A stretch of DNA of 64,000 nt from Thuidium tamariscinum (taxonomy: Eukaryota; Streptophyta; Bryopsida; Hypnales; Thuidiaceae), in the NCBI GenBank assembly GCA_947034885.2, contig OX344749.2, positions 41,197,682 to 41,261,681 of the forward strand, in the 5' to 3' direction. Every line of letters begins with the position of its first letter. Position 1 is the stretch's first letter. Below the pieces are notes generated by a model. That model worked only from the letters and a program-made list of their open reading frames with translations, was not told where the DNA came from and ran no database searches. Below are positions 1-64,000 of the stretch, piece by piece. The position numbers were made by a program, and so were the translations under genes.

Positions 1-1421
1 ACATATTTTGTTTGAAAATTGTAAAAATTGCATTCAAAAATGAATCCTATCAGTTATTTTTCCAAAACAATGCTTAAAGTACTAGAAAAACAATATTGTC
101 CATAACTTTCACATAAGTATTCAAATGAAATGAATAAAAGCTTTGTGTGTAGAAAAATATAATTTATTAGATTTTTTTTTAAAATTCAAAATTTTGAAGG
201 TTTTTTTTGGCTACCCAATCTCCAAGTTTTTGAGCTTATTTAGACATAAATTTTGTACTAAGCACATCATCGAAAAAAAATTATATTCCCATGAAGCTAT
301 TTATTTTTTCTATCTTCAAAAAAAATTCTAAAAAATCATAACATAAGGTAGGAGGCTCTAAAATAGAGCGGGCATTAAGAATGGAACCTATAAAAGGTTT
401 TGAAATGGAGAGTATGTGGTTCTTAAATGGACCTCTATACTCATTGAATGAAATGAAGATAGAAGCATTGGGAATAGTGAGAGGCAATCATTCTCCTTGC
501 TTTTCCATCTTTTCTTTGAAATTGCAAGTGAACCATTCATGGAGGATCTAGGGACATAAATAAGGACCTACAACCCATTTTGTTTGAAAATTCATAACTA
601 ATTAAAAAATGCTCCAAAAAATATGAAATCACTTGTGTTAGATTCCTCATCTATTTTTCTTCCTCTGAAAAATGGGCTAGAAATATTTCCGTTTGTTTAA
701 TTACATGAAAAAGGCAGATCAGCCCTTAGATGCTCCATTTCTGAGCCTCCTACCTTACCTTGAGACTATAGGTACATGCCCCAAATCCCATTTGTCTGCT
801 AAACAAACAATGGTCCTTTAGAAGTAAATTAGATTTTGGCATAGTAAGTGTACCATCATGCTCAAATGTACTAAATTAGTTACCATGTGAGGGGAAAACT
901 ATAATATTGTAATTCTAGAGCCTAAGTCTATTTGAAATGTTTGAATGTTAAAATTCAATTTCAATGAAATAATTTAGTGACCTAAGTGTTTCAACTTCAA
1001 AAATTCATAACTAAATCCACACATTTCAAAAAAATATGAAACAACTTTAGTTATATACCAAAGTCATTTTTCCTCCTCCTACTCGTTACTTCGACTAAAG
1101 GAATTGAACTTGACCCAAAAGGCAATTGGTTCTTGAGAAGTAGCTTATTGTATAATACTCCGTAACAAGCAGATTAATTTGAGTAAGAAAAATTGGGTGG
1201 CGTTTTACCAACGTTAGTGATGGCAAGGCTCATTTCTGGTGTAAAAATAAATCGTATCCAATGCAAGATATAAACTCAAAATATCTGAAATTTTGATAAT
1301 AATGTATGTGATAGATTAGAATTAAGAGAAATAAATAAACATAGTTTGGATTTAATGCAACAAAATGCATAAATTTCAAAATAAATTTAAGAAGAAAAAG
1401 ACAAATTTAAGACAAATTTCT

Positions 1422-1458
1422 AGATGAAAAAGACAAATGCATTTTGTCTTTTTCATCT
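1422..1458. repeat. Short near-perfect hairpin
   Basis: Arms AGATGAAAAAGACAAA and the reverse complement are separated by about four bases. There is no T-run or coding context to suggest a terminator. It may be a small foldback or the product of local inverted duplication. Confidence 0.7.
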
Positions 1459-2153
1459 AAACCCTATAAGGATTTTGTATTTTTAAAATCAAACCTCATA
1501 CAAATTCAAAGATTTTTATTCAAATTAAAGTAAAATAAATACAATGATTTTTATTCAATTATGTGACTATGACATGAACAAATTTTAGTTGCATATACAA
1601 AATAGAATGAAAATCATTGAATTTTCTTTTGTCTACACATTCATCAAAATGACATTTCTACACTAAATAGGGGTTTTAAGGGAACACATACTAATTAACC
1701 AACATTTCACACAATATAAATATCTACCTTAGTTGTACACCAATAGTGTTTGAAGTGTGCAGGGGTTGTATTTCATGTTTCAAACATCTACAAGTTTTTA
1801 GAATGAGTCCCTTTACTGTTTTGGTCCCCTTAAAACCTTTGTTTTAGAGGATAGTTTTGTATAGATAGGCCCACCATTTTAGGTGGAGAAAAAAAAGAAC
1901 TCAAAATTTGTTTTACGTTGGCATAACTTAAGAGTCTATTCATCTCATGTCCCACATTAAGACCCTAAGAACATAATGCATTACTCCCGAACTATATATC
2001 CTATTAAAAAGGAGACTCCATACTTACATAGAAAGAAGAAGTGTAAGGGTCAAATATAGGTATTAGTAATTGTTTTGTCTTTTATTACAATGACATTGAA
2101 TTATTTTTACTTTGTCATGAATGACTACATGGTGTTATATGTAAGTAATGTAG

Positions 2154-2180
2154 TTATTATTATTATTATTATTATTATTT
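2154..2180. repeat. TTA trinucleotide microsatellite
   Basis: About nine tandem TTA/ATT units are directly visible. It is simple-sequence repeat DNA with no coding role. Confidence 0.9.
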
Positions 2181-3301
2181 TATCATTTATATTTATATAA
2201 TAGTGTATAAATAATAGTGTATATTTATGTTTATATAATAGTGTATTTTGAGTGGATAGTGAGGGATGATGCCTAACTAGTGACTACCCATCCAAAAGAA
2301 ATTATTTACTCACTCCACCCCCCTTCCAAACAAACAAACAAAATTTTAATTTAAAAATTTAAAAATTTTAAATTTGCATCCCCCCACTTCTTGTAATTCT
2401 CAAAAGCCAATGTTAATGACAATCCATATGAGATTTTACGCTTATCCTTATTCAATATATATATTCAATTTTGTATACGTATATATATATATAATTTTAG
2501 TGCTATATAGATATTCAATATTTATATCCGTATTTTATATCTATATTTGTATCCATATTTGGGTGGTTGAGATTAAATCTCATAAGATCAACGACTTGTG
2601 GTTTTTTGATAAATCAACGGTGATTTCAAAGGGTCACCATTTTTTTAAACTATCAACGGCCTATAAATTTTTGGAGAGGGGGAAGGGGGGGCAAATGCAA
2701 ACCAAGATGGGTCACATCTTTTCAGAGGATAGTAACATATTAAATATGTATGTTGTTTATATTATTCCATATTTGTTTGATGGTTGATTTGAGAGGTTGG
2801 ATTTTTCATGTGGGAGTTCATTTGATGCATTGTGTGTAGTTCTATAAGCATTGGCTTTCTAAAACAATGAATGCTTGTCACTTCCAACCTCTACCTTGTA
2901 TGTTTGCACATGACTCATATTTATTATGTCTTAGTTGAATTGATTTTGGTGAAAATTTGACTTCACGAAAAAAAATTCTAAGTTAAATATTGTAGTTTAT
3001 AGATGGGTTAGATGGTGGAGGATGTTCATGTGGAATATTTTAGATACAAAAGAGGTCAAGACTTAATTTTTTTGTAACATATGCATTTGTTGTAGGTCTT
3101 CACATAAGTATGGTAATAACCATGATGGAATTGTTTCATCAATAAATTTACAAGCACTTTAGAGTTTATTTTCTAAATTGTAATGAAGTGCAAACTTGAA
3201 GTGTTCATTAATATCTAAGTGATCATTGCATTTTTCATCCATCTAAATTTTTCTAATATTCTTGTTGCAAGATAAAGAAAACTTGATAAATGTAGACTTA
3301 T

Positions 3302-3610
3302 GACAAATTTCATTAAAATGGCAAAATTCCATTACTTTGACACTTTACAATTTAGACCACACAGTCTAAAATCTAAACTTGTTATAGATTTTTGACATCT
3401 ATATGTATTGTAGATGTTTAAAATCTATACCTATCTAAGATGTTTCAAATTCCACAGTTTGAAATTTTTATCAATTATAGATAATTGGAATATATATATA
3501 TATATCCTAAATGTCTTAAATCTATACATGTCCAAGATGTCAGTTTTCAATTTTGACTGCCTGGTTTGAAAAATGACATATGGAATATTGCCATTTTAAT
3601 AAAATTCGCC
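3302..3610. mobile_element. Candidate TIR element (MITE), about 310 bp
   Basis: The two ends are inverted repeats. The left has ATTAAAATGGCAAAATTCCA (starting about 3312) and the right has its near-complement ending in CCATTTTAAT at about 3600. Imperfect similarity extends outward to GACAAATTT at 3302 and AAATTCGCC at 3610. The interior is a run of short degenerate repeats built on CTAAAATCTA and AGATGTTT words. There is no coding capacity. The target duplication is not clear, so the superfamily is not assigned. Confidence 0.5.
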
Positions 3611-4679
3611 ATACTTTCCAAATTTTTTTTACAAATATTCTATATACAATATATTGGAGGTATGCCAATTCAAAAAACATGTCTTTTTTCAAGTTCAAAA
3701 TTCAATATTAGAAAACTTGATCAACAAATTTAATTTCAATTATTTTAGAAAATAGTCATATGTAATTATGTATTTCATTTTTACATTTATAAATGTATGG
3801 CAACATACTTTACTCTAAAATTGCCGATGTTTATTACATAGAATGAAATTAGGTACATGAATAAAAATTTAGTTAAATATCTAATAGTTTTTAAATGAAA
3901 TTGGAAAACATCAATTTAATACAAGACAAAATTTTCTATAATGCATGACTTACCTTATGCTTTTGCTTTCATTTTACGATTTTATGATTTTATAAATAGG
4001 TTTTAAAAAAAGACTATCTTTTCTATAAATGTGGGGCAATAGGTGAAGGCCTCAATTATATGTATTTACTTTATAAGACAAAACAAATTAGGATTTCAAG
4101 TAAGTTTTGAACAACCTATTGTATCTATAGAGAAGCTTGCTTGGATCCAGTGAAATTATATTGCATGAATTTTAACCATGATTTTTTTTTCTTTCCATTT
4201 TCATGGAATGCGCGGAGAGGTTACTTGGTGAAAAGTAGTGAACCCAGTGAGTTAAACTATAGGGTGCATTTTATTTATTTGAGGAAAAATTTATAAATGA
4301 TTTGGATACACTTTAGTCTAAATTTAATTCTTAAAACATCATAATTATATGTAATATAGGATATTGAAAAGTGTCTTGATTTTAAATAAAAGTAGGTGTA
4401 AATTAGTACAAATCAAATCAGAGAAGAAAAAAAACTAATCTTAGGATGAATACAATCTCCAATGTTTTTGATAGACGAATGAAAAATAATATGTTTTTAA
4501 CTAATTAACACTTTGCATATTGTAGCTAGATGCACTAAATTTTGGGCACTTTACTTTCAAAATTGATAGTAACAAAATAAAATGGATTAAAGTGAAAATT
4601 AACTATACAATTGTATTTTCAATTGGAGTGAAAGTTTTTTTTGGCAAAATTAGAGAATCGTTCTATGGATGAATTGGAA

Positions 4680-5100
4680 GATCATAGCACTTGAACATGC
4701 ACATGCACATTCAAAATTAAGATTTTTGAAGATGTGCCTTTGGAGTTAAATAGAATTTTGATAAAATTCAAAATAAAACTAAAGAGATTCATCAATGTTT
4801 GATATTATCACCTCTCCATGACAACCATTTATATCAAGAATAAAAGCCTTGCAAATAATTAATTGTAAAGTTTATAAGTAATAGTGACTTTTGAGATAAA
4901 TAGAAATTTGGTTCAATTTTCAAAAAGAATAATAAGACCATGAGCAAAGAGATTAAGCAATGTTGCAATATTTTTGTAAGCTTGGTTTTTTTTTCCTCTC
5001 CCACAAACAAAACCCAAAGCTTTAAGTCTAGGGGTTCTTTCATGGGAAAGGTCAATTAGTCTATTGTTTAAGTGTTTAAGGTAACTTTCAAGTAGATCTA
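4680..5100. repeat. Degenerate tandem repeat, left of element A
   Basis: Phrases of the form 'TATATCAAGAATA ... GTGACTTTTGA ... TAAATAGAA ... TTGGTTCAATTTT' recur here at intervals of roughly 150 bp. The same phrases occur at 20470-20890 on the other side of element A. This suggests element A landed in an older block of this repeat. Confidence 0.5.
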
Positions 5101-5696
5101 AATAGAATTTTATAATTGTAATTTTGGAAATAAAATGTTAAACTCCCCAAAAGCTCAATTCATAATATTGACTTATAATTTTTGTCAATTGAACCACTTG
5201 CAACCCTACCGCGACCTCTAGTGTCATGATAAGACAAGTTGTACCAACTTATAGACAATTAGACTTATATGATTCAACATTTCATTTCCAAAACATACAA
5301 AACAATTGGACTCAACTTTAAAAACAATTGGCGATCCTTCACAAACTCACAGTTGATCAAATTGCAACTTTGTTGGGACTTTTAGATTTTCAACTATCAA
5401 TTTAGACATTTTAAACTACACTTGGTCTTTGACAAATTGACAACCAATCTTATGGAAACACTACAATTTCAACATAACCACTATAGCTAGCCAAGCTAAG
5501 ATTTCAACTAAACAATTTAACTTCTAAACTATAATCCAAAAGTACAACACTCAAACGTTAGATAAATAGCTAGACTATACTTAAATGGTAATAATCCTAT
5601 GCTTGACTAATTATTCTTGACAAAACAACTAGACTTAGTATAATTCAACGATACATCTTTCAACCCCGCTTTCAACTAGAATAAACAAATACAATA

Positions 5697-5706
5697 ACAA
5701 CTAGAC
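5697..5706. repeat. Left target-site duplication of element A
   Basis: The 10 bp ACAACTAGAC lies directly outside the left terminal repeat and is matched exactly at 19690-19699 directly outside the right one. Ten bases is within the 9-11 bp range usual for MULEs. Caution: the same 10-mer also occurs by itself near 5625, so the local sequence is repetitive. Confidence 0.8.
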
Positions 5707-5773
5707 CAGGGTTGCTATTCTGTGAGCCTGCGAGCGTGAGCTTGTGAGCTTGTGAGCCTGTGAGCCTGTGAGC
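5707..5773. repeat. Left terminal inverted repeat with GTGAGC octamer array
   Basis: The inverted terminus runs about 40 bp and passes directly into short tandem units of the type (C/T)(T/G)GTGAGC. It mirrors 19626-19689. The same arrangement is found at 35172 and 41822-41861, the ends of element B. Arrays of short subterminal repeats are typical transposase-binding regions in MULEs; binding here is inferred. Confidence 0.8.
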
Positions 5774-6706
5774 ATACATTTTTCTGGGATGAAATCTAGA
5801 GTTAGACCTATGACCGTGGGTTGGGGATAATACTAAAGTGGGTTTAAATATTGAAATTTTTTTTCCCATTTTGTACATCCAAAGTGTGACTTATCCTTAA
5901 ATGATATTTTATGTGTAATCATTTTTTAATTCCATTATATTTAAACCAATCGAAACATGTTCTTAGAATTTTTTTATTTATATATAGTAATATACGTGTA
6001 CAATTCAGGCTCACTATCTTCAAGATTTAGAAACATTCATTTGAATTCGTTATTATATCATACATAAATTGGTTTCACTAAATTATAATAATTGAGAAAA
6101 TTTTGAAAGTAGGAAAATATGATGAATAAAATAAGTAATGGAAGATATACCAATGAATTTGATATAACGTAATCATTCAATTTGAAATCCTCAGAAATTC
6201 AATAGAAAGAGATGGAATGTGCATTGTATTTTCGTATGGGGACAGAATCTTCAATGTATAAAAAATAATAATTAAAATAGTTCCGAACACAATTTGAAGG
6301 AACTGAAATTTTTAATGTTTAATGTCATTTAATGGATTCAGGGTTTAGGGTCCTGATCAGTGGAACTGGAGATCATAATGCCAGTGGGGCATTCCTCCTC
6401 TCGGCCACGAGAGGTATTACATGTCAAGAGAACATTGATCAACACCAAAATGAACCACTGTGGAAAACTATCTTGATTTTAAAGTAGTCTTTCAGAACTA
6501 AGAGACCTTCACCAATACAAAATACTAGAGATTTGATAGTATACAGCATACATATCATCTTTTACCTGATAACAAAATAACAATACAAATGAGGAGCTCA
6601 AAAAAATAATGTAACAACTGTATTGCTTACTACAAGAGGGGCAAAAAACAAATGAATAGAAAATGAAGAATGTGATACAAAAAGAGTAATACACCTAGAA
6701 GTAGGA
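5774..6706. other. Left subterminal region of element A
   Basis: Noncoding. It contains the word CCTATGACCGTGG near 5808, shared with other ends of the family, and one copy of the GC-rich palindrome (6397-6414, CCTCTCGGCCACGAGAGG). It lies downstream of the minus-strand gene and probably holds that gene's 3' untranslated region and polyadenylation site. I see no other gene. Confidence 0.6.
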
Positions 6707-9700
6707 TCACATAGATGAAGAAGACATTGACTGACAGTCGTCACTACTATCAGTGTAGGAAGGCACCTCATCTACTTCCACGGTTGTCACATCCAAAAAC
6801 TGCAAAACTCTAGGATTTAAAGTGGTAGTCTTATCCTGTGTAGGGATAAAACTCTGGGATGCATAATCCATTGCTAAAGCCTCAGCATATGGGGGTAGTA
6901 TATAAGGTTTATCTGGGCTTGGAAAAAAGCCAGGAAGTGAATAGAACGGTCGGTGTGTAGCCTCGGTAGACATCATGCTGTAGAAAAAACATGGAGAGTT
7001 AGAAATGATAATGCTCTGTGGCAACACTTCACAATGAAGAAGGAAAATAAATTAAGTGAAAACTTACTTACTGAATCGAGATTTCTTCACAACCTGTGGA
7101 ATAAGAACATCCACAGCGTCTGGGTCATTTGATACCAATGGCACAGTAGCCGGTGTGACCGGAACAATGTCAATCTTACGAATAAGAGGGGCAAGGAGTG
7201 CATCGAAGATTGCCTTGTCTTCTTCCAAGGCAATGATGTGCCTGTCTAGAAGCCTACACGCATGGATGGCGGCACCTGCATCATGCAAAGAGACTTTACA
7301 TTTGAATACTAATAGAACGGGTAGAAGTAATTAAAAGCTTCAATGGCATTACAATATCAAAGAAAGGTTGTGGAAGTTACCAGTTGAAGCTGTACAATCC
7401 ACAACCACGTCACCCGGGAGAGATGATGCTTCAATGAACATCTGCATAAATCGAGGATCTTTCTCACGTGCCCCTCTCCAAGGAATACCGTTGTCCATGG
7501 CCCTCGTCTCCGCCTTTGTGTAATTCTGTAGAATGTCATCGCGGGCAACGTCTACTCCAAGTGCCTTCAACTTTGAGCATTCCTGGAATGTGAACTTCGA
7601 AGGTCCAACCTCCGGCAAATTCCTCACCCACAATGAGATTCCAAAACGCAAAGTCTGCACAATAAGGCAGGTCAATCTCCAAAAAATATTGTAGGGATTA
7701 CAAGAGCATTCAAAAATATCTTTGAAAGTGGATGTGAAGACAAAACATACCGTAGAGGAACGATCCAAAGGTGAAGTAAGGTGCAAGCGGTTCATCCCCC
7801 ACCATTCTTTGCGTAATTTGAAGGAATATGGGTTTGCATACCCAACGATATCGGCTTTGGCCTGAGCCCTATAAGGATGAATAATAATAAGAGCCCCATC
7901 ATCCTGCAAATGGCCATCTGAAAATTCAAAAAGAGATTGCAGCCAAGTGTCGGGTCGCTCATTCCACTTTGGGACCACATGAGAAGGCTTTGACACATCA
8001 GGTACAGGTAAGCCTTCGGGCATGTCGGCGATGATCAGATCAACGCGTGGTTTGTCAGTACGAATACCCTTAAAGAATCGTTCTTTATCCGCCGTGTGCT
8101 GCCAAATATACAAAAGTCCGATTCAAGTCCGCAATTGAAAAATAGGTGAAAGTGCAAACAATTCAAAATGAAGTGAAAGGCCTCACCTTGCCCATGAATT
8201 TGACAATGTCATGGTACAACTGAGGGAGAGGGTCAGCAAGGACCGCCTCCAGAGATGAGTTGCAAATGAACTCGTCTATAGATATCTCGTTGTCATTTAT
8301 CACGTCAATGACTGGGGGTCCATGTACTAAACCGTCTTCCGTCAATGGTAAATGCTGCTCTGCAGATGACATCGGAACCGGTTTCCTCGATGAGCTCCCT
8401 GAATTCTTCTCCTTAGGCACTTCCTTTTCCTTCTCAACTGTTTTCAAGTTCCTCTTCTTAACTCTCTGAAGCGCCTTCTCCACAGCCTCCGAATTTCGAC
8501 TTGCAATCTTCCTTTCTGCTTCCTCCTTCTTCTTCACAACCATGGCCCGAGTCTCCTCATCCAAGCTAGCCAACTCCTGGTCCTCCTGGACAAGAGGTTG
8601 GGAATTGATCAAGCGCTTCAACCGGTCTTCAGGAAGAGGGGTAAATTCTGGAGAGCAGTCAAGGTACCAAGCTCCAGTCTTCAAGTGTGCAGTAGTCCAC
8701 CACTTCAACTGGGAAGGAGAAAACATGGAACTCTCGGTAGACACGTCCAACCATGTTGCAAGAAAGGGTGGTAGATTTTTCTTTGCAATCGCTGCCTTCG
8801 GAAGCAGCTCATATTTGAAATACCTGGAAAATGGTACAAATGTCTCAAGCCTCCATCCACGATGAAAAAGGTAAGGAAACAAATGTAACATAGTAAATGA
8901 CTATAAACGCACCAAATACAATAATACCTGAAAATGACACGCTTTACAACGAGGTCCGAGTCTTTATGCTTCACAAAGGAATCTGACTTTTTGAAGTTGT
9001 CATGCCCCCTAAAGTTCGGAAGGAATGCATGATCCCAGACTCTGCATCTCCAGTCTTCTATGTAATCCGCTAAGTCATCTGGCTCCTGGGGCGACTCCAT
9101 ATTCATGACAAGGTTATCTTTCTTCACAATAGTCTCGAACATCTCTGTAGCTACATCTTCAATCTACACGTTCATGAAATACAAGCAGTTAGTTGAATTC
9201 ATTGAAAAGAAACACTGTCCATGAAGAAAGTGTGTACACAGTCAAGTGAAATGTTTCCACATGAAGCTAAATTTTGAAAATAGGAAAGGATTAACTCACC
9301 CCTGCATACCAACAAGCCTTAACCAAGAAGGACTTCAAATCTGATTCTCCAACGGGCTTCACTGGAAATCGACGTGCCTCCCTAGTTTGAATGGACGAGT
9401 TCCACCACCGCAACCACTTTACTTTATGCTGAGGCTTCACGTTGCATGTGGCAATCATTTGTAACTTGTCCAGAGTCATCTCGGGAATAGAATTCAAACT
9501 CCAATGACGCTCAATCTGTGAATACGTAAATTAATGATTAAAATGAAAAACAAAATAGTTAGCCATTGGACGTTGAATCAATTAATCCAGAAATGCATAC
9601 CTCATCAAGCCACTCCGTTCCAAGGTTTGGATTAGCCACGGTAGTAAGCTTCCCTAACTTCTTCATAAGGACATCAGTCTTCTCCTTAGTGCCATGTCGC

Positions 9701-12700
9701 ATGGCAGCCAAGATGCCCTTTTCCGTCTGCTCTTCTTCCACAGTGTCTTCCTTGTAGAACCGCACAGCAGTATCCGTAGCAGCCGCAATCTCATACTATA
9801 GTAATAAATAGATACAAAGGTGTGAGATACATAAAAAAAGCTTACAAGAATCGTGAAGGCCCAACAGAACGTAAATGATAATTGGGAGAACTTACACGAT
9901 ATATGAATGCCGTGAAAACCTCTGTCGACATGCTGTACCAAGACTTTCTTAAATTCTGAGTGCATTGAGTCATCTCTGAGGGACTGAGATGCTCAGAAAA
10001 CTTGTCCAAAGACATGACTCCATATTTGCGCACCCGATATAACGTGTGAACCAAGCTGGTCTTTATGAATGAACTCTCTGTATGTCTGCAATAATCGAAA
10101 TACAGATTCAGCAAACAATACGAAATCTGTAGAGAAAACAAAAAAAGACAGGTATTGTTGAGGATTTAGACAAACTTACTTATTAATGTCATGCATAACA
10201 TGCATGACAGCTCCAATACGACCCTTGGTCTCCAGTATAATGGAATCCACCGAAACATGCCATTGTCGATTATTGGAATGGTGTTTCGAAATGTAGGATG
10301 TCCATGCCAGCAGTTGGTGGTTGCCATCACAGACGAAGAATTTCGAATTCTGCAGATGCTGCAACGCAGGGGTAGCAGCCAAATACGAATTGAAGATGTC
10401 GTTCTCCTCATTCCAATGTGGTCCCCAGGAAACTTTATCACCTGCAGTCACAGACTCTTCAAGGCCCTGCTCATTAGTAACGGAGACATATAACGCAGCC
10501 CGCCCTTCAATATAACCGTGTACGTAATCTTGCTGCAGCCTGATCAAGTCACATTGTAATGCTGGTCTGATCATTGGCATCTGCACAAGACGACATAGAG
10601 GTATTCGGAGACGAGAATCTGCATGGGGTTTCATTCTCAGTTCGGAGATGGTAGCCACGGAGTTAACTTTCTGGGACCTGCGAAGGGCATCCTCGGAGGT
10701 GAAATTCTCTCTAGGCTCCTCAACATCGCACGCATCATCTTCGATGTCATTCCTTGTCCCGATTGCAGGTTGTTCAGTCGTATGGGATTCAACCACAGAC
10801 GATTGGACGCCAGCCTCTGCAATTGGACCTACTTCATGAGGCTGAACCTGCAAAATCGAGAACATGAAACACTACATTAGCATCAAATACAGGAGATCAC
10901 ATCGTACTGATTTAATGAACTATGTTCTCACATAGATGAACGAACAATGCAAGGGAGGAAAGTGACGACCTATAATTTGGGCATTTGAATCAAAACTGTG
11001 CCCTCCCCTTAAAACCTAAAATCAAAGCGATAAATCTTTGTTTCGCTCTCGGCGCCAAGAAGACAGACAGCGAGACTTAGAAGTGATTATACAACAACAA
11101 CAACCCTGCACGCAATGAAAATTCAAGGTCACCTTACTCTATTCGTAGTCAATCTACCCGCAACCAAATGGGAAACTTCTCTCTAGGTCAATTCTTGTTG
11201 GACATACATGCAACCAATTATAACTCACCTCGGCGCCGAGAGCAAGACTACTTTGCTGCTATCGAATAAAATATTAATGATAATCTTAATTTCGTTATCA
11301 AATGTCCATGACCAGTCTTATCTCTCGGCCCCGAGAGGTAGCCGTATTGCAACACAATGAATCCGATGACTATCAAAAATCCGTATTGAACGACACCTCT
11401 CGGCGCCGACAGGTAGAATATCGAACATGACCCTAAACCAGACACATCAATTACTTCTGAAATTTCTTAGCATTATTACAGTATTGCGGTCACCCCTCGG
11501 CGCCGAGAGCGGAGTGCATCCAGACAAGTGTTGATGTTAACTCTAGAATTTTATATTCTTCAAGAACTAAAGGCGTCTTGTACAAGATTCCTGAAGGAAT
11601 GCGCATGGAATTGATCGGATTTAAATGGGTGGGCTTCCCCTTGGCGCCGAGAGGACTACCGGGTACTCAGTCAGGTGATGGTAAGTCTCAGTGATTCCTC
11701 GATGGATCAGGGAGCACCTGGCCAGGGTAGGAAACTGGCCTCCACCTCGGCGCCGAGAGGATCATCGGGGAGTGACACTTCTGCAATTTAACATCAAGAA
11801 ATTCTTTCCTGTCCCAGCACTAGTCCTCTCATTCCCATCCGAGACTACGGTCTTCTCGGGCCGCTCCAATTTTCTGATCCTATCTCTCGGCGCCGAGAGG
11901 ACTGCCCCGAACTGCTGGGTCTGATCTCAAAGGTCTGAAAATTCTGTCCGATTGAAAGACAGAGGTTCCCAACTCGAAAATCATTCTCGCCCTCGGCGCC
12001 GAGAGGACTGGGGGATTAGGGTGTTGATGATCCAGAACTCATGAAGAACCAGGAGAGCGTAGGAATGCGGCCACTCATCAAAGAGAGTAGATTGGACCCT
12101 TGGCGCCGGCAGAACCAGCTGGGACGATAAAGCTGATTCGAAAAAGGACTGGGGTTACGAAGGCAGATTGTTGCGGTACGTTGAAGCTGATTCAAACTAG
12201 GAATTTCGTGGCAGGATATTGCGATATGGCTCTGAATTCGGCTTCTTATCGGAATGGAAATCTACACCCTCGGCGCCGAGAAGAATGCTAGCGAGTGCTG
12301 GATTTGATTCCAGCCTAAATCCCAAAAAAATTCAGATCAAACAGCTCTGAGTGCACTGCCGGTTTTTGATGATGCTGATTCTCAGAATCAGACCAATCTC
12401 TCTGCATAGACACGGCCCCTCCTGAGCCCTAATTATAATCGGTTTGAAACTCAATCAATCTGACCAGTCTAGCATACCAATCAATGTAGACAGCCGTGCT
12501 CCGTGGATAATTGTGAGAGCCGATACCGCCGTCCTTGAACCCACATTCTCAGCTAATCTCACCGAATACCCTAACCTCTTTGGACTCTCACTCTCTGAAA
12601 AGCAATGCCGCTCTCGGTGTTGGGAGGATTACCTCAGAGATGGTAAGCATTTCGTTCGGGAGCCGGCCAATTCACTTCGGCGGCCTACAAAATTAAGAAA

Positions 12701-12922
12701 GTCGGCCTCTATCTATTCCTACTGGCCTCCTACACATTTCAGAAGAACATGTGTAACCCGAGGTGAAATACGTACCCCGGAGCCCAAGTCTGTTGGAGTT
12801 GACGAAATGGCGCTGCGTTGGTCCCCTTCATCATAGCTCTCCTCGCTCGCACTCGGGTCATCCTCTACTCCCGCTCCGGTGGCGGTAGCTGGTCTCCTCG
12901 CCATCTCTGCCGCACTCTGCAT
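6707..12922 (-). CDS. ParB-like / DNA-methyltransferase-like fusion protein, 11 exons
   Basis: Exons, in transcript order, are 12922-12776, 10847-10180, 10085-9896, 9795-9601, 9515-9300, 9163-8928, 8823-8187, 8098-7751, 7654-7381, 7275-7068 and 6977-6707. Every junction is GT-AG and the phases join without a stop, giving 1129 residues. Residues about 128-270 follow ParB topology: a leading strand (RIPLCRL), a helix, then CDGNHQLLAW (about 222-231, matching the DGxHRLxA box), a VSVDSIIL strand and a following helix. Residues about 764-1030 follow the beta-class order of N4/N6 methyltransferases: DLIIADMPEG (783-792, DMPE in place of D/NPPY), then GDVVVDCTASTG (960-971, motif I) and HIIALEED. 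Exon 7 encodes a charged, lysine-rich coil. Catalysis is uncertain because both key motifs are altered. It is divergent to the transposase within one transposon. The start could also be the ATG at 12904. Confidence 0.8.
10848..12775 (-). other. Large first intron of the ParB/methyltransferase-like gene
   Basis: This 1.93-kb intron starts GTACGT after a GGG codon and ends TTTTGCAG before GTTCAG. It is far longer than the gene's other introns (about 80-130 bp) and clearly more GC-rich. Most of it is occupied by the palindrome array. Small open frames inside (for example near 11691-11924 and 12444-12836) show no recognisable protein and are probably accidental. Confidence 0.75.
11046..12282. repeat. 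Array of eleven 18-bp palindromes (CCTCTCGGCGCCGAGAGG)
   Basis: Copies or near-copies lie at 11046, 11228, 11322, 11396, 11495, 11637, 11744, 11883, 11991, 12097 and 12267, with a degenerate one at 12610. The spacing is about 75-180 bp. The shared core is CTCGGCGCCGAG; the spacers are unrelated except for a frequent GAGGACT after the core. The preserved dyad symmetry amid diverged spacers suggests a protein-bound site. It lies within intron 1 of the ParB-like gene and upstream of its coding bulk. A parS-like role for its own ParB-like product is inference; a promoter, methylation or replication role is equally open. Confidence 0.85.
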
Positions 12923-13399
12923 CCACGCGCGGAGAGAACCTTAGCCCCTCCCAAAATGTAGTGCAATGTCGCTTTAGGGTATGGAGTTGATGAATGTCGA
13001 AAGACGGAAGGGCCTAAAAACATGGGCGGAAGCAACCGCGTTACACAGAAGAGAAAGCGGTGCGATTTAGGGTGAGGGTTGCGGAACAGCGGGAGGCTGG
13101 TTGACAGCAGAAGGTACAGAAGCGAATCATCACGGGAGGACGGTGTGTGAACAGGTCACGAATACCAAGTCCGACTATTAGAACGTTGCTTCGGGGGGAA
13201 GAAAAGTGAATTTATGTATTTCATTCATACATATAAACAAGGCATAATAGTATGTGGATGGTCATCCAGAGTCCATACACGTTATCTTAAAGCCCAGGCA
13301 ATACAACAATCGCTAGAACAAAGCTTTTTAAAACGAGGAAAGTTTAGTACCCCTCCTTAAGCATACATTGCTGTTACATGGAAGATATCTACCAGATGG

Positions 13400-13690
13400 T
13401 TGAAAAAATGTTTTATAGGTGTCTTGATTCTCTTTAGACTAATCCCCCGTAATCAATAAATTAATACATCATGGAGGCCGCGTGCCCTACTTGAAGGTTA
13501 AAAAAATGTATCATGTGTTTCTTAGATCTCGTTGGTGTTAACCCCACCAACCAATACATGAATAGAATATGGAGACCGCGGGTCCGATAAGAAGATGAAA
13601 AAAACGTATCATGTGTCTATCAATTCTCCTTGGCCTAACACCACCCAGCAATAAATGAAGCTAATATGTCATAGTCCCTAACCAAAGGTG
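13400..13690. repeat. Three degenerate tandem units of about 100 bp
   Basis: Each unit contains a GTTGAAAAAA- or ATGAAAAAAA-like start, then (A/G)TGT(T/C)T with a C/T-rich stretch, a CCACC or CCCCC word, AAT(A/C)AAT and often a GGAG(G/A)CCGCG word. Units begin near 13400, 13499 and 13598. They lie in the divergent promoter region and could hold regulatory sites. Confidence 0.55.
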
Positions 13691-13804
13691 AAAACAGCAA
13701 TAGGGCTTTTATTCATGGATTGCTATACTGTTCTATATTTTCCTAGGGCTTCGCTTCTTATTTATTGAATTCAAGTCGAGGATTTAATACTCACAACAAA
13801 ATGG

Positions 13805-14125
13805 TTATTCAGAAAAAGATCTACTTACAGAAGAGTAGAACGTTCCTCCTAGGCTGCAAACTCTATGTGTTTCCTGCAGAAAACATTGCGACTTCTGAGG
13901 ACTCCGTTCGTTGACCTCCTTCCCTTCTTTATCTTCAATTTCCTGCAAACCGGAAGCAAGTCCTACTGAAAAGCCACCATTGTTCGATGATATTATCAAT
14001 GCTCTTCTTCGAGAGTGCAGTAACTGCTTACGCGAAGAAAAAAGAAGTTTTCCCCTCTTCTTCCTTCTCTTCTTCCTCTCCGTAAATTCAAAACTACCTT
14101 CACAAGTCTCATTTTCCGTCAGCAT
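13805..14125 (-). CDS. Small open frame of doubtful status, basic protein
   Basis: An open frame of 106 codons on the minus strand begins at an ATG and includes a very basic tract (ERKKRRKKRGK) followed by serine- and arginine-rich sequence. It lies between the two main genes of element A. I do not recognise a family, and an overlapping plus-strand frame is equally open. It could be a third small gene of the element, an upstream exon of one of the large genes, or chance. Confidence 0.2.
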   Translation of the reverse strand: MLTENETCEGSFEFTERKKRRKKRGKLLFSSRKQLLHSRRRALIISSNNGGFSVGLASGLQEIEDKEGKEVNERSPQKSQCFLQETHRVCSLGGTFYSSVSRSFSE

Positions 14126-15199
14126 TAGTCTTCCGCTACATATTGCAATATGGCTCAGAAAATAGCAAAACTTAGTATCGCTTCCACTGCTACTCAGATC
14201 ATGCTAAAGTTTCTTTTACTAGCTCAATCTAAGACCCACTATATTCACTAGCACTACCACAATGAAGCCTTACCACTCACTACTCACGCTCTTAAAATGA
14301 TGTTTTACTTGATGACTTTATACTATACTAACAAATCACACAGTGGCAAGAGCCTTCCTTTTGGGTGAAGAGGCAATTCTTTTATACACAATTCAGAATT
14401 TAATTTTATATGAGTAAGTGAAGATATCACGATTTACTTTAAATTTCAATCACAAGTTCGAAGAATTTTCTAGATGGTCTTCAGCAAATGTTCCTAGAAG
14501 GTTCATTTCTAAAAACAATTATTGAAATGGCCTAACTTTACGGTTTAGGAAGTGCAATTACTGTTTATATCTTCGAGAAGCGAATAACGGATATCTTGAC
14601 AGAATCAAATTGAATCAGTAGTTCTAGGTATTGAGAGTTCAATTCAAATGGACTGCGTTATTTATTGCCAAATGGAACATGATATCAGTCCCAAAACATA
14701 TTTGTGACAATGTTGTAACAGGCTGTGGCGAAATTGGGGGCACCTTAATGTATGTGTCAGATTTATTTAAGTTGAAATATAGATGATTAAATGGGTTGGT
14801 TTGTATTTGCATAGGTGTCCTATTACAATTTTGAATAAAAAGCTAGCGAGGCACGTACTTCATTTTGGGTATTAAATTACCCACATTTATTATGTTTTTT
14901 GAATTCTAAAGTACTTGGCCTCATTAGTTAGGTTCTTCATCAGACACTTCAAGAGCAATGTACCGAAACCTACATTTTGGCGGTCATTTCAAAAATCAAC
15001 TTTTTCCAGTACTAGAAATATTGCATTCTATCGGCTACTGACGATCCCATAGTCTAGTGTCCCCTGCTTCCATTTATAACACTATCTCATGCCCTTATAT
15101 ACTGTACTTTTGAACCCTTGAAGTCATTTGCTTCCTATTGTTTGATGTCTGCTGTTTCATATTTCTTTAGTTCTGCAGTGAAAGCAAAATTCTTTGGCA

Positions 15200-18100
15200 A
15201 TGGCCTCCATTCGAGCAGATGGACATGAAATTCCGCTAGTACTTCCTCTTGATGAAGAAGGGTTTGCTGTCGTGTCTTCACACCTTCTTCATGTTCGATT
15301 TGGATTTGTCCAGTCTAGTATTTACGTTGAAGAGGAGGTCATGTCCGACTCTGGCCACTTGAAGGAATCTGTCCATATGTTGAAGGTAGCAATTGACGAT
15401 GGTCATGTCTGGAAACTTTGTCATGGGCGCTATAGAGCTTATGGTTTGTGCTCTATCGTCATGGGTGGCTCCAATGATGTCTTACCTCGCACGTCAGATT
15501 ATTCTACAGTGAATATGCCGTCTTTGCGTCAGGATATTAGTAGTTCTGTGGAAACTGATCACATTAGGCTTAATGGTACTCCTGTTCAACTTGTTCGAGT
15601 GAAGCAAGAAGTTCTAGACCCAATCATCGATATATCGAGTGAGTCTGAGGGAGAGTCTCCCAGCCAACCCAGCTTACAGGCAACACTTCATCATATACTT
15701 CCCAAGAAAGTCATGAAGCCAGCTTCCACTCCGTTTAGCACACCTTCTAGTAGTCCTACTTTTTCCACTCATTCTCGTCCTCCAACTTATCCAAATGGTA
15801 CAACTAGTACCATTAGTATTGTCGATTGTCTTCGCATACTAGGAGCTATTCGTGGATCCAGGAACGAAGTTGTTGCTTTAGACTATGATTCAATTGTACA
15901 TCACAAAGTGCAGTACCTGCCCCCGGACTTTGATGGAAATGTGATATTCGAGTTGCCACATCTTCATGCTTCATCTTCAGCAACTGTTGGTAGGAACTTG
16001 CATGGTATGGATAAACGTTATAATGGTCATGCATGGTGTCGAACCATGACATCCAATATCAATAACGAAAATGGTCTCAAGTTTAGAAAATCTTCTTGTG
16101 CAGGCCATCTAGTATGTAACAACCCCGACTGTGAGTACTTGAAACGATCATCAAAGCGCAACGAAACTGAGTGGTGCGGTTATACTGCTATACCATTTTC
16201 TGTTGGCCTAGCCCCTCCAAAAGACTCCACTCTTCTTTGCAAGATTTGCAAAATTCCTCCTCATTGCGTTAGTGCCTGTGATGCTAGAGTGTATTATGTT
16301 TTTAGCAATGTTGCAGTTATGACCAGAGCATGCATTCATTTAGGTTGCCATATGCATCCTGTTGCTTCCGGAACATGTAGGGAGTCTTTGGACACTATCA
16401 GTGAACTTATAGCAGATGAGGTTTCCAAAACCCCTAGTGCAACTAATTTTGCCATAGCCCTTGCAGCTAGTAAGCAGTTTTTAGACAATCACCTCATACA
16501 CGTCGGGGATGGACCTAAAGAGATGTTGGAGGGAAAATCACTTGAGGATGTGATGGATAGGTTCCAAATATTGAGTTCCCCTAATATCCGTAATACCATA
16601 TCTTCATTTCGTAGTACTGGCAAAGGTGGGGTCATAGATAGCATCATGAATATGAAACGGAATTTGAAGTTCGAATACATCCATGACAATGTTTTCCCTG
16701 GACAAGGAAAGGAAAAAGTATACTTGTTTAAGATGTTGGTAGATGGACCTGGTAGTGGAGTGGACTTAGTCAAACGCATGCAAGTTGGTGGAGATTTGGA
16801 GAATGCGTGGATAATGTTTGACCATGTAAAACGTGTAAGAGATTGGACGACCATGGCCTGCCATGTGTACGACACAGGATGCAGGAAAGTCATGACAATT
16901 GCTGTCTGTGACATGCAATCAGAAGATACCGAAATCCAATGTATCATGTGGAGATTACTTAATGATGTTATGAGACGCAATGGTGTGGAGAATCCAAATT
17001 TCAAAGGCTTCATGGCAGACAGCGCACAAGCTAATTGGAATGCCGTTCGCATTGTATATGGTACGGGGAATCCGAAGGAAATGATGGAGAACCGCGAACG
17101 AACATGTCTCCTGCATTGGATTACTTCGCTGCATCGACATACACAGAAGCTCATTAAACCAGATCTGCAACACCAGCATATTCGACTATGCAAGCAATAT
17201 AAAGACTCAAAGACCATGGAGGAAGCGGAGACAAGATACTTGGCCATTCGATCATGGTGGTTATCATCAGGGGCAGCCTCAGAAGATGCTATGCGGGAAC
17301 TAGAGTTGTGGCTTTGCTTTTGGCACTTCCGATATCGTCAATGGGGAGGCTTCATGGAAATGGTAACTTCACCTATCATCTTTCTATTTCCATGATTTAA
17401 TCTTATTCCGAATTCAATTATGAATAATATTTTTGTATTAAGTAAATATTAGAATAACCACTTGAAGGTCCAATTTGATCAACGTAGTGAACGAGTGAGT
17501 TCCCTCTCGGAGCCGAGAGGTCACTTCACTGGCCACTGAGATGATGAAGAACATCAACGCTTCGCTATGGTTAGGCATTTGTACAAATCAAACTGGTTAA
17601 GTGGAAGCTTACCTCTCGGAGCCGAGAGTTAACTTCACAACCTACTATGCCGATTAGAAATTGTAGCACTCTGCCTTGTTTAAAGACGTTTTTTAATCAA
17701 ACTTGGATATATGTGAAACACCTCTCGGAGAAGAGAGGTAACTTGAGGCCCTACTGAACAGATTAGAAATACAACTCATGAGTCACTATTATTTTTAGGA
17801 TTATCAGAAATGGCTTTGTAGGACTCATCATATTTTTTCAATTGCAGGGACTTAGTATTGAAGAGATGGCAGACATGCCATCATGCAACTTGTCTGAGAC
17901 AATCCATAACAAATGGTTGCAGCAGTCTGGTAATCGAGGAAATGATTTATTTGCCGCAACTTGTGATGACTGCATTCGTGCTTTCATGCAAATGACAAAT
18001 TACCGAGCATTCTTGAAGGGTAAGACATCTAGGTCAGGGCCATCTAAAGAGGAGTTGAAGTTAAGAGGTGCTAGGCGTAGCGGCGACCCAAAGAAGATCG

Positions 18101-19254
18101 CAGAGGCATTGAATGTGCTTCCCGGAGCAGTTGATGTTACAACACGTGTTCCACACTTGGAGGGCGAAGAGGTGTTCGGTAGTGGGAAGCGCAAGCTTGA
18201 CCTTCCAATTGGGTCGGATGGTGACTCCCATCGACCTGACAAGGTCAATTTCTCTCAGCCACGGGTCCTTACCCGATCTACCCGCGAACCAATGGAACCT
18301 TCAAATAATGCCGACACTCCCCGCGACTCTGAGCATGTACCGCATGTCACAACAGCATTGGAGAGTGATTGTGACACTTCGCAATGGCATATTGCGAGAT
18401 TATCACACAAGTCTAGCTGCAAATGTCACGCCCAGCAGCGTGGATCCAACATCCGCTGTGTCGCAAAAATTGCAAGGGGATGTAAGGGCACTCCGGCTCC
18501 AACGTATCGTGGTAGAAAGAAACAATGGGGTGGAAACAAGGAGGTCGTGACCGATTTTTGGTTCTGCCCAGATGATATTGACCGATGTGTTCAAGGCTCT
18601 AAACGTGCTTGGGTAATTGACTGGCCTCAAGTACCAGACGTGTGGCCTGTAATGACGGGCACTAGTTTGACTCGCCAAGAAACACTTATGTTACAAGAGG
18701 GTGGTTTCCTTCTCCAGGAGCGCCCACCAATGTCACCTCGAAGATTATTTACCATGTCCAATGTTTTTGAGGCGGTCCTTCATGATGAACGGAGCCCTCT
18801 GCATGCAGACACCTACCCAACAACTCGAAGGAGCAAGCCCATTAGGCGACTTGCCAATGCTCCTAGTACAGAGCATCGCAATAAGTGGGAGAGTGCTACG
18901 AATGTGAAAGGAACGATTTTGGGAGTTATGATGCTCCCGTATCCCGGACTGGGAGCTATAATCTCCCTTCAATCTGGAACAGAGCTTGCGCACAAAGTTT
19001 ATCAAATCACACTTGGAATGTATCCAGATTGCACTTGTCCTGATTTTGTTTACATGGCTGTCTCAGCGATTGGTGGACGACATCAATATGTCAATTGTAA
19101 ACATCTATATTACTTATTTCGTTACTTCTGCAAAATGAACCTACTAGAAGACAAGTTCATACATTCTCCAAGCTTTAGTTTCAATGAAGTGAAGCATCTC
19201 CTCATTAAAGCTGGTATCATGGTGGTTCCAAGCAAGGGTCTTCAACATACCTAG
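15200..19254 (+). CDS. MULE-type transposase with WRKY/GCM1-like zinc cluster and SWIM finger
   Basis: Two exons (15200-17362 and 17848-19254) joined in phase 0 give 1189 residues. The ATG at 15200 is the first in frame. The N-terminal half has a GCM1/WRKY-like zinc cluster: NGHAWCRT near residue 275, then C300, C306 and C311 in SSCAGHLVCNNPDCEYL, with further CKIC and HC residues up to about 360. The catalytic region shows MFDHVKRVRDW (D541) and FMADSAQANW (D607), then the C-x2-H signature CLLHW typical of MULEs; the third acidic residue is not assigned. The C-terminus has a SWIM finger, C1116-x-C1118-x19-C1138-x-H1140. WRKY-GCM1 fingers fused to MULE transposases are a known theme. It is intact and divergent to the ParB/methyltransferase-like gene. 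A serine-, proline- and threonine-rich linker lies at about residues 130-200. Confidence 0.85.
17363..17847 (+). other. Transposase intron carrying three palindromes
   Basis: This 485-bp intron runs from GTAACT to TTGCAG. It holds three copies of the element's palindrome in the variant form CCTCTCGGAGCCGAGAGG at 17503-17520, 17612-17628 and 17721-17738, spaced by about 109 bp, with similar words (GTTAACTTC, GGTCACTTC) after each. The same motif family fills intron 1 of the divergent gene. Confidence 0.85.
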
Positions 19255-19625
19255 AGCTCCAAAAATGTTTCAGTGCCTTCATATCTTAGGCTGTAAGGCA
19301 ACATCTATAGCTATAGAAGTATCATTTTGTCTTTGGACAAATACTGTATTTCGATGCTATTTTTTATCCACGCTTATTTCCATCCTTCTAAAACTAGTGC
19401 CATCAATTGAGTTCTTTGTCTTCACAATGTTTTGTTCTAATATTAAACCCTATTAAAAATCTAAAACTCTTATTTAATTTGTACATTTCCACGGTAATAG
19501 GTCCATGCTAATAAGGGCAAAAAATTACTAAGAATATTAAAATTTGACCATTTTTTTCTTTTCTAATACATTTTCTGTAATATTATTGAGTTTTCTAATG
19601 ATATTCCTTAGTTCTATGCTCCCCG
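19255..19625 (+). other. 3' region of the transposase gene and right subterminal DNA
   Basis: Noncoding AT-rich sequence between the transposase stop and the right terminal repeat. It contains the family's subterminal word as CCACGGTAATAGG (about 19491). The 3' untranslated region and polyadenylation site of the transposase presumably lie here. Confidence 0.6.
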
Positions 19626-19689
19626 CTCACAGAATCCCCGCTCAGTGCTCATAGGCTCACGCTCGCACGCTCACAGAATAGCACCGTTG
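19626..19689. repeat. Right terminal inverted repeat of element A
   Basis: Read inward it gives CAACGGTGCTATTCTGTGAG and then GTGCGAGCGTGAGCC-type repeats, matching the left end. CTCACAGAAT occurs twice, at the tip and about 45 bp in, a nested arrangement that is repeated at the left end of element B (35172). Confidence 0.8.
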
Positions 19690-19699
19690 ACAACTAGAC
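19690..19699. repeat. Right target-site duplication of element A
   Basis: ACAACTAGAC, identical to 5697-5706. Confidence 0.8.
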
Positions 19700-22600
19700 T
19701 ATGTAGAATTCTAATCTAATTAATTCAAAATAATTTCAAACATAGTAGCCGCAATCACTACACTTTTCCAAATTCATTTCATCTTCCATCAATATAAATA
19801 GAAAAAAATCTCATCTTGCTCAATAAACCAACAACAATGTTTGCCCGACTTCCTTGTCAATCCTACAAACCTACAACTTATAGTCCCACCTAGACTTTGC
19901 TTCATTCTCAATAATGTCAATTTGACTTACTTGGTCAATTTGCTTTCCAAACTTTGATTTAACAATTTCTTTGAGTCCACTCCCTGACAATTCTTTTGTC
20001 CAACGGCTAACAAATAAATAATTAATGGTTTGACAAACACAATTGGAGTTTCTATACTCACATAAATCACAAGCTAATGACAAAAATATTCTAGCCATAA
20101 CACAGGCAATTTGGCATATACAATTACATTCATACAACAATGAATATTGATTGATTAAAGGTTTTTGTTAATACAAATTATTCTTGAGCCATATATGAAA
20201 AATAGACTTTGATATGAACTCCAAAAACAAAGACTAATGGACCTAGCTATATAGCTTTAAGAGCTACATGATGTTTTATCTCAATAGACACCAAGCCAAA
20301 TTGTCAACCTTCTAATTTTTCTAAATCAACCTTCTTCAAATCTAATTTGTAAGCCTTTTCATATTAGTGTGAACTATTTGACAACTTGTCTTTTCATAAC
20401 TAAATGGAAATGACTTGACCCTTACATTAAGAGGGCAAAATGACAAATTGTGTAAAACTGTTATGACTATACTTTTATATCAAGAATAGACTCACACATA
20501 ATTAAGGTGAATTTATAAGTGAAAGTGACTTTTGAATTAAATAGAATCTTGGTTCAATTTTTTTAAAATAAAAATATGGTAACAAGTAAATATATTATCC
20601 AATGTTGTATTCTTTCATATTAAGAGTAGATTCCCACACACGATTGGTTTATAAGTCACTAAGTGAGAGTGATGTTTGAGTTAAAATTTCAAAAATAAAA
20701 GTAAAGTGATTTAGCATCACCTCTTTTTTGCAATCTTTCAAATCAAGAACAAATTCACATACTATTATTGTGAAATTATAGTGAGAGTGACTTTTGAATT
20801 AAATAAAAATTTGGTCAAATTTTTAAAAATACTATAAATTTTTTTTAACAATGTTAGATGTATTAGTCTTATACATAATTATTGTGAATTTTATGAATGA
20901 AAATAGTTTAGGCATATACAATTTTCAACAAAATGTTACATATTGCAAAGAGTTGAAAGGCATTGATCAAGATTTGAATACATACATTGCTAGAACATGA
21001 ACAATAAAATACAGTTCAAACTAGCAAATGAAGATAACTAACTTTCAAATATAAAAAATATGGCATAGATTAGTTAGTTGTATTAGTAAGTATTTGTTGT
21101 ACTTTTAAATGTGTAGTATTTTTGTGTTTTTTTTACAAGTATTTTGATAGTTAGAGCACCTTACATTTAAAAAAAAATTTAATTGTATACTATGAATGGT
21201 ACAATCTAAATTTAAAAATATGAGTTCCAATTCTTCATCCCTATTATCTTATTTGAATTTTTGATACTAAAATGATCACTATGTGCCGTATGTGGTTGCT
21301 CAACTACTAAAAGATTAATACAATACATGTGTGAAATTAACCCCTAAATACCACCGGAGTCAAACAATAGTCATCTAGTCAATTGATAGCTCAACAATCA
21401 ATGCACTTCCTAGCAACTACATGGTTTTCATACAAGTTTTTTTAGATTTCCTTGAGTGTATGTGCACAATAGATGGTGGTGGAAATTTCCTAATCTTTTT
21501 ATACAAGAAGATGTGTTAAAAATGGTCTTTATTTAATTTAACCTCTTAAGGACCAAGGTTCCTTTAGGGGACAAATGGGAATTGGGGTAGGTACCTACGA
21601 TCTCAATTTTTTTTCCTGATTTTTTCAAACTTCATTTGAAGATAGAAAAATTGATTCGCTTTGTTGGAATGAATTTTTTTTTCAATCAATGTCCGGGAAC
21701 AAAAGTTATGCCCAAGTAAGATCAAAATAGGAGAGAGGGGGCAAGCCAAAGAAATTTAAATTTTGAGTTTTAAAAAAAATAAAGATTTATTTTGATACAT
21801 TATATTTTTTCTACATGAAAGGTTTTGATTCATTTTATTTGAATTTGTTATGAGAAAGTTATAGACAATCTTGTCTTTTGAACAATTTGATTGTCTTCTT
21901 GAAAAAATTACTTGTAGATTTCATTTCTATATGTAATTTTTACAATTTTTCAAGAGAAAAAGTTCTACATGGTGACATGGTTTATTTTTCTATTTAGAAC
22001 ATTCTCACCATTGGTATTAGTGTATTTTAATTTTATCTTTGAGAATTAATAATTTAGATTATCCTTCAATCTTATAGCTACTTCTATTCAACAATTTTTT
22101 AAAGAATAAAAATTAATTTTTAAAATATATTCTTCTTTTCATTAGGCCCTCTATAGAATTCTCCATCATAGATATTGAAATATTAGAGTGACATAGTGAA
22201 AGAAATTAAAGTAAAGAAGGTTCAAAGTCAAACAATCCAATCTAACAATGTATTAAAAACTTTGTTTTTTCACTTTAAATAAAGATATCTTGCAATTTAT
22301 GCCGTCAAAATTTTTGAAGTTTTTTTCACACATTCTCATACTAATAATATATAAGATCATCTTATCTTTTTTATGGTTGGACGTGCAAAAAAATATTTTT
22401 CAAACTTTTTTATGCTTTAAAATAGAAGTGGCAGTTTTGAGTGTTTTTTTGACAAAAAGAGGCCTTGGTTCATTATAGGTTAAAGTCATTAGAATTTGAA
22501 CCCAAAGTAATGTGTTATATAAATATAGCTACACTCAAAGATGGCCAATTTAATTTGTCAAAGGATCACTTCAAGTACAACTTCATTTTAATATTTTTAA

Positions 22601-22860
22601 TAATAGAAGAAATAGTCTAGAAACCAAAGTGACTATATTCTAATTGTTCAAGAAGTTAATAGTGAAATTGTTGATGACTTGTTGTTTGTTTTATGTTTCT
22701 TTTTAATTAGATCCAAATTTTCTTTTATGTTGCATGTTTTCATGCCAAACATTCATTCTAAAATCCTTCATTATCAAACAAAACTAAATTCCTAAAATTT
22801 ATAAGTACTATAGTATGCCAAAAATTAAGCTAGATTTTTATTTATAATTACTTATAGGGT
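19700..22860. other. AT-rich intergenic DNA with an old tandem block
   Basis: No gene is supported. Between about 20470 and 20890 are three or four degenerate units of about 130-150 bp with the words 'TATCAAGAATAGA', 'GTGACTTTTGAATTAAATA' and 'TTGGTTCAATTTTT', the same family as 4680-5100. The remainder is AT-rich sequence without recognisable structure. Confidence 0.55.
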
Positions 22861-24490
22861 GCTTTGGGCGCTTTATTCCCACCCTTGGAATAAAGTGGAC
22901 ACAACCAGGTTCTACTATTTGGTGAACAATTCCTAGTGGGTGCCTAACCTACGTGCAATCCAATTACGCCTTCCAAGCAATTGATCTTTCTAATTCCTAC
23001 TCCTAATTAGTCTATTTGCAATCATTGTTTTAATTAATCTTATACTTTAAGAGTTAGCCACTTGGCTTCCACACTTCCGACTGATAAAGATCTATTTATC
23101 GGAACCAAATGAGTGATTTTTATTACTTCCTATTCTTTTAGGGCCTAAGCCTTTTGCTAAGCTTCTCCTTTCTTTGGGTTTTTTCCGTTCTAAGATGTCT
23201 TTTGGATAATTCTATTCCTACCTTGTTTAATGTTTGTTTCGGCTAATCTTGACTATTTTGGCTAAATACTGGAATAAGTGAACTGGGTTTAGTCCAGAAG
23301 GAATAATTTTACCTTTCCAAAAGTAAAACCTCAACTTTTGACCTTAAGATAAATGTGAATTTTCTATGGTAAATGTTGACCGTTAACCGGTTCATCAAAA
23401 TTTACCTAGTTGAATCCTTTTTGTTACCTAAGTGTCAATCTTTGGTTTTAGTTACTTTTACCTTCCTTGGTTTTGACTTCAACTCAATATTCACTTTTAA
23501 AATCCTTTGGTAAAACGAATTATAAGTAGATTTGGACCGTTATCCGGTTTTCCAAAATCTACCTATTGCTTGGTTTATCCTCGGAAGTACTTGTGGGCTT
23601 TAACTTTCTACTTCTACTTCTAATCAAATGTCTAAATTCTTAAGCTTGATTTTCTTGTCAATTCTATTTTGGTCTAATTTGGGGAATATCGTGGATTTTA
23701 ATTGTCTTTTAGATGCTTGGCAAATTCTATCTTTGTTTTTATCAGGAACTTCCTATACTAATTGGCTGTCTAAATCGGAACTAATAGCAAAAATCTAATT
23801 TACTGAAATTGTGGGAAAGAAAAGTATAATTGAAAAGGTAAATTCAGAGACTAACCTCTCCCATGACAAACTCCAGATCTTCGGTTGCTCCCATGAATTC
23901 TTCACGTGGCGCCAATTCCACCTCCATCTCCAATGTTCTTGTTCCGGTTGATGTCTTTGTAATGTGTATTTGCCTTGGATGGTGGTTTATTCTTCAAGTC
24001 TTCATTCTTTTTTTTCTTTTTTTTTTGGGTGTTTTCTTTATCCTTTTACCGATTTTTTATCCTTCTACTAAGCCTTAAAAGTCAAACATAAAACATCCGG
24101 AAATGATCTAATCTAGAAATTAGTTGGTAAATGGTTCCTAAAGTCAAACTCCACTACAACTAAGCTTTCTAATTTTTCTCTAATTTAGCAACCTCTAAAA
24201 CTCCTATAAAGTCAAACTATTCTTTTCTTTGTTTTTTCCTACTTATATTCCCCTAAATTAAAATATGGTTAAAAAAGTCAAACATTCCAAATGGTTGGTT
24301 CCTTTTTGCTAACTCCTTCTTCTACAATTCCAACTACAATCTCATGGATTCAAATGGCATTTGCACAATGCCTTGTCTTAGTTTAGTTTTGGAGATTGTG
24401 TGTGTAGCCTCATAGATGGAGAGCTCAATTTCTTCTCAGTCCAGCAGCCAGGCCAGAGCTTGAAGGTGGGGAGGAGGTGTCCAGCACACG

Positions 24491-24920
24491 GGAGCTCTAG
24501 TATAGCAAGTGGTGCAATCAGCCCCCTTCTGGGGAGCTTCAGTATTAGCAAGTGGTGCAACTCAGCCTCCTCTCAGGTCAACTGGGGTTGACCAGCCCTT
24601 TTGGCTGACCCTAGTATGTGCAAATCTGAATTCCTTTTGAACTGACCTCTGTTGGAGGTTTAGCCTTCGGTTCTCTCACATTCAGTTCACTCTCAGTATG
24701 TGCAAATCTGATTTTTGGAGTAAAGGCCCTTTTTTTGGAAAAAATTCAGCCTTGGTCCCTCACTCTCAACTTGCTTGCAATATGTACAAATTTGAATTTT
24801 AGTAGACTGGCTTTCCTTTTGGGAAATTCAGCCTCTCAGTCACTCCCTATTTCTCTCAAGATTTGGAATTCAGGCCTCACCTCTGGGTTCTCTCAGTTTG
24901 TGAAAATCTAAATTATTCTA
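24491..24920. repeat. Local tandem duplications inside R1
   Basis: Two 42-bp units (24491-24532 and 24533-24575) share GCAAGTGGTGCAA. They are followed by three or four looser units of about 85-120 bp that each contain (A/G)TATGT(G/A)CAAATCTGAATT and a CTCTCA word. Confidence 0.7.
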
Positions 24921-25865
24921 TGATATTTCACGAAACAAAAATCAAACAAAAATCAAAGTTGGGGCCTTGTGGGCATCATCCCAGAGTTTGATTTTGGTTA
25001 ATCAGATGTATGATCAACCGAGTAATGATACCAACACTGTGTCCAATACAGTACCGGCCTTGATTAATGAACCCAGTACAGCCGGACTGGCTGCCTTGCC
25101 CTTTCTGACTGCCGGCCCTTGGCTGGCTGCTGGCCTTCTCGGCTGGTTGCTGGCCTTCTCTTCGAAGCTCTGGATTGATTACTGAACTGGATTTAAAGTA
25201 AATCCAGCCCCTTATTGGCCGTTGCTCGCCAATTTTGGGTCTCCTTATGGGGACCCCTTAACCAAAACTAAACACGGAAAGTAAGAGCGAAGCTTTGCCG
25301 TTTGGGAGGTTTAGTCCCAAATTTAAAAAGGATTTGACAAACTTTTGGCTAAAGCAACAAACTATTTTAGAATTTTGGCGATAGCTTCGCCGTACTAGAG
25401 GGTTGTCCCTCAAATTCTAGGATAATTTTGCCAGAGGTTGGCCTACTCAAGGAATAAAGAGGAATTTGGATCCTACCCAAACTCCTAGAACATAACCAGG
25501 ACCTCAATTAATTGTTTAAGCTTAGGGGGATCCTCAATAAGCTAATTCAAGCTGTGAATCCCTTATCAAAAGACTTAAATCGACTAACGGTGGTATCAAT
25601 ACTTCAAAACGAGAGTACTAGCAAATGATTAAGCACTCCAAAGGTACCTCAAAGTCCTTGGAATGGCTTACAACAAAAGACTTAAGAATGTGGTGGAGTT
25701 CAAGTGTATCAAAGGGGACAAGAACTTGGAGAATTCCAAAAAACTTGCAAGGTAGTCTTTTGTGATGTATAATGGGGTGTAGATGGAATAGAGAATTGAT
25801 GGAAAAATAGTGTAATTGAAATAAGAGGTGTGATAATGATAGTAGAGGTTTCAAAAATGAAAATA

Positions 25866-25930
25866 GAGGTGTGTAATGAGGGGAGGGGGAGGCCTTTTAT
25901 ACATTTCCAAGGCCTCCTCCCCCCTCAAGT
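25866..25930. promoter_or_regulatory. Inverted repeat around a TATA-like core in R1
   Basis: GGGGGAGGCC and GGCCTCCTCCCCC flank a CTTTTATACAT core. R2 has the counterpart at about 48010-48050, with GGGGGGCCC and GGGCCCTC around CTTATATACC. Conservation of the arrangement but not the bases suggests a promoter of the repeat. Confidence 0.4.
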
Positions 25931-26598
25931 TACGAATAAAACTAACTAAGAAAAAACCAAATTAACGTTCTAAAAATCTACTCTACTGCTGTAGCTATTC
26001 TAACTTTTGGAGAAATGGTCCGATCGCCAAACGGACAGCGCCATTAGCTCCAGAAGACCCAAATTAGTCGAAAGGAACCTGTACCCCTTACTCTCGGAGC
26101 CCAAATGCGCTCCAAAGCTAACATTCACGAACCGGTAAAAAGAATGGAAAATCTATCTTTTGGAATTGATTTTTCCCAAAGGTTTTGACTAGCTCGGGTT
26201 GTCGGGAAGGTCCAAGAATGTTGGAAAAGAGTCTAAATTGACCCGAATCGGACTCCATATGCTCCCCGTGCGCCGGTCAACTCGCAAGAGTTTTGGTAAA
26301 ACCATCAAAACTTGTCTACGCTACCAGTTCCAGTACTTGTTGATGTCAGAATGTCTTGAAATTTGGCGGGACGCTTATTTAGGTTAAAATATACTATCCT
26401 AATTTTTAGTGGGATTTTACCATCACCGTGGAATTTTCTATGAATTTCCAATTGCCAGTAAAAGCGGTTGACGTCATTTCCGTAATCCAGAAAATTACGA
26501 AACTTTTAGGGGATCTTCTAGGAAGCCCCCCAATGACAAGCGCAAAGTTTCGCTAAAACCCTACACTGTCTAATCAAAGTAGAAATTGCAATGTGGCG

Positions 26599-26706
26599 GA
26601 ATTAATTCCTCCGGGGAGGAATCATTCCCGTACAAGGGAATCTTCACCAGTTGAATTAATTCCTCTGGGGAGGAATCATTCTCATACAAGGGAATCTTCA
26701 CCAGTT
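26599..26706. repeat. Two 54-bp tandem units
   Basis: Units at 26599-26652 and 26653-26706 begin GAATTAATTCCTC and contain GGGGAGGAATCATTC. They are nearly identical, so this is a recent duplication. Confidence 0.85.
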
Positions 26707-26990
26707 GGCTTCGCCGTGACGCCTGTAGGGGACTGTCGGACTCCCGTGGTGCTAATGCAATCTCCTGTGAATCGCGTAAAATCATGTCTAATCTCCTGAT
26801 AAGTTGTAGAAATTGGCTCTAAGGAGTCTTTTAAGATACTCCAAAATAATTAGACCCAATTCTTCATCATTGGCAGGAATTGCATCAATCCTACTGTGAG
26901 CACTCTTTTTAGTTGATTTTTAACCATAATTACCCTAAATACGAGCAATAAGCGAAAAAAAGAAAAATCTGAGGCTTGAGTGACAATGAC

Positions 26991-28390
26991 AGGGCTCACA
27001 GGTGCTCAAAATGAAGACCAAGTAGCTTTTCTTTCTACTACAAAGGTCCTTTAAAATTATAATTACTAGGTAAATAGCCTCCAGTCAAATATGTAGTTAA
27101 TGCACATCGTTACAAAACATAAAAAGTGACCTCCTTGAGATGGAGTGCCAAAATGGTGATTTAAAATGTTCCAATGGTGCTTCAAGTTTCAACGTTAATT
27201 CACATATTGGATAGAAAACATCACATTAATGCATATCATATGATCATATGTCCAAAATTTTGTTTTCATCCTCAATCTTGTGAAATTTTCCATCCAATTT
27301 TTTTTTAAGTTTGAAATTTTTAGGCATAAAACTTCATGGTTTCTTGCCATATTTTCTTTTCAAACTATTGATTTTTGGTCTAATCGGGTACTACAAAGCT
27401 AAAAAATTGATTAGTTGGGCTAATTTTCAACAAAGATCCATTTTCCCTTTTAAGCCTCCTATCTTAATGATAATGGATCAAAGAAGGATGAATCTCTTGA
27501 AGTTCTAATAGTGTGTCTTCATATGAACTAATACAACAATTGGAAATTTGTATTCATGGCATAGCTATTTAGAGTTGTTAGCAAGCAAACTTAGAAGCAT
27601 AAGCCTATAAGTAAGGGAAAAAAATTGTAAAATTTTGTGCAAGGAACCTATAACCATGAATTTTGTATGTTGTGCAATGGAAAAGATACAAGGTTTGTTT
27701 CTGAGATGTGAGGCACTTATGGCACTTCCAATGCATCTTTATAAAGAACATGGAATGGTGCCAACATGCCCTTTAATGACATTTTGCGAAAAGCCCCTCC
27801 CCAATGCTGCCTTTACCGCTAATGGCATTTATTAGGGCTCTTCAAGTAAGAGCCCCTGCTTTGCATTTTTCGAGGATATGCCGAGCACAGAAAAAAACTT
27901 TGCAAGCTAAGATTCTTTGACAATGACGACAAGTGGTGGTAGTTCTTGGGTTTGGAAGGGAAGGAATTTTATTGATGATGAGGAGTGGTAGGATTATAGG
28001 AATGTCCTTCAAATTTTGCAAGATCTAGTTCAAGGGAATGGCCCACACAAAGAAGCATTTTGGGATATAGTGAGTTGACATTTCAATTAAAATTGTGTGA
28101 GCAAAAGAGAAGAGTGACTGAAGAGGTCTTTGGAAACAAAGTGGAGTGTGATCAAGCACAATGTGAGTAAATTCATCTCTATTTACAAGCATTGTTATAG
28201 CGTTAGAGAATCTAGAACTTCATTAGACAAATGTTTTGCAAAATGTACTTGAACTTTACAAGGTTAAAGATGCAAAGCAATGACAATTCATATTTTTTCT
28301 TTGTTGGTTGCTCCTTAAGCAATGCCCTTATTGAATGGAGACCCCTAGGAAGTGAGCACTAATTGTACCACAGAGGCCAATTGAAATGAA
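26991..28390. other. Intergenic DNA, no supported gene
   Basis: AT-rich sequence. Around 27900-28080 a plus-strand frame reads like degraded protein (SGGSSWVWKGRNFIDDEEW and onward), broken by stops. I do not recognise the family; it may be another transposon remnant. Confidence 0.4.
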
Positions 28391-28606
28391 CACTATAAAA
28401 AACCCATGTTTTCAGTGACAAGACCTAATTTTTCTTCACAGATTTTGTTAAACATTGAATGTAATAATCCGTGTTTTTATGTCAAGAAAAATGTTCAACA
28501 TAACATCAATGTTGACATAAAAACACGAGCTGTAATGTTTGATGTTTAACAAAATCCGTCAAGAAAAATTAGATCTTGTCACCTAAAATAGAGGTTTCTT
28601 ATAGTG
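28391..28606. mobile_element. CACTA-type foldback MITE, 216 bp
   Basis: It starts CACTATAAAAAACC and ends CTTATAGTG. The two halves fold back on each other over about 100 bp, with GTGTTTTTATGTCAAG paired to GACATAAAAACACG. The flanking 3 bp are GAA and GGA, an imperfect match to the 3-bp duplication expected for CACTA elements. The same subfamily is seen truncated at 50743-50887. Confidence 0.7.
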
Positions 28607-28717
28607 GGAAGAGAATAATGAAGGGGAATGTAATTTTGTCTAATGAATGCCAAATAACAATGCCAAAGTTATTTTGACGCAATCACAAAATTCTTCAACT
28701 CATCACAAATGGCCTTG

Positions 28718-28900
28718 CACTAGTAAAAAATTCAACGTTCAAAGTCTCAGAAAAGTGTTGATTTTGGTTGTTCAATTTTTTGTTGATTTGGACACGATGA
28801 TTTGGGTAGTTATCAACAAAAATTTGTTAGAAAATTAACAAAAATTTGTTCTCGTCAACACAAGTTTGTTCAAAATTAACAAAAACTTATTAAAATTTTT
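28718..28900. mobile_element. Possible CACTA-type terminus
   Basis: The sequence starts CACTAGTAAAAAAT and continues with repeated AATTAACAAAAATTTGTT-like words. A similar start is at 63823 (CACTAGTAGGAAAT). I cannot place the other end with a matching 3-bp duplication. Confidence 0.35.
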
Positions 28901-29014
28901 ATCAAAAAGTTGTTGATTGCCAACAAAAGCATGCTAATTAATTAACAATTTCTTTTAATTTTGTCAATAATTTCTAAAATATGAAAAAATATGAAAATTT
29001 CATGAAGTATGCCA

Positions 29015-29115
29015 CGTGGACAAACCCTGCCATGTCACTCCAAACTGCCGCGTCAGCACCCACCACGTCACTCCAAATTGCCGCATCAACACTCGCCATG
29101 TCACTAAAGCCGCCT
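29015..29115. repeat. Three tandem units of about 33 bp
   Basis: Units contain CCA(C/T)GTCACTCCAAA(C/T)TGCCGC(G/A)TCA. They are short and degenerate, with no known role. The open frames through them on both strands are repeats and not supported as genes. Confidence 0.7.
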
Positions 29116-29690
29116 CCACCAAGGTATGAATCTTGGACCTCGCGGTTGAGGTTCAAGGTCCTCAACCATCACACCATCCATAGTGCTCCTTGGTTATATG
29201 AGAAGTAAGTTTAGTTTTATAAAGTTTCCTCTTATTTTTCCTTCACTATGTTGAAATCAGTAGACTTTGGTGGTAGATTTACTTGGTATAAATGATAGCA
29301 ACCTTTTGTCTCTTACGAGTACGCTATGACATCATAAACTCAAAATTAACATCCTTTACAACAAAACATTCTCTATGATGATGTTTAGAATATCTCATAG
29401 ATGTCTTAACAAATGTCTTGTATGACATCTTAACGTTTGTTAAGATGCATTGTAAATATCATTGAATAAGTGGAGTAGGTGGTCATTTATACCTAAATCA
29501 ACATGCCACGTCAACATTTTTTTTCCTACAAATTGCCTCTATGCTACCTATCTTATTTTTTTAGTACCGGCAAACATTATATTTAAATATTGAAAAATGA
29601 TTTTCACTTAATGGCTAAACATTGATCAATAAAGTTGATATGACAAATTCAATTTTCCTAAACATCCATTTGAACCCTCTTCCTCTCATT

Positions 29691-29777
29691 GTTAATGAGG
29701 TTTGTAAACTCATCAAATTCCATGTCCACGATCCCTTTGCCATTCAAAGATGTCTTCAACACTAACTCTGAAGAATG
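29691..29777 (-). pseudogene. Fossil of exon 7 of the ParB/methyltransferase-like gene
   Basis: The minus-strand translation (SLNGKGIVDMEFDEF within it) closely follows the fossil at 43290-43370 (SLEGKGIVDLKIVDEV), which itself aligns to exon 7 of the intact gene at 8187-8823. Only a short piece is recognisable. It marks a further, older copy of the transposon family. Confidence 0.5.
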
Positions 29778-30230
29778 TATGAATGTGAGGGAGCAATTTA
29801 ACTATCACCTTCTACTACTAAAGCATATTATAGTAAAGTTTTAGAGTTGGTGTGAAGTGAACATGTAGATTGTTGAGGTGCAATCAAGCCATGTCAGTAG
29901 GAACAGAGGGTGGTCTAAGTGTGAGATGGCTCTTTTCACTTTTAGCTTGAGCTTGAAATAACTACAACATAAGGACAATGATTAGAGAGATTGATTATGA
30001 TGAAATTAAAATGCATAGGAATATCTATAAGATGATATCTCTCTTACATAGTCTAAAACTTCTTATACAAATGAAAACATATCAAAATTAAAATTAGATA
30101 AGAAATAGTAAATAGGATATAGATGCATTCTTTGAAGCTCCAAAAATAAGATATAAAAAACAAAGGTAGAGATATTTTACCCTCCTATTTGACTTTCCCA
30201 ATATATTTTATTACACGTACATATTTACAG

Positions 30231-30395
30231 ATTGAAGATGCAGTTGTGGAATACTTCAATTAGGTAGTGAAGTAGGACAACATCATATTCAACTACAATG
30301 TTCCTCAACAATCACAGTACGTAGTAGAATACATGAAAGGATGAAGGCATAAGATTTGGGATCAAGGATTTAACCCTTATTTCAAGGATCTCAAT
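30231..30395 (+). pseudogene. Fossil of exon 6 of the ParB/methyltransferase-like gene
   Basis: After a preserved splice acceptor (TTTACAG), the plus strand reads IEDAVVEYF, then NYNVPQQ, YVVEYMKG and KIWDQGFNPYF. These match IEDVATEMF, DYIEDW and RVWDHAFLPNF of exon 6 in the intact gene. Three in-frame stops interrupt it. Its orientation is opposite to the fossil at 29691, so the two belong to different copies or to a rearranged one. Confidence 0.6.
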
Positions 30396-31677
30396 ATCAT
30401 CGTTCTTGTCTGAATCAAAGTTGAAGACAATGATTTTGTGCTTTACTACACTAGCATTAACAACGCATTGACAAGTGTTCTTGTATTCCAGACTATATAT
30501 GATAATTCAAGTCTATCTGTCATAAATATACTCTATCTAAAATTCTTAAGAAAGAATACGGATTATTTTTACTTCTTTATCACAAAAAGTCGGTTCTTAC
30601 TCAACCTTGAATGCTTCAAAGCATTTGCAGTACAATCACATGCATCCATAACATTGAAGAAGTTTACTAATTCTTCTTCTTCTTCATGATCATGAAGAAT
30701 CATTTGAAATCTCTATATTTTCATTGTTATATATTGGTTGAGAAGAATCACCAACTTGAAGCACATGCATAGTTTGAACAATTTGAGATGGCCTTTTTGA
30801 TATAAAGCTTTTTCTTCATTGAAGTTTGAGATGTTTCACTTTCAAACAATAATGTTTTTTTGTTTTTTTATCAAAACAATGGTTCAAAATCTAATTAAAT
30901 ATAAAAGTCATTCAAACTATTGACACTATAAATTCAAAACCCAAATTTTTGAAGTAATTTCTTGTACTTCCTAAGCTCCAACACCTCAGTTAATCCTAGT
31001 GGGAGTGCAAAGAGGACTTGAAACTACTTCAGAAACAAGACTTCAAATATCAATGTATAACATTTAAAGAACTTCCTATTATATTGATGTTCAAAGCATT
31101 CAATGATCGTCATTTCAATCATTGCTAGCAATTAATAATATAAAATATAGGTATATATTATGTAATGAACCCCCTCAAAACGTCTTTAACATAAATAATA
31201 AAAAATAAGAAGTCATAATTATACTTTTGTATTTAAGTTATTTTATTTTATTTTAAATTAATATTATATATTAAAATAAATAAATAAAAATTGAAAGTAA
31301 AATTACTTGAAAGTTCAAAATGAAATATAAGGATTCCAAAGATAATTATAAGGCTATTTTTAAAGTAATCATACACCCAAACAAATTAAAATGAAAGTGC
31401 CATGTAACCATTCACAACTCTTGGACAGTGCATGCTATGGATGCATTATGAGCATGATGGACAAATTTTTTAAAATTCTTCCCACAAACTAAAAACACAG
31501 AATGGTGAACTAATGCTAGATGGTGCTACTTCTATACATCAAGTCTAAATAGAAAAAATAGCTTTAAGAAGTAAAAAACTTTTAATCTTGAACAATCGTA
31601 CCTCATGATCCAACTAACTATTGAGGGTTTGCAGTATTTATTCCTCAAAATGGAATACATGAGACCATCAAGCACTT
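30396..31677. other. AT-rich intergenic DNA
   Basis: No gene or element is recognisable. The stretch is AT-rich with a TTC run at about 30670-30685 and low-complexity TA-rich sequence at 31190-31290. Confidence 0.6.
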
Positions 31678-32861
31678 AAAAATTCTTACATGACTGCATT
31701 TCTAAATTCTAGTGGTCCATAATTGAAAAATCTTGTGCTATATCTAAAACTTTGAAAACTAATAAAGAATCAAGAATGAACAATAATATGCCTCTGAAAA
31801 ATGACAAAGACTGATACAAAATAGTCATTCTTAAATTATTGTTTTGTTCCATGATAGTGGTAGTTTAGTTTCCAAAACTTTTCTTCATTTGTCTACATAG
31901 TATCTTCATATATACCATTTTCAAAGGTAGCTAGAGCTAATCTTGAAATTGTGCTTTAAAATAAAATGATTGCAAAAAAAAAGCCAAAAATCAAGTGATC
32001 TTAGAGTAACTATACGAATTCATTAGAATTTTAGAGTTTTGAATTGACAAAGAATTCAGAGATTAACTTTTCAAGAAAACCTTATGCACTCGAGATTCAA
32101 ACTCAAAAACTAAAGCACGTCAAATTGAAAGCGTTTTGAGATGTTAAATTTTAAAATCAAGTCAAATAAATAAAAGATCAAAAAACAAAGTTCAATCACT
32201 TGAAGTATCAAGTGCTCCAATTTTAGAAGTAGCGCTAGCTACCCTTGAAAGTAGTACATTTGAAATAAAACCACCACCCAAGGAGGTGTTGTAAACCCAA
32301 GCTTATGGTAGATTACAATCTCAAAGACTAAAATTGACTTATGGTAATCTCAACAAAAGTCAAAGATTGATCAAGTAATCAACGCGCGAATGAAATTTCA
32401 AAAACAAAAAAGTATTAAGAAAATTGGTGAGTGTAAGTGCCACGCCTAGTAGCAGAAGCCTCAAGCTCGTAAAGTTCAATTTCAAGAATAAAGAGACAAT
32501 GAGTTTCAAATAGAAAAAAAAAGTACAAACTTCATTTGCCATTGCCATCTTGGTTTTCTTCAACTCATCATGTTTTAAATGTATTCCTCCTTTTTGCCTA
32601 GATTGACTTCAAGTGCTTTGTCTAGCTAGGTCTAGATCCTAATCGACCACACAAGTTTACTAGAAATCAAGTTCACGTTGAAGAAAAAAACAAATGAATC
32701 TATACAATAAAAGGCATGCATCGTGACTTCTAAATCTTGAGGATGGAAATTTGAGGAAGTCTTTGAATTCTAAGCTCAATTGCCATTGCTACTGCTCATA
32801 CTTCGAATTCAACTTTCTGTATTGAAAATGAAAATGGCAACTAGTAGTTGTAAATTCAAGA

Positions 32862-33156
32862 CATTAGGAGGGATTTGAGGGCTCTGGGAGCCTGTGAGTT
32901 CCCACAGCCCGAAATTGCGAAAACAACTGCGGGAACGCAGTTCTGCAGGAATCCGACGTGGTCGAGCGACTGCCACGTCATCGACTTTTTTTTTCCGAAA
33001 AAAAATAAATAAATTTGGACTTTTTTTCATATTTCAAGACCCAAAAAAACAATTTTTTTTAATTTTTAAAATACTGACCACCGGCCAGCCATTCCCAGCC
33101 CTGTTTCGGGAACAATCCCGAAACGACCCTTTGCAGCCCTCAAATCCCTCCTAATG
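32862..33156. mobile_element. 295-bp TIR element, present in only one arm
   Basis: Perfect 22-bp inverted ends begin CATTAGGAGGGATTTGAG. The other arm (near 53120-53140) joins the two flanks exactly, so the insertion is defined to the base. No target duplication is visible. The interior is GC-rich at the ends and AT-rich in the middle, with no coding capacity. The superfamily is not assigned. Confidence 0.8.
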
Positions 33157-34699
33157 AAAAGGTCAGCATTTGACTATTTTATCCACCACAAGCTTTGAAC
33201 CTTGTCCATCTTTGATTGAATCAATGCTATGTACTAAAATTTTCTTAAATGAAGAAAACAATAAAACCAAAACCCGAGAATAATCAACTTTAATTATTTG
33301 CTCATATACATTGAAGCCCGCTATAACTATTCATTTTTCAAAGTCAAAGCTGAAGAGCCAATCAACGAAAGTTATTTGTTATCCTTTCACTTCAGATTTT
33401 TTCAAAAAATACTTTTAGATGTTATCCCTATCTTTTTAAGTGTCTTATTTTCATTTGTAAACTTCTTCATTGAAGATTCCAGTTTCATTTCTACATTGTC
33501 CAAAATGAATTATACAAATTCACTATGTTACTCACAATAGAGCATTATGAACTCAAGAATTAAGACAATTGTATCTACAAAAACTCACAAATATTGTATT
33601 TATTTTTGAAAAAAGAATTGCATTAAAACAAGGATAAATTCTTTATTTATAGAAACATTCATAATAAAATATTATTTTTTAATATGCTACCTCAATTAAA
33701 ATCAAGAATATTGTAGATACTTAATAGTGATTATTTATCTTTGGTGACCATTACGGTTCATTTTGAGCAATTATAATTCTATACTATATTATAAGCTTCA
33801 AATTTTGGCCATACTAGTTGAGGTTTAATAGAGACATCTATAGTACTTCTAAGATATTGTGGTTTATCAAAGACTAAGCACTCCTAGTGTAGAAGTAGAA
33901 GATTGGAGTATTTTGCATTGTGCAATGTTTTGGTCACCACCCTATACATAGAATAATTATAGCTAAAACTTAACTTTAAAAGGATATTCTATAAATGGAT
34001 GACCTTAGTGATTAAGGAATATAGTTTATCTTTTTTTGTGAACCTTTTTTAATATACATTGGCATTATAGTTCTTTATATCTTTGTAATATTTTAAGTAT
34101 TAGGAAAGATGGATGAGAGAAGTGGTAAGTGAATTTTTGTAACGCTAATACTTCAATTTAGTACCTAGATAGACTAAGATAATTACACCTAAATCTTTTG
34201 CAATTAGTATATTGAAGGATTCTTTAACATTTTAATTGACTACTTGTTGTAAATCTTTATTATAAGTGCCTCACGTAACTTTGCTTGTAGAAAGATGCAA
34301 TAATAATCCTATTCTAGGATAATGATGCCCTTTTGCTTTGTAGAAAAAGTGCTCATAACACTCTAATATAAACTATCTACTACCTTCAAGAGTAAAAGAC
34401 TTCACTTTTATTATTTCTATTGCAAAACAAAAACATTCTGCATTCTAATTCTAGAACCTATGGTCTATTAATTTCTTGTGAATATATTTTTACTACAATA
34501 GTAGAAATAAAGAGTACTTGGATTGAACTTTAAGAAGATGATATTCTAGCATATTAGCAACAACTCAATATATAGGATTATGACAAAAACCTCAATAATT
34601 TGGAAAAGGAGAACAAGTGGTGTCCATTTGCCTTTGTTGGGATTTTGTGGTCAAAAGAAGGGTCTTGAAAATCATCATTCATTGCTTTGCTGAACTAGC

Positions 34700-35171
34700 C
34701 TTGATTGCCTACTTTGCTGCTCTCAATCTCAAAACAAGTAAGATTTAAGAAATTTGTCAATTACAAGAATCAAAGTGGTTGTAGACTGAGTCACTGAATC
34801 TGATGTAGATGACTCTAAGGACTCTCTACCCTCATATGTAGAAACATCTATAAACTGCAAGACATTTAGAACATAAATGTCTTGATGTCGTTTTGATTTG
34901 GATCAATCAAAATTTAGAAAGGCACTTGCCATTTGCTCGGCATAGGGTAGAAACTCAAAAGGCTTCTCTAGACTAATGATAAAGCCTTTGATTTTGTTTC
35001 ATGACCTCTTCTTTTAGGATCAATTCACAACCACTAAAAAAATTGAAAATATTATATTAGTCTTTGAGAATGTAATATGAAGAAAAAAATAAAGAATGAA
35101 AAAATTTCTACTTACTTAGTGGATTTTCCGTTGCAAATGAACTTACAAGGCACAATAGGCATGTCTTGTGC
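34700..35171 (-). pseudogene. Fossil ParB/methyltransferase-like gene, 3' exons (part 2)
   Basis: Minus-strand fragments correspond to the end of exon 10 (AQDMPIVPCKFIC) and to exon 11 (a proline-rich stretch like KPYILPPYAEALA, and VLQFLDV-like sequence). It continues the fossil at 41862-44600; the two parts are separated by insertion of element B. The same piece is found uninterrupted at 49570-50078. Confidence 0.75.
35162..35171. repeat. Left target-site duplication of element B (diverged)
   Basis: TGTCTTGTGC pairs with CATCCTGTGC at 41862-41871: seven of ten bases match. The uninterrupted copy at about 49635 has the corresponding site once (GATGCACAGAA on the other strand), confirming a duplication. 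Confidence 0.7.
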
Positions 35172-36378
35172 CAGCGGTGCTATTCTGTGAGCTTGTGCGC
35201 ATGAGCCTGTGAGCGTAGAGCAGGGATTCTGTGAGCACAGAGTTTAGAAATTTGAGGAAGTATTATAAAACTTAATTTTATTCATTAAAATTGATTCCAT
35301 CTTAAAATTTGAATCAAAATTTTTTATTTCTAATAAATTTTAGTACCTATTTTGTAGACCTATTACCGTGGACCTATTACCGTGGTTGTATTGAAATTCG
35401 ATGAGAATTCTAATTTCCAATCTTACTTAAAAGTATACATTACAAAAATGAAGAACTCAATTGATATGAAAGATGAATAAAGATGGAATTAAGTTAATAT
35501 AGAGTATTGATTGATCATTATCCTATAGTAATCTAGATTTTTTTGAGGCCTAGAGAAAGGTACTAATGATTTTTATTGATGTATTATTATTATAGTTGCT
35601 TAGATTTTAGAAAAGAAATTTGTTGATAAAAATCTTTGCTACACTAAATTTTATTTTGGTTGATCATATTTTGTAGCATTATAAATCTTCTCAACGCCAA
35701 CAGGAGGGCATCAATTTTTTCCTTCTCAATTTTTAGTCAATGGACTTGTTTAAATTTTAGAAAAGAATTTGTTTGTATGATTTCATTATATATGGAAAGA
35801 ACTTAGTTGCACCAAATTTCATTTTGTTCATGAGTATCTTATAGTAGCGTAGGTCATAGAACGGGAAGATATTCATACAAAGAGGTTTTAATCCTACATT
35901 TCATCATGACTTTCAGCTCATATACTAATACAACCGGCCCAAGCCTAATTTCATAAATTAAAATCAGTCCATAGCCTTCATATTGTGAAGCAATTTGGCT
36001 GAAATCCTTTCGAATTTAAGACAACCAGTTAGAAACTGTACATTAATAATTTCAATCAGCTAAGAATTCTAAACTTTTAGTGCAAAGTTTGTTTGAAATT
36101 AATTTTTTTATCCTTGGCAAGATTCGAACCTGGTAACCCACCAACCATTTAGTGGCCAAGGATTCACCCCTCCAAGATACCAAATCCTAAAGTAAAAGGA
36201 AATGGTATCTAGGAGGGATTTTCTAACTACACAAACATTCAAACACATAAAAAACACATCTAGTCACTAGGCTGATCCATACCTTCATCATCCTCAATAG
36301 CATTGTTTGCAAGATACCGGCCAAGGTTAGAAAATAAATACCGAAATTTTCTAGAATTTTTCCACAAAGCAATAGCTT

Positions 36379-38523
36379 CTACCAAAAAAACATCAACATC
36401 GTTAGTTGGCCTTCAAGTGCAATACGCATAATAGACTCCAAACTCCTTATTTGGAGTCTATTACGCAATTTAGTTTTTATGCAATTCTGGACACTGAAAG
36501 CTCTTTCGCATTGTGCTGTACTAACACATTGTATGCGTGCTATATCTGCGATAGCAAGCAAATTAGAGTATTTCAGCTGTAAAGTGGGATTCCAACTTAC
36601 CATAGTCCATAAATCCCTGAATGTCTTGTCTTACCACTCCGTAGTGGCCTACAGTTTGAAAGCCAAAAATTCCCTCTTTACAGCTGAAGCATCAATTATG
36701 GCTGGAAATACTTTGGACCCAATATCATGATCCACACCAAAATGGGACAAAATTGTCTCCAACTCTGTCACACCCCAAGATCTCAGACCCACTTGCCTCA
36801 TAGGCATATTAGATGGACTCAAAATCTTGAAGCATGCAATAACACCATTATCTCCAAAACGAGTTTCCAATGCATCAATTACAACTTCAGCAAAGAACTT
36901 TTGAAATGACAAAGCTTCTTCAAGATCTGCCCCTGTTTTGTCCCTTATCATTGGTACACTGTGAAATGTGCCCCCCCCCCCGAATTTCTGAAGACAACCT
37001 TTTCAAAAAACCACCATGAAGACCAAAATTTGGAAGTATGTGAAACCCTGTTTCTTCATTAAAAGTGGAGGCATTCAGATCAGCAGTTTCAGTGACAAAC
37101 AACATGCGCAATTGAGCAATTTCTGTAGCAATGATAGAACCAACAGTAGAAACATCCACAATTTTGTATTGAAACACTCGACTCAACATAGAAAGACTGT
37201 GCAAAATATCAGCAAGGAAGTAAAGACAATATATGACTTTAAAATTCCGTAATTTTGTGTACAAAGACAATGCAACATCATCAGAGCGTCCATCTTCATT
37301 GAGACTATGGAAATAAACAAGCACTGACTCTAAAGAGTCACACAAAGTTGTAATAGCTTGCCAACGAGAAAGCCAACGTACCTTTTGATATCGCTTCATT
37401 GACTTCTCTGAATCATTCAGTTCCCTCTGAAGATTCTGTAATGCAACCTTTCTCTTTGATGAAATTTTGAAAAACTTAGCCACAGCATTTACCAAAGCAT
37501 CAATCTTCTTGGACATATCTCTGCACTCTGGTTTCTTTGCTGCATCAAGAGCTGCAAGGTTAGTTCGATGTGCCACGCAATGAATAGAAGTGAGAAAGGG
37601 ATTAACCTTCTCTTTCAATCTCGTTGCCACTCCATTTGTGCGTCCCGTCATTGTGGCAGCACCATCAGACCCAAATGCCACACATTTATCTGTATCCAGT
37701 CCCCACTCCTTCAAACTTGTTAGTAAAGTCTCAAATATTAAGGCAGAATCTTTTTTACTATCAGTTATGTGCAACAAGCCAAGGAACACACAAACAATAT
37801 CACCATCTTCAACAAATGTAGCAAAAACAACCAAATGCCTAGTAACTGAAATATCTGTACTCTCATCAATCATGAGTCCAAAATATTTTGCATCATGAAT
37901 TCTATGCAATTTTTTTTTTGAATTACAGAAGAGATGCAGAAGACAAAATCAGAACATGATTTTTCATCATGATACATTGTTTCAGTGATGCAAGCTTTGA
38001 CAAAAACCAATAAGTGACACAAATCAGGAAATCTTGCAAAAGGGATGAAAGATGAACCCATGTAATAGGCAGCCCTAAATAATGCCAACAAAGCTTCATC
38101 AGAAGTTGTTGTAGCCTTCTTAATAACTTCAGCCATCTTCTTGCTGCCATTGTGAAAAGCCCATAATAATCTCTTATGCTCCTCACTTCTTGCATGATCT
38201 TGAAAAGCAGAAATCTTCACATTCACTGAACCAGCCCTTGCAAAAACTCCCTTTCCTCCCTTATCACAGCACACTTTGCAAAAAACCCGCCCAATGTTAG
38301 AATTGAAGTCAATCCAATCAAAATCTGTATAATATGAATCTTTCCAAGCTCTCCTAGCAACCTCTACAGGATCAACAAGTTTGCTAGACTCTTTACTTTC
38401 CCTTCTTCCATCTGATGATGAAGCACTCCCTTCAGCAACCTCCCCCTTGTCCTTCTCAAAGAGCACTTGCTGAAATGATGATCTGAAGTACTCTTTCTGC
38501 AAGGTCCTTTGGCGCTTTGCCAT
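36379..38523 (-). pseudogene. Decayed hAT transposase (TTF zinc finger, DUF4371-like, dimerisation domain)
   Basis: Read from the ATG at 38523. It has a serine/lysine-rich start, a TTF/BED-like finger (CKVC with H and H in FQDHARSEEHKR), then a catalytic region with GLMIDESTD, FGSDGAATMTG and IHCVAHRTNLA. The C-terminal hAT dimerisation domain is at 36560-36400 (QCERAFSVQNCIKTKLRNRL). The frame shifts twice, in an A-run near 37910 and in a C-run at 36971-36980 (plus strand). Two in-frame stops lie between 36655 and 36630. Otherwise the protein is well preserved, so inactivation is not very ancient. The terminal repeats of this hAT could not be located. Confidence 0.85.
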
Positions 38524-38529
38524 TATCAC

Positions 38530-39300
38530 CTACAAAACATTAAAAATATAAGAATCAACCCAGTAAACCCTACCTACAACCATAATACAAAGAGCCAAGC
38601 ATCTTTAACAAAGGTCAAATATCAAGCAACGAGAAAGCAGTAGGAGCTGCAGGAAGGAGCCAGCGCAATACCAGCACACAACGGGAGCAGCGAAACAACA
38701 ACGTTGTGGGGCGAGCTCGGACGAGCGGGACCAGGCCGACCAATGCAATGAACGGGACCAGCGGGAGTGCGGACTGCGGAAGCAGCGGGAGTGTGGGACC
38801 AGCGGGATGATGAGGAGACTCGTGGCGACGGAGTCCAAGGTGGTCGGGGAAGACCAGGAGAGGTGGAGGTGGTCCGCGAAGGGAACAGCGAGTGGCAGTC
38901 GAATGAGGAGAGGGGGTTGGACAGAAATGGGAATCGTGAAATTGTGAGAGTCTCGATGCAGGAAAGCCGGTCGTGGGCGAGGCGGAGCAGGGACCCCCCG
39001 CTTCTGAGAAGAGAGCGGGTCAGCGGGTGGGAAGCATCATCGTCGTGAGAGTAGAATTGCTGGAGAGCACGTCGTGGAGAGGAGAGATGACGGGCGAGCG
39101 GGAGTGCGGGACCAGCATTGGGGCGAGTTCGGAGTGGGACTCTATGGGAGCAAACAGCGTAGAGAGACGTTGAGGTTTAGGGCGCCAAATGAGAGAGTGC
39201 TTGGGACCCCTCCTGACTCTCAGCCCCTAAGGGTGTCTAAGAACCGGCCCACCCACATCATACCCGGCTGAAAACCGACCATACCCTCAGGCCACTCAGT
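38530..39300. other. GC-rich upstream part of the hAT element
   Basis: The region 5' to the hAT transposase is far more GC-rich than its surroundings. It contains repeated GACCAGCGGGA and GCGGGAGTGCGG words, plausible subterminal binding repeats of the hAT. Small open frames on both strands are consequences of the base composition. Confidence 0.5.
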
Positions 39301-40860
39301 TTAAAATTGCCTTTTTAATATTCCAAGCAGCTAAAAATCCGGAATCCTAAGCTTGTACCGGTTAAAATCCTAATTTCATGATTTCTTGTCGGTTCTCCAA
39401 CATGTAATTCAGTATTTCAATCAGTTTTTTCAGTAAATCAAACGGCTCATCTTATACTAGCTGCCGATTCTTCCCGTTCATTGGCGTAGGTCTTCTCAAA
39501 AGCCAATGTAGGCACCTACAGTTTTGTCTTAATGTATCAATAATGGAACTTGTTAAGATTTTTTTTTAAAAATTTGATTGATAGGGATTACTTTTGTAAA
39601 GAATGAACTTTGTTACACAAAATTATTGATTAGTTGACTCATTATCCTCTTGTTCATCCAATGAAGGGATTCATTTCTTCTTTCTTGATGCAATGGTTGT
39701 TTATTTATCATCTTAAAACAATACTTGTCAAGTTTTTTTTAGATTTTTGTGAATACTCTCCTTGGTCTTGCTTCTTAGAACCCCTTGGCGCCGAGAAGAG
39801 TCCTACAGCTCCAATAAAATTATTATTGCAAAAAAAAAAAACATTTTTTTTTTTTTTTTTTTTTTCTAGCTTTCATTCCTAGTGTATGTACATGGAATGA
39901 TGTAAGCTCTGATCTCTAGTAATGTTTGCGTAAACAAGATAGAAACAACCTGTGACTTACTTTAATACAAGCTTTTATACGTGACACACTTAGCTCTTGT
40001 CTCTTGATAAAAAAATGTTCTTACAAATATGACAATTGGGAGGATAAATTTGACCCTTCTAAAATATTGTTTGTGAGGCATATCAATGCTCTTCTGAGTA
40101 GAGTGACAATTAACCCAGCTACTGGTAAGACTATAGTCAGTGAATCCAAATGAGATCACAAACAGACAGAAATGGTACTATGTACGAGTATGTAAGTCAT
40201 GCATGCTGGAATGACGGCTACCAAAATAATGCGGTAGGCTTATTACAGCTTAGGCTTTGAGAGTCATAAACTGGTTACATTAATTGATTCGTTTTAACCT
40301 GAACGAATGTGATCAACGAATGACTAAGAGGACACACCTTCCAATTTGAGTTCAAACTCAAGGCGGGCTTTTTTGGCAATTTAAAAAGGAAACTTGTGGG
40401 CCAGCACATATCACAAAGTGACCCTAGGGATAGGCTCTGTGGGCTGAGGTGATTGAGTCCGAACGCGCTCCGTATTCTCTAGTCACATGTGCATGTACCT
40501 GCCTGCGGAGAAAAGCCTTTGAGCACTACTGATTGCGCATGATTGGTGTAGGACTGTCGGTCTGTCTTCTTGTGAGCTGGTCACAGTAGCTATTTCGAGC
40601 AAGCAAGTGTTGAACGTGCCAAAATATGGCTTCGTCACAGTCGCAAACGAGCAGCCAAGTGGTGGATTATAGTTGCTAGCCTTCCGAATGAGTGGATTGC
40701 CTTTTTGCCTTTGTGCGTTTTTCGGTTTCTGTTTTTCCTTGCGAAAACAATAATACGTTGTAAGTAGGTTGAAGACACCTCGCATACGGATTTCTAACCT
40801 CATTTTTTGTTGTTGATCTCCATGGGTGTAGGTGAGGCCTACTACCTCAAGGAACAATGA
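39301..40860. other. Interior of element B without a recognisable gene
   Basis: It contains one palindrome copy (39781-39799), an A-run followed by a long T-run (39828-39866), and a minus-strand open frame at 40857-40483 (124 codons) that matches nothing I know. Confidence 0.5.
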
Positions 40861-40867
40861 AATGCTA

Positions 40868-41055
40868 GATAATTGCTTTTACCATGGCATTTGTCATTCT
40901 TAGAGCTTTGACTCATTAAGTTCAGATTACTTTTTGAGTCCATGTGTTACAGTACTTATGGATAATTGCTTCTACCACGGCATTTGTCATTTTCAGTGCT
41001 TTGACTCATTAAGTTTAGACTACTTTTTGAGTCCATGTGTTACAGTAACTTATTG
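40868..41055. repeat. Two 93-bp tandem units
   Basis: Units at 40868-40960 and 40961-41055 begin GATAATTGCTT and end GAGTCCATGTGTTACAGTA. They are about 90 percent alike. Confidence 0.85.
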
Positions 41056-41861
41056 AGTACCTGTGGATACACTGGTTGCTCAAGGAAGTCCTAAAGTCTT
41101 GCTCAGTTGAGGTGCAAAATTCCAACTTATTACATGAGATATTTTCTATACTATGATATGAGATGTGTAAATGACTAAAGTCTCTTTTGTGAGAAATTTT
41201 CATTACAATGGTAGGTGCTGTGAAGAAAAATTACGGAAGTAGGTGTTGTAAAATAGTAACTTTAGTTAACCAAATCATTACATGTACAACTTAAGCTAAG
41301 ATATGAGTTATAAGGACTTAACTAGTTGCACAAAGGTAATAGTTAAGTTAAATTATGACTATGTGATTGGTATGGCAAATTACAAGTTGAATGATGGAAA
41401 TAATCGTGTCAGTGCCTGATTGAAGGATGTTCTAGAAAAGGCCTTTTTTCTCCTTCCAAGGGACTCCTCTCGGCGCTGAGGGGAGTCCTAGAATTGCGAG
41501 GGGGAAAATGATTTTTTTAATTAGAGCTGTGGGATTCCCCTTAGTGCCAAGGGGTATTAAGAAGCAAGACTAAGGAAAGTGTTCACAAAAATCTAAATTT
41601 GTGAAATAACCTCATTTGATTTCAAAAAAATTATAATTAGTCACTAATTTTTTTTCTTCATAAAATCTAGCAAAGTACAATAAATAGTAAAACAAAGTTA
41701 TGTAAGGGACCACGGTAACAAGTCTGGACACGATAATAGTTCCACGATAATAGGCACTAAAATTTACCAAAGTTAGTCAAATTTGGCCAAAAGTTTTAGA
41801 TGGAATCTTCAAAAAATTGTGTAGGCTCGCAGGCTCACAAGCTCACAAAATAGCAACCCTG

Positions 41862-44600
41862 CATCCTGTGCATCAATTGTCAAGTCGACCTTTATTGCTG
41901 GAGTTGGTGGAGTTGCCATTGACGCTAATGACTTATTTATGAGCTTCAAGATTGCATTGAAAATATCCTTGTTCCCCTCAAAAGCTAGAATGTTGCGTCT
42001 GGTGCCTCTGCAAGCTGTAATGCGAACACTTTGAGTGTTTATGGGATGAGAATGTGTTATAAAGATGATAAAATTGGTAAAATAAAATTGAATTGTCAAA
42101 TACTCAAAGTGAAGATAAATTTATGGATGTTGTGAAGTCCACAATCACATTGCATTTGTTGCTTGTGACTTCGAGGAAAAGAGTGAAAAACCTTGGATCT
42201 TTTTGCATAGGCCTTAACACAGCTTATTCTCATTTATAGAGATGTCATGTGTATGTATGTAGTTCATCAGTATGTCATCATTCTTAACATCCACTCTAGT
42301 CTTCTTCATTGTCTGAGTACACTTAAAGATAAATTTAGATTCCCCTTTTGTTTTGAAGTCTTTCATAAGGATAGTGACTCCAAACTTTTGTGTTTGCAAT
42401 ATATATGACCTAAGAATATTAAAGTGCAATTAATGATATTTAAAAGGATTTAGGTGACAAAAGCTTAAATATTTGAATTGAATTTATCGTCTTCGTAATG
42501 TCCATTGACAAGGGGAGATATATGCAGTTTATGACTTTATGCCTAGCCAATCTTTTTTCTTCTTGAAGTTGAATGTCTCGCAATCTCCACTTAGGTTTTG
42601 CTTGGATGTGATGCTGAACGAATGAAATACAATGATGCATCCATCATTGTATAAATGTTCCACTACAAAGGTGCATGCAAATTGTAGAGCATTAGCGTTT
42701 AAATCCACATTGTAATTTGACACTTCTTTTGGTGTTAAAAAGATGCTTAGTATAGGCAAGTTCTCTAAGTAGTCAATAAAGATGATGTCAACCCTAGCCC
42801 TTGCATTTGCTACACCCTCGAACATGCAAATTTTAAAACTATTTGTGAAAATACCTTTCTATTAATATATGACACACTTCTTAACTCCAAAAATTGTAGT
42901 GAAAAATTGCTGCCAAAGTTGGTTGTCCACTATGTGCAATGCTCAAAGAAAAACTCACACAAAAATGTGGCCAAAAAAACCACAGAAAATTTTTTGCACG
43001 ATTTTTTTACTATGTTTTGTTATAGTGTTGTGTGTACCCTATCTAATCTACGGTTGAGAAGGTCACAACTTGCCCTTATTTTTCTTCCTTCTTGCCCTTA
43101 ACCTTGGTCTTTTCTTCTTTTTCCTTCTTAGCTTCCTTCTTAGCCTTTTTTATTGCTTTCTTTGCCTATCTTTTCTCCTTCTTCTCAATGATGAGTTGAT
43201 TCTTCACTTTTTTCTTTTGGTTCAATGCATCCCTCTTGTTGTTGATCCTTCTCCTAGCATCGTTGTTTATACCAATGACCTCATCGACAATCTTCAAATC
43301 TACGATTCCCTTGCCCTCCAATGATGCCCAGAACTGAACTTCTGAATAATGAGCGAATTCAAGTGTACAATCCAAGTACTAGTTTGCACCCAAAAAATGA
43401 ACAGTAATGTAGGTTCGCAATTGGTATGGGCTAAACATACAAAAAACCAAATTACAATCAAGGAACTATTGGAGGAATGGAAGGAGGTCAAATTTTGCGA
43501 TGGCCCCCTTTGTTTTGAGCCCTAACTTGAAATACCTGCAATTCAACCATAATAAGTTATAAGAATCAATGTTGATGCTGAAAAATGAAAGAGTAAGACT
43601 AAGATAACATAGAAGTTATGCTACAGTCTTTTGAATCTAGAAAAGCAGTAGAGACAACACAAATTTTGGGTTTATAATGAATTATTAGACATAAGATAAA
43701 CTTTGTAATTACAAACTACAAGGTGATGCCATACAATTTTAAGCATCACAAAATATGACATATTGATAAGAAATTCTACGCACTACAACAACAAAGTCTT
43801 TGTGAGTTGCAAAAGATTATTCCTTCTTGAAGTATTTTTGCCCCTTGAAGTAATTCATGAAGTTGTGATTCCAAATCTTTTGCTTCTATCCTTTTATGTA
43901 CTTCGTCAACCGCTCTAATTTTGCAGGGATGTCGTAGTTGATGTAGAGGTTGTCTTCCTTTACAATTTTGTCAAAGAACTCCTTTACAACATTTTCTATT
44001 TGAAACATGTGCCACATTGTCAACATATAGTAATTTTTGAAATTAAAAGATTTTGAACAAATTGATGAAAACAGTACTTAATTTATGTCCATTTGAATAG
44101 TCAAAGTCATTGAGAAAAAGACATAAAACACTTACCCCTGCATACCAAGTGCATTTGACCAAAAAATTGAAGGAATAGGTTCTCGGAGACGGGTTTTAGC
44201 AGCAATTTTTTTGCTTCGCAAAAAGGTGTGGAAGAATCCCACCACTTCAATATCTTTGTTTTAAGCATACTCATTATTTTGCAAGTGGCGACCAATTGAA
44301 AATTTTTCAAAGTCATTTTGAGCACCTCCTACTTGCTCCAATACTTTTCCATCTATCAGAAGATCAGAAGCATTTTTTACAAGGATTGGATTGACTTTTG
44401 AGCAAAAGAAAAATTAGAGACAAAGATATATTTGAATGTACTTCTTTAAGGAAGTTCATTCCATTTACCGGATTGGCCACCGCTAACAATTTGAACATTT
44501 TGACTTTGGCCATCTTTGTTCAATACCTCTAATTGACTAAATTCTCAATGACTACTTTATTAATTTTTAGAGACTTGCTATACACTGAATTGTTTGATTG
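41862..44600 (-). pseudogene. Fossil ParB/methyltransferase-like gene, exons 4-10 (part 1)
   Basis: Minus-strand pieces follow the intact gene in order. Exon 4-like sequence lies at about 44600-44450 (KLLAVANP), exon 5 at 44325-44140 (MTLKNFQLVATC, LKWWDSS), exon 6 at 44010-43800 (KIVKEDNLYINYD, IWNHNF), exon 7 at 43480-43070 (LDCTLEF, GKGIVDLK), exon 8 at 42825-42529 (VDIIFIDYLENLP; DGCIIVFHSF), exon 9 at 42430-42120 (KDPRFFTLFLEV; VIVDFTTS) and exon 10 at 42030-41862 (ILAFEGNKDIFNAIL). The methyltransferase-like core is therefore ancestral to the family. Stops and small indels are frequent. Element B cuts it within exon 10. The N-terminal ParB-like exons are missing here. Confidence 0.75.
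42928..43027. mobile_element. Possible CACTA-type MITE remnant in a fossil intron
   Basis: The right end reads ACTATGTTTTGTTATAGTG, like the end of the element at 52057-52389. The left end is uncertain (CACTATGTGC at 42928). It falls between the exon 8 and exon 7 remnants of the fossil gene. Confidence 0.35.
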
Positions 44601-45748
44601 TTCACAACTCTAACTACAAGGAATGCAAATGACTTGAAAGATGTATGAAACAAACTTATGTTAAACATTTCCTGCAACTCTGTACCTTCGTCTTCGGCTT
44701 GCATCCTGTGAGTGATTCTAACTCTACCATTGAGCTAGAACTTAACATACGGGTTCTAATGGCAATTTTAAGAAGTAAATTTTAGAGTGATCAAAATAAG
44801 CGCTTTTCAAGCAATGGACACTCAAATGATGTGTTTTGTTCCTACAAAAGTCTAAAAAGTGTAAAAATTAGTTTAGTTTGTGGGTTAATGGTTAGTTAAT
44901 CAAATGTCAAAGGTTTATGGATTCTAATCAAAGTTCTATCTAAATCTATCTCTAAATCTTATTTTAAGGTTTGTAAAATGATAAAGTAAATGAAATTTGA
45001 AAATTCCCTTCAAAAGTTATGAAAGGATGAAAAACAACCGCTAAAATGCCCTTAGAATTTCATCCATCGTTTAAAAATAACAAATGAGGTTGATTTTACT
45101 CCAAATTTTATCCCTTAGGTTTAGGCTTAGGTTTATTTTATTGTTGATTTTGGGCTATTTTTAGAAAAATTCATCCAAATGAGTTCTAACTTCATCCATT
45201 AATATCTCACTCAAAAATGAATGATTTTTCAAATGAAAAATGGTTTTAAAATTCTATTTAGATTCTCTAAAAGATTCCTTAATGGAATATCCCTTAGATC
45301 TTTTCTTCAAATTCTTAGTTAAGAGGTTGGTTTATCTAATCTAATGATGAGTTTAATCTAAATTACTATTTTTAGATGTTTCAAAGAGTTTAAGAAATTT
45401 TCTTTCCAACAAAGTAAAAAGGTAAGAATTCCAAATTCTAATGAAAAAGTTATCAATGGATAAAGTTTTGGTTTAAAATTTAGTGAATAAAACTTCATCC
45501 ATAAATTACTTGTAATCTAAACGAGTGTTTTAAGTTTCTAATTATCTTAAAACTTCTAAATCTATTCTAAAACTTCTAAATTCTATCAAGATTCTAAGAT
45601 TCCTTTATTTTATGCCTTTGGATGAAAATATCAATTTTTCATTCAAATTTCCAATAAAGTTCATCCAACTATTAAAGGTTCAAGTTTTAATGATTTTCTA
45701 AAGAAAAATCTAATTTTAGTTTTCTAAGGCTATTTTCTAATTTTTAAA

Positions 45749-45988
45749 GTCTAAATCAAATCAAATCAAATCAAATCTTTAAAAATACTATTCCTAATTG
45801 TTTATTCAATTCCTCCATTAGTTTAATGTTTAAATTGAATAAAATAAAATAAAATCATTGAAGATATTATTCCTAATTGTTCATTCGATTCCCTTCCATA
45901 GTTTAATGTTTAAATCAAATCAAATCAAATCTTCAAAAATACTATTTTCTAATTGTTTTAACATTTTTTCCTATCGTTTAATGTTTAA
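45749..45988. repeat. Three tandem units of about 80 bp
   Basis: Each unit starts with AATCAAATCAAAT- or AATAAAATAAAAT-type runs and ends TTTAATGTTTA; units start near 45749, 45834 and 45912. Confidence 0.75.
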
Positions 45989-46241
45989 TTGTTAGTTTTG
46001 TCTTTTTCTATTTGTCTTATCATGCCTAATAAGTCAACAAATGACAACTAGCCTAGTTTACTATTTCTAATAGAAACAAAACTAAAGACTAAACAACAAA
46101 CTAATAAATAGTAAAAGAATCAAAGTCAAATTAAATTAAATCAAATCACATGGCCCTACCTAAATCAAATGCAAATATTCTCATAAAATATCTTTCAATT
46201 CTCTTCTTCCAACATTCTAAATTCTCAAACTTCAAGTTTCC

Positions 46242-46490
46242 TTGTTCATTTGGTTGTTAGGATTTGATAGTTTGATGTGAGGTTTGTAAAGTTAGACCTT
46301 TCTTTTGAAGACTTACATGTTTTGTTGTTCATTTGGTTGTTAGGATTTGATAGTTTGATGTGAGGTTTGTAAAGTTAGACCTTTCTTTTGAAGACTTGCA
46401 TGTTTCGTTGTTCATTTGGTTGTTAGGATTTGATAGTTTGATCTGAGGTTTATAAAGTTAGACCTTTCTTTTGAAGACTTGCATTTGTTT
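46242..46490. repeat. Three nearly identical 83-bp tandem units
   Basis: Units at 46242, 46325 and 46408 begin TTGTTCATTTGGTTGTTAGG and contain GACCTTTCTTTTGAAGACTT. There are very few differences, so the array is recent. Confidence 0.9.
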
Positions 46491-49400
46491 TAAAGAATGA
46501 AAACCAAAGATTTGAGTGTGTGATTACCCCCTTAGAACTAACAATGATTAGTCTAGCAATCAAAGTTGGAGTTTAGAGTTTAATTTACATCAAATTAATT
46601 TGGATACGTACCTTAATTTTTGTCAAGTAGTCTCTGGCTCCAGTTTGGTAGAGATGGCTTGGATTTTGTTTTGGTACCTCTGTCTGCTTACTTTTCTCCA
46701 ATTTGTCTCCCTTTCCTCCAACCATTCAGTCATTCAGTTAGTCAATTCAGATAAACCAATCAATTTCCAATATAGTTAGGACCTCCCCGTCTTGGGATCT
46801 CAGTTTTGTTAATTGGGACCTCAATTTATATATTAAAACTTGGATTAGAGTGGGATCTGTTTTACTGCCGCTTCACAATTTCATTATTTGGTGATTGTTG
46901 GTTCTAACTAAATTCTTTTAATTTTTGAACTTTGATACTCTAATGAGAAAATTGAGAGAATTAAGACAAATAATAATAATAATAATAATAAATTAATTAA
47001 TGAACTAACTAAATGACTAACTAATTTTTATAAAAAAATTTAGAAATAACGAAGAATTAAAGATGACTAAATTTTATGAATTTTTGGAATAAAGAGACTA
47101 GCAAGTGAAATCCAAACTAAGCAATGAATGGTATGTTTAGAAACAAAGGATTTTCGAACACATGTATAGAAAAAATCAATGAAAATTTGGCTTTACCTTA
47201 AGACAAATTCTCACAAATTTTAGAATGAATAAAGTCAAAGCTTCACCGTGTGGGGCAACCCCAAGTGTAGTAGTATAATTTTTTTTAAATTGAAGTTTTA
47301 TAGAGTCAAAGCTTCGCCGTGTGGGGGCAACTCCAAATTTTAATGGTTGATTTTAAAGAAATTAAGGATTAAAGAGCTATGGCTCCGCCATGCGGAGGCG
47401 ACCCCAAGTATTAATGGTGTCAAAAGACAAAATTAGTATTTTAAGGTTCTTAGATGTTGAAAGAAGTACACATGATAGTGTTCAAATCAAAATTCAACAC
47501 TAAATTCCTCAAAATGTCAAGGTTGTTGTCACTTAAACACCAAAGGATATACACATGACAGTGTTTAAACTCAAATTTGGTATTTAAAACTCAAATTTGG
47601 TATTTAAAACTCAAATTCTGTTATACAACAAAATTTGAGTTAGATAATTCGTTTAATACACTTTTGGCAAGGTCAAGCCTTGCTGCTTTAAGTGTATTAA
47701 TATTAAATGTTGTTGCAAGTACCACAAAATGTTAGTTTCAAATGATTTTAAGCAATTAGAGCTTTGGAGGTTTATCCCTTTTAAATTCTATCAAAATAAA
47801 GATAATTGAGGCTTTAGCCTCTAACACAAAAGTAGAAAATAAGAATCAATTGAAGACGCCCTAAGCCTTCAAAGTTTCAACAACAAAACACAAAATAAGC
47901 TTGGCCAAGATCTTTGGTTCAAGTATTGCTCCGATCATGCCGGTAGCACAAAACAAAGGAAAAGAGAATAAAGTGTCGGTATGCAAGAAATGAGGGCACT
48001 AGCAACCTTGAGGGGGGCCCTTATATACCTGTGGCCGGGCCCTCTTCGGTAAGTTGCTAGTGAAAACATTTTGTGACTTTCCCCCCTAAACTACCCTAAT
48101 GTAATTCTTAAATAATACTTATTTAATGGTAAAAATTTCTAGAAACATCCCCATATAGCTAATAAAATCTTGGCCAAATCAAATCCAAAATCTTAACCGA
48201 AGATATTTTAAAATTAACCCTAATTTACCTACATATTTTGCAAGTTAACCAAAAATTATTTTCAAAATTGTCTTTTTTTAGCTGAAAGATGACTTTTTAC
48301 ACAAGAAAGAAATCTTGACCAAATCCAATCTTTGATTTTCCAAGAGATATTTCTAAAATCACTTTTAATTAACCACAATTAACAATTAAAAAGTCAAACT
48401 AAGAGCTGACCCTCTCTATCTTTCAGGGAACAACCCGAAACGGAAATACATGTGCGCCATTGTCTTCAAAAGACCCCAATTAGCCTGAAGGACCATTTTT
48501 CCCTCACTCCTAGGCCGTTCATGCATCCAACTTGGAATTACGATAACTCCAATTAAAAGTTAAAAATTTAACTTTTAGGATTTGCATTTTTTGATGAATC
48601 TATCAAGCCAAGGTTGTTTGGAATGTTTGTGAGAGCAATGAATGTCTCTTCATTTGCATCAATCGGACACCATTCGCTCCTAGTACGCCGATCAATCCGT
48701 CGCCAATTTGTAAATTCTATTGAAATCCAATGTCGATGCCGGTTCTGGTAGTTGGGAATGTTGGAATGTCTTCAAACTTGATTGGGCACTTATTAAGCAC
48801 ACCCAAACCTATCATAATTTTTAGTGAGATTTTACCGCAATATACGTAATTTATAGGAATTTACGAACATGTTTATGTGCAGTTGACTTCCCATGGAGTC
48901 AACGTGGAATTCCAGAAAAATCCGAAATAAATTGGGTAACATCTAGGGCACTCCTAGATTCTAAATTTAAGTTCCACGCTATCTTGCACTTTTCTATTTT
49001 TAGTAATTTAGAATTACTTTGCCCAATTGAATAATTTAATCTCTGATACTCGGGAATCTTGGACAATTGCTTGATTCTTGCTCACTCCTAGCATGACAAG
49101 CTGATCCTACCCTAGAACACTTCTTTGTAGTCTTCAATTGTCAATTCCATCATCTTCAATGTCTTGATACTTCAACTCTCAAAGTTGGTTGTAAAGGTTT
49201 TACTTCCAAATCCAATTTACACTAAAATTGGATTTAGACTTTGACAAACTCTCTAAATTTATAATAGACTTTGTTGGCTTAGTCAATATGCCATGTGCAT
49301 CCTTAAAAGGTTGATTTTGCACAGATAAGCACTAGGACTAACTAACTCTCATACTCTCTCATTTCTCGGAATCACTAAATATTCCCTCAATTCACTTCTA

Positions 49401-49569
49401 AGACTTAGAATAATGAATTAAGAATTTTCCACCTTCTAAGATGTTTCTTCACCATTTTGATAGAGACTGCTACCAAAACTCTCCTAACACTCTTTTTATA
49501 TATTTTTCTTATATATTTAAACTAAATTTCACAAAACATTAGCGAAAAATAGATCCAGAGTTCTGAGTG

Positions 49570-50078
49570 TCAACTTAAGGACTTACAAGTGGTAGCTCTA
49601 CCAACCCTGGCAACGATAGTCGATTTGACAATTGATGCACAGAACGTGCTTATTGTATCTTGCAAGTTCATTCGCAAGGAAAAATCTAGTAGGTAAGTAG
49701 AAACTTTTTTCATTCTTTATTCTTTTTCTTCATATCACATTCTCAAAGACTAACATAATGTCTTCAATTTTCTTAGGGGTTGTGAATTGATCTTAAAAGA
49801 GGTCATGGAACAAAATCAAAGGCTTTATCATTAATCTAGAGAAACCTTTTGAGCTTCCTCCCTATGCCAAGCAAATGGCAAGTGCCTTTGCAAATTTTGG
49901 TTACTCCAAATCAAAACGACGTAAAGACACTTATGCTCTAAATGTCTTGCAATTTATAGATGTTTTTGCATATGAGGGTAGAGAATCCTCAGAGTCATCT
50001 ATAAGGTTAGATTCAGTGACTAAATCCACGACCACTTAGATTCTTGAGATTGACAAATCTCTTGGATCCAACTATTGT
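49570..50078 (+). pseudogene. Fossil ParB/methyltransferase-like gene, exons 10-11, uninterrupted copy
   Basis: The plus strand reads VDLTIDAQNVLIVSCKFI, a splice-donor-like GGTAAGT, then an exon 11-like segment (FELPPYAKQMAS; NVLQFIDV). It aligns to exons 10 and 11 of the intact gene and to both sides of the element B insertion. It is therefore the empty-site witness for that insertion. It sits at the start of the right arm of the inverted duplication. Confidence 0.75.
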
Positions 50079-50742
50079 TTTTAAAAAAATTGGATTTGTA
50101 TGTTTTATAGCTAATTCTAATAGTTTCAAATTTCTCTTTCTATTTATGAATCTTTGTTTTTAAAACATCTTAGGCAACAAGGCAACACTTACAATTCTGT
50201 CGTATCTGATAGAATCATACATATTGCCTCTTAGTTCTCTCTTTTGATTATACTTCTCAAAATTACTCTTCTTTCAACGACACTTAGATTGATTTATTCA
50301 ATGAATCACTTGTGTCAAATTATTGTATTTTCATTTCTCTATTGACTGGGTTTATGTATTCATGACACCTTCTTTGTTGTATTCATTTTCACTTTACATT
50401 CCTTCATTGCTTAATTTATCTCTAAATAAAAAATGTTTCATATTCTGAAGAAAAAAAGTTACCCAAATATACAAATAAGTTCTTCAATTTTATAAAATAG
50501 ACTTTATATCCCTATTCTATTATATACAATGTCCACGGTCATAGGTGTTTGCAAAAAAAAATGAAGGAAAAAACAAAAAGTAACTCACATTTTTGAAATG
50601 GACATTATATCTTCTCTACTACCTAAATGTTTAAAATTCACAATTATAGGTAGTCAATTCTAATTTTTATCAAAATAATCTCTTGCTCCCAAGCTCACAT
50701 GCTCCTACTCCCACGGTCGCCTATTAGCAGCCTTATCGAATG
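50079..50742. other. Decayed terminal region of a family member
   Basis: Downstream of the fossil gene lie the subterminal word GTCCACGGTCATAGG (about 50530) and, near 50695-50742, AAGCTCACATGCTCC followed by CCTATTAGCAGCC. These are recognisable as a worn version of the family terminus. Distance and order match those at the left end of element A. Confidence 0.45.
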
Positions 50743-50887
50743 TAGCAAACCATGTTTTTATGTCCAAATTAATGTCTACTATAACATTAAGATGTTATGG
50801 CACACATTCGTTTGGACATAAAAACATAGGTTACTACTTTGGATGTCACCTAAAATTCGTCATCTAAAACATAAATTTCTTATAGTG
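50743..50887. mobile_element. Truncated CACTA-type foldback MITE
   Basis: It ends CTTATAGTG and contains the paired arms CATGTTTTTATGTCC and GGACATAAAAACATAG, the same subfamily as 28391-28606. The left terminus is missing. Confidence 0.55.
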
Positions 50888-51217
50888 ATAAGTCTGTACA
50901 TAGTTTAAAGTGTTTACTTTCATTTTTAAGGGATATATAATCTCCCCTTTACCATGAAGGAGTCACTTCATGTCTTCTTATAGTATTTGAATAGTAAATG
51001 TCAGAAATAGGTCTCCTATTTTCTAGAACCCCCTTATGATTTTAGAAAACTAAGATTCCCTACTAGTTTTTTGACAACAATATAGAAAGAGGAAAAGGTG
51101 GAGTTACTTCTTTTTTTCGTCCTCAAGGTCTTTTACAAGAGTGGATAATATGAGGGAGGAAAGTCATTTCTAAGACAAATAACAAAAGAGCATTTAAAGT
51201 ACGCAAGTCAATTTGCT

Positions 51218-54200
51218 TTGAGATTGAGAGCGGCGAAGTAGGCAATAAAGGCTAGTTCAGCAAAGCAATGGATGATGATTTTCAAGACCCTTCTTTTGAC
51301 CACAAAATCCCAACAAAGGCAAATGGACACCACTTGTTCTCCTTTTCCAAATTATTGAGGTTTTTGTCATAATCCTATATATTGAGTTGTTGCTAATATG
51401 CTAGAATATCATCTTCTTAAAGTTCAATCCAAGTACTCTTTATTTCTACTATTGTAGTAAAAATATATTTACAAGAAATTAATAGACCATAGGTTCTAGA
51501 ATTAAAATGCAAAATGTTTTTGTTTTGCAATAGAAATAATAAAAGTGAAGTATTTTACTCTTAAAGGTAGTAGATAGTTTATATTAGAGTGTTATGAGCA
51601 CTTTTTCTACAAAGCAAAAGGGCATCATTATCCTAGAATAGGATTATTATTGCATCTTTCTACAAGCAAAGTTACGTGAGGCACTTATAATAAAGATTTA
51701 CAACAAGTAGTCAATTAAAATGTTAAAGAATCCTTCAATATACTAATTGCAAAAGATTTAGGTGTAATTATCTTAGTCTATCTAGGTACTAAATTGAAGT
51801 ATTAGCGTTACAAAAATTCACTTACCACTTCTCTCATCCATCTTTCCTAATACTTAAAATATTACAAAGATATAAAGAACTATAATGCCAATGTATATTA
51901 AAAAAGGTTCACAAAAAAAGATAAACTAAACTCCTTAACCACTAAGGTCATCCATTTATAGAATATCCTTTTAAAGTTAAGTTTTAGCTATAATTATTCT
52001 ATGTATAGGGTGGTGACGAAAACATTGCACAATGCAAAATACTCCAATCTTCTACTCACTAGAAGAAAACATGGTCTGAAAAAACCGTAGTCATTTTTGA
52101 CTACGGTTCTTTTTGCCACGTTTTTGTGCATGCGCGCGTAGTGGATTTTTGCAGTTTTTTGCAATTTTCCACTGCTATTTTTGGAATTTTGGGGCGTGTA
52201 ATATACCATTGGAAAGGTATTCAAAAGACCTTTCCAATGGTATATTACACACCCCAAAATTCCAAAAATTGCAGTGGGAAATTGCAAAACCCCGCAAAAA
52301 TCCACTACGCGCGCATGCACAAAAACGTGGCAAAAAGAACCGTAGTCAAAAATGACTACGGTTTTTTCAGACCATGTTTTGTTATAGTGACTTCTACACT
52401 AAGAGTGCTTAGTCTTTCATAAACCACAATATCTTAGCAGTACTATAGATGTCTCTAATAAACCTCAACTAGTATGGCCAAAATTTAAAGCTTATAGTAT
52501 AGTATAGAATTATAATTGCTGAAAATGAACCGTAATGGTTACCAAAGATAAATAATCACTATTAAGTATCTACAATATTCTTGATTTTAATTGAGGTAGC
52601 ATATTAAAAAATAATATTTTATTATGAATGTTTCTATAAATAAAGAGTTTATCTTTGTTTTAATGCAATTTTTTTTCCAAAAATAAACACAATATTTGTG
52701 AGTTTTTGTAGATACAATTGTCTTAATTCTTGGGTTCATAATGCTCTATTGTGAGTAACATAGTGAATTTGTATAATTCATTTTGGACAATGTAGAAATG
52801 AAACTGGAATCTTCAATGAAGAAGTTTACAAATGAAAATAAGACACTTAAAAAGATAGGGATAAACATCTAAAAGTATTTTTTGAAAAAATCTGAAGTGA
52901 AAGGATAACAAATAACTTTCGTTGATTGGCTCTTCAGCTTTGACTTTGAAAAATGAATAGTTATAGCGGGCTTCAATGTATATGCGCAAATAATTAAAGT
53001 TGATTATTCTCGGGTTTTGGTTTTATTGTTTTCTTCATTTAAGAAAATTTTAGTACATAGCATTGATTCAATCAAGGATGGACAAGGTTCAAAGCTTGCG
53101 GTGGATAAAATAGTCAAATGCTGACCTTTTTCTTGAATTTGCAACTATTAGTTGCCATTTTCATTTTCAATACAGAAAGTTGAATTCGAAGTATGGGCAG
53201 TAGCAATGGCAATTGAGCTTAGAATTCAAAGACTTCCTCAAATTTCCAACCTCAAGATTTAGAAGTCACGATGCATGCCTTTATTGTATAGATTCATTTG
53301 TTTTTTTTCTTCAACGTGAACTTGATTTCTAGTAAATTTGTGTGGTCGATTAGGATCCAGACCTAGCTAGAGAAAGCACTCGAAGTCAATCTAGGCAAAA
53401 AGGAGGAACACGTTTAAAACATGATGAGTTGAAGAAAACCAAGATGGCAATGGCAAATGAAGTTTGTACTTTTTTTTTCTATTTGAAACTCATTATCTCT
53501 TTATTCTTGAAATTGAACTTTACGAGCTTGAGGCTTCTGCTACTAGGCGTGGCACTTACACTCACCAATTTTCTTAATACTTTTTTGTTTTTGAAATTTC
53601 ATTCGCGTGTTGATTACTTGATCAATCTTTGACTTTTGCTGAGATTACCATAAGTCAATTTTAGTCTTTGAGATTGTAGTCTACTATTTACAACACCTCC
53701 TTGGGTGGTGGTTTTATTTCAAATGTACTACTTTCAAGGGTAGCTAGTGCTACTTCTAAAATTGGAGCACTTGATACTTCAAGTGATTGAACTTTGTTTT
53801 CGATCTTTTATTTATTTGACTTGATTTTAAAATTTAACATCTCAAAACGCTTTCAATTTGACATGTTTTAGTTTTTAAATTTGAATCTCGAGTGCATAAG
53901 GTTTTCTTGAAAAGTTAATCTCTGAATTCTTTGTCGATTCAAAACTCTAAAATTCTAATGAATTCGTATAGTTACTCTAAGATCACTTGATTTTTGGCTT
54001 TTTTTTTGCAATCATTTTATTTTAAAGTACAATTTCAAGATTAGCTCTAGCTACCTTTGAAAATGGTACATATGAAGATACCATGTAGACAAATGAAGAA
54101 AAGTTTTGGAAACTAAACTACCACTATCATGGAATAAAACAATAATTTAAGAATGACTATTTTGTATCAATCTTTGTCATTTTTCAGAGGCATATTATTG

Positions 54201-54310
54201 TTCATTCTTGATTCTTGATTCTTGATTAGTTTTCAAAGTTTTAAATATAGCACAAGATTTTCCAATTATGGACCACTAGAATTTAGAAATGCAGTAATGT
54301 AAGAATTTTT
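51218..54310. repeat. Right arm of the large inverted duplication
   Basis: Reverse complement of 34735-31678 apart from the 333-bp insertion at 52057-52389 and the absence of the 295-bp element. The full right arm, including the fossil gene fragment, starts at about 49570. No host gene is seen in either arm. Confidence 0.85.
52057..52389. mobile_element. CACTA-type foldback MITE, 333 bp, TSD ACT
   Basis: It starts CACTAGAAG and ends TTATAGTG. The flanking 3 bp are ACT at 52054-52056 and 52390-52392. The other arm of the inverted duplication (near 33885) has the same site without the insertion and with ACT once. The element is almost one perfect hairpin: arms of about 160 bp around a short loop near 52223, including a smaller nested hairpin CCGTAGTCATTTTTGACTAC at each end. 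There is no coding capacity. The open frames on both strands are products of the symmetry. Confidence 0.9.
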
Positions 54311-55155
54311 CCTATATGGAATACAATTCCAAATGATCTGAATTTTTTTGGCATGTAACAAACTTCACTTGAAGAATGAATCCAAAGAGTTACAATCATT
54401 TTGAATATTTTTCCATACAAATATGGTCTTTTGAAGTGCAGCTCCCCGGATTTTCGCAGTGGTAAAAAAATGATTTTTGTCACTTCAAACACTAAATAAT
54501 ATCTTGCAATCTATATGGCGAAAATTGTTTAATTTTTTTTCACATCTTATCTAACCTGTGTTCTAAAAGATCCTATAGTTACTTTTGTCTAAAAATATTT
54601 TTTTCTTAAAATTTGATAGTTATCTTAAAAATGATAGTTTTGAAACAATTTTGGTAAAAACATAGTCAAAAACCTCTAGGGGTTATGTTGTTTTACAAAA
54701 TCTATTTCAAACATATTTTCATGGATATAGGATTTCAAATCTACCAATTGGTGTAGGCCACACAGGAAGCTATCTGTGAAACTTTTAAAATTAATATGAA
54801 TCAATTAAATTGACTCACCAATATATACCACTTTATTGAGCGGCAGCAACGCCGCCACGCTTCTCAAGGGGCGGTGGAGACACACCAGCCTATGACCGTG
54901 TCACGGTCTCGTGAGGCGGTGAATCAACAACCGACTCCCGTCGACGGTTCCATGTGGAACAGTCCGCCTTCCTGTCCCGTTCCTCTCACACGCCTTCCTT
55001 CAAGCTCTGCCCTTCTTCCACCGAGCTCCATTCCTTTGGGCTTTCACAGTCGAGTTCGCTTTAGGGTTAGTTTTGGGGACTCTTCTCTGTTTCTTGCTCC
55101 TGTTGAGAGTGTTTTCGATCGAATTGATCTGGTGCTTTCTGTGTTCCTTGCGAAA
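54311..55155 (+). promoter_or_regulatory. Upstream region and 5' leader of NDUFS7
   Basis: AT-rich to about 54830, then an abrupt rise in GC content (GAGCGGCAGCAACGCCGCC) that continues into exon 1. The reading frame of NDUFS7 stays open upstream, with an in-frame ATG at 54892, but that stretch reads like untranslated leader. No clear TATA box was found. Confidence 0.5.
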
Positions 55156-56585
55156 ATGGCGTTGCTGCCGAGAGCAGCGCAAGCTGCGTCGCGGAATGCT
55201 GCCCTGACGCGCGTGCTGCACACGAGCGCGCCTGCGCTCATGACCTCGACTACGCTGAATGCGCCGACGTCGAGCACCACGTCCAAGGGCGGACCCGGGG
55301 CGGAATTCGTGTTGTCGAAGGTGGATGCGCTCATGAATTGGGCGCGCACGGGCTCGATTTGGCCCATGACGTTCGGGCTGGCGTGCTGCGCCGTGGAGAT
55401 GATGCACACTGGCGCGGCGCGCTACGACTTGGATCGGTTTGGAATCATCTTCCGACCTAGTCCCAGGCAGTCCGATTGTATGATTGTGGCCGGGACGCTC
55501 ACCAACAAGATGGCTCCTGCCCTGCGCAAGTATGTGGTCTTGGGTGCTCTGGTGGATCCCTAGTTTTTGGGTTGACGTTCTGCTGTTTCGCTTGCTCTGT
55601 GTGCTTTTGAGCATTAGATTTCTCCTGGAGGGATTTTGTAGGATTTTGGGTTTCTAATTCGGATTGGACACGAAACATATTCACGGCATAAGAAAATTTC
55701 ATGGTTAATGCGAAGTGGTAGAAGCCCTTTTTCTGCTTAAATGCTTCTTTACATCGTTGGAGGAATGGAGAAGAACATCCTTTTATGTTGGTGCTTGCGA
55801 GTCAAAATCACAGGACGGAATATTTTCTTAAGATTTTTTTTCGCAGCATATCCCAGAAAACTTCCAGCAGCTTGATTTTGATGTAGATGGTAATGTGATA
55901 ATGATCATGAGATTAACTCTGGAGTGTTGCCAGGGGTCATCCAGTTTATGTTCTATGGAGTAATGTATCAGTGGTGTACATTTCTGTCTTTTGCATACCC
56001 TTTGTTTTTGTGAGCATAACCTTGCCGTGGAGGGATTTAGTAGGGTTTGAGATTCTGTATGTTTTGTAATTCATTTAGAAGTAGAAAATTCTCCGTGACA
56101 TATGAAAATCTTCATGGTTAATGTAATGGACCTGTGGTAGACCTTAGACTAGCACTTTGCCCTGTGCCTAGAGACTTGATTTTGGCTATGATAATGATCA
56201 AAGTCAGCTTAAAGACTACAAATGTCTTTGCCCAGGTTAAGAGTTCTGCTGGTCCTGTAGTGGTTGTTGTGCTATTGATCTGATTAATCCTCATAAACTT
56301 GGTGATGGTGAAGACTTATTCTTACAAGAGGTGCTGTGTTTGGCTTTCAGGGTTTATGATCAGATGCCAGAGCCAAGATGGGTAGTTTCTATGGGCAGCT
56401 GTGCCAACGGAGGAGGCTATTATCACTACTCTTACTCAGTTGTTCGCGGTTGCGATCGTATAGTGCCTGTGGATATCTATGTCCCTGGATGCCCTCCGAC
56501 CGCTGAAGCTCTTCTTTACGGTTTGCTTCAGTTGCAGAAGAAGATCAACCGGCGCAAGGACGTGACATTGTGGTGGAACAAGTAG
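55156..56585 (+). CDS. NDUFS7: NADH:ubiquinone oxidoreductase subunit NDUFS7/PSST, mitochondrial precursor
   Basis: Two exons (55156-55529, 56351-56585) with a GTATGT...TTTCAG intron of 821 bp splice within a lysine codon and give 202 residues, a usual length. The subunit lies at the end of the complex I iron-sulfur chain and holds cluster N2 next to the quinone site. Residues 1 to about 35 form a mitochondrial presequence, rich in Arg, Ala and Ser (RVLHTSAP). The core is diagnostic: [11 protein letters not shown] (the tandem cysteines), [25 protein letters not shown], then [17 protein letters not shown]. All four cluster cysteines are present. It ends LWWNK, as plant homologues do. The ATG at 55156 was chosen because it starts the targeting peptide. 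Exon 1 is strikingly GC-rich compared with its surroundings. The gene is intact and is the only clear housekeeping gene in the window. Confidence 0.97.
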
Positions 56586-57498
56586 GATTTGTCGATCAGA
56601 TTATGGTTCAAATCGGTGTTGATATCCATTGTTTGCTGTGTCCAAGAATTCGCAAGGGATCGCAGTAGATTATTCTTAGGCACAATGATAAAAATCCTGA
56701 CACAGTAGGGTTGCTTTTTTGCGGCTCTTGGCAAGCCAGAATACAGGTCCTTGATAGAGTTGCTTGTTTTCTTCAACAGATTTCTTCGGGAGATGATAAG
56801 CATCTGCAAACAAGCACTCCCATCTGCATGTGAAATAAGAGCGCTTCTGTCGTTATGTGCAGCAATTCCGCGATGGTTTGTCACATTTGGTTATCTGTTG
56901 AAAGTAGAGTCCCCTCGGTCTCTTTTCGTGTGTGACTGAATTGCAATCTGTTTTGAATAGAGTATTAGATGTGAAGTTTCAGAAACACCAAACCTAATTA
57001 AGTAGGGCGTTAACCTCACTGTTTTCATTAGATTTGATTTAGTTGCCGCTTGTTCAAGTCATTGTAAAGGAGGGCTGCAATTTTGTGAGCAGTTACGCGA
57101 GAAGTCTATTTTGGGTTTCTCGAAGCACACTGATCCTTCACCGGGGACAAGCTCGTCCAGAATGAATGGCAAGCTCATATTGTCAACTATTTCACGTTTT
57201 CATGAACTGCGATTAGTAAGATTTAAACGAGAACAATCATCTACAACTTCAAGAAGAATCAATCCATACTTCAAAAAAATAATTTGAGCTTAATCTCAGG
57301 AAATGCCAGTCTTCCTTAGCAGGAGATCCCCTCTTGCACATAGCAGTCACACCAAGTGCATCCGACAGGAAAGAATGGGGGATGACATTGACTGCATCTT
57401 CTATTTGGGAATTCTCTTCAGACCAAACTCAATTTGAAAGTATTTGCAAATCGGGAAAATGAGATGGTACTTCTGCAAAAGACCTTGGAGCACTAAGG
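56586..57498 (+). other. 3' region of NDUFS7 and intergenic DNA
   Basis: The 3' untranslated region is expected in the first few hundred bases. No further gene is recognisable. Confidence 0.55.
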
Positions 57499-58310
57499 GA
57501 GAAACACCCATTTCCGTCCCTGTACCTATTCTTGGTCCCTAGAGTGTCACTAAATTTGTCCATGAGCGTTCATAAAAGTGTCTGACAAGTGTTTAACTCT
57601 AATTTGTTGACACAATTGTAAGACACATGTATAATTTTCATTCAATGACAACTGATTTCAGCAGAGTTCAGTTTAGGGTACACCTATAGGATGGTTCCAG
57701 TGGTCTAGGGAGCCAACTCTTTGAAAATTTGTAGAAATTACATACTGATTCCGAAAATTTTAATTTTTTTTTTGAATATTCATGATTTTCTCTCGCTAAT
57801 ACTAGAAAAATATCAGTTTTAGAAAAAGATGCCTCCAACCATGCTGAATTCCTTATTCGGACGGTTTTGGGTATTTCCATTGTATGTCACCCAAACATGA
57901 ACTTGGGGGCATTTAAGGGCAAAACACCCATTCTTGCACATGTTCCTTGCAATGGACAGTAGATTCATCTAAATGTCAGTAGAGTTCCCTTAATGTATTT
58001 GCCACACATGTGATTGTAATTTGCTGACACAATTGAAGGACACATAGGAAAATCTGGTTGGTTGAGTGCTGATTTTCGCGGGTTTAGTTTTTGGAGCACC
58101 TACAGGACGGTTTCACAAGTCTAGGGAGCCAACACTTTGAAAATTTGTAGAAATTACATACTATATCCAAAAAATCTTTTTTTTTTTAATATTCATGATT
58201 TTCACTCGCTAATACTAGAAAAATATCATTTTTAGAAAATGCTACCTCCAACTATGCTGAATTCCTTATTTTGATGGTTTTGGGTGTTTCCACTATAGGG
58301 GTTATTATGT
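57499..58310. repeat. Tandem duplication, unit about 415 bp
   Basis: Units from about 57499 and about 57917 share, in order, AACACCCATT, TTGACACAATTG-like words, GTCTAGGGAGCCAAC, TTTGAAAATTTGTAGAAATT and CTCGCTAATACTAGAAAAAT. Identity is moderate at the start and high at the end. There is no coding capacity. Confidence 0.85.
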
Positions 58311-58366
58311 CATGTTCCAAGATCCAAAATTTTCATCCAAAATTATGACATTGAAGTGCTAGTGTA

Positions 58367-59110
58367 GGTCATTGCAAGAAACGGCGTTCAAAAAGCGTAG
58401 CGTTTTTCACAATAATCCTGTTTTTTTTCGGGAGTACTTTAAAATTAGAAAAATCATTTTTAAAAAAGATAAAAAATAAGCTTCATATATATATCTTTAA
58501 AAAGAAGGTACCCTAAGAAGGAAAAATATAGAAAATTTTTCTAAGCAGGTGAACTAGAAAAGTGCAAAATCTCATGAAAGTAGTTTTGTCATTGTAATTT
58601 CACATTTTAATTTATAGAAAATAGAGAAAGGAATTTTTTCTAAAACTAAAAATTTTCCATTTAGAAAGAGTTGATATTGATGACATTTCACAAAAAAAAA
58701 AATCTAAGAACCATCTTCAATGTTCAAAAATTGTGAGCAATAGAAGTGCTGTTTGTACTCATGCGGAGGACTTAAAATAATGTATTTTTAGATTTCCTTT
58801 GGTAGATTTGAGTTTTTTTATTATGCAAGTAGACCATGAAAGTTTCAACTCCAAATATTTAAATTTAGGGGATCATAACATAGTGAAAACCCCTAAACCT
58901 CAACTTGTGACAAATTAACAAAAATAGTTTTTTAATATAAAATGATTTTTTTTAATTTCTAAAAAATAAAATATGTGATAAAAATAAAGTTATACATCTT
59001 CAATAAAAATTTCATGTTCATTCGACTTGTGCTTCAAAAGTTATTGCATATAATGAGAAAGTATGTCCAATTGTGACAGCAAAATAGTACCAATGTTTCT
59101 TGCAATGACC
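58367..59110. mobile_element. 744-bp TIR element
   Basis: Perfect 16-bp inverted ends, GGTCATTGCAAGAAAC at 58367-58382 and its complement at 59095-59110. Flanks share GTGTA, which may be part of a target duplication but is offset by one base on the right. A related copy begins at 63248. There is no coding capacity. Confidence 0.75.
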
Positions 59111-61131
59111 CGTGTAGACTTTGTAAGACAGTTACATCTAACTTTGAAAATTTACATTAATATTAAAATACTACAAACCAACTATAGATGGTCCCATATA
59201 ACTTGACAGATATTTGAGTATTAAGAAGAAATATTTTTCAAATAGAATACATGGCATAGCTTCCTTTACTAGAACAATGCATGATTGATTTTCCTGCAGT
59301 TTGAGTCAATATGCTCCGTTTCATGGCCTTGAATGGCATCAACCCTTGCACAACATTCACTTGCTTGGGAGCCAATTTAAAGGGAAATAAAAAAATCTCC
59401 TTGAATTAAAGTGTGTCTTATGTTGCTTGCCCAAAGTCTTTGTAGTCAAGGCATGCAAAAGTGAATAGTTAATAGTGCTTTGACTTTACAACCTAAATGC
59501 AAGCCATATTCTTTATACTTGTAGTAAGTCTAATAGTTTAAAATATTTCAAAACAATCCCAAAGCCACTTTTGACAACAATTCTCTCAAAAAGCAAATCA
59601 AGCTTGAACGGATTGACCTATTGTTTAAAGGGTTAACCTTTAAATGTTGACATAGACATTTGGCATCCTATGGATAATAGGATAGACATACAACTATTCA
59701 TTCTAGAAATTTTGAGTGTTAAAGAGAGATCTTCTACAAGGTTAAATTGAGGTTAAATTGATATCAAGGATTGACTTCAATAAGTCAGATATCAATTCTC
59801 AAAGGGTTCTTGTATAGGTAGAAATATGGAGATTCGACCATGTCAAATTTCAACTAAAGCTGACAAGAAGGTAGCGTTGACGTCAGTTTAGGGCCCATAT
59901 TATATTATACAATTCAGAGCATGAGCTTAGAGCATCCTCAACCATCACAATATTACTAACAAATTGCACAAGAATGATTTTAAGATGATCTTTTATAGAG
60001 CATTTATTCACACATTATATTTGGAGAGTATATAGAACCCTTCAATCCATTTTCTAAGACTAAATTATGATGGAATCTTGTACTTTGTTGCAATTTGTGA
60101 TGGAATGTCCTAATCTGTGTGCCTAGAATCACGCCAATTTAACAAAACTCACAAGTTGAGTAAGGAGTTTCAAAGTCTATTCCATACTCAGACAAGTAGT
60201 GAGATCCCATAACTCGTCTATAGAAATTGGGTCTATCGGGATTTCTCAGTGTGAACTACTGCTGAGACGATAATGGAGACTCTCGGACCAAATCTGCTTA
60301 CTAATTCCTCTAATGACTACACATACTGTACTAATCAACAAGCATTTCATTTCAGCATTGATAATAATTGAACTTATTCTTCGATGAACTAGATTCCTCC
60401 AAAGCTTTGCTCTTGAAGTTGCTTCAAGAGTTACCAGATCGAAGGGCAGCCACAATATGATTGTACAAACCAACCGAGCTTTTGTTATCTGGCATTTGAG
60501 TTTCCAGAACGATATTTGAATTATTGCAGTCACAAACTAATTAACAGCTACTTCTCTAGCTAGCTGGCATCGAGTTTCCACAAGGTGGTGTTTGCCGTTG
60601 CACAACGTGCACTGAGCCGGAATCTGGTGTGCATTCCTCCAAGGGCGAACCTGGGTGCCAAGTGAATCGATGTTAAATCCTCGGATCTTCGAGAGATTAG
60701 CTGAATGTAACACCCAATGCAAGTCTGAGAAGTAAATAAAAAGCAGACTGCTTCAAAACGCTGAAAAGAACCATTGATCAAGTTCAAGTTCTCAGGACAT
60801 CCCGTATAATTATGTTGAACTTGGACACGGCTGTCTAACGGTATGGCATGTGTCCCGTCTGGTTATCACCATACGAGGACGTACTGGAGCATCGCTAGAA
60901 CATGGCAAGATTAACAAAGTTGAACACGCATCAACTAAACCTTCCTAGTGAAGGGTAGCAATTCTCAGCTGGAAACTCCTGTCCCAGTGCTTTGTAACAC
61001 GTTGGAACATCGATCAGGGTACTAGCAAGAGGAGCATCGTACAAGCATTTGCAAGCATGAAACCTAGTTTCGAAGCAATCGCTCTCCTGTATGAAAAGAA
61101 ATGCTCATCTGCTCGAAAACTTAACCGTGAA
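59111..61131. other. Intergenic DNA, no supported gene
   Basis: Mixed AT-rich sequence. The base composition rises towards 60500 and becomes gene-like near 61000. Minus-strand open frames at 60246-60787 are not recognisable; part may be the 3' untranslated region of the gene ending at 61132. Confidence 0.45.
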
Positions 61132-61949
61132 TTAATTTGCCAAGGGCCCTTGCACAACCTCAGCGGCTATGGCGCTCGAAATCTCTTCGGCACTCCTCTG
61201 CTTAGTGGATGTTGGTGATGGCATCATCGCAGATTGAGGAGGTGCAGGCGTATATTTCAACCCCTTAGCAGTTGCAGGATAGAACCACGAAACAACAACA
61301 GCTAGATTAACCGGTCCACTTTCCTCCTACCAGTCCATGCCGCACCAAAAAAACATCAGAACGCACTAAACAGTAGATTAGTCCCTCTTGACAACCTCTT
61401 TACAAATCAACCCATTTCGAAATGACGTACTTGAGGCTGCGAAATAAATCTATTTTGTTGCTCCAGTAACTAACTACTGCTGCACTTCTGGCTTACAATC
61501 GAATTTAATCGTTCATGTATGTCACAATTTTTGGCACCGGCATTGCGCCACTGTAACGAACGGAATTGAAGTTACAGGCATATTCAGGGACTAGCAGTCC
61601 ACGAAACCCACTAGCAGAGTCTTAGAACTAACTATGATCCACAAAGCGATAGTGTCTTGCTTTGGATCAACAAATTTATCTTGAATGGCTAAGTTGTCAG
61701 TGCTTAATTTGCAAGCATTTGTCGACGTGATCTTGGCCGAGCCATACTTTCTGATCAGATCGACATGGCACGTTGGTAGGGAGAGAGAGACAGGAAGGTT
61801 CAAGAGCCTTGAATCTATGGGTGCCATGGGGTGACTTGAAGTACCTGCTGCACTTGTTGGATTGTAAGATCACTTTGTACGTTGGGATTAGAGAATAATT
61901 CGGAACATTCGGGATCAAAAGGGTCGGGACTCTGACCTGCAGTGCCTGA
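61132..61949 (-). CDS. Unrecognised spliced gene, 3' exons only
   Basis: Four minus-strand exons join in phase 0 with GT-AG sites: 61949-61845, 61746-61633, 61550-61497 and 61326-61132, ending in TAA. They encode 155 residues with signatures SPDPFDPECSELF, IQDKFVDPKQDTIALWII, WRNAGAKNCDIHERL, NLAVVVSWFYP and AEEISSAIAAEVVQGPLAN. I do not recognise the family. Base composition and the absence of transposon motifs suggest a host gene. The most 5' exon is uncertain: an alternative frame through 61996-61930 (MVGIHLEIHIMQQG) is also open, and earlier exons probably lie up to about 62600 (for example MYMVRLGAGEVEQGRPV ending before GTGAGT at about 62393). Long introns of about 80-220 bp separate short exons. 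Confidence 0.45.
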
Positions 61950-63247
61950 CTACTACCTTGTTGCATGATATGGATTTCCAAGTGGATCCCTACCATTCTC
62001 TGTAGCTTCGATTGAGATCGCTAGCAACGTACACCAACTGCTTTATTCAACTGATAGAAAGTATACAAGCGTTTAACATGCCTAGCTAGCTCCCTCTCCT
62101 TGCTCCTTGTCACTTCCCGGTCATCGTGCCTAGCTACATACCTTGATAAGCACATGACTGCAAATTCAAGAAATAAACTGATTGATAAAAACCAAACAAC
62201 TAACTTCTAAAATATTCTTAAATTTGTGCTTCCTTGCATAAGCGAAGGTCTGAAAGTGCCCTAGATAGCTAGTTGGGTGACCGTAAATTCAAGAAACCGA
62301 CCAGCATAATGATCAATTGCAAGTAGGTCTCTGCTAAAATAGAAAAATATCTTTTCAATAATAGGGATGTAAGGATGTTCTTTAAGGCACTCACGACCGG
62401 CCGACCTTGTTCAACTTCACCCGCACCCAGACGTACCATGTACATCGCCACAACTCCTGGGTAGCATTTAATCAATTCCCACCAACCCCAAAATATCTAC
62501 TTCCTTGTTTGCTGACAGTCTCGTTGGGTTGGAAAAGCCTCGATCGATCAAGAACAACATCCTCGCGGTGACTTCACAAGAGAACACGCCAGAAGTCGGG
62601 GGGGAGAGTCGATATTTGGCACTTCTCCACTTGTACTCCCTCTTGCCCTCGCTAGAAGCTCTGAAATCTCAGATCTAAGGCGAAGAACGACTACTCACAT
62701 TCACCAACACAACACTTCGCAGCACTTCCGATCCTCGCGGAATGCAAACCTGGGAAGATTGTCACTGGAGGAGGGCACTGTAAATTAAGGGAAGAAGTAC
62801 TTGTTGTAAGTTAGACATGAAATGAACTTCCAAACTCAGGACCCGCCCATCTTCTCCAATTTGAATGCGCTCTGCCCATCCCACTTTGTTTGTCAGCCTT
62901 GTCAGTTGAAGGCGATATGACATGCTGTCTTCTGGCTTGTTTCTCAAGCAAGTTTTTTGGAGCAAGTTTTTCTCAAGCTAGTTTTTCCCCATATGATATG
63001 GTGGGTACACCTAAAAGTGCCACTTATTCTTACTGTGCCTAGTTCCTGTTATCGTGCTATTCAGATTTTCATGCAGTCTTGTTGGTGAGTGAAAGCATGT
63101 TCCAATGCATGCACCAAAGATGGCAAAGAACAAAAGATTTGGATACCGTATGCAAAAGTTATTAATGGTCAAAGTCAATTTCTGAAAGTGCCATCTACAG
63201 TCTAAGTACATGACTGATTTTGAAAATGTATGCACATTGTAGATGGC
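61950..63247. other. Probable 5' part of the unrecognised minus-strand gene, then intergenic DNA
   Basis: Open minus-strand segments at about 62455-62393 and 62570-62500 (MLFLIDRGFSNPTRL) are followed by donor-like sequences and may be upstream exons. I could not build a chain with certain phases. Beyond 62970 nothing is recognisable. Confidence 0.3.
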
Positions 63248-63822
63248 GGTGATTGCAAGAAACACCTATCCTATTTGTTGTGTTTGGCTGATTTTTTCGG
63301 GAGTACTTTAAAATTAGAAAATTAATTTTAAAAAAATTTGAAAAATATAAATAGTGTATATACCTCTAAGATGAAGGTTTTGACTCAAGGAAATGGATAG
63401 AAAAATTCTCTAAGTAGGAGAACTTGAAAAGTGCCAAACCTCCAGAAAATACATACCTTCATGTTTTAATTAGGGAAAAATAGTAAAAATAGATATTTTC
63501 AAAAAATAAAAAGTGGCCATTTGCGACAACTTTATAGAGATGGTCATTCACCAAAAAACCCACCAAAATAATATTTTATATGTTTCAAAATACAAGCAAA
63601 AGGGAGCTCACTTTGTAGACCTCCACACCTCACAAAATTAACTTTTTTTTGAAATCCTTCTCTAGAAAGCTAGAAGTCTACTAGAAGACCATCTCATCCA
63701 AATTTCATGTTAAAATCATTAAAAAAAGGTATAGCTCAGGTATAGAAAACCCCTAAACTACCAAGTGTGACATCCAATCGGGGTCTATTTATGGATAGTA
63801 AACTATTTTTGAAAATTATGAA
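63248..63822. mobile_element. Second copy of the 58367-59110 TIR element, incomplete
   Basis: It begins GGTGATTGCAAGAAAC and follows the first copy through TTTTCGGGAGTACTTTAAAATTAG near its left end and AAACCCCTAAAC farther in. The right terminus is not present before the CACTA-type sequence at 63823. Confidence 0.6.
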
Positions 63823-64000
63823 CACTAGTAGGAAATGGCGTCCGAATTAACAAAAATTGAACACTTTTTTGTTAATTTGGGTACTGGGTTGTCCGTTTTC
63901 ACATCCTATTGTAAAGTAAATAATTGTTAAACAAAAAAAAAAAAAATTTTTGTTGATTTTGGCACACACATTTGTAACACAAACAAACTTGACATTAAAG
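63823..64000. mobile_element. CACTA-type terminus cut by the window end
   Basis: It starts CACTAGTAGGAAATGGCG and continues with AATTAACAAAAATT and (T)TTGTTAATTT words that suggest a foldback. The start resembles 28718. The other end lies outside the window. Confidence 0.4.

Follow-up and report, generated by a model that had tools for sequence, protein, structure and literature searches.

A MULE-like transposon of the moss Thuidium tamariscinum carries an accessory gene with a degenerate methyltransferase-like domain and arrays of a palindromic motif in its introns

Background

Accessory genes are known in MULEs, transposons that duplicate 8–11 bp of target sequence. In maize, MuDR is a two-gene MULE with a helper protein, mudrB (PMC6446971). 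The anti-silencing kind of accessory protein, VANC, has been described from the VANDAL elements of Arabidopsis, MULEs with accessory genes in which a short motif is arrayed, partly in tandem, in their own non-coding DNA (PMC5735166). The VANC21 motifs are arrayed within their own elements, in the introns and in further non-coding stretches; they have a single orientation and are not termed palindromic in the available text (PMC5735166). VANDALs have been termed non-TIR elements (PMC13317346).

Methyltransferases are met in related settings. In bdelloid rotifers, N4CMT is a eukaryotic amino-methyltransferase of the PF01555 type; this active enzyme of the host carries a chromodomain and helps to silence transposons (PMC8885841). 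Certain retrotransposons of dinoflagellates and charophytes have acquired genes for C5 methyltransferases (PMC5890265), and ParB-methylase fusions are found in bacteria, one of them being Bce_0392 (PMC5512222). Among the matches listed for open-licence PubMed Central titles and the opening parts of abstracts, none reports a MULE that carries a gene for a ParB or an N4/N6-methyltransferase, which does not prove that such reports are absent.

A first-pass annotation of 64,000 nucleotides of T. tamariscinum DNA (contig OX344749.2, assembly GCA_947034885.2, positions 41,197,682 to 41,261,681; here called the window) described a gene of this combined kind inside a MULE-type transposon. Is its product a fusion of the bacterial sort that modifies the DNA of its own element? 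Or has the transposon put such a domain to another use? Here we investigate the gene, its element and its relatives, with all coordinates given as positions in the window. A nuclear NDUFS7 gene is present at ~54.8–56.6 kb and supports a plant host.

Results and discussion

Element A and its two genes

Element A is a MULE-like DNA transposon of 13,983 bp (5707..19689), bounded by inverted ends and a direct repeat. The target-site duplication ACAACTAGAC is present as two perfect 10-bp copies on the + strand, at 5697..5706 on the left and 19690..19699 on the right, a length within the range of MULEs. The terminal inverted repeats, at 5707..5749 (+, TGTGAGC-rich) and 19647..19689 (-), are 92% identical over 37 nt. 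Two divergent genes lie between them, the accessory gene at 6707..12922 on the - strand and a probable transposase gene at 15200..19254 on the + strand (exons 15200-17362 and 17848-19254; 1189 aa). The latter probably encodes a MULE-type transposase. It has a cysteine/histidine cluster, which we take to be GCM-like, and a C-terminal SWIM-like motif that gave a SWIM match of E 0.1 on a fragment, below cut-off. The transposase pieces searched returned no Pfam transposase family, and no relative of the transposase was found in the window beyond element A. That the accessory gene sits inside a transposon is thus upheld by the element ends, the target duplication and the divergent, probable transposase gene.

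The accessory gene comprises eleven exons, all on the - strand: 12922-12776, 10847-10180, 10085-9896, 9795-9601, 9515-9300, 9163-8928, 8823-8187, 8098-7751, 7654-7381, 7275-7068 and 6977-6707. All ten introns are GT-AG with consistent phases, and the spliced frame of 1129 residues has one terminal stop, compared with 28 to 80 stops in each of the other five; as an open frame, the eleven-exon model first proposed stands on these features. Exon 1 is predicted, as is intron 1 (10848..12775, -, 1928 bp), and is the weakest exon of the gene. Exon 2 is open slightly upstream of its own acceptor, an ATG included, so exon 1 is dispensable for the open frame. Intron 1 holds the main palindrome array described below; were exon 1 wrong, the array would be upstream DNA, non-coding all the same.

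Searched against Pfam at E up to 10, the whole accessory protein matched just N6_N4_Mtase and, weakly, a primase family. The middle region of exons 4–7 (8187..9795, -), part of which is the best conserved stretch in copy B (below), matched no family in the HMM libraries searched. Single-exon Pfam matches to DUF3898 (E 0.007), HDV_ag (E 0.02), Trp_leader1 (E 0.11), Nanovirus_coat (E 0.16) and zf-C2H2_ZNF462_11 (E 0.77) were below cut-off and were rejected as chance. An AlphaFold2 model of exon 2 alone had a mean pLDDT of 33.3, and a second AlphaFold2 model one of 32.6, both too low to be usable.

Element C and relatives of the accessory gene

Element C (35172..41861, 6,690 bp) has the same terminal repeats as element A, with an empty-site test as further evidence, and a 10-bp target duplication with 7 matches. 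It sits inside copy B, a relative of the accessory gene at 41862..44519 (-; tblastn E 1e-25) that is disrupted by stops and by element C, the last exon of copy B being found on the far side at 34732..34998 (-). Copy B is 37.5% identical to the accessory protein at residues 401-464 and 36.8% at 459-552 (tblastn). Further relatives are copy D, represented by its 3' end at 49553..50036 (+), and copy E, in two oppositely oriented fragments at 29673..30386. No transposase relative was found beyond element A, which leaves membership of these three copies in its transposon family unsupported.

These relatives bear on whether the accessory gene is a host gene captured by chance, as in Pack-MULEs, with no role in transposition. 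Capture of this type is common in plants (PMC13317346), and copies B, D and E are without demonstrated transposase-bearing elements. However, the gene in element A is full-length and intact with its introns kept, and the relatives are broken, scattered on both strands and of differing divergence. We consider chance capture rather unlikely.

The methyltransferase-like domain

A methyltransferase-like domain was recognised by PF01555 and hhalign in exons 8–10 (7068..8098, -; residues ~764-1013). The match to Pfam PF01555 (N6_N4_Mtase) has an E-value of 6.2e-6 and covers chiefly the motif I half; the domain score of 26.7 bits equals the curated cut-off, and the score of 25.6 bits for the whole accessory protein is just under it. 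With hhalign the domain scored 46.3 (E 6e-6) against a methyltransferase profile, the maximum of 60 shuffles being 20.8; a control stretch, residues 481-730, scored 22.7 and thus slightly over the shuffle maximum. The profile was made of a megaphage protein plus 17 proteins drawn from 32 loci (L082-L113), of which 22 yielded a protein by motif search; L083, L095, L096, L104 and L112 were left out because they were long or belonged to other classes.

The motifs DLIIADMPEG, GDVVVDCTASTG and HIIALEED follow the order of beta-class N4/N6 methyltransferases, with motif IV (DLIIADMPEG) ahead of motif I (VVVDCTASTG), collinear with DpnA by phmmer. The motif IV half alone scored -1.4 to -1.5 bits against DpnA, and it is the motif I half that carries the profile matches. 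The beta-class order claimed for this region is confirmed by the PF01555 match and by hhalign with its shuffle controls, and, judged from sequence, the C-terminal part probably descends from a beta-class amino-methyltransferase. Together with the position of the gene inside element A, the PF01555 match supports the reading that the transposon carries a gene whose product has a domain derived from a methyltransferase.

The closest phage match is a megaphage methyltransferase that is 27.7% identical across half of the domain (E 1e-5, the best of 13 matches at E up to 0.1 among 50,697 phage records). There was no match in plasmids at E 0.01, nor in the prokaryote contigs scanned with the megaphage enzyme. 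Six exact 8-residue patterns, which reach close relatives only, found no confirmed relative in viral contigs.

Amino-methyltransferases have a catalytic motif, D/S/N-P-P-Y/F/W, and a SAM site, FxGxG. The accessory protein has DMPE for DPPY and TASTG for FxGxG, and DNA modification is therefore unlikely. Copy B has DYLE at motif IV and a motif I that begins TTS, its remainder lying past the exon edge; these changes may be decay, because copy B is itself broken. An active methyltransferase that marks the DNA of the element would account for the domain order and the PF01555 match, and the bdelloid N4CMT shows such an enzyme to be workable in a eukaryote (PMC8885841). The degenerate motifs of both copies speak against it, as does the megaphage relative, which keeps DPPY and FAGTG, and we regard activity of this kind as very improbable. 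The proposal that the protein modifies its own DNA fares poorly on the same grounds.

The region first read as ParB

The region of residues ~118-271 (10182..10643, -) had been read as ParB-like, a reading that is unsupported. ParB was not matched in Pfam, NCBIfam or PHROG at E up to 10, and a PDB sequence search, also at E up to 10, found neither ParB nor sulfiredoxin. Against a ParB profile hhalign gave a score of 9.8, under the shuffled mean of 11.3, with 37 of 60 shuffles equal to it or better. The profile was built from 35 sequences of canonical Bacillota ParBs (30 of L114-L143 and five of L002-L081). As a positive control it recovered five of six held-out bacterial ParBs at 100%, missing L117, whose 457-residue frame may not be ParB; being confined to canonical Bacillota, it may miss a remote ParB relative. 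By tblastn, the region found nothing in phages beyond one record at E 6; a search of 21 bacterial genomes gave a match in one, at E 0.044 in a frame with a stop.

A conserved arginine lies in the active-site pocket of ParB and sulfiredoxin (PMC5512222). MAFFT did not bring the proposed ParB boxes into register. With the boxes paired by eye, CDGNHQLLAW has Q where GERR of bacterial ParBs has its second arginine, which we take to be the conserved one of the pocket. We reject a ParB domain on the HMM libraries, the PDB sequences, the shuffled hhalign comparison, the phage tblastn and the 21 bacterial genomes, and the N-terminal ParB order is unsupported, given the missing library match, the sub-shuffle profile score and the Q. 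The likeness to bacterial ParB-methylase fusions is one of the order of parts as first read. The accessory protein differs from them in having no supported ParB part and a lost catalytic motif, and the fusion reading is left with a short look-alike separated from the methyltransferase-like region by ~490 residues of unclassified protein.

Palindrome arrays

Intron 1 of the accessory gene contains an array of a palindrome, CTCGGCGCCGAG, which recurs in the transposase intron. Its 18-bp consensus, CCTCTCGGCGCCGAGAGG, is CpG-rich: each full site has three CpGs. When up to 3 mismatches are allowed, ten sites are present in intron 1 (11045..12283), three in the transposase intron (17503..17738, with a 109-bp period) and one 3' of the accessory gene (6397..6414). 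The whole window has 16 such copies, 14 in non-coding DNA of element A and two, at 39781 and 41466, in element C; none is present in the remaining 43 kb. With up to 5 mismatches there are 19 matches, comprising 15 in element A (0/15 in coding exons), three in element C (35687, 39781 and 41466) and one elsewhere. At up to 3 mismatches, then, the palindromes are confined within the window to the family of elements A and C, and their arrays to its non-coding DNA. At up to 2 mismatches the 12-mer matches the window 15 times, against 0.11 expected, a count of 15 being reached in none of 100 shuffles; a second test of 100 shuffles gave a mean of 0.26 and a maximum of 2, counts lowered somewhat by its further requirement for CG in the core. 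Every other perfect 12-bp palindrome that recurs in the window consists purely of A and T.

Could the palindromes be an unrelated dispersed host repeat, in the element by chance? The three transposase-intron sites belong to a 109-bp tandem repeat, and so copied their flanks too, which favours this reading. Against this stand the distribution of the 16 close copies and the tested intron-1 sites, which are alike and have no common downstream flanks: comparison of the 82 bases downstream of eight of them, in 28 pairs, showed no relationship (z -1.2 to 2.9). The eight starts, from 11396 to 12266, are seven of the ten good sites and a degenerate one at 12096, sites 11045, 11226 and 11321 being left out. 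Some intron-1 sites do share bases past the palindrome, in 29- and 40-nt repeat families that are 60-79% alike. A host repeat seems improbable.

The palindromes could instead be bound by the transposase or by a host factor. If they were sites of the transposase or the transposition complex, the accessory protein might be a helper in excision or insertion, like mudrB, which is apparently required for integration (PMC6446971). Both genes do travel within one element, and element C keeps its ends and palindromes with no transposase relative detected; yet the palindromes nearest to the ends of element A are 690 bp away on the left and ~1.95 kb on the right. This explanation has an appreciable, though minor, chance of being correct.

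Conclusion

The closest systems in design are the VANDAL elements with their VANC proteins; what the accessory protein binds and does is inferred. Element A shares with them the MULE type, an accessory gene and a short motif arrayed in its own non-coding DNA, and differs in its inverted ends and in the 18-bp palindromic form of the motif. In its accessory protein there is a methyltransferase-derived domain, with no match to any other family, a difference from VANC taken, like the likeness to MuDR, from published descriptions. Unlike N4CMT, the domain is borne by a transposon and looks inactive. The C5 genes of retrotransposons are likewise transposon-borne; here, an amino-methyltransferase relative is carried by a DNA transposon. 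New here are the palindrome arrays in intron 1 of the accessory gene and in the transposase intron.

Our preferred reading, to which we give a probability of about 0.4, is that this second gene of a MULE-like plant transposon encodes a non-enzymatic palindrome binder. Because the catalytic motif has been lost, the protein with its amino-methyltransferase-derived C-terminal part would most likely be a binding protein rather than an enzyme. It would recognise CCTCTCGGCGCCGAGAGG as a dimer at the arrays that its own family carries in non-coding DNA and, as VANC does for VANDAL, would counter host silencing or control expression and transposition. We infer that it is the accessory protein that binds the palindromes, as a dimer and with an anti-silencing effect; the original suggestion of guiding the transposase or evading silencing would fit the arrays as well. 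The palindromes of the arrays are nearly identical and resemble binding sites; together with the worn-out active site they suggest a transposon self-recognition system rather than a DNA-marking enzyme. More tentatively, and with some doubt, a MULE lineage of land plants may have turned an amino-methyltransferase of bacterial type, through loss of its catalytic motif, into a sequence-specific anti-silencing factor for CpG-rich palindromes in its own introns, independently of VANC. If this is true, transposon self-recognition has been reached more than once, here by a second protein, different from VANC, that has site arrays of its own.

An intact accessory gene in a transposon

The model of the accessory gene of element A, on the minus strand from 12922 to 6707, is intact. 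Its 11 exons, when spliced and translated, give a single open frame of 1129 codons, so that re-splicing returned the same exon and residue counts as the first-pass annotation; the remaining five frames of the spliced gene contain 28 to 80 stops. All ten introns are GT-AG and their phases are consistent. Intron 1 is 1928 bp with 47% G+C, and introns 2–10 are 85–136 bp with a pooled G+C of 33%.

Element A, the transposon that holds this gene, is real. Its inverted arms (5713–5749 and 19647–19683) are 92% complementary and ACAACTAGAC is present at 5697–5706 and 19690–19699, directly outside both ends, which together place the element at 5707–19689 (13,983 bp). One extra copy of this 10-mer, at about 5625, indicates that the left flank is locally repetitive; despite this, the match adjoins both ends exactly. 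Divergent from the accessory gene is a probable transposase gene on the plus strand, the two exons of which (15200–17362 and 17848–19254) join in a frame of 1189 residues. The protein has a cysteine/histidine cluster, which we take to resemble GCM, aspartate-containing blocks, and a SWIM-like motif at its C-terminal end. A Pfam search of the transposase pieces returned no transposase family, and SWIM as a weak match (E 0.1); a search of the rest of the window at E up to 1 yielded no relative of the transposase. Element A is best classed as a probable MULE, given the structure of its ends, its layout and a target duplication of 10 bp. A tandem repeat of about 98 bp (13389–13668, 71% alike), free of the palindromic sites, lies between the divergent genes.

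Relatives of the accessory gene and a second element

Spliced-protein searches identified three relatives of the accessory gene. Copy B is on the minus strand at 44519–41862, with its last exon at 34998–34732 (best E 1e-25), and is 37.5, 36.8, 31.6 and 22.2% identical to the accessory protein, piece by piece. Copy D is a plus-strand fragment (49553–50036) and copy E comprises two fragments on opposite strands (29673–30386). Element C, which matches element A at its ends, interrupts copy B and spans 35172–41861 (6,690 bp). With element C removed, the joined flanks are identical to copy D at 143 of 171 positions (84%); 9 duplication bases were removed for this blast, and the frame runs on into copy D's sequence with 10. 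The duplication of element C is 10 bp with 7 matches, so this end structure, with a duplication of 10 bp, is found in both elements. Element C is the more decayed of the two.

Other features were seen in and around these elements. Element C contains a hAT-like, ZNF862-like transposase (36.6–38.5 kb, minus strand) and an 82-nt inverted repeat (39738–39819 and 41516–41597, 83% complementary) whose left arm includes one palindromic site. The end core, GGGATTCTGTGAGC, recurs 44 bp inward at the same end of element A (19638) and element C (35223). Upstream of copy B is an 83-bp tandem repeat (46229–46484, 3.1 copies, 95% alike). A match to the terminal-repeat core at 57077 (plus strand, 2 mismatches), with AGGG shortly before it, is possibly the end of another element towards 60–64 kb. 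The nuclear gene for NDUFS7, a mitochondrial complex I subunit, lies at about 54.8–56.6 kb on the plus strand with at least two exons; the PDB chains that match it best are from flowering plants, and a land plant is the most likely host.

What is the accessory protein?

The methyltransferase-like region proposed by the first-pass annotation was borne out; it covers about residues 764–1013 (exons 8–10). Pfam N6_N4_Mtase matches this domain at E 6.2e-6 with 26.7 bits, a score equal to the curated cut-off; for the full-length protein the score is 25.6 bits, slightly under it. In hhalign the domain scores 46.3 (E 6.4e-6) against a profile built from 18 enzymes of bacteria and phages, compared with maxima of 20.8 for 60 shuffles and 15.1 for four transposase pieces; among other stretches of the protein, residues 481–730 score 22.7, slightly above the shuffle maximum. 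PHROG methyltransferase families also match (lowest E 7.9e-6), and the NCBIfam CcrM model does so at 19 bits, far below its cut-off of 830. The nearest relative found is encoded by a 635-kb uncultured phage (27.7% across half of the domain, E 1e-5), and the solved structures nearest by sequence are DpnA-type (E 0.022). These matches are carried by the motif I half of the domain. The standard motifs are DPPY (motif IV) and FxGxG (motif I); the accessory protein has DMPE and TASTG. Copy B has DYLE, and its motif I begins TTS, the remainder being beyond the exon edge; since copy B is broken, it backs an ancestral loss of the motifs only in part. The accessory protein is methyltransferase-derived but probably inactive, and catalysis by it is unlikely.

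The ParB reading of residues 118–271 (approximately) fared differently. No ParB match was found for this region in the Pfam, PHROG and NCBIfam libraries, or in PDB by sequence. Against 35 bacterial ParBs it scores 9.8 in hhalign, equalled or exceeded by 37 of 60 shuffles, although its internal stretch was left out, a choice favouring the ParB hypothesis. With boxes matched by eye, CDGNHQ places glutamine at the position of a superfamily arginine that PMC5512222 describes as highly conserved. A single-sequence fold was unusable (pLDDT 33) and no second copy of the region was found within the window. With a single sequence at hand a remote ParB kinship is possible; it should not be claimed.

Palindrome arrays

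The most informative new feature is a set of palindrome arrays. The 64-kb window contains CTCGGCGCCGAG 15 times at up to 2 mismatches, against an expectation of 0.11; none of 100 shuffles reaches this count, and no other perfect 12-bp palindrome containing G or C recurs in the window. The 18-bp consensus CCTCTCGGCGCCGAGAGG has 16 sites with up to 3 mismatches: one at 6397, ten in intron 1 of the accessory gene (11045–12266), three in the transposase intron (17503–17721), and two in element C (39781 and 41466). None of the 14 sites of element A is in a coding exon. Allowing 5 mismatches gives 19 sites, the additions being in intron 1, in element C (35687) and at 26090.

Have these sites simply been copied together? 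The three in the transposase intron are a tandem repeat, their units being related (z 3.3 to 5.4). In intron 1, by contrast, comparison of the 82 bases downstream of eight sites showed no relatedness (z -1.2 to 2.9 over 28 pairs), and for this reason the intron-1 sites look individually maintained, or far older than their flanks. However, short families of 29- and 40-nt repeats, 60–79% alike, surround them, so a few bases beyond the palindrome are common to these sites, which counts against unrelated flanks. Each full site has three CpGs. The CpG observed/expected ratio rises from 0.28 in the left flank to 0.71 across element A and 0.89 in intron 1; because CpGs are kept, element A would be young or little methylated.

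Co-residence suggests that the accessory protein may bind the palindrome. The chief rival explanation is that the transposase, resident in the same element, binds it instead. Binding by the accessory protein would have a parallel in VANDAL21 of Arabidopsis. According to PMC5735166, VANC21 binds YAGTATTAY motifs. These sit within VANC21 and VANB21 introns as well as upstream of VANA21; they are rare in other TEs and sparse elsewhere, and their arrays expand as tandem repeats. The designs are alike in having motif arrays in the element's own introns, whereas the protein of element A is different. By this analogy, element A may follow the same logic as VANDAL21, run by a different protein.
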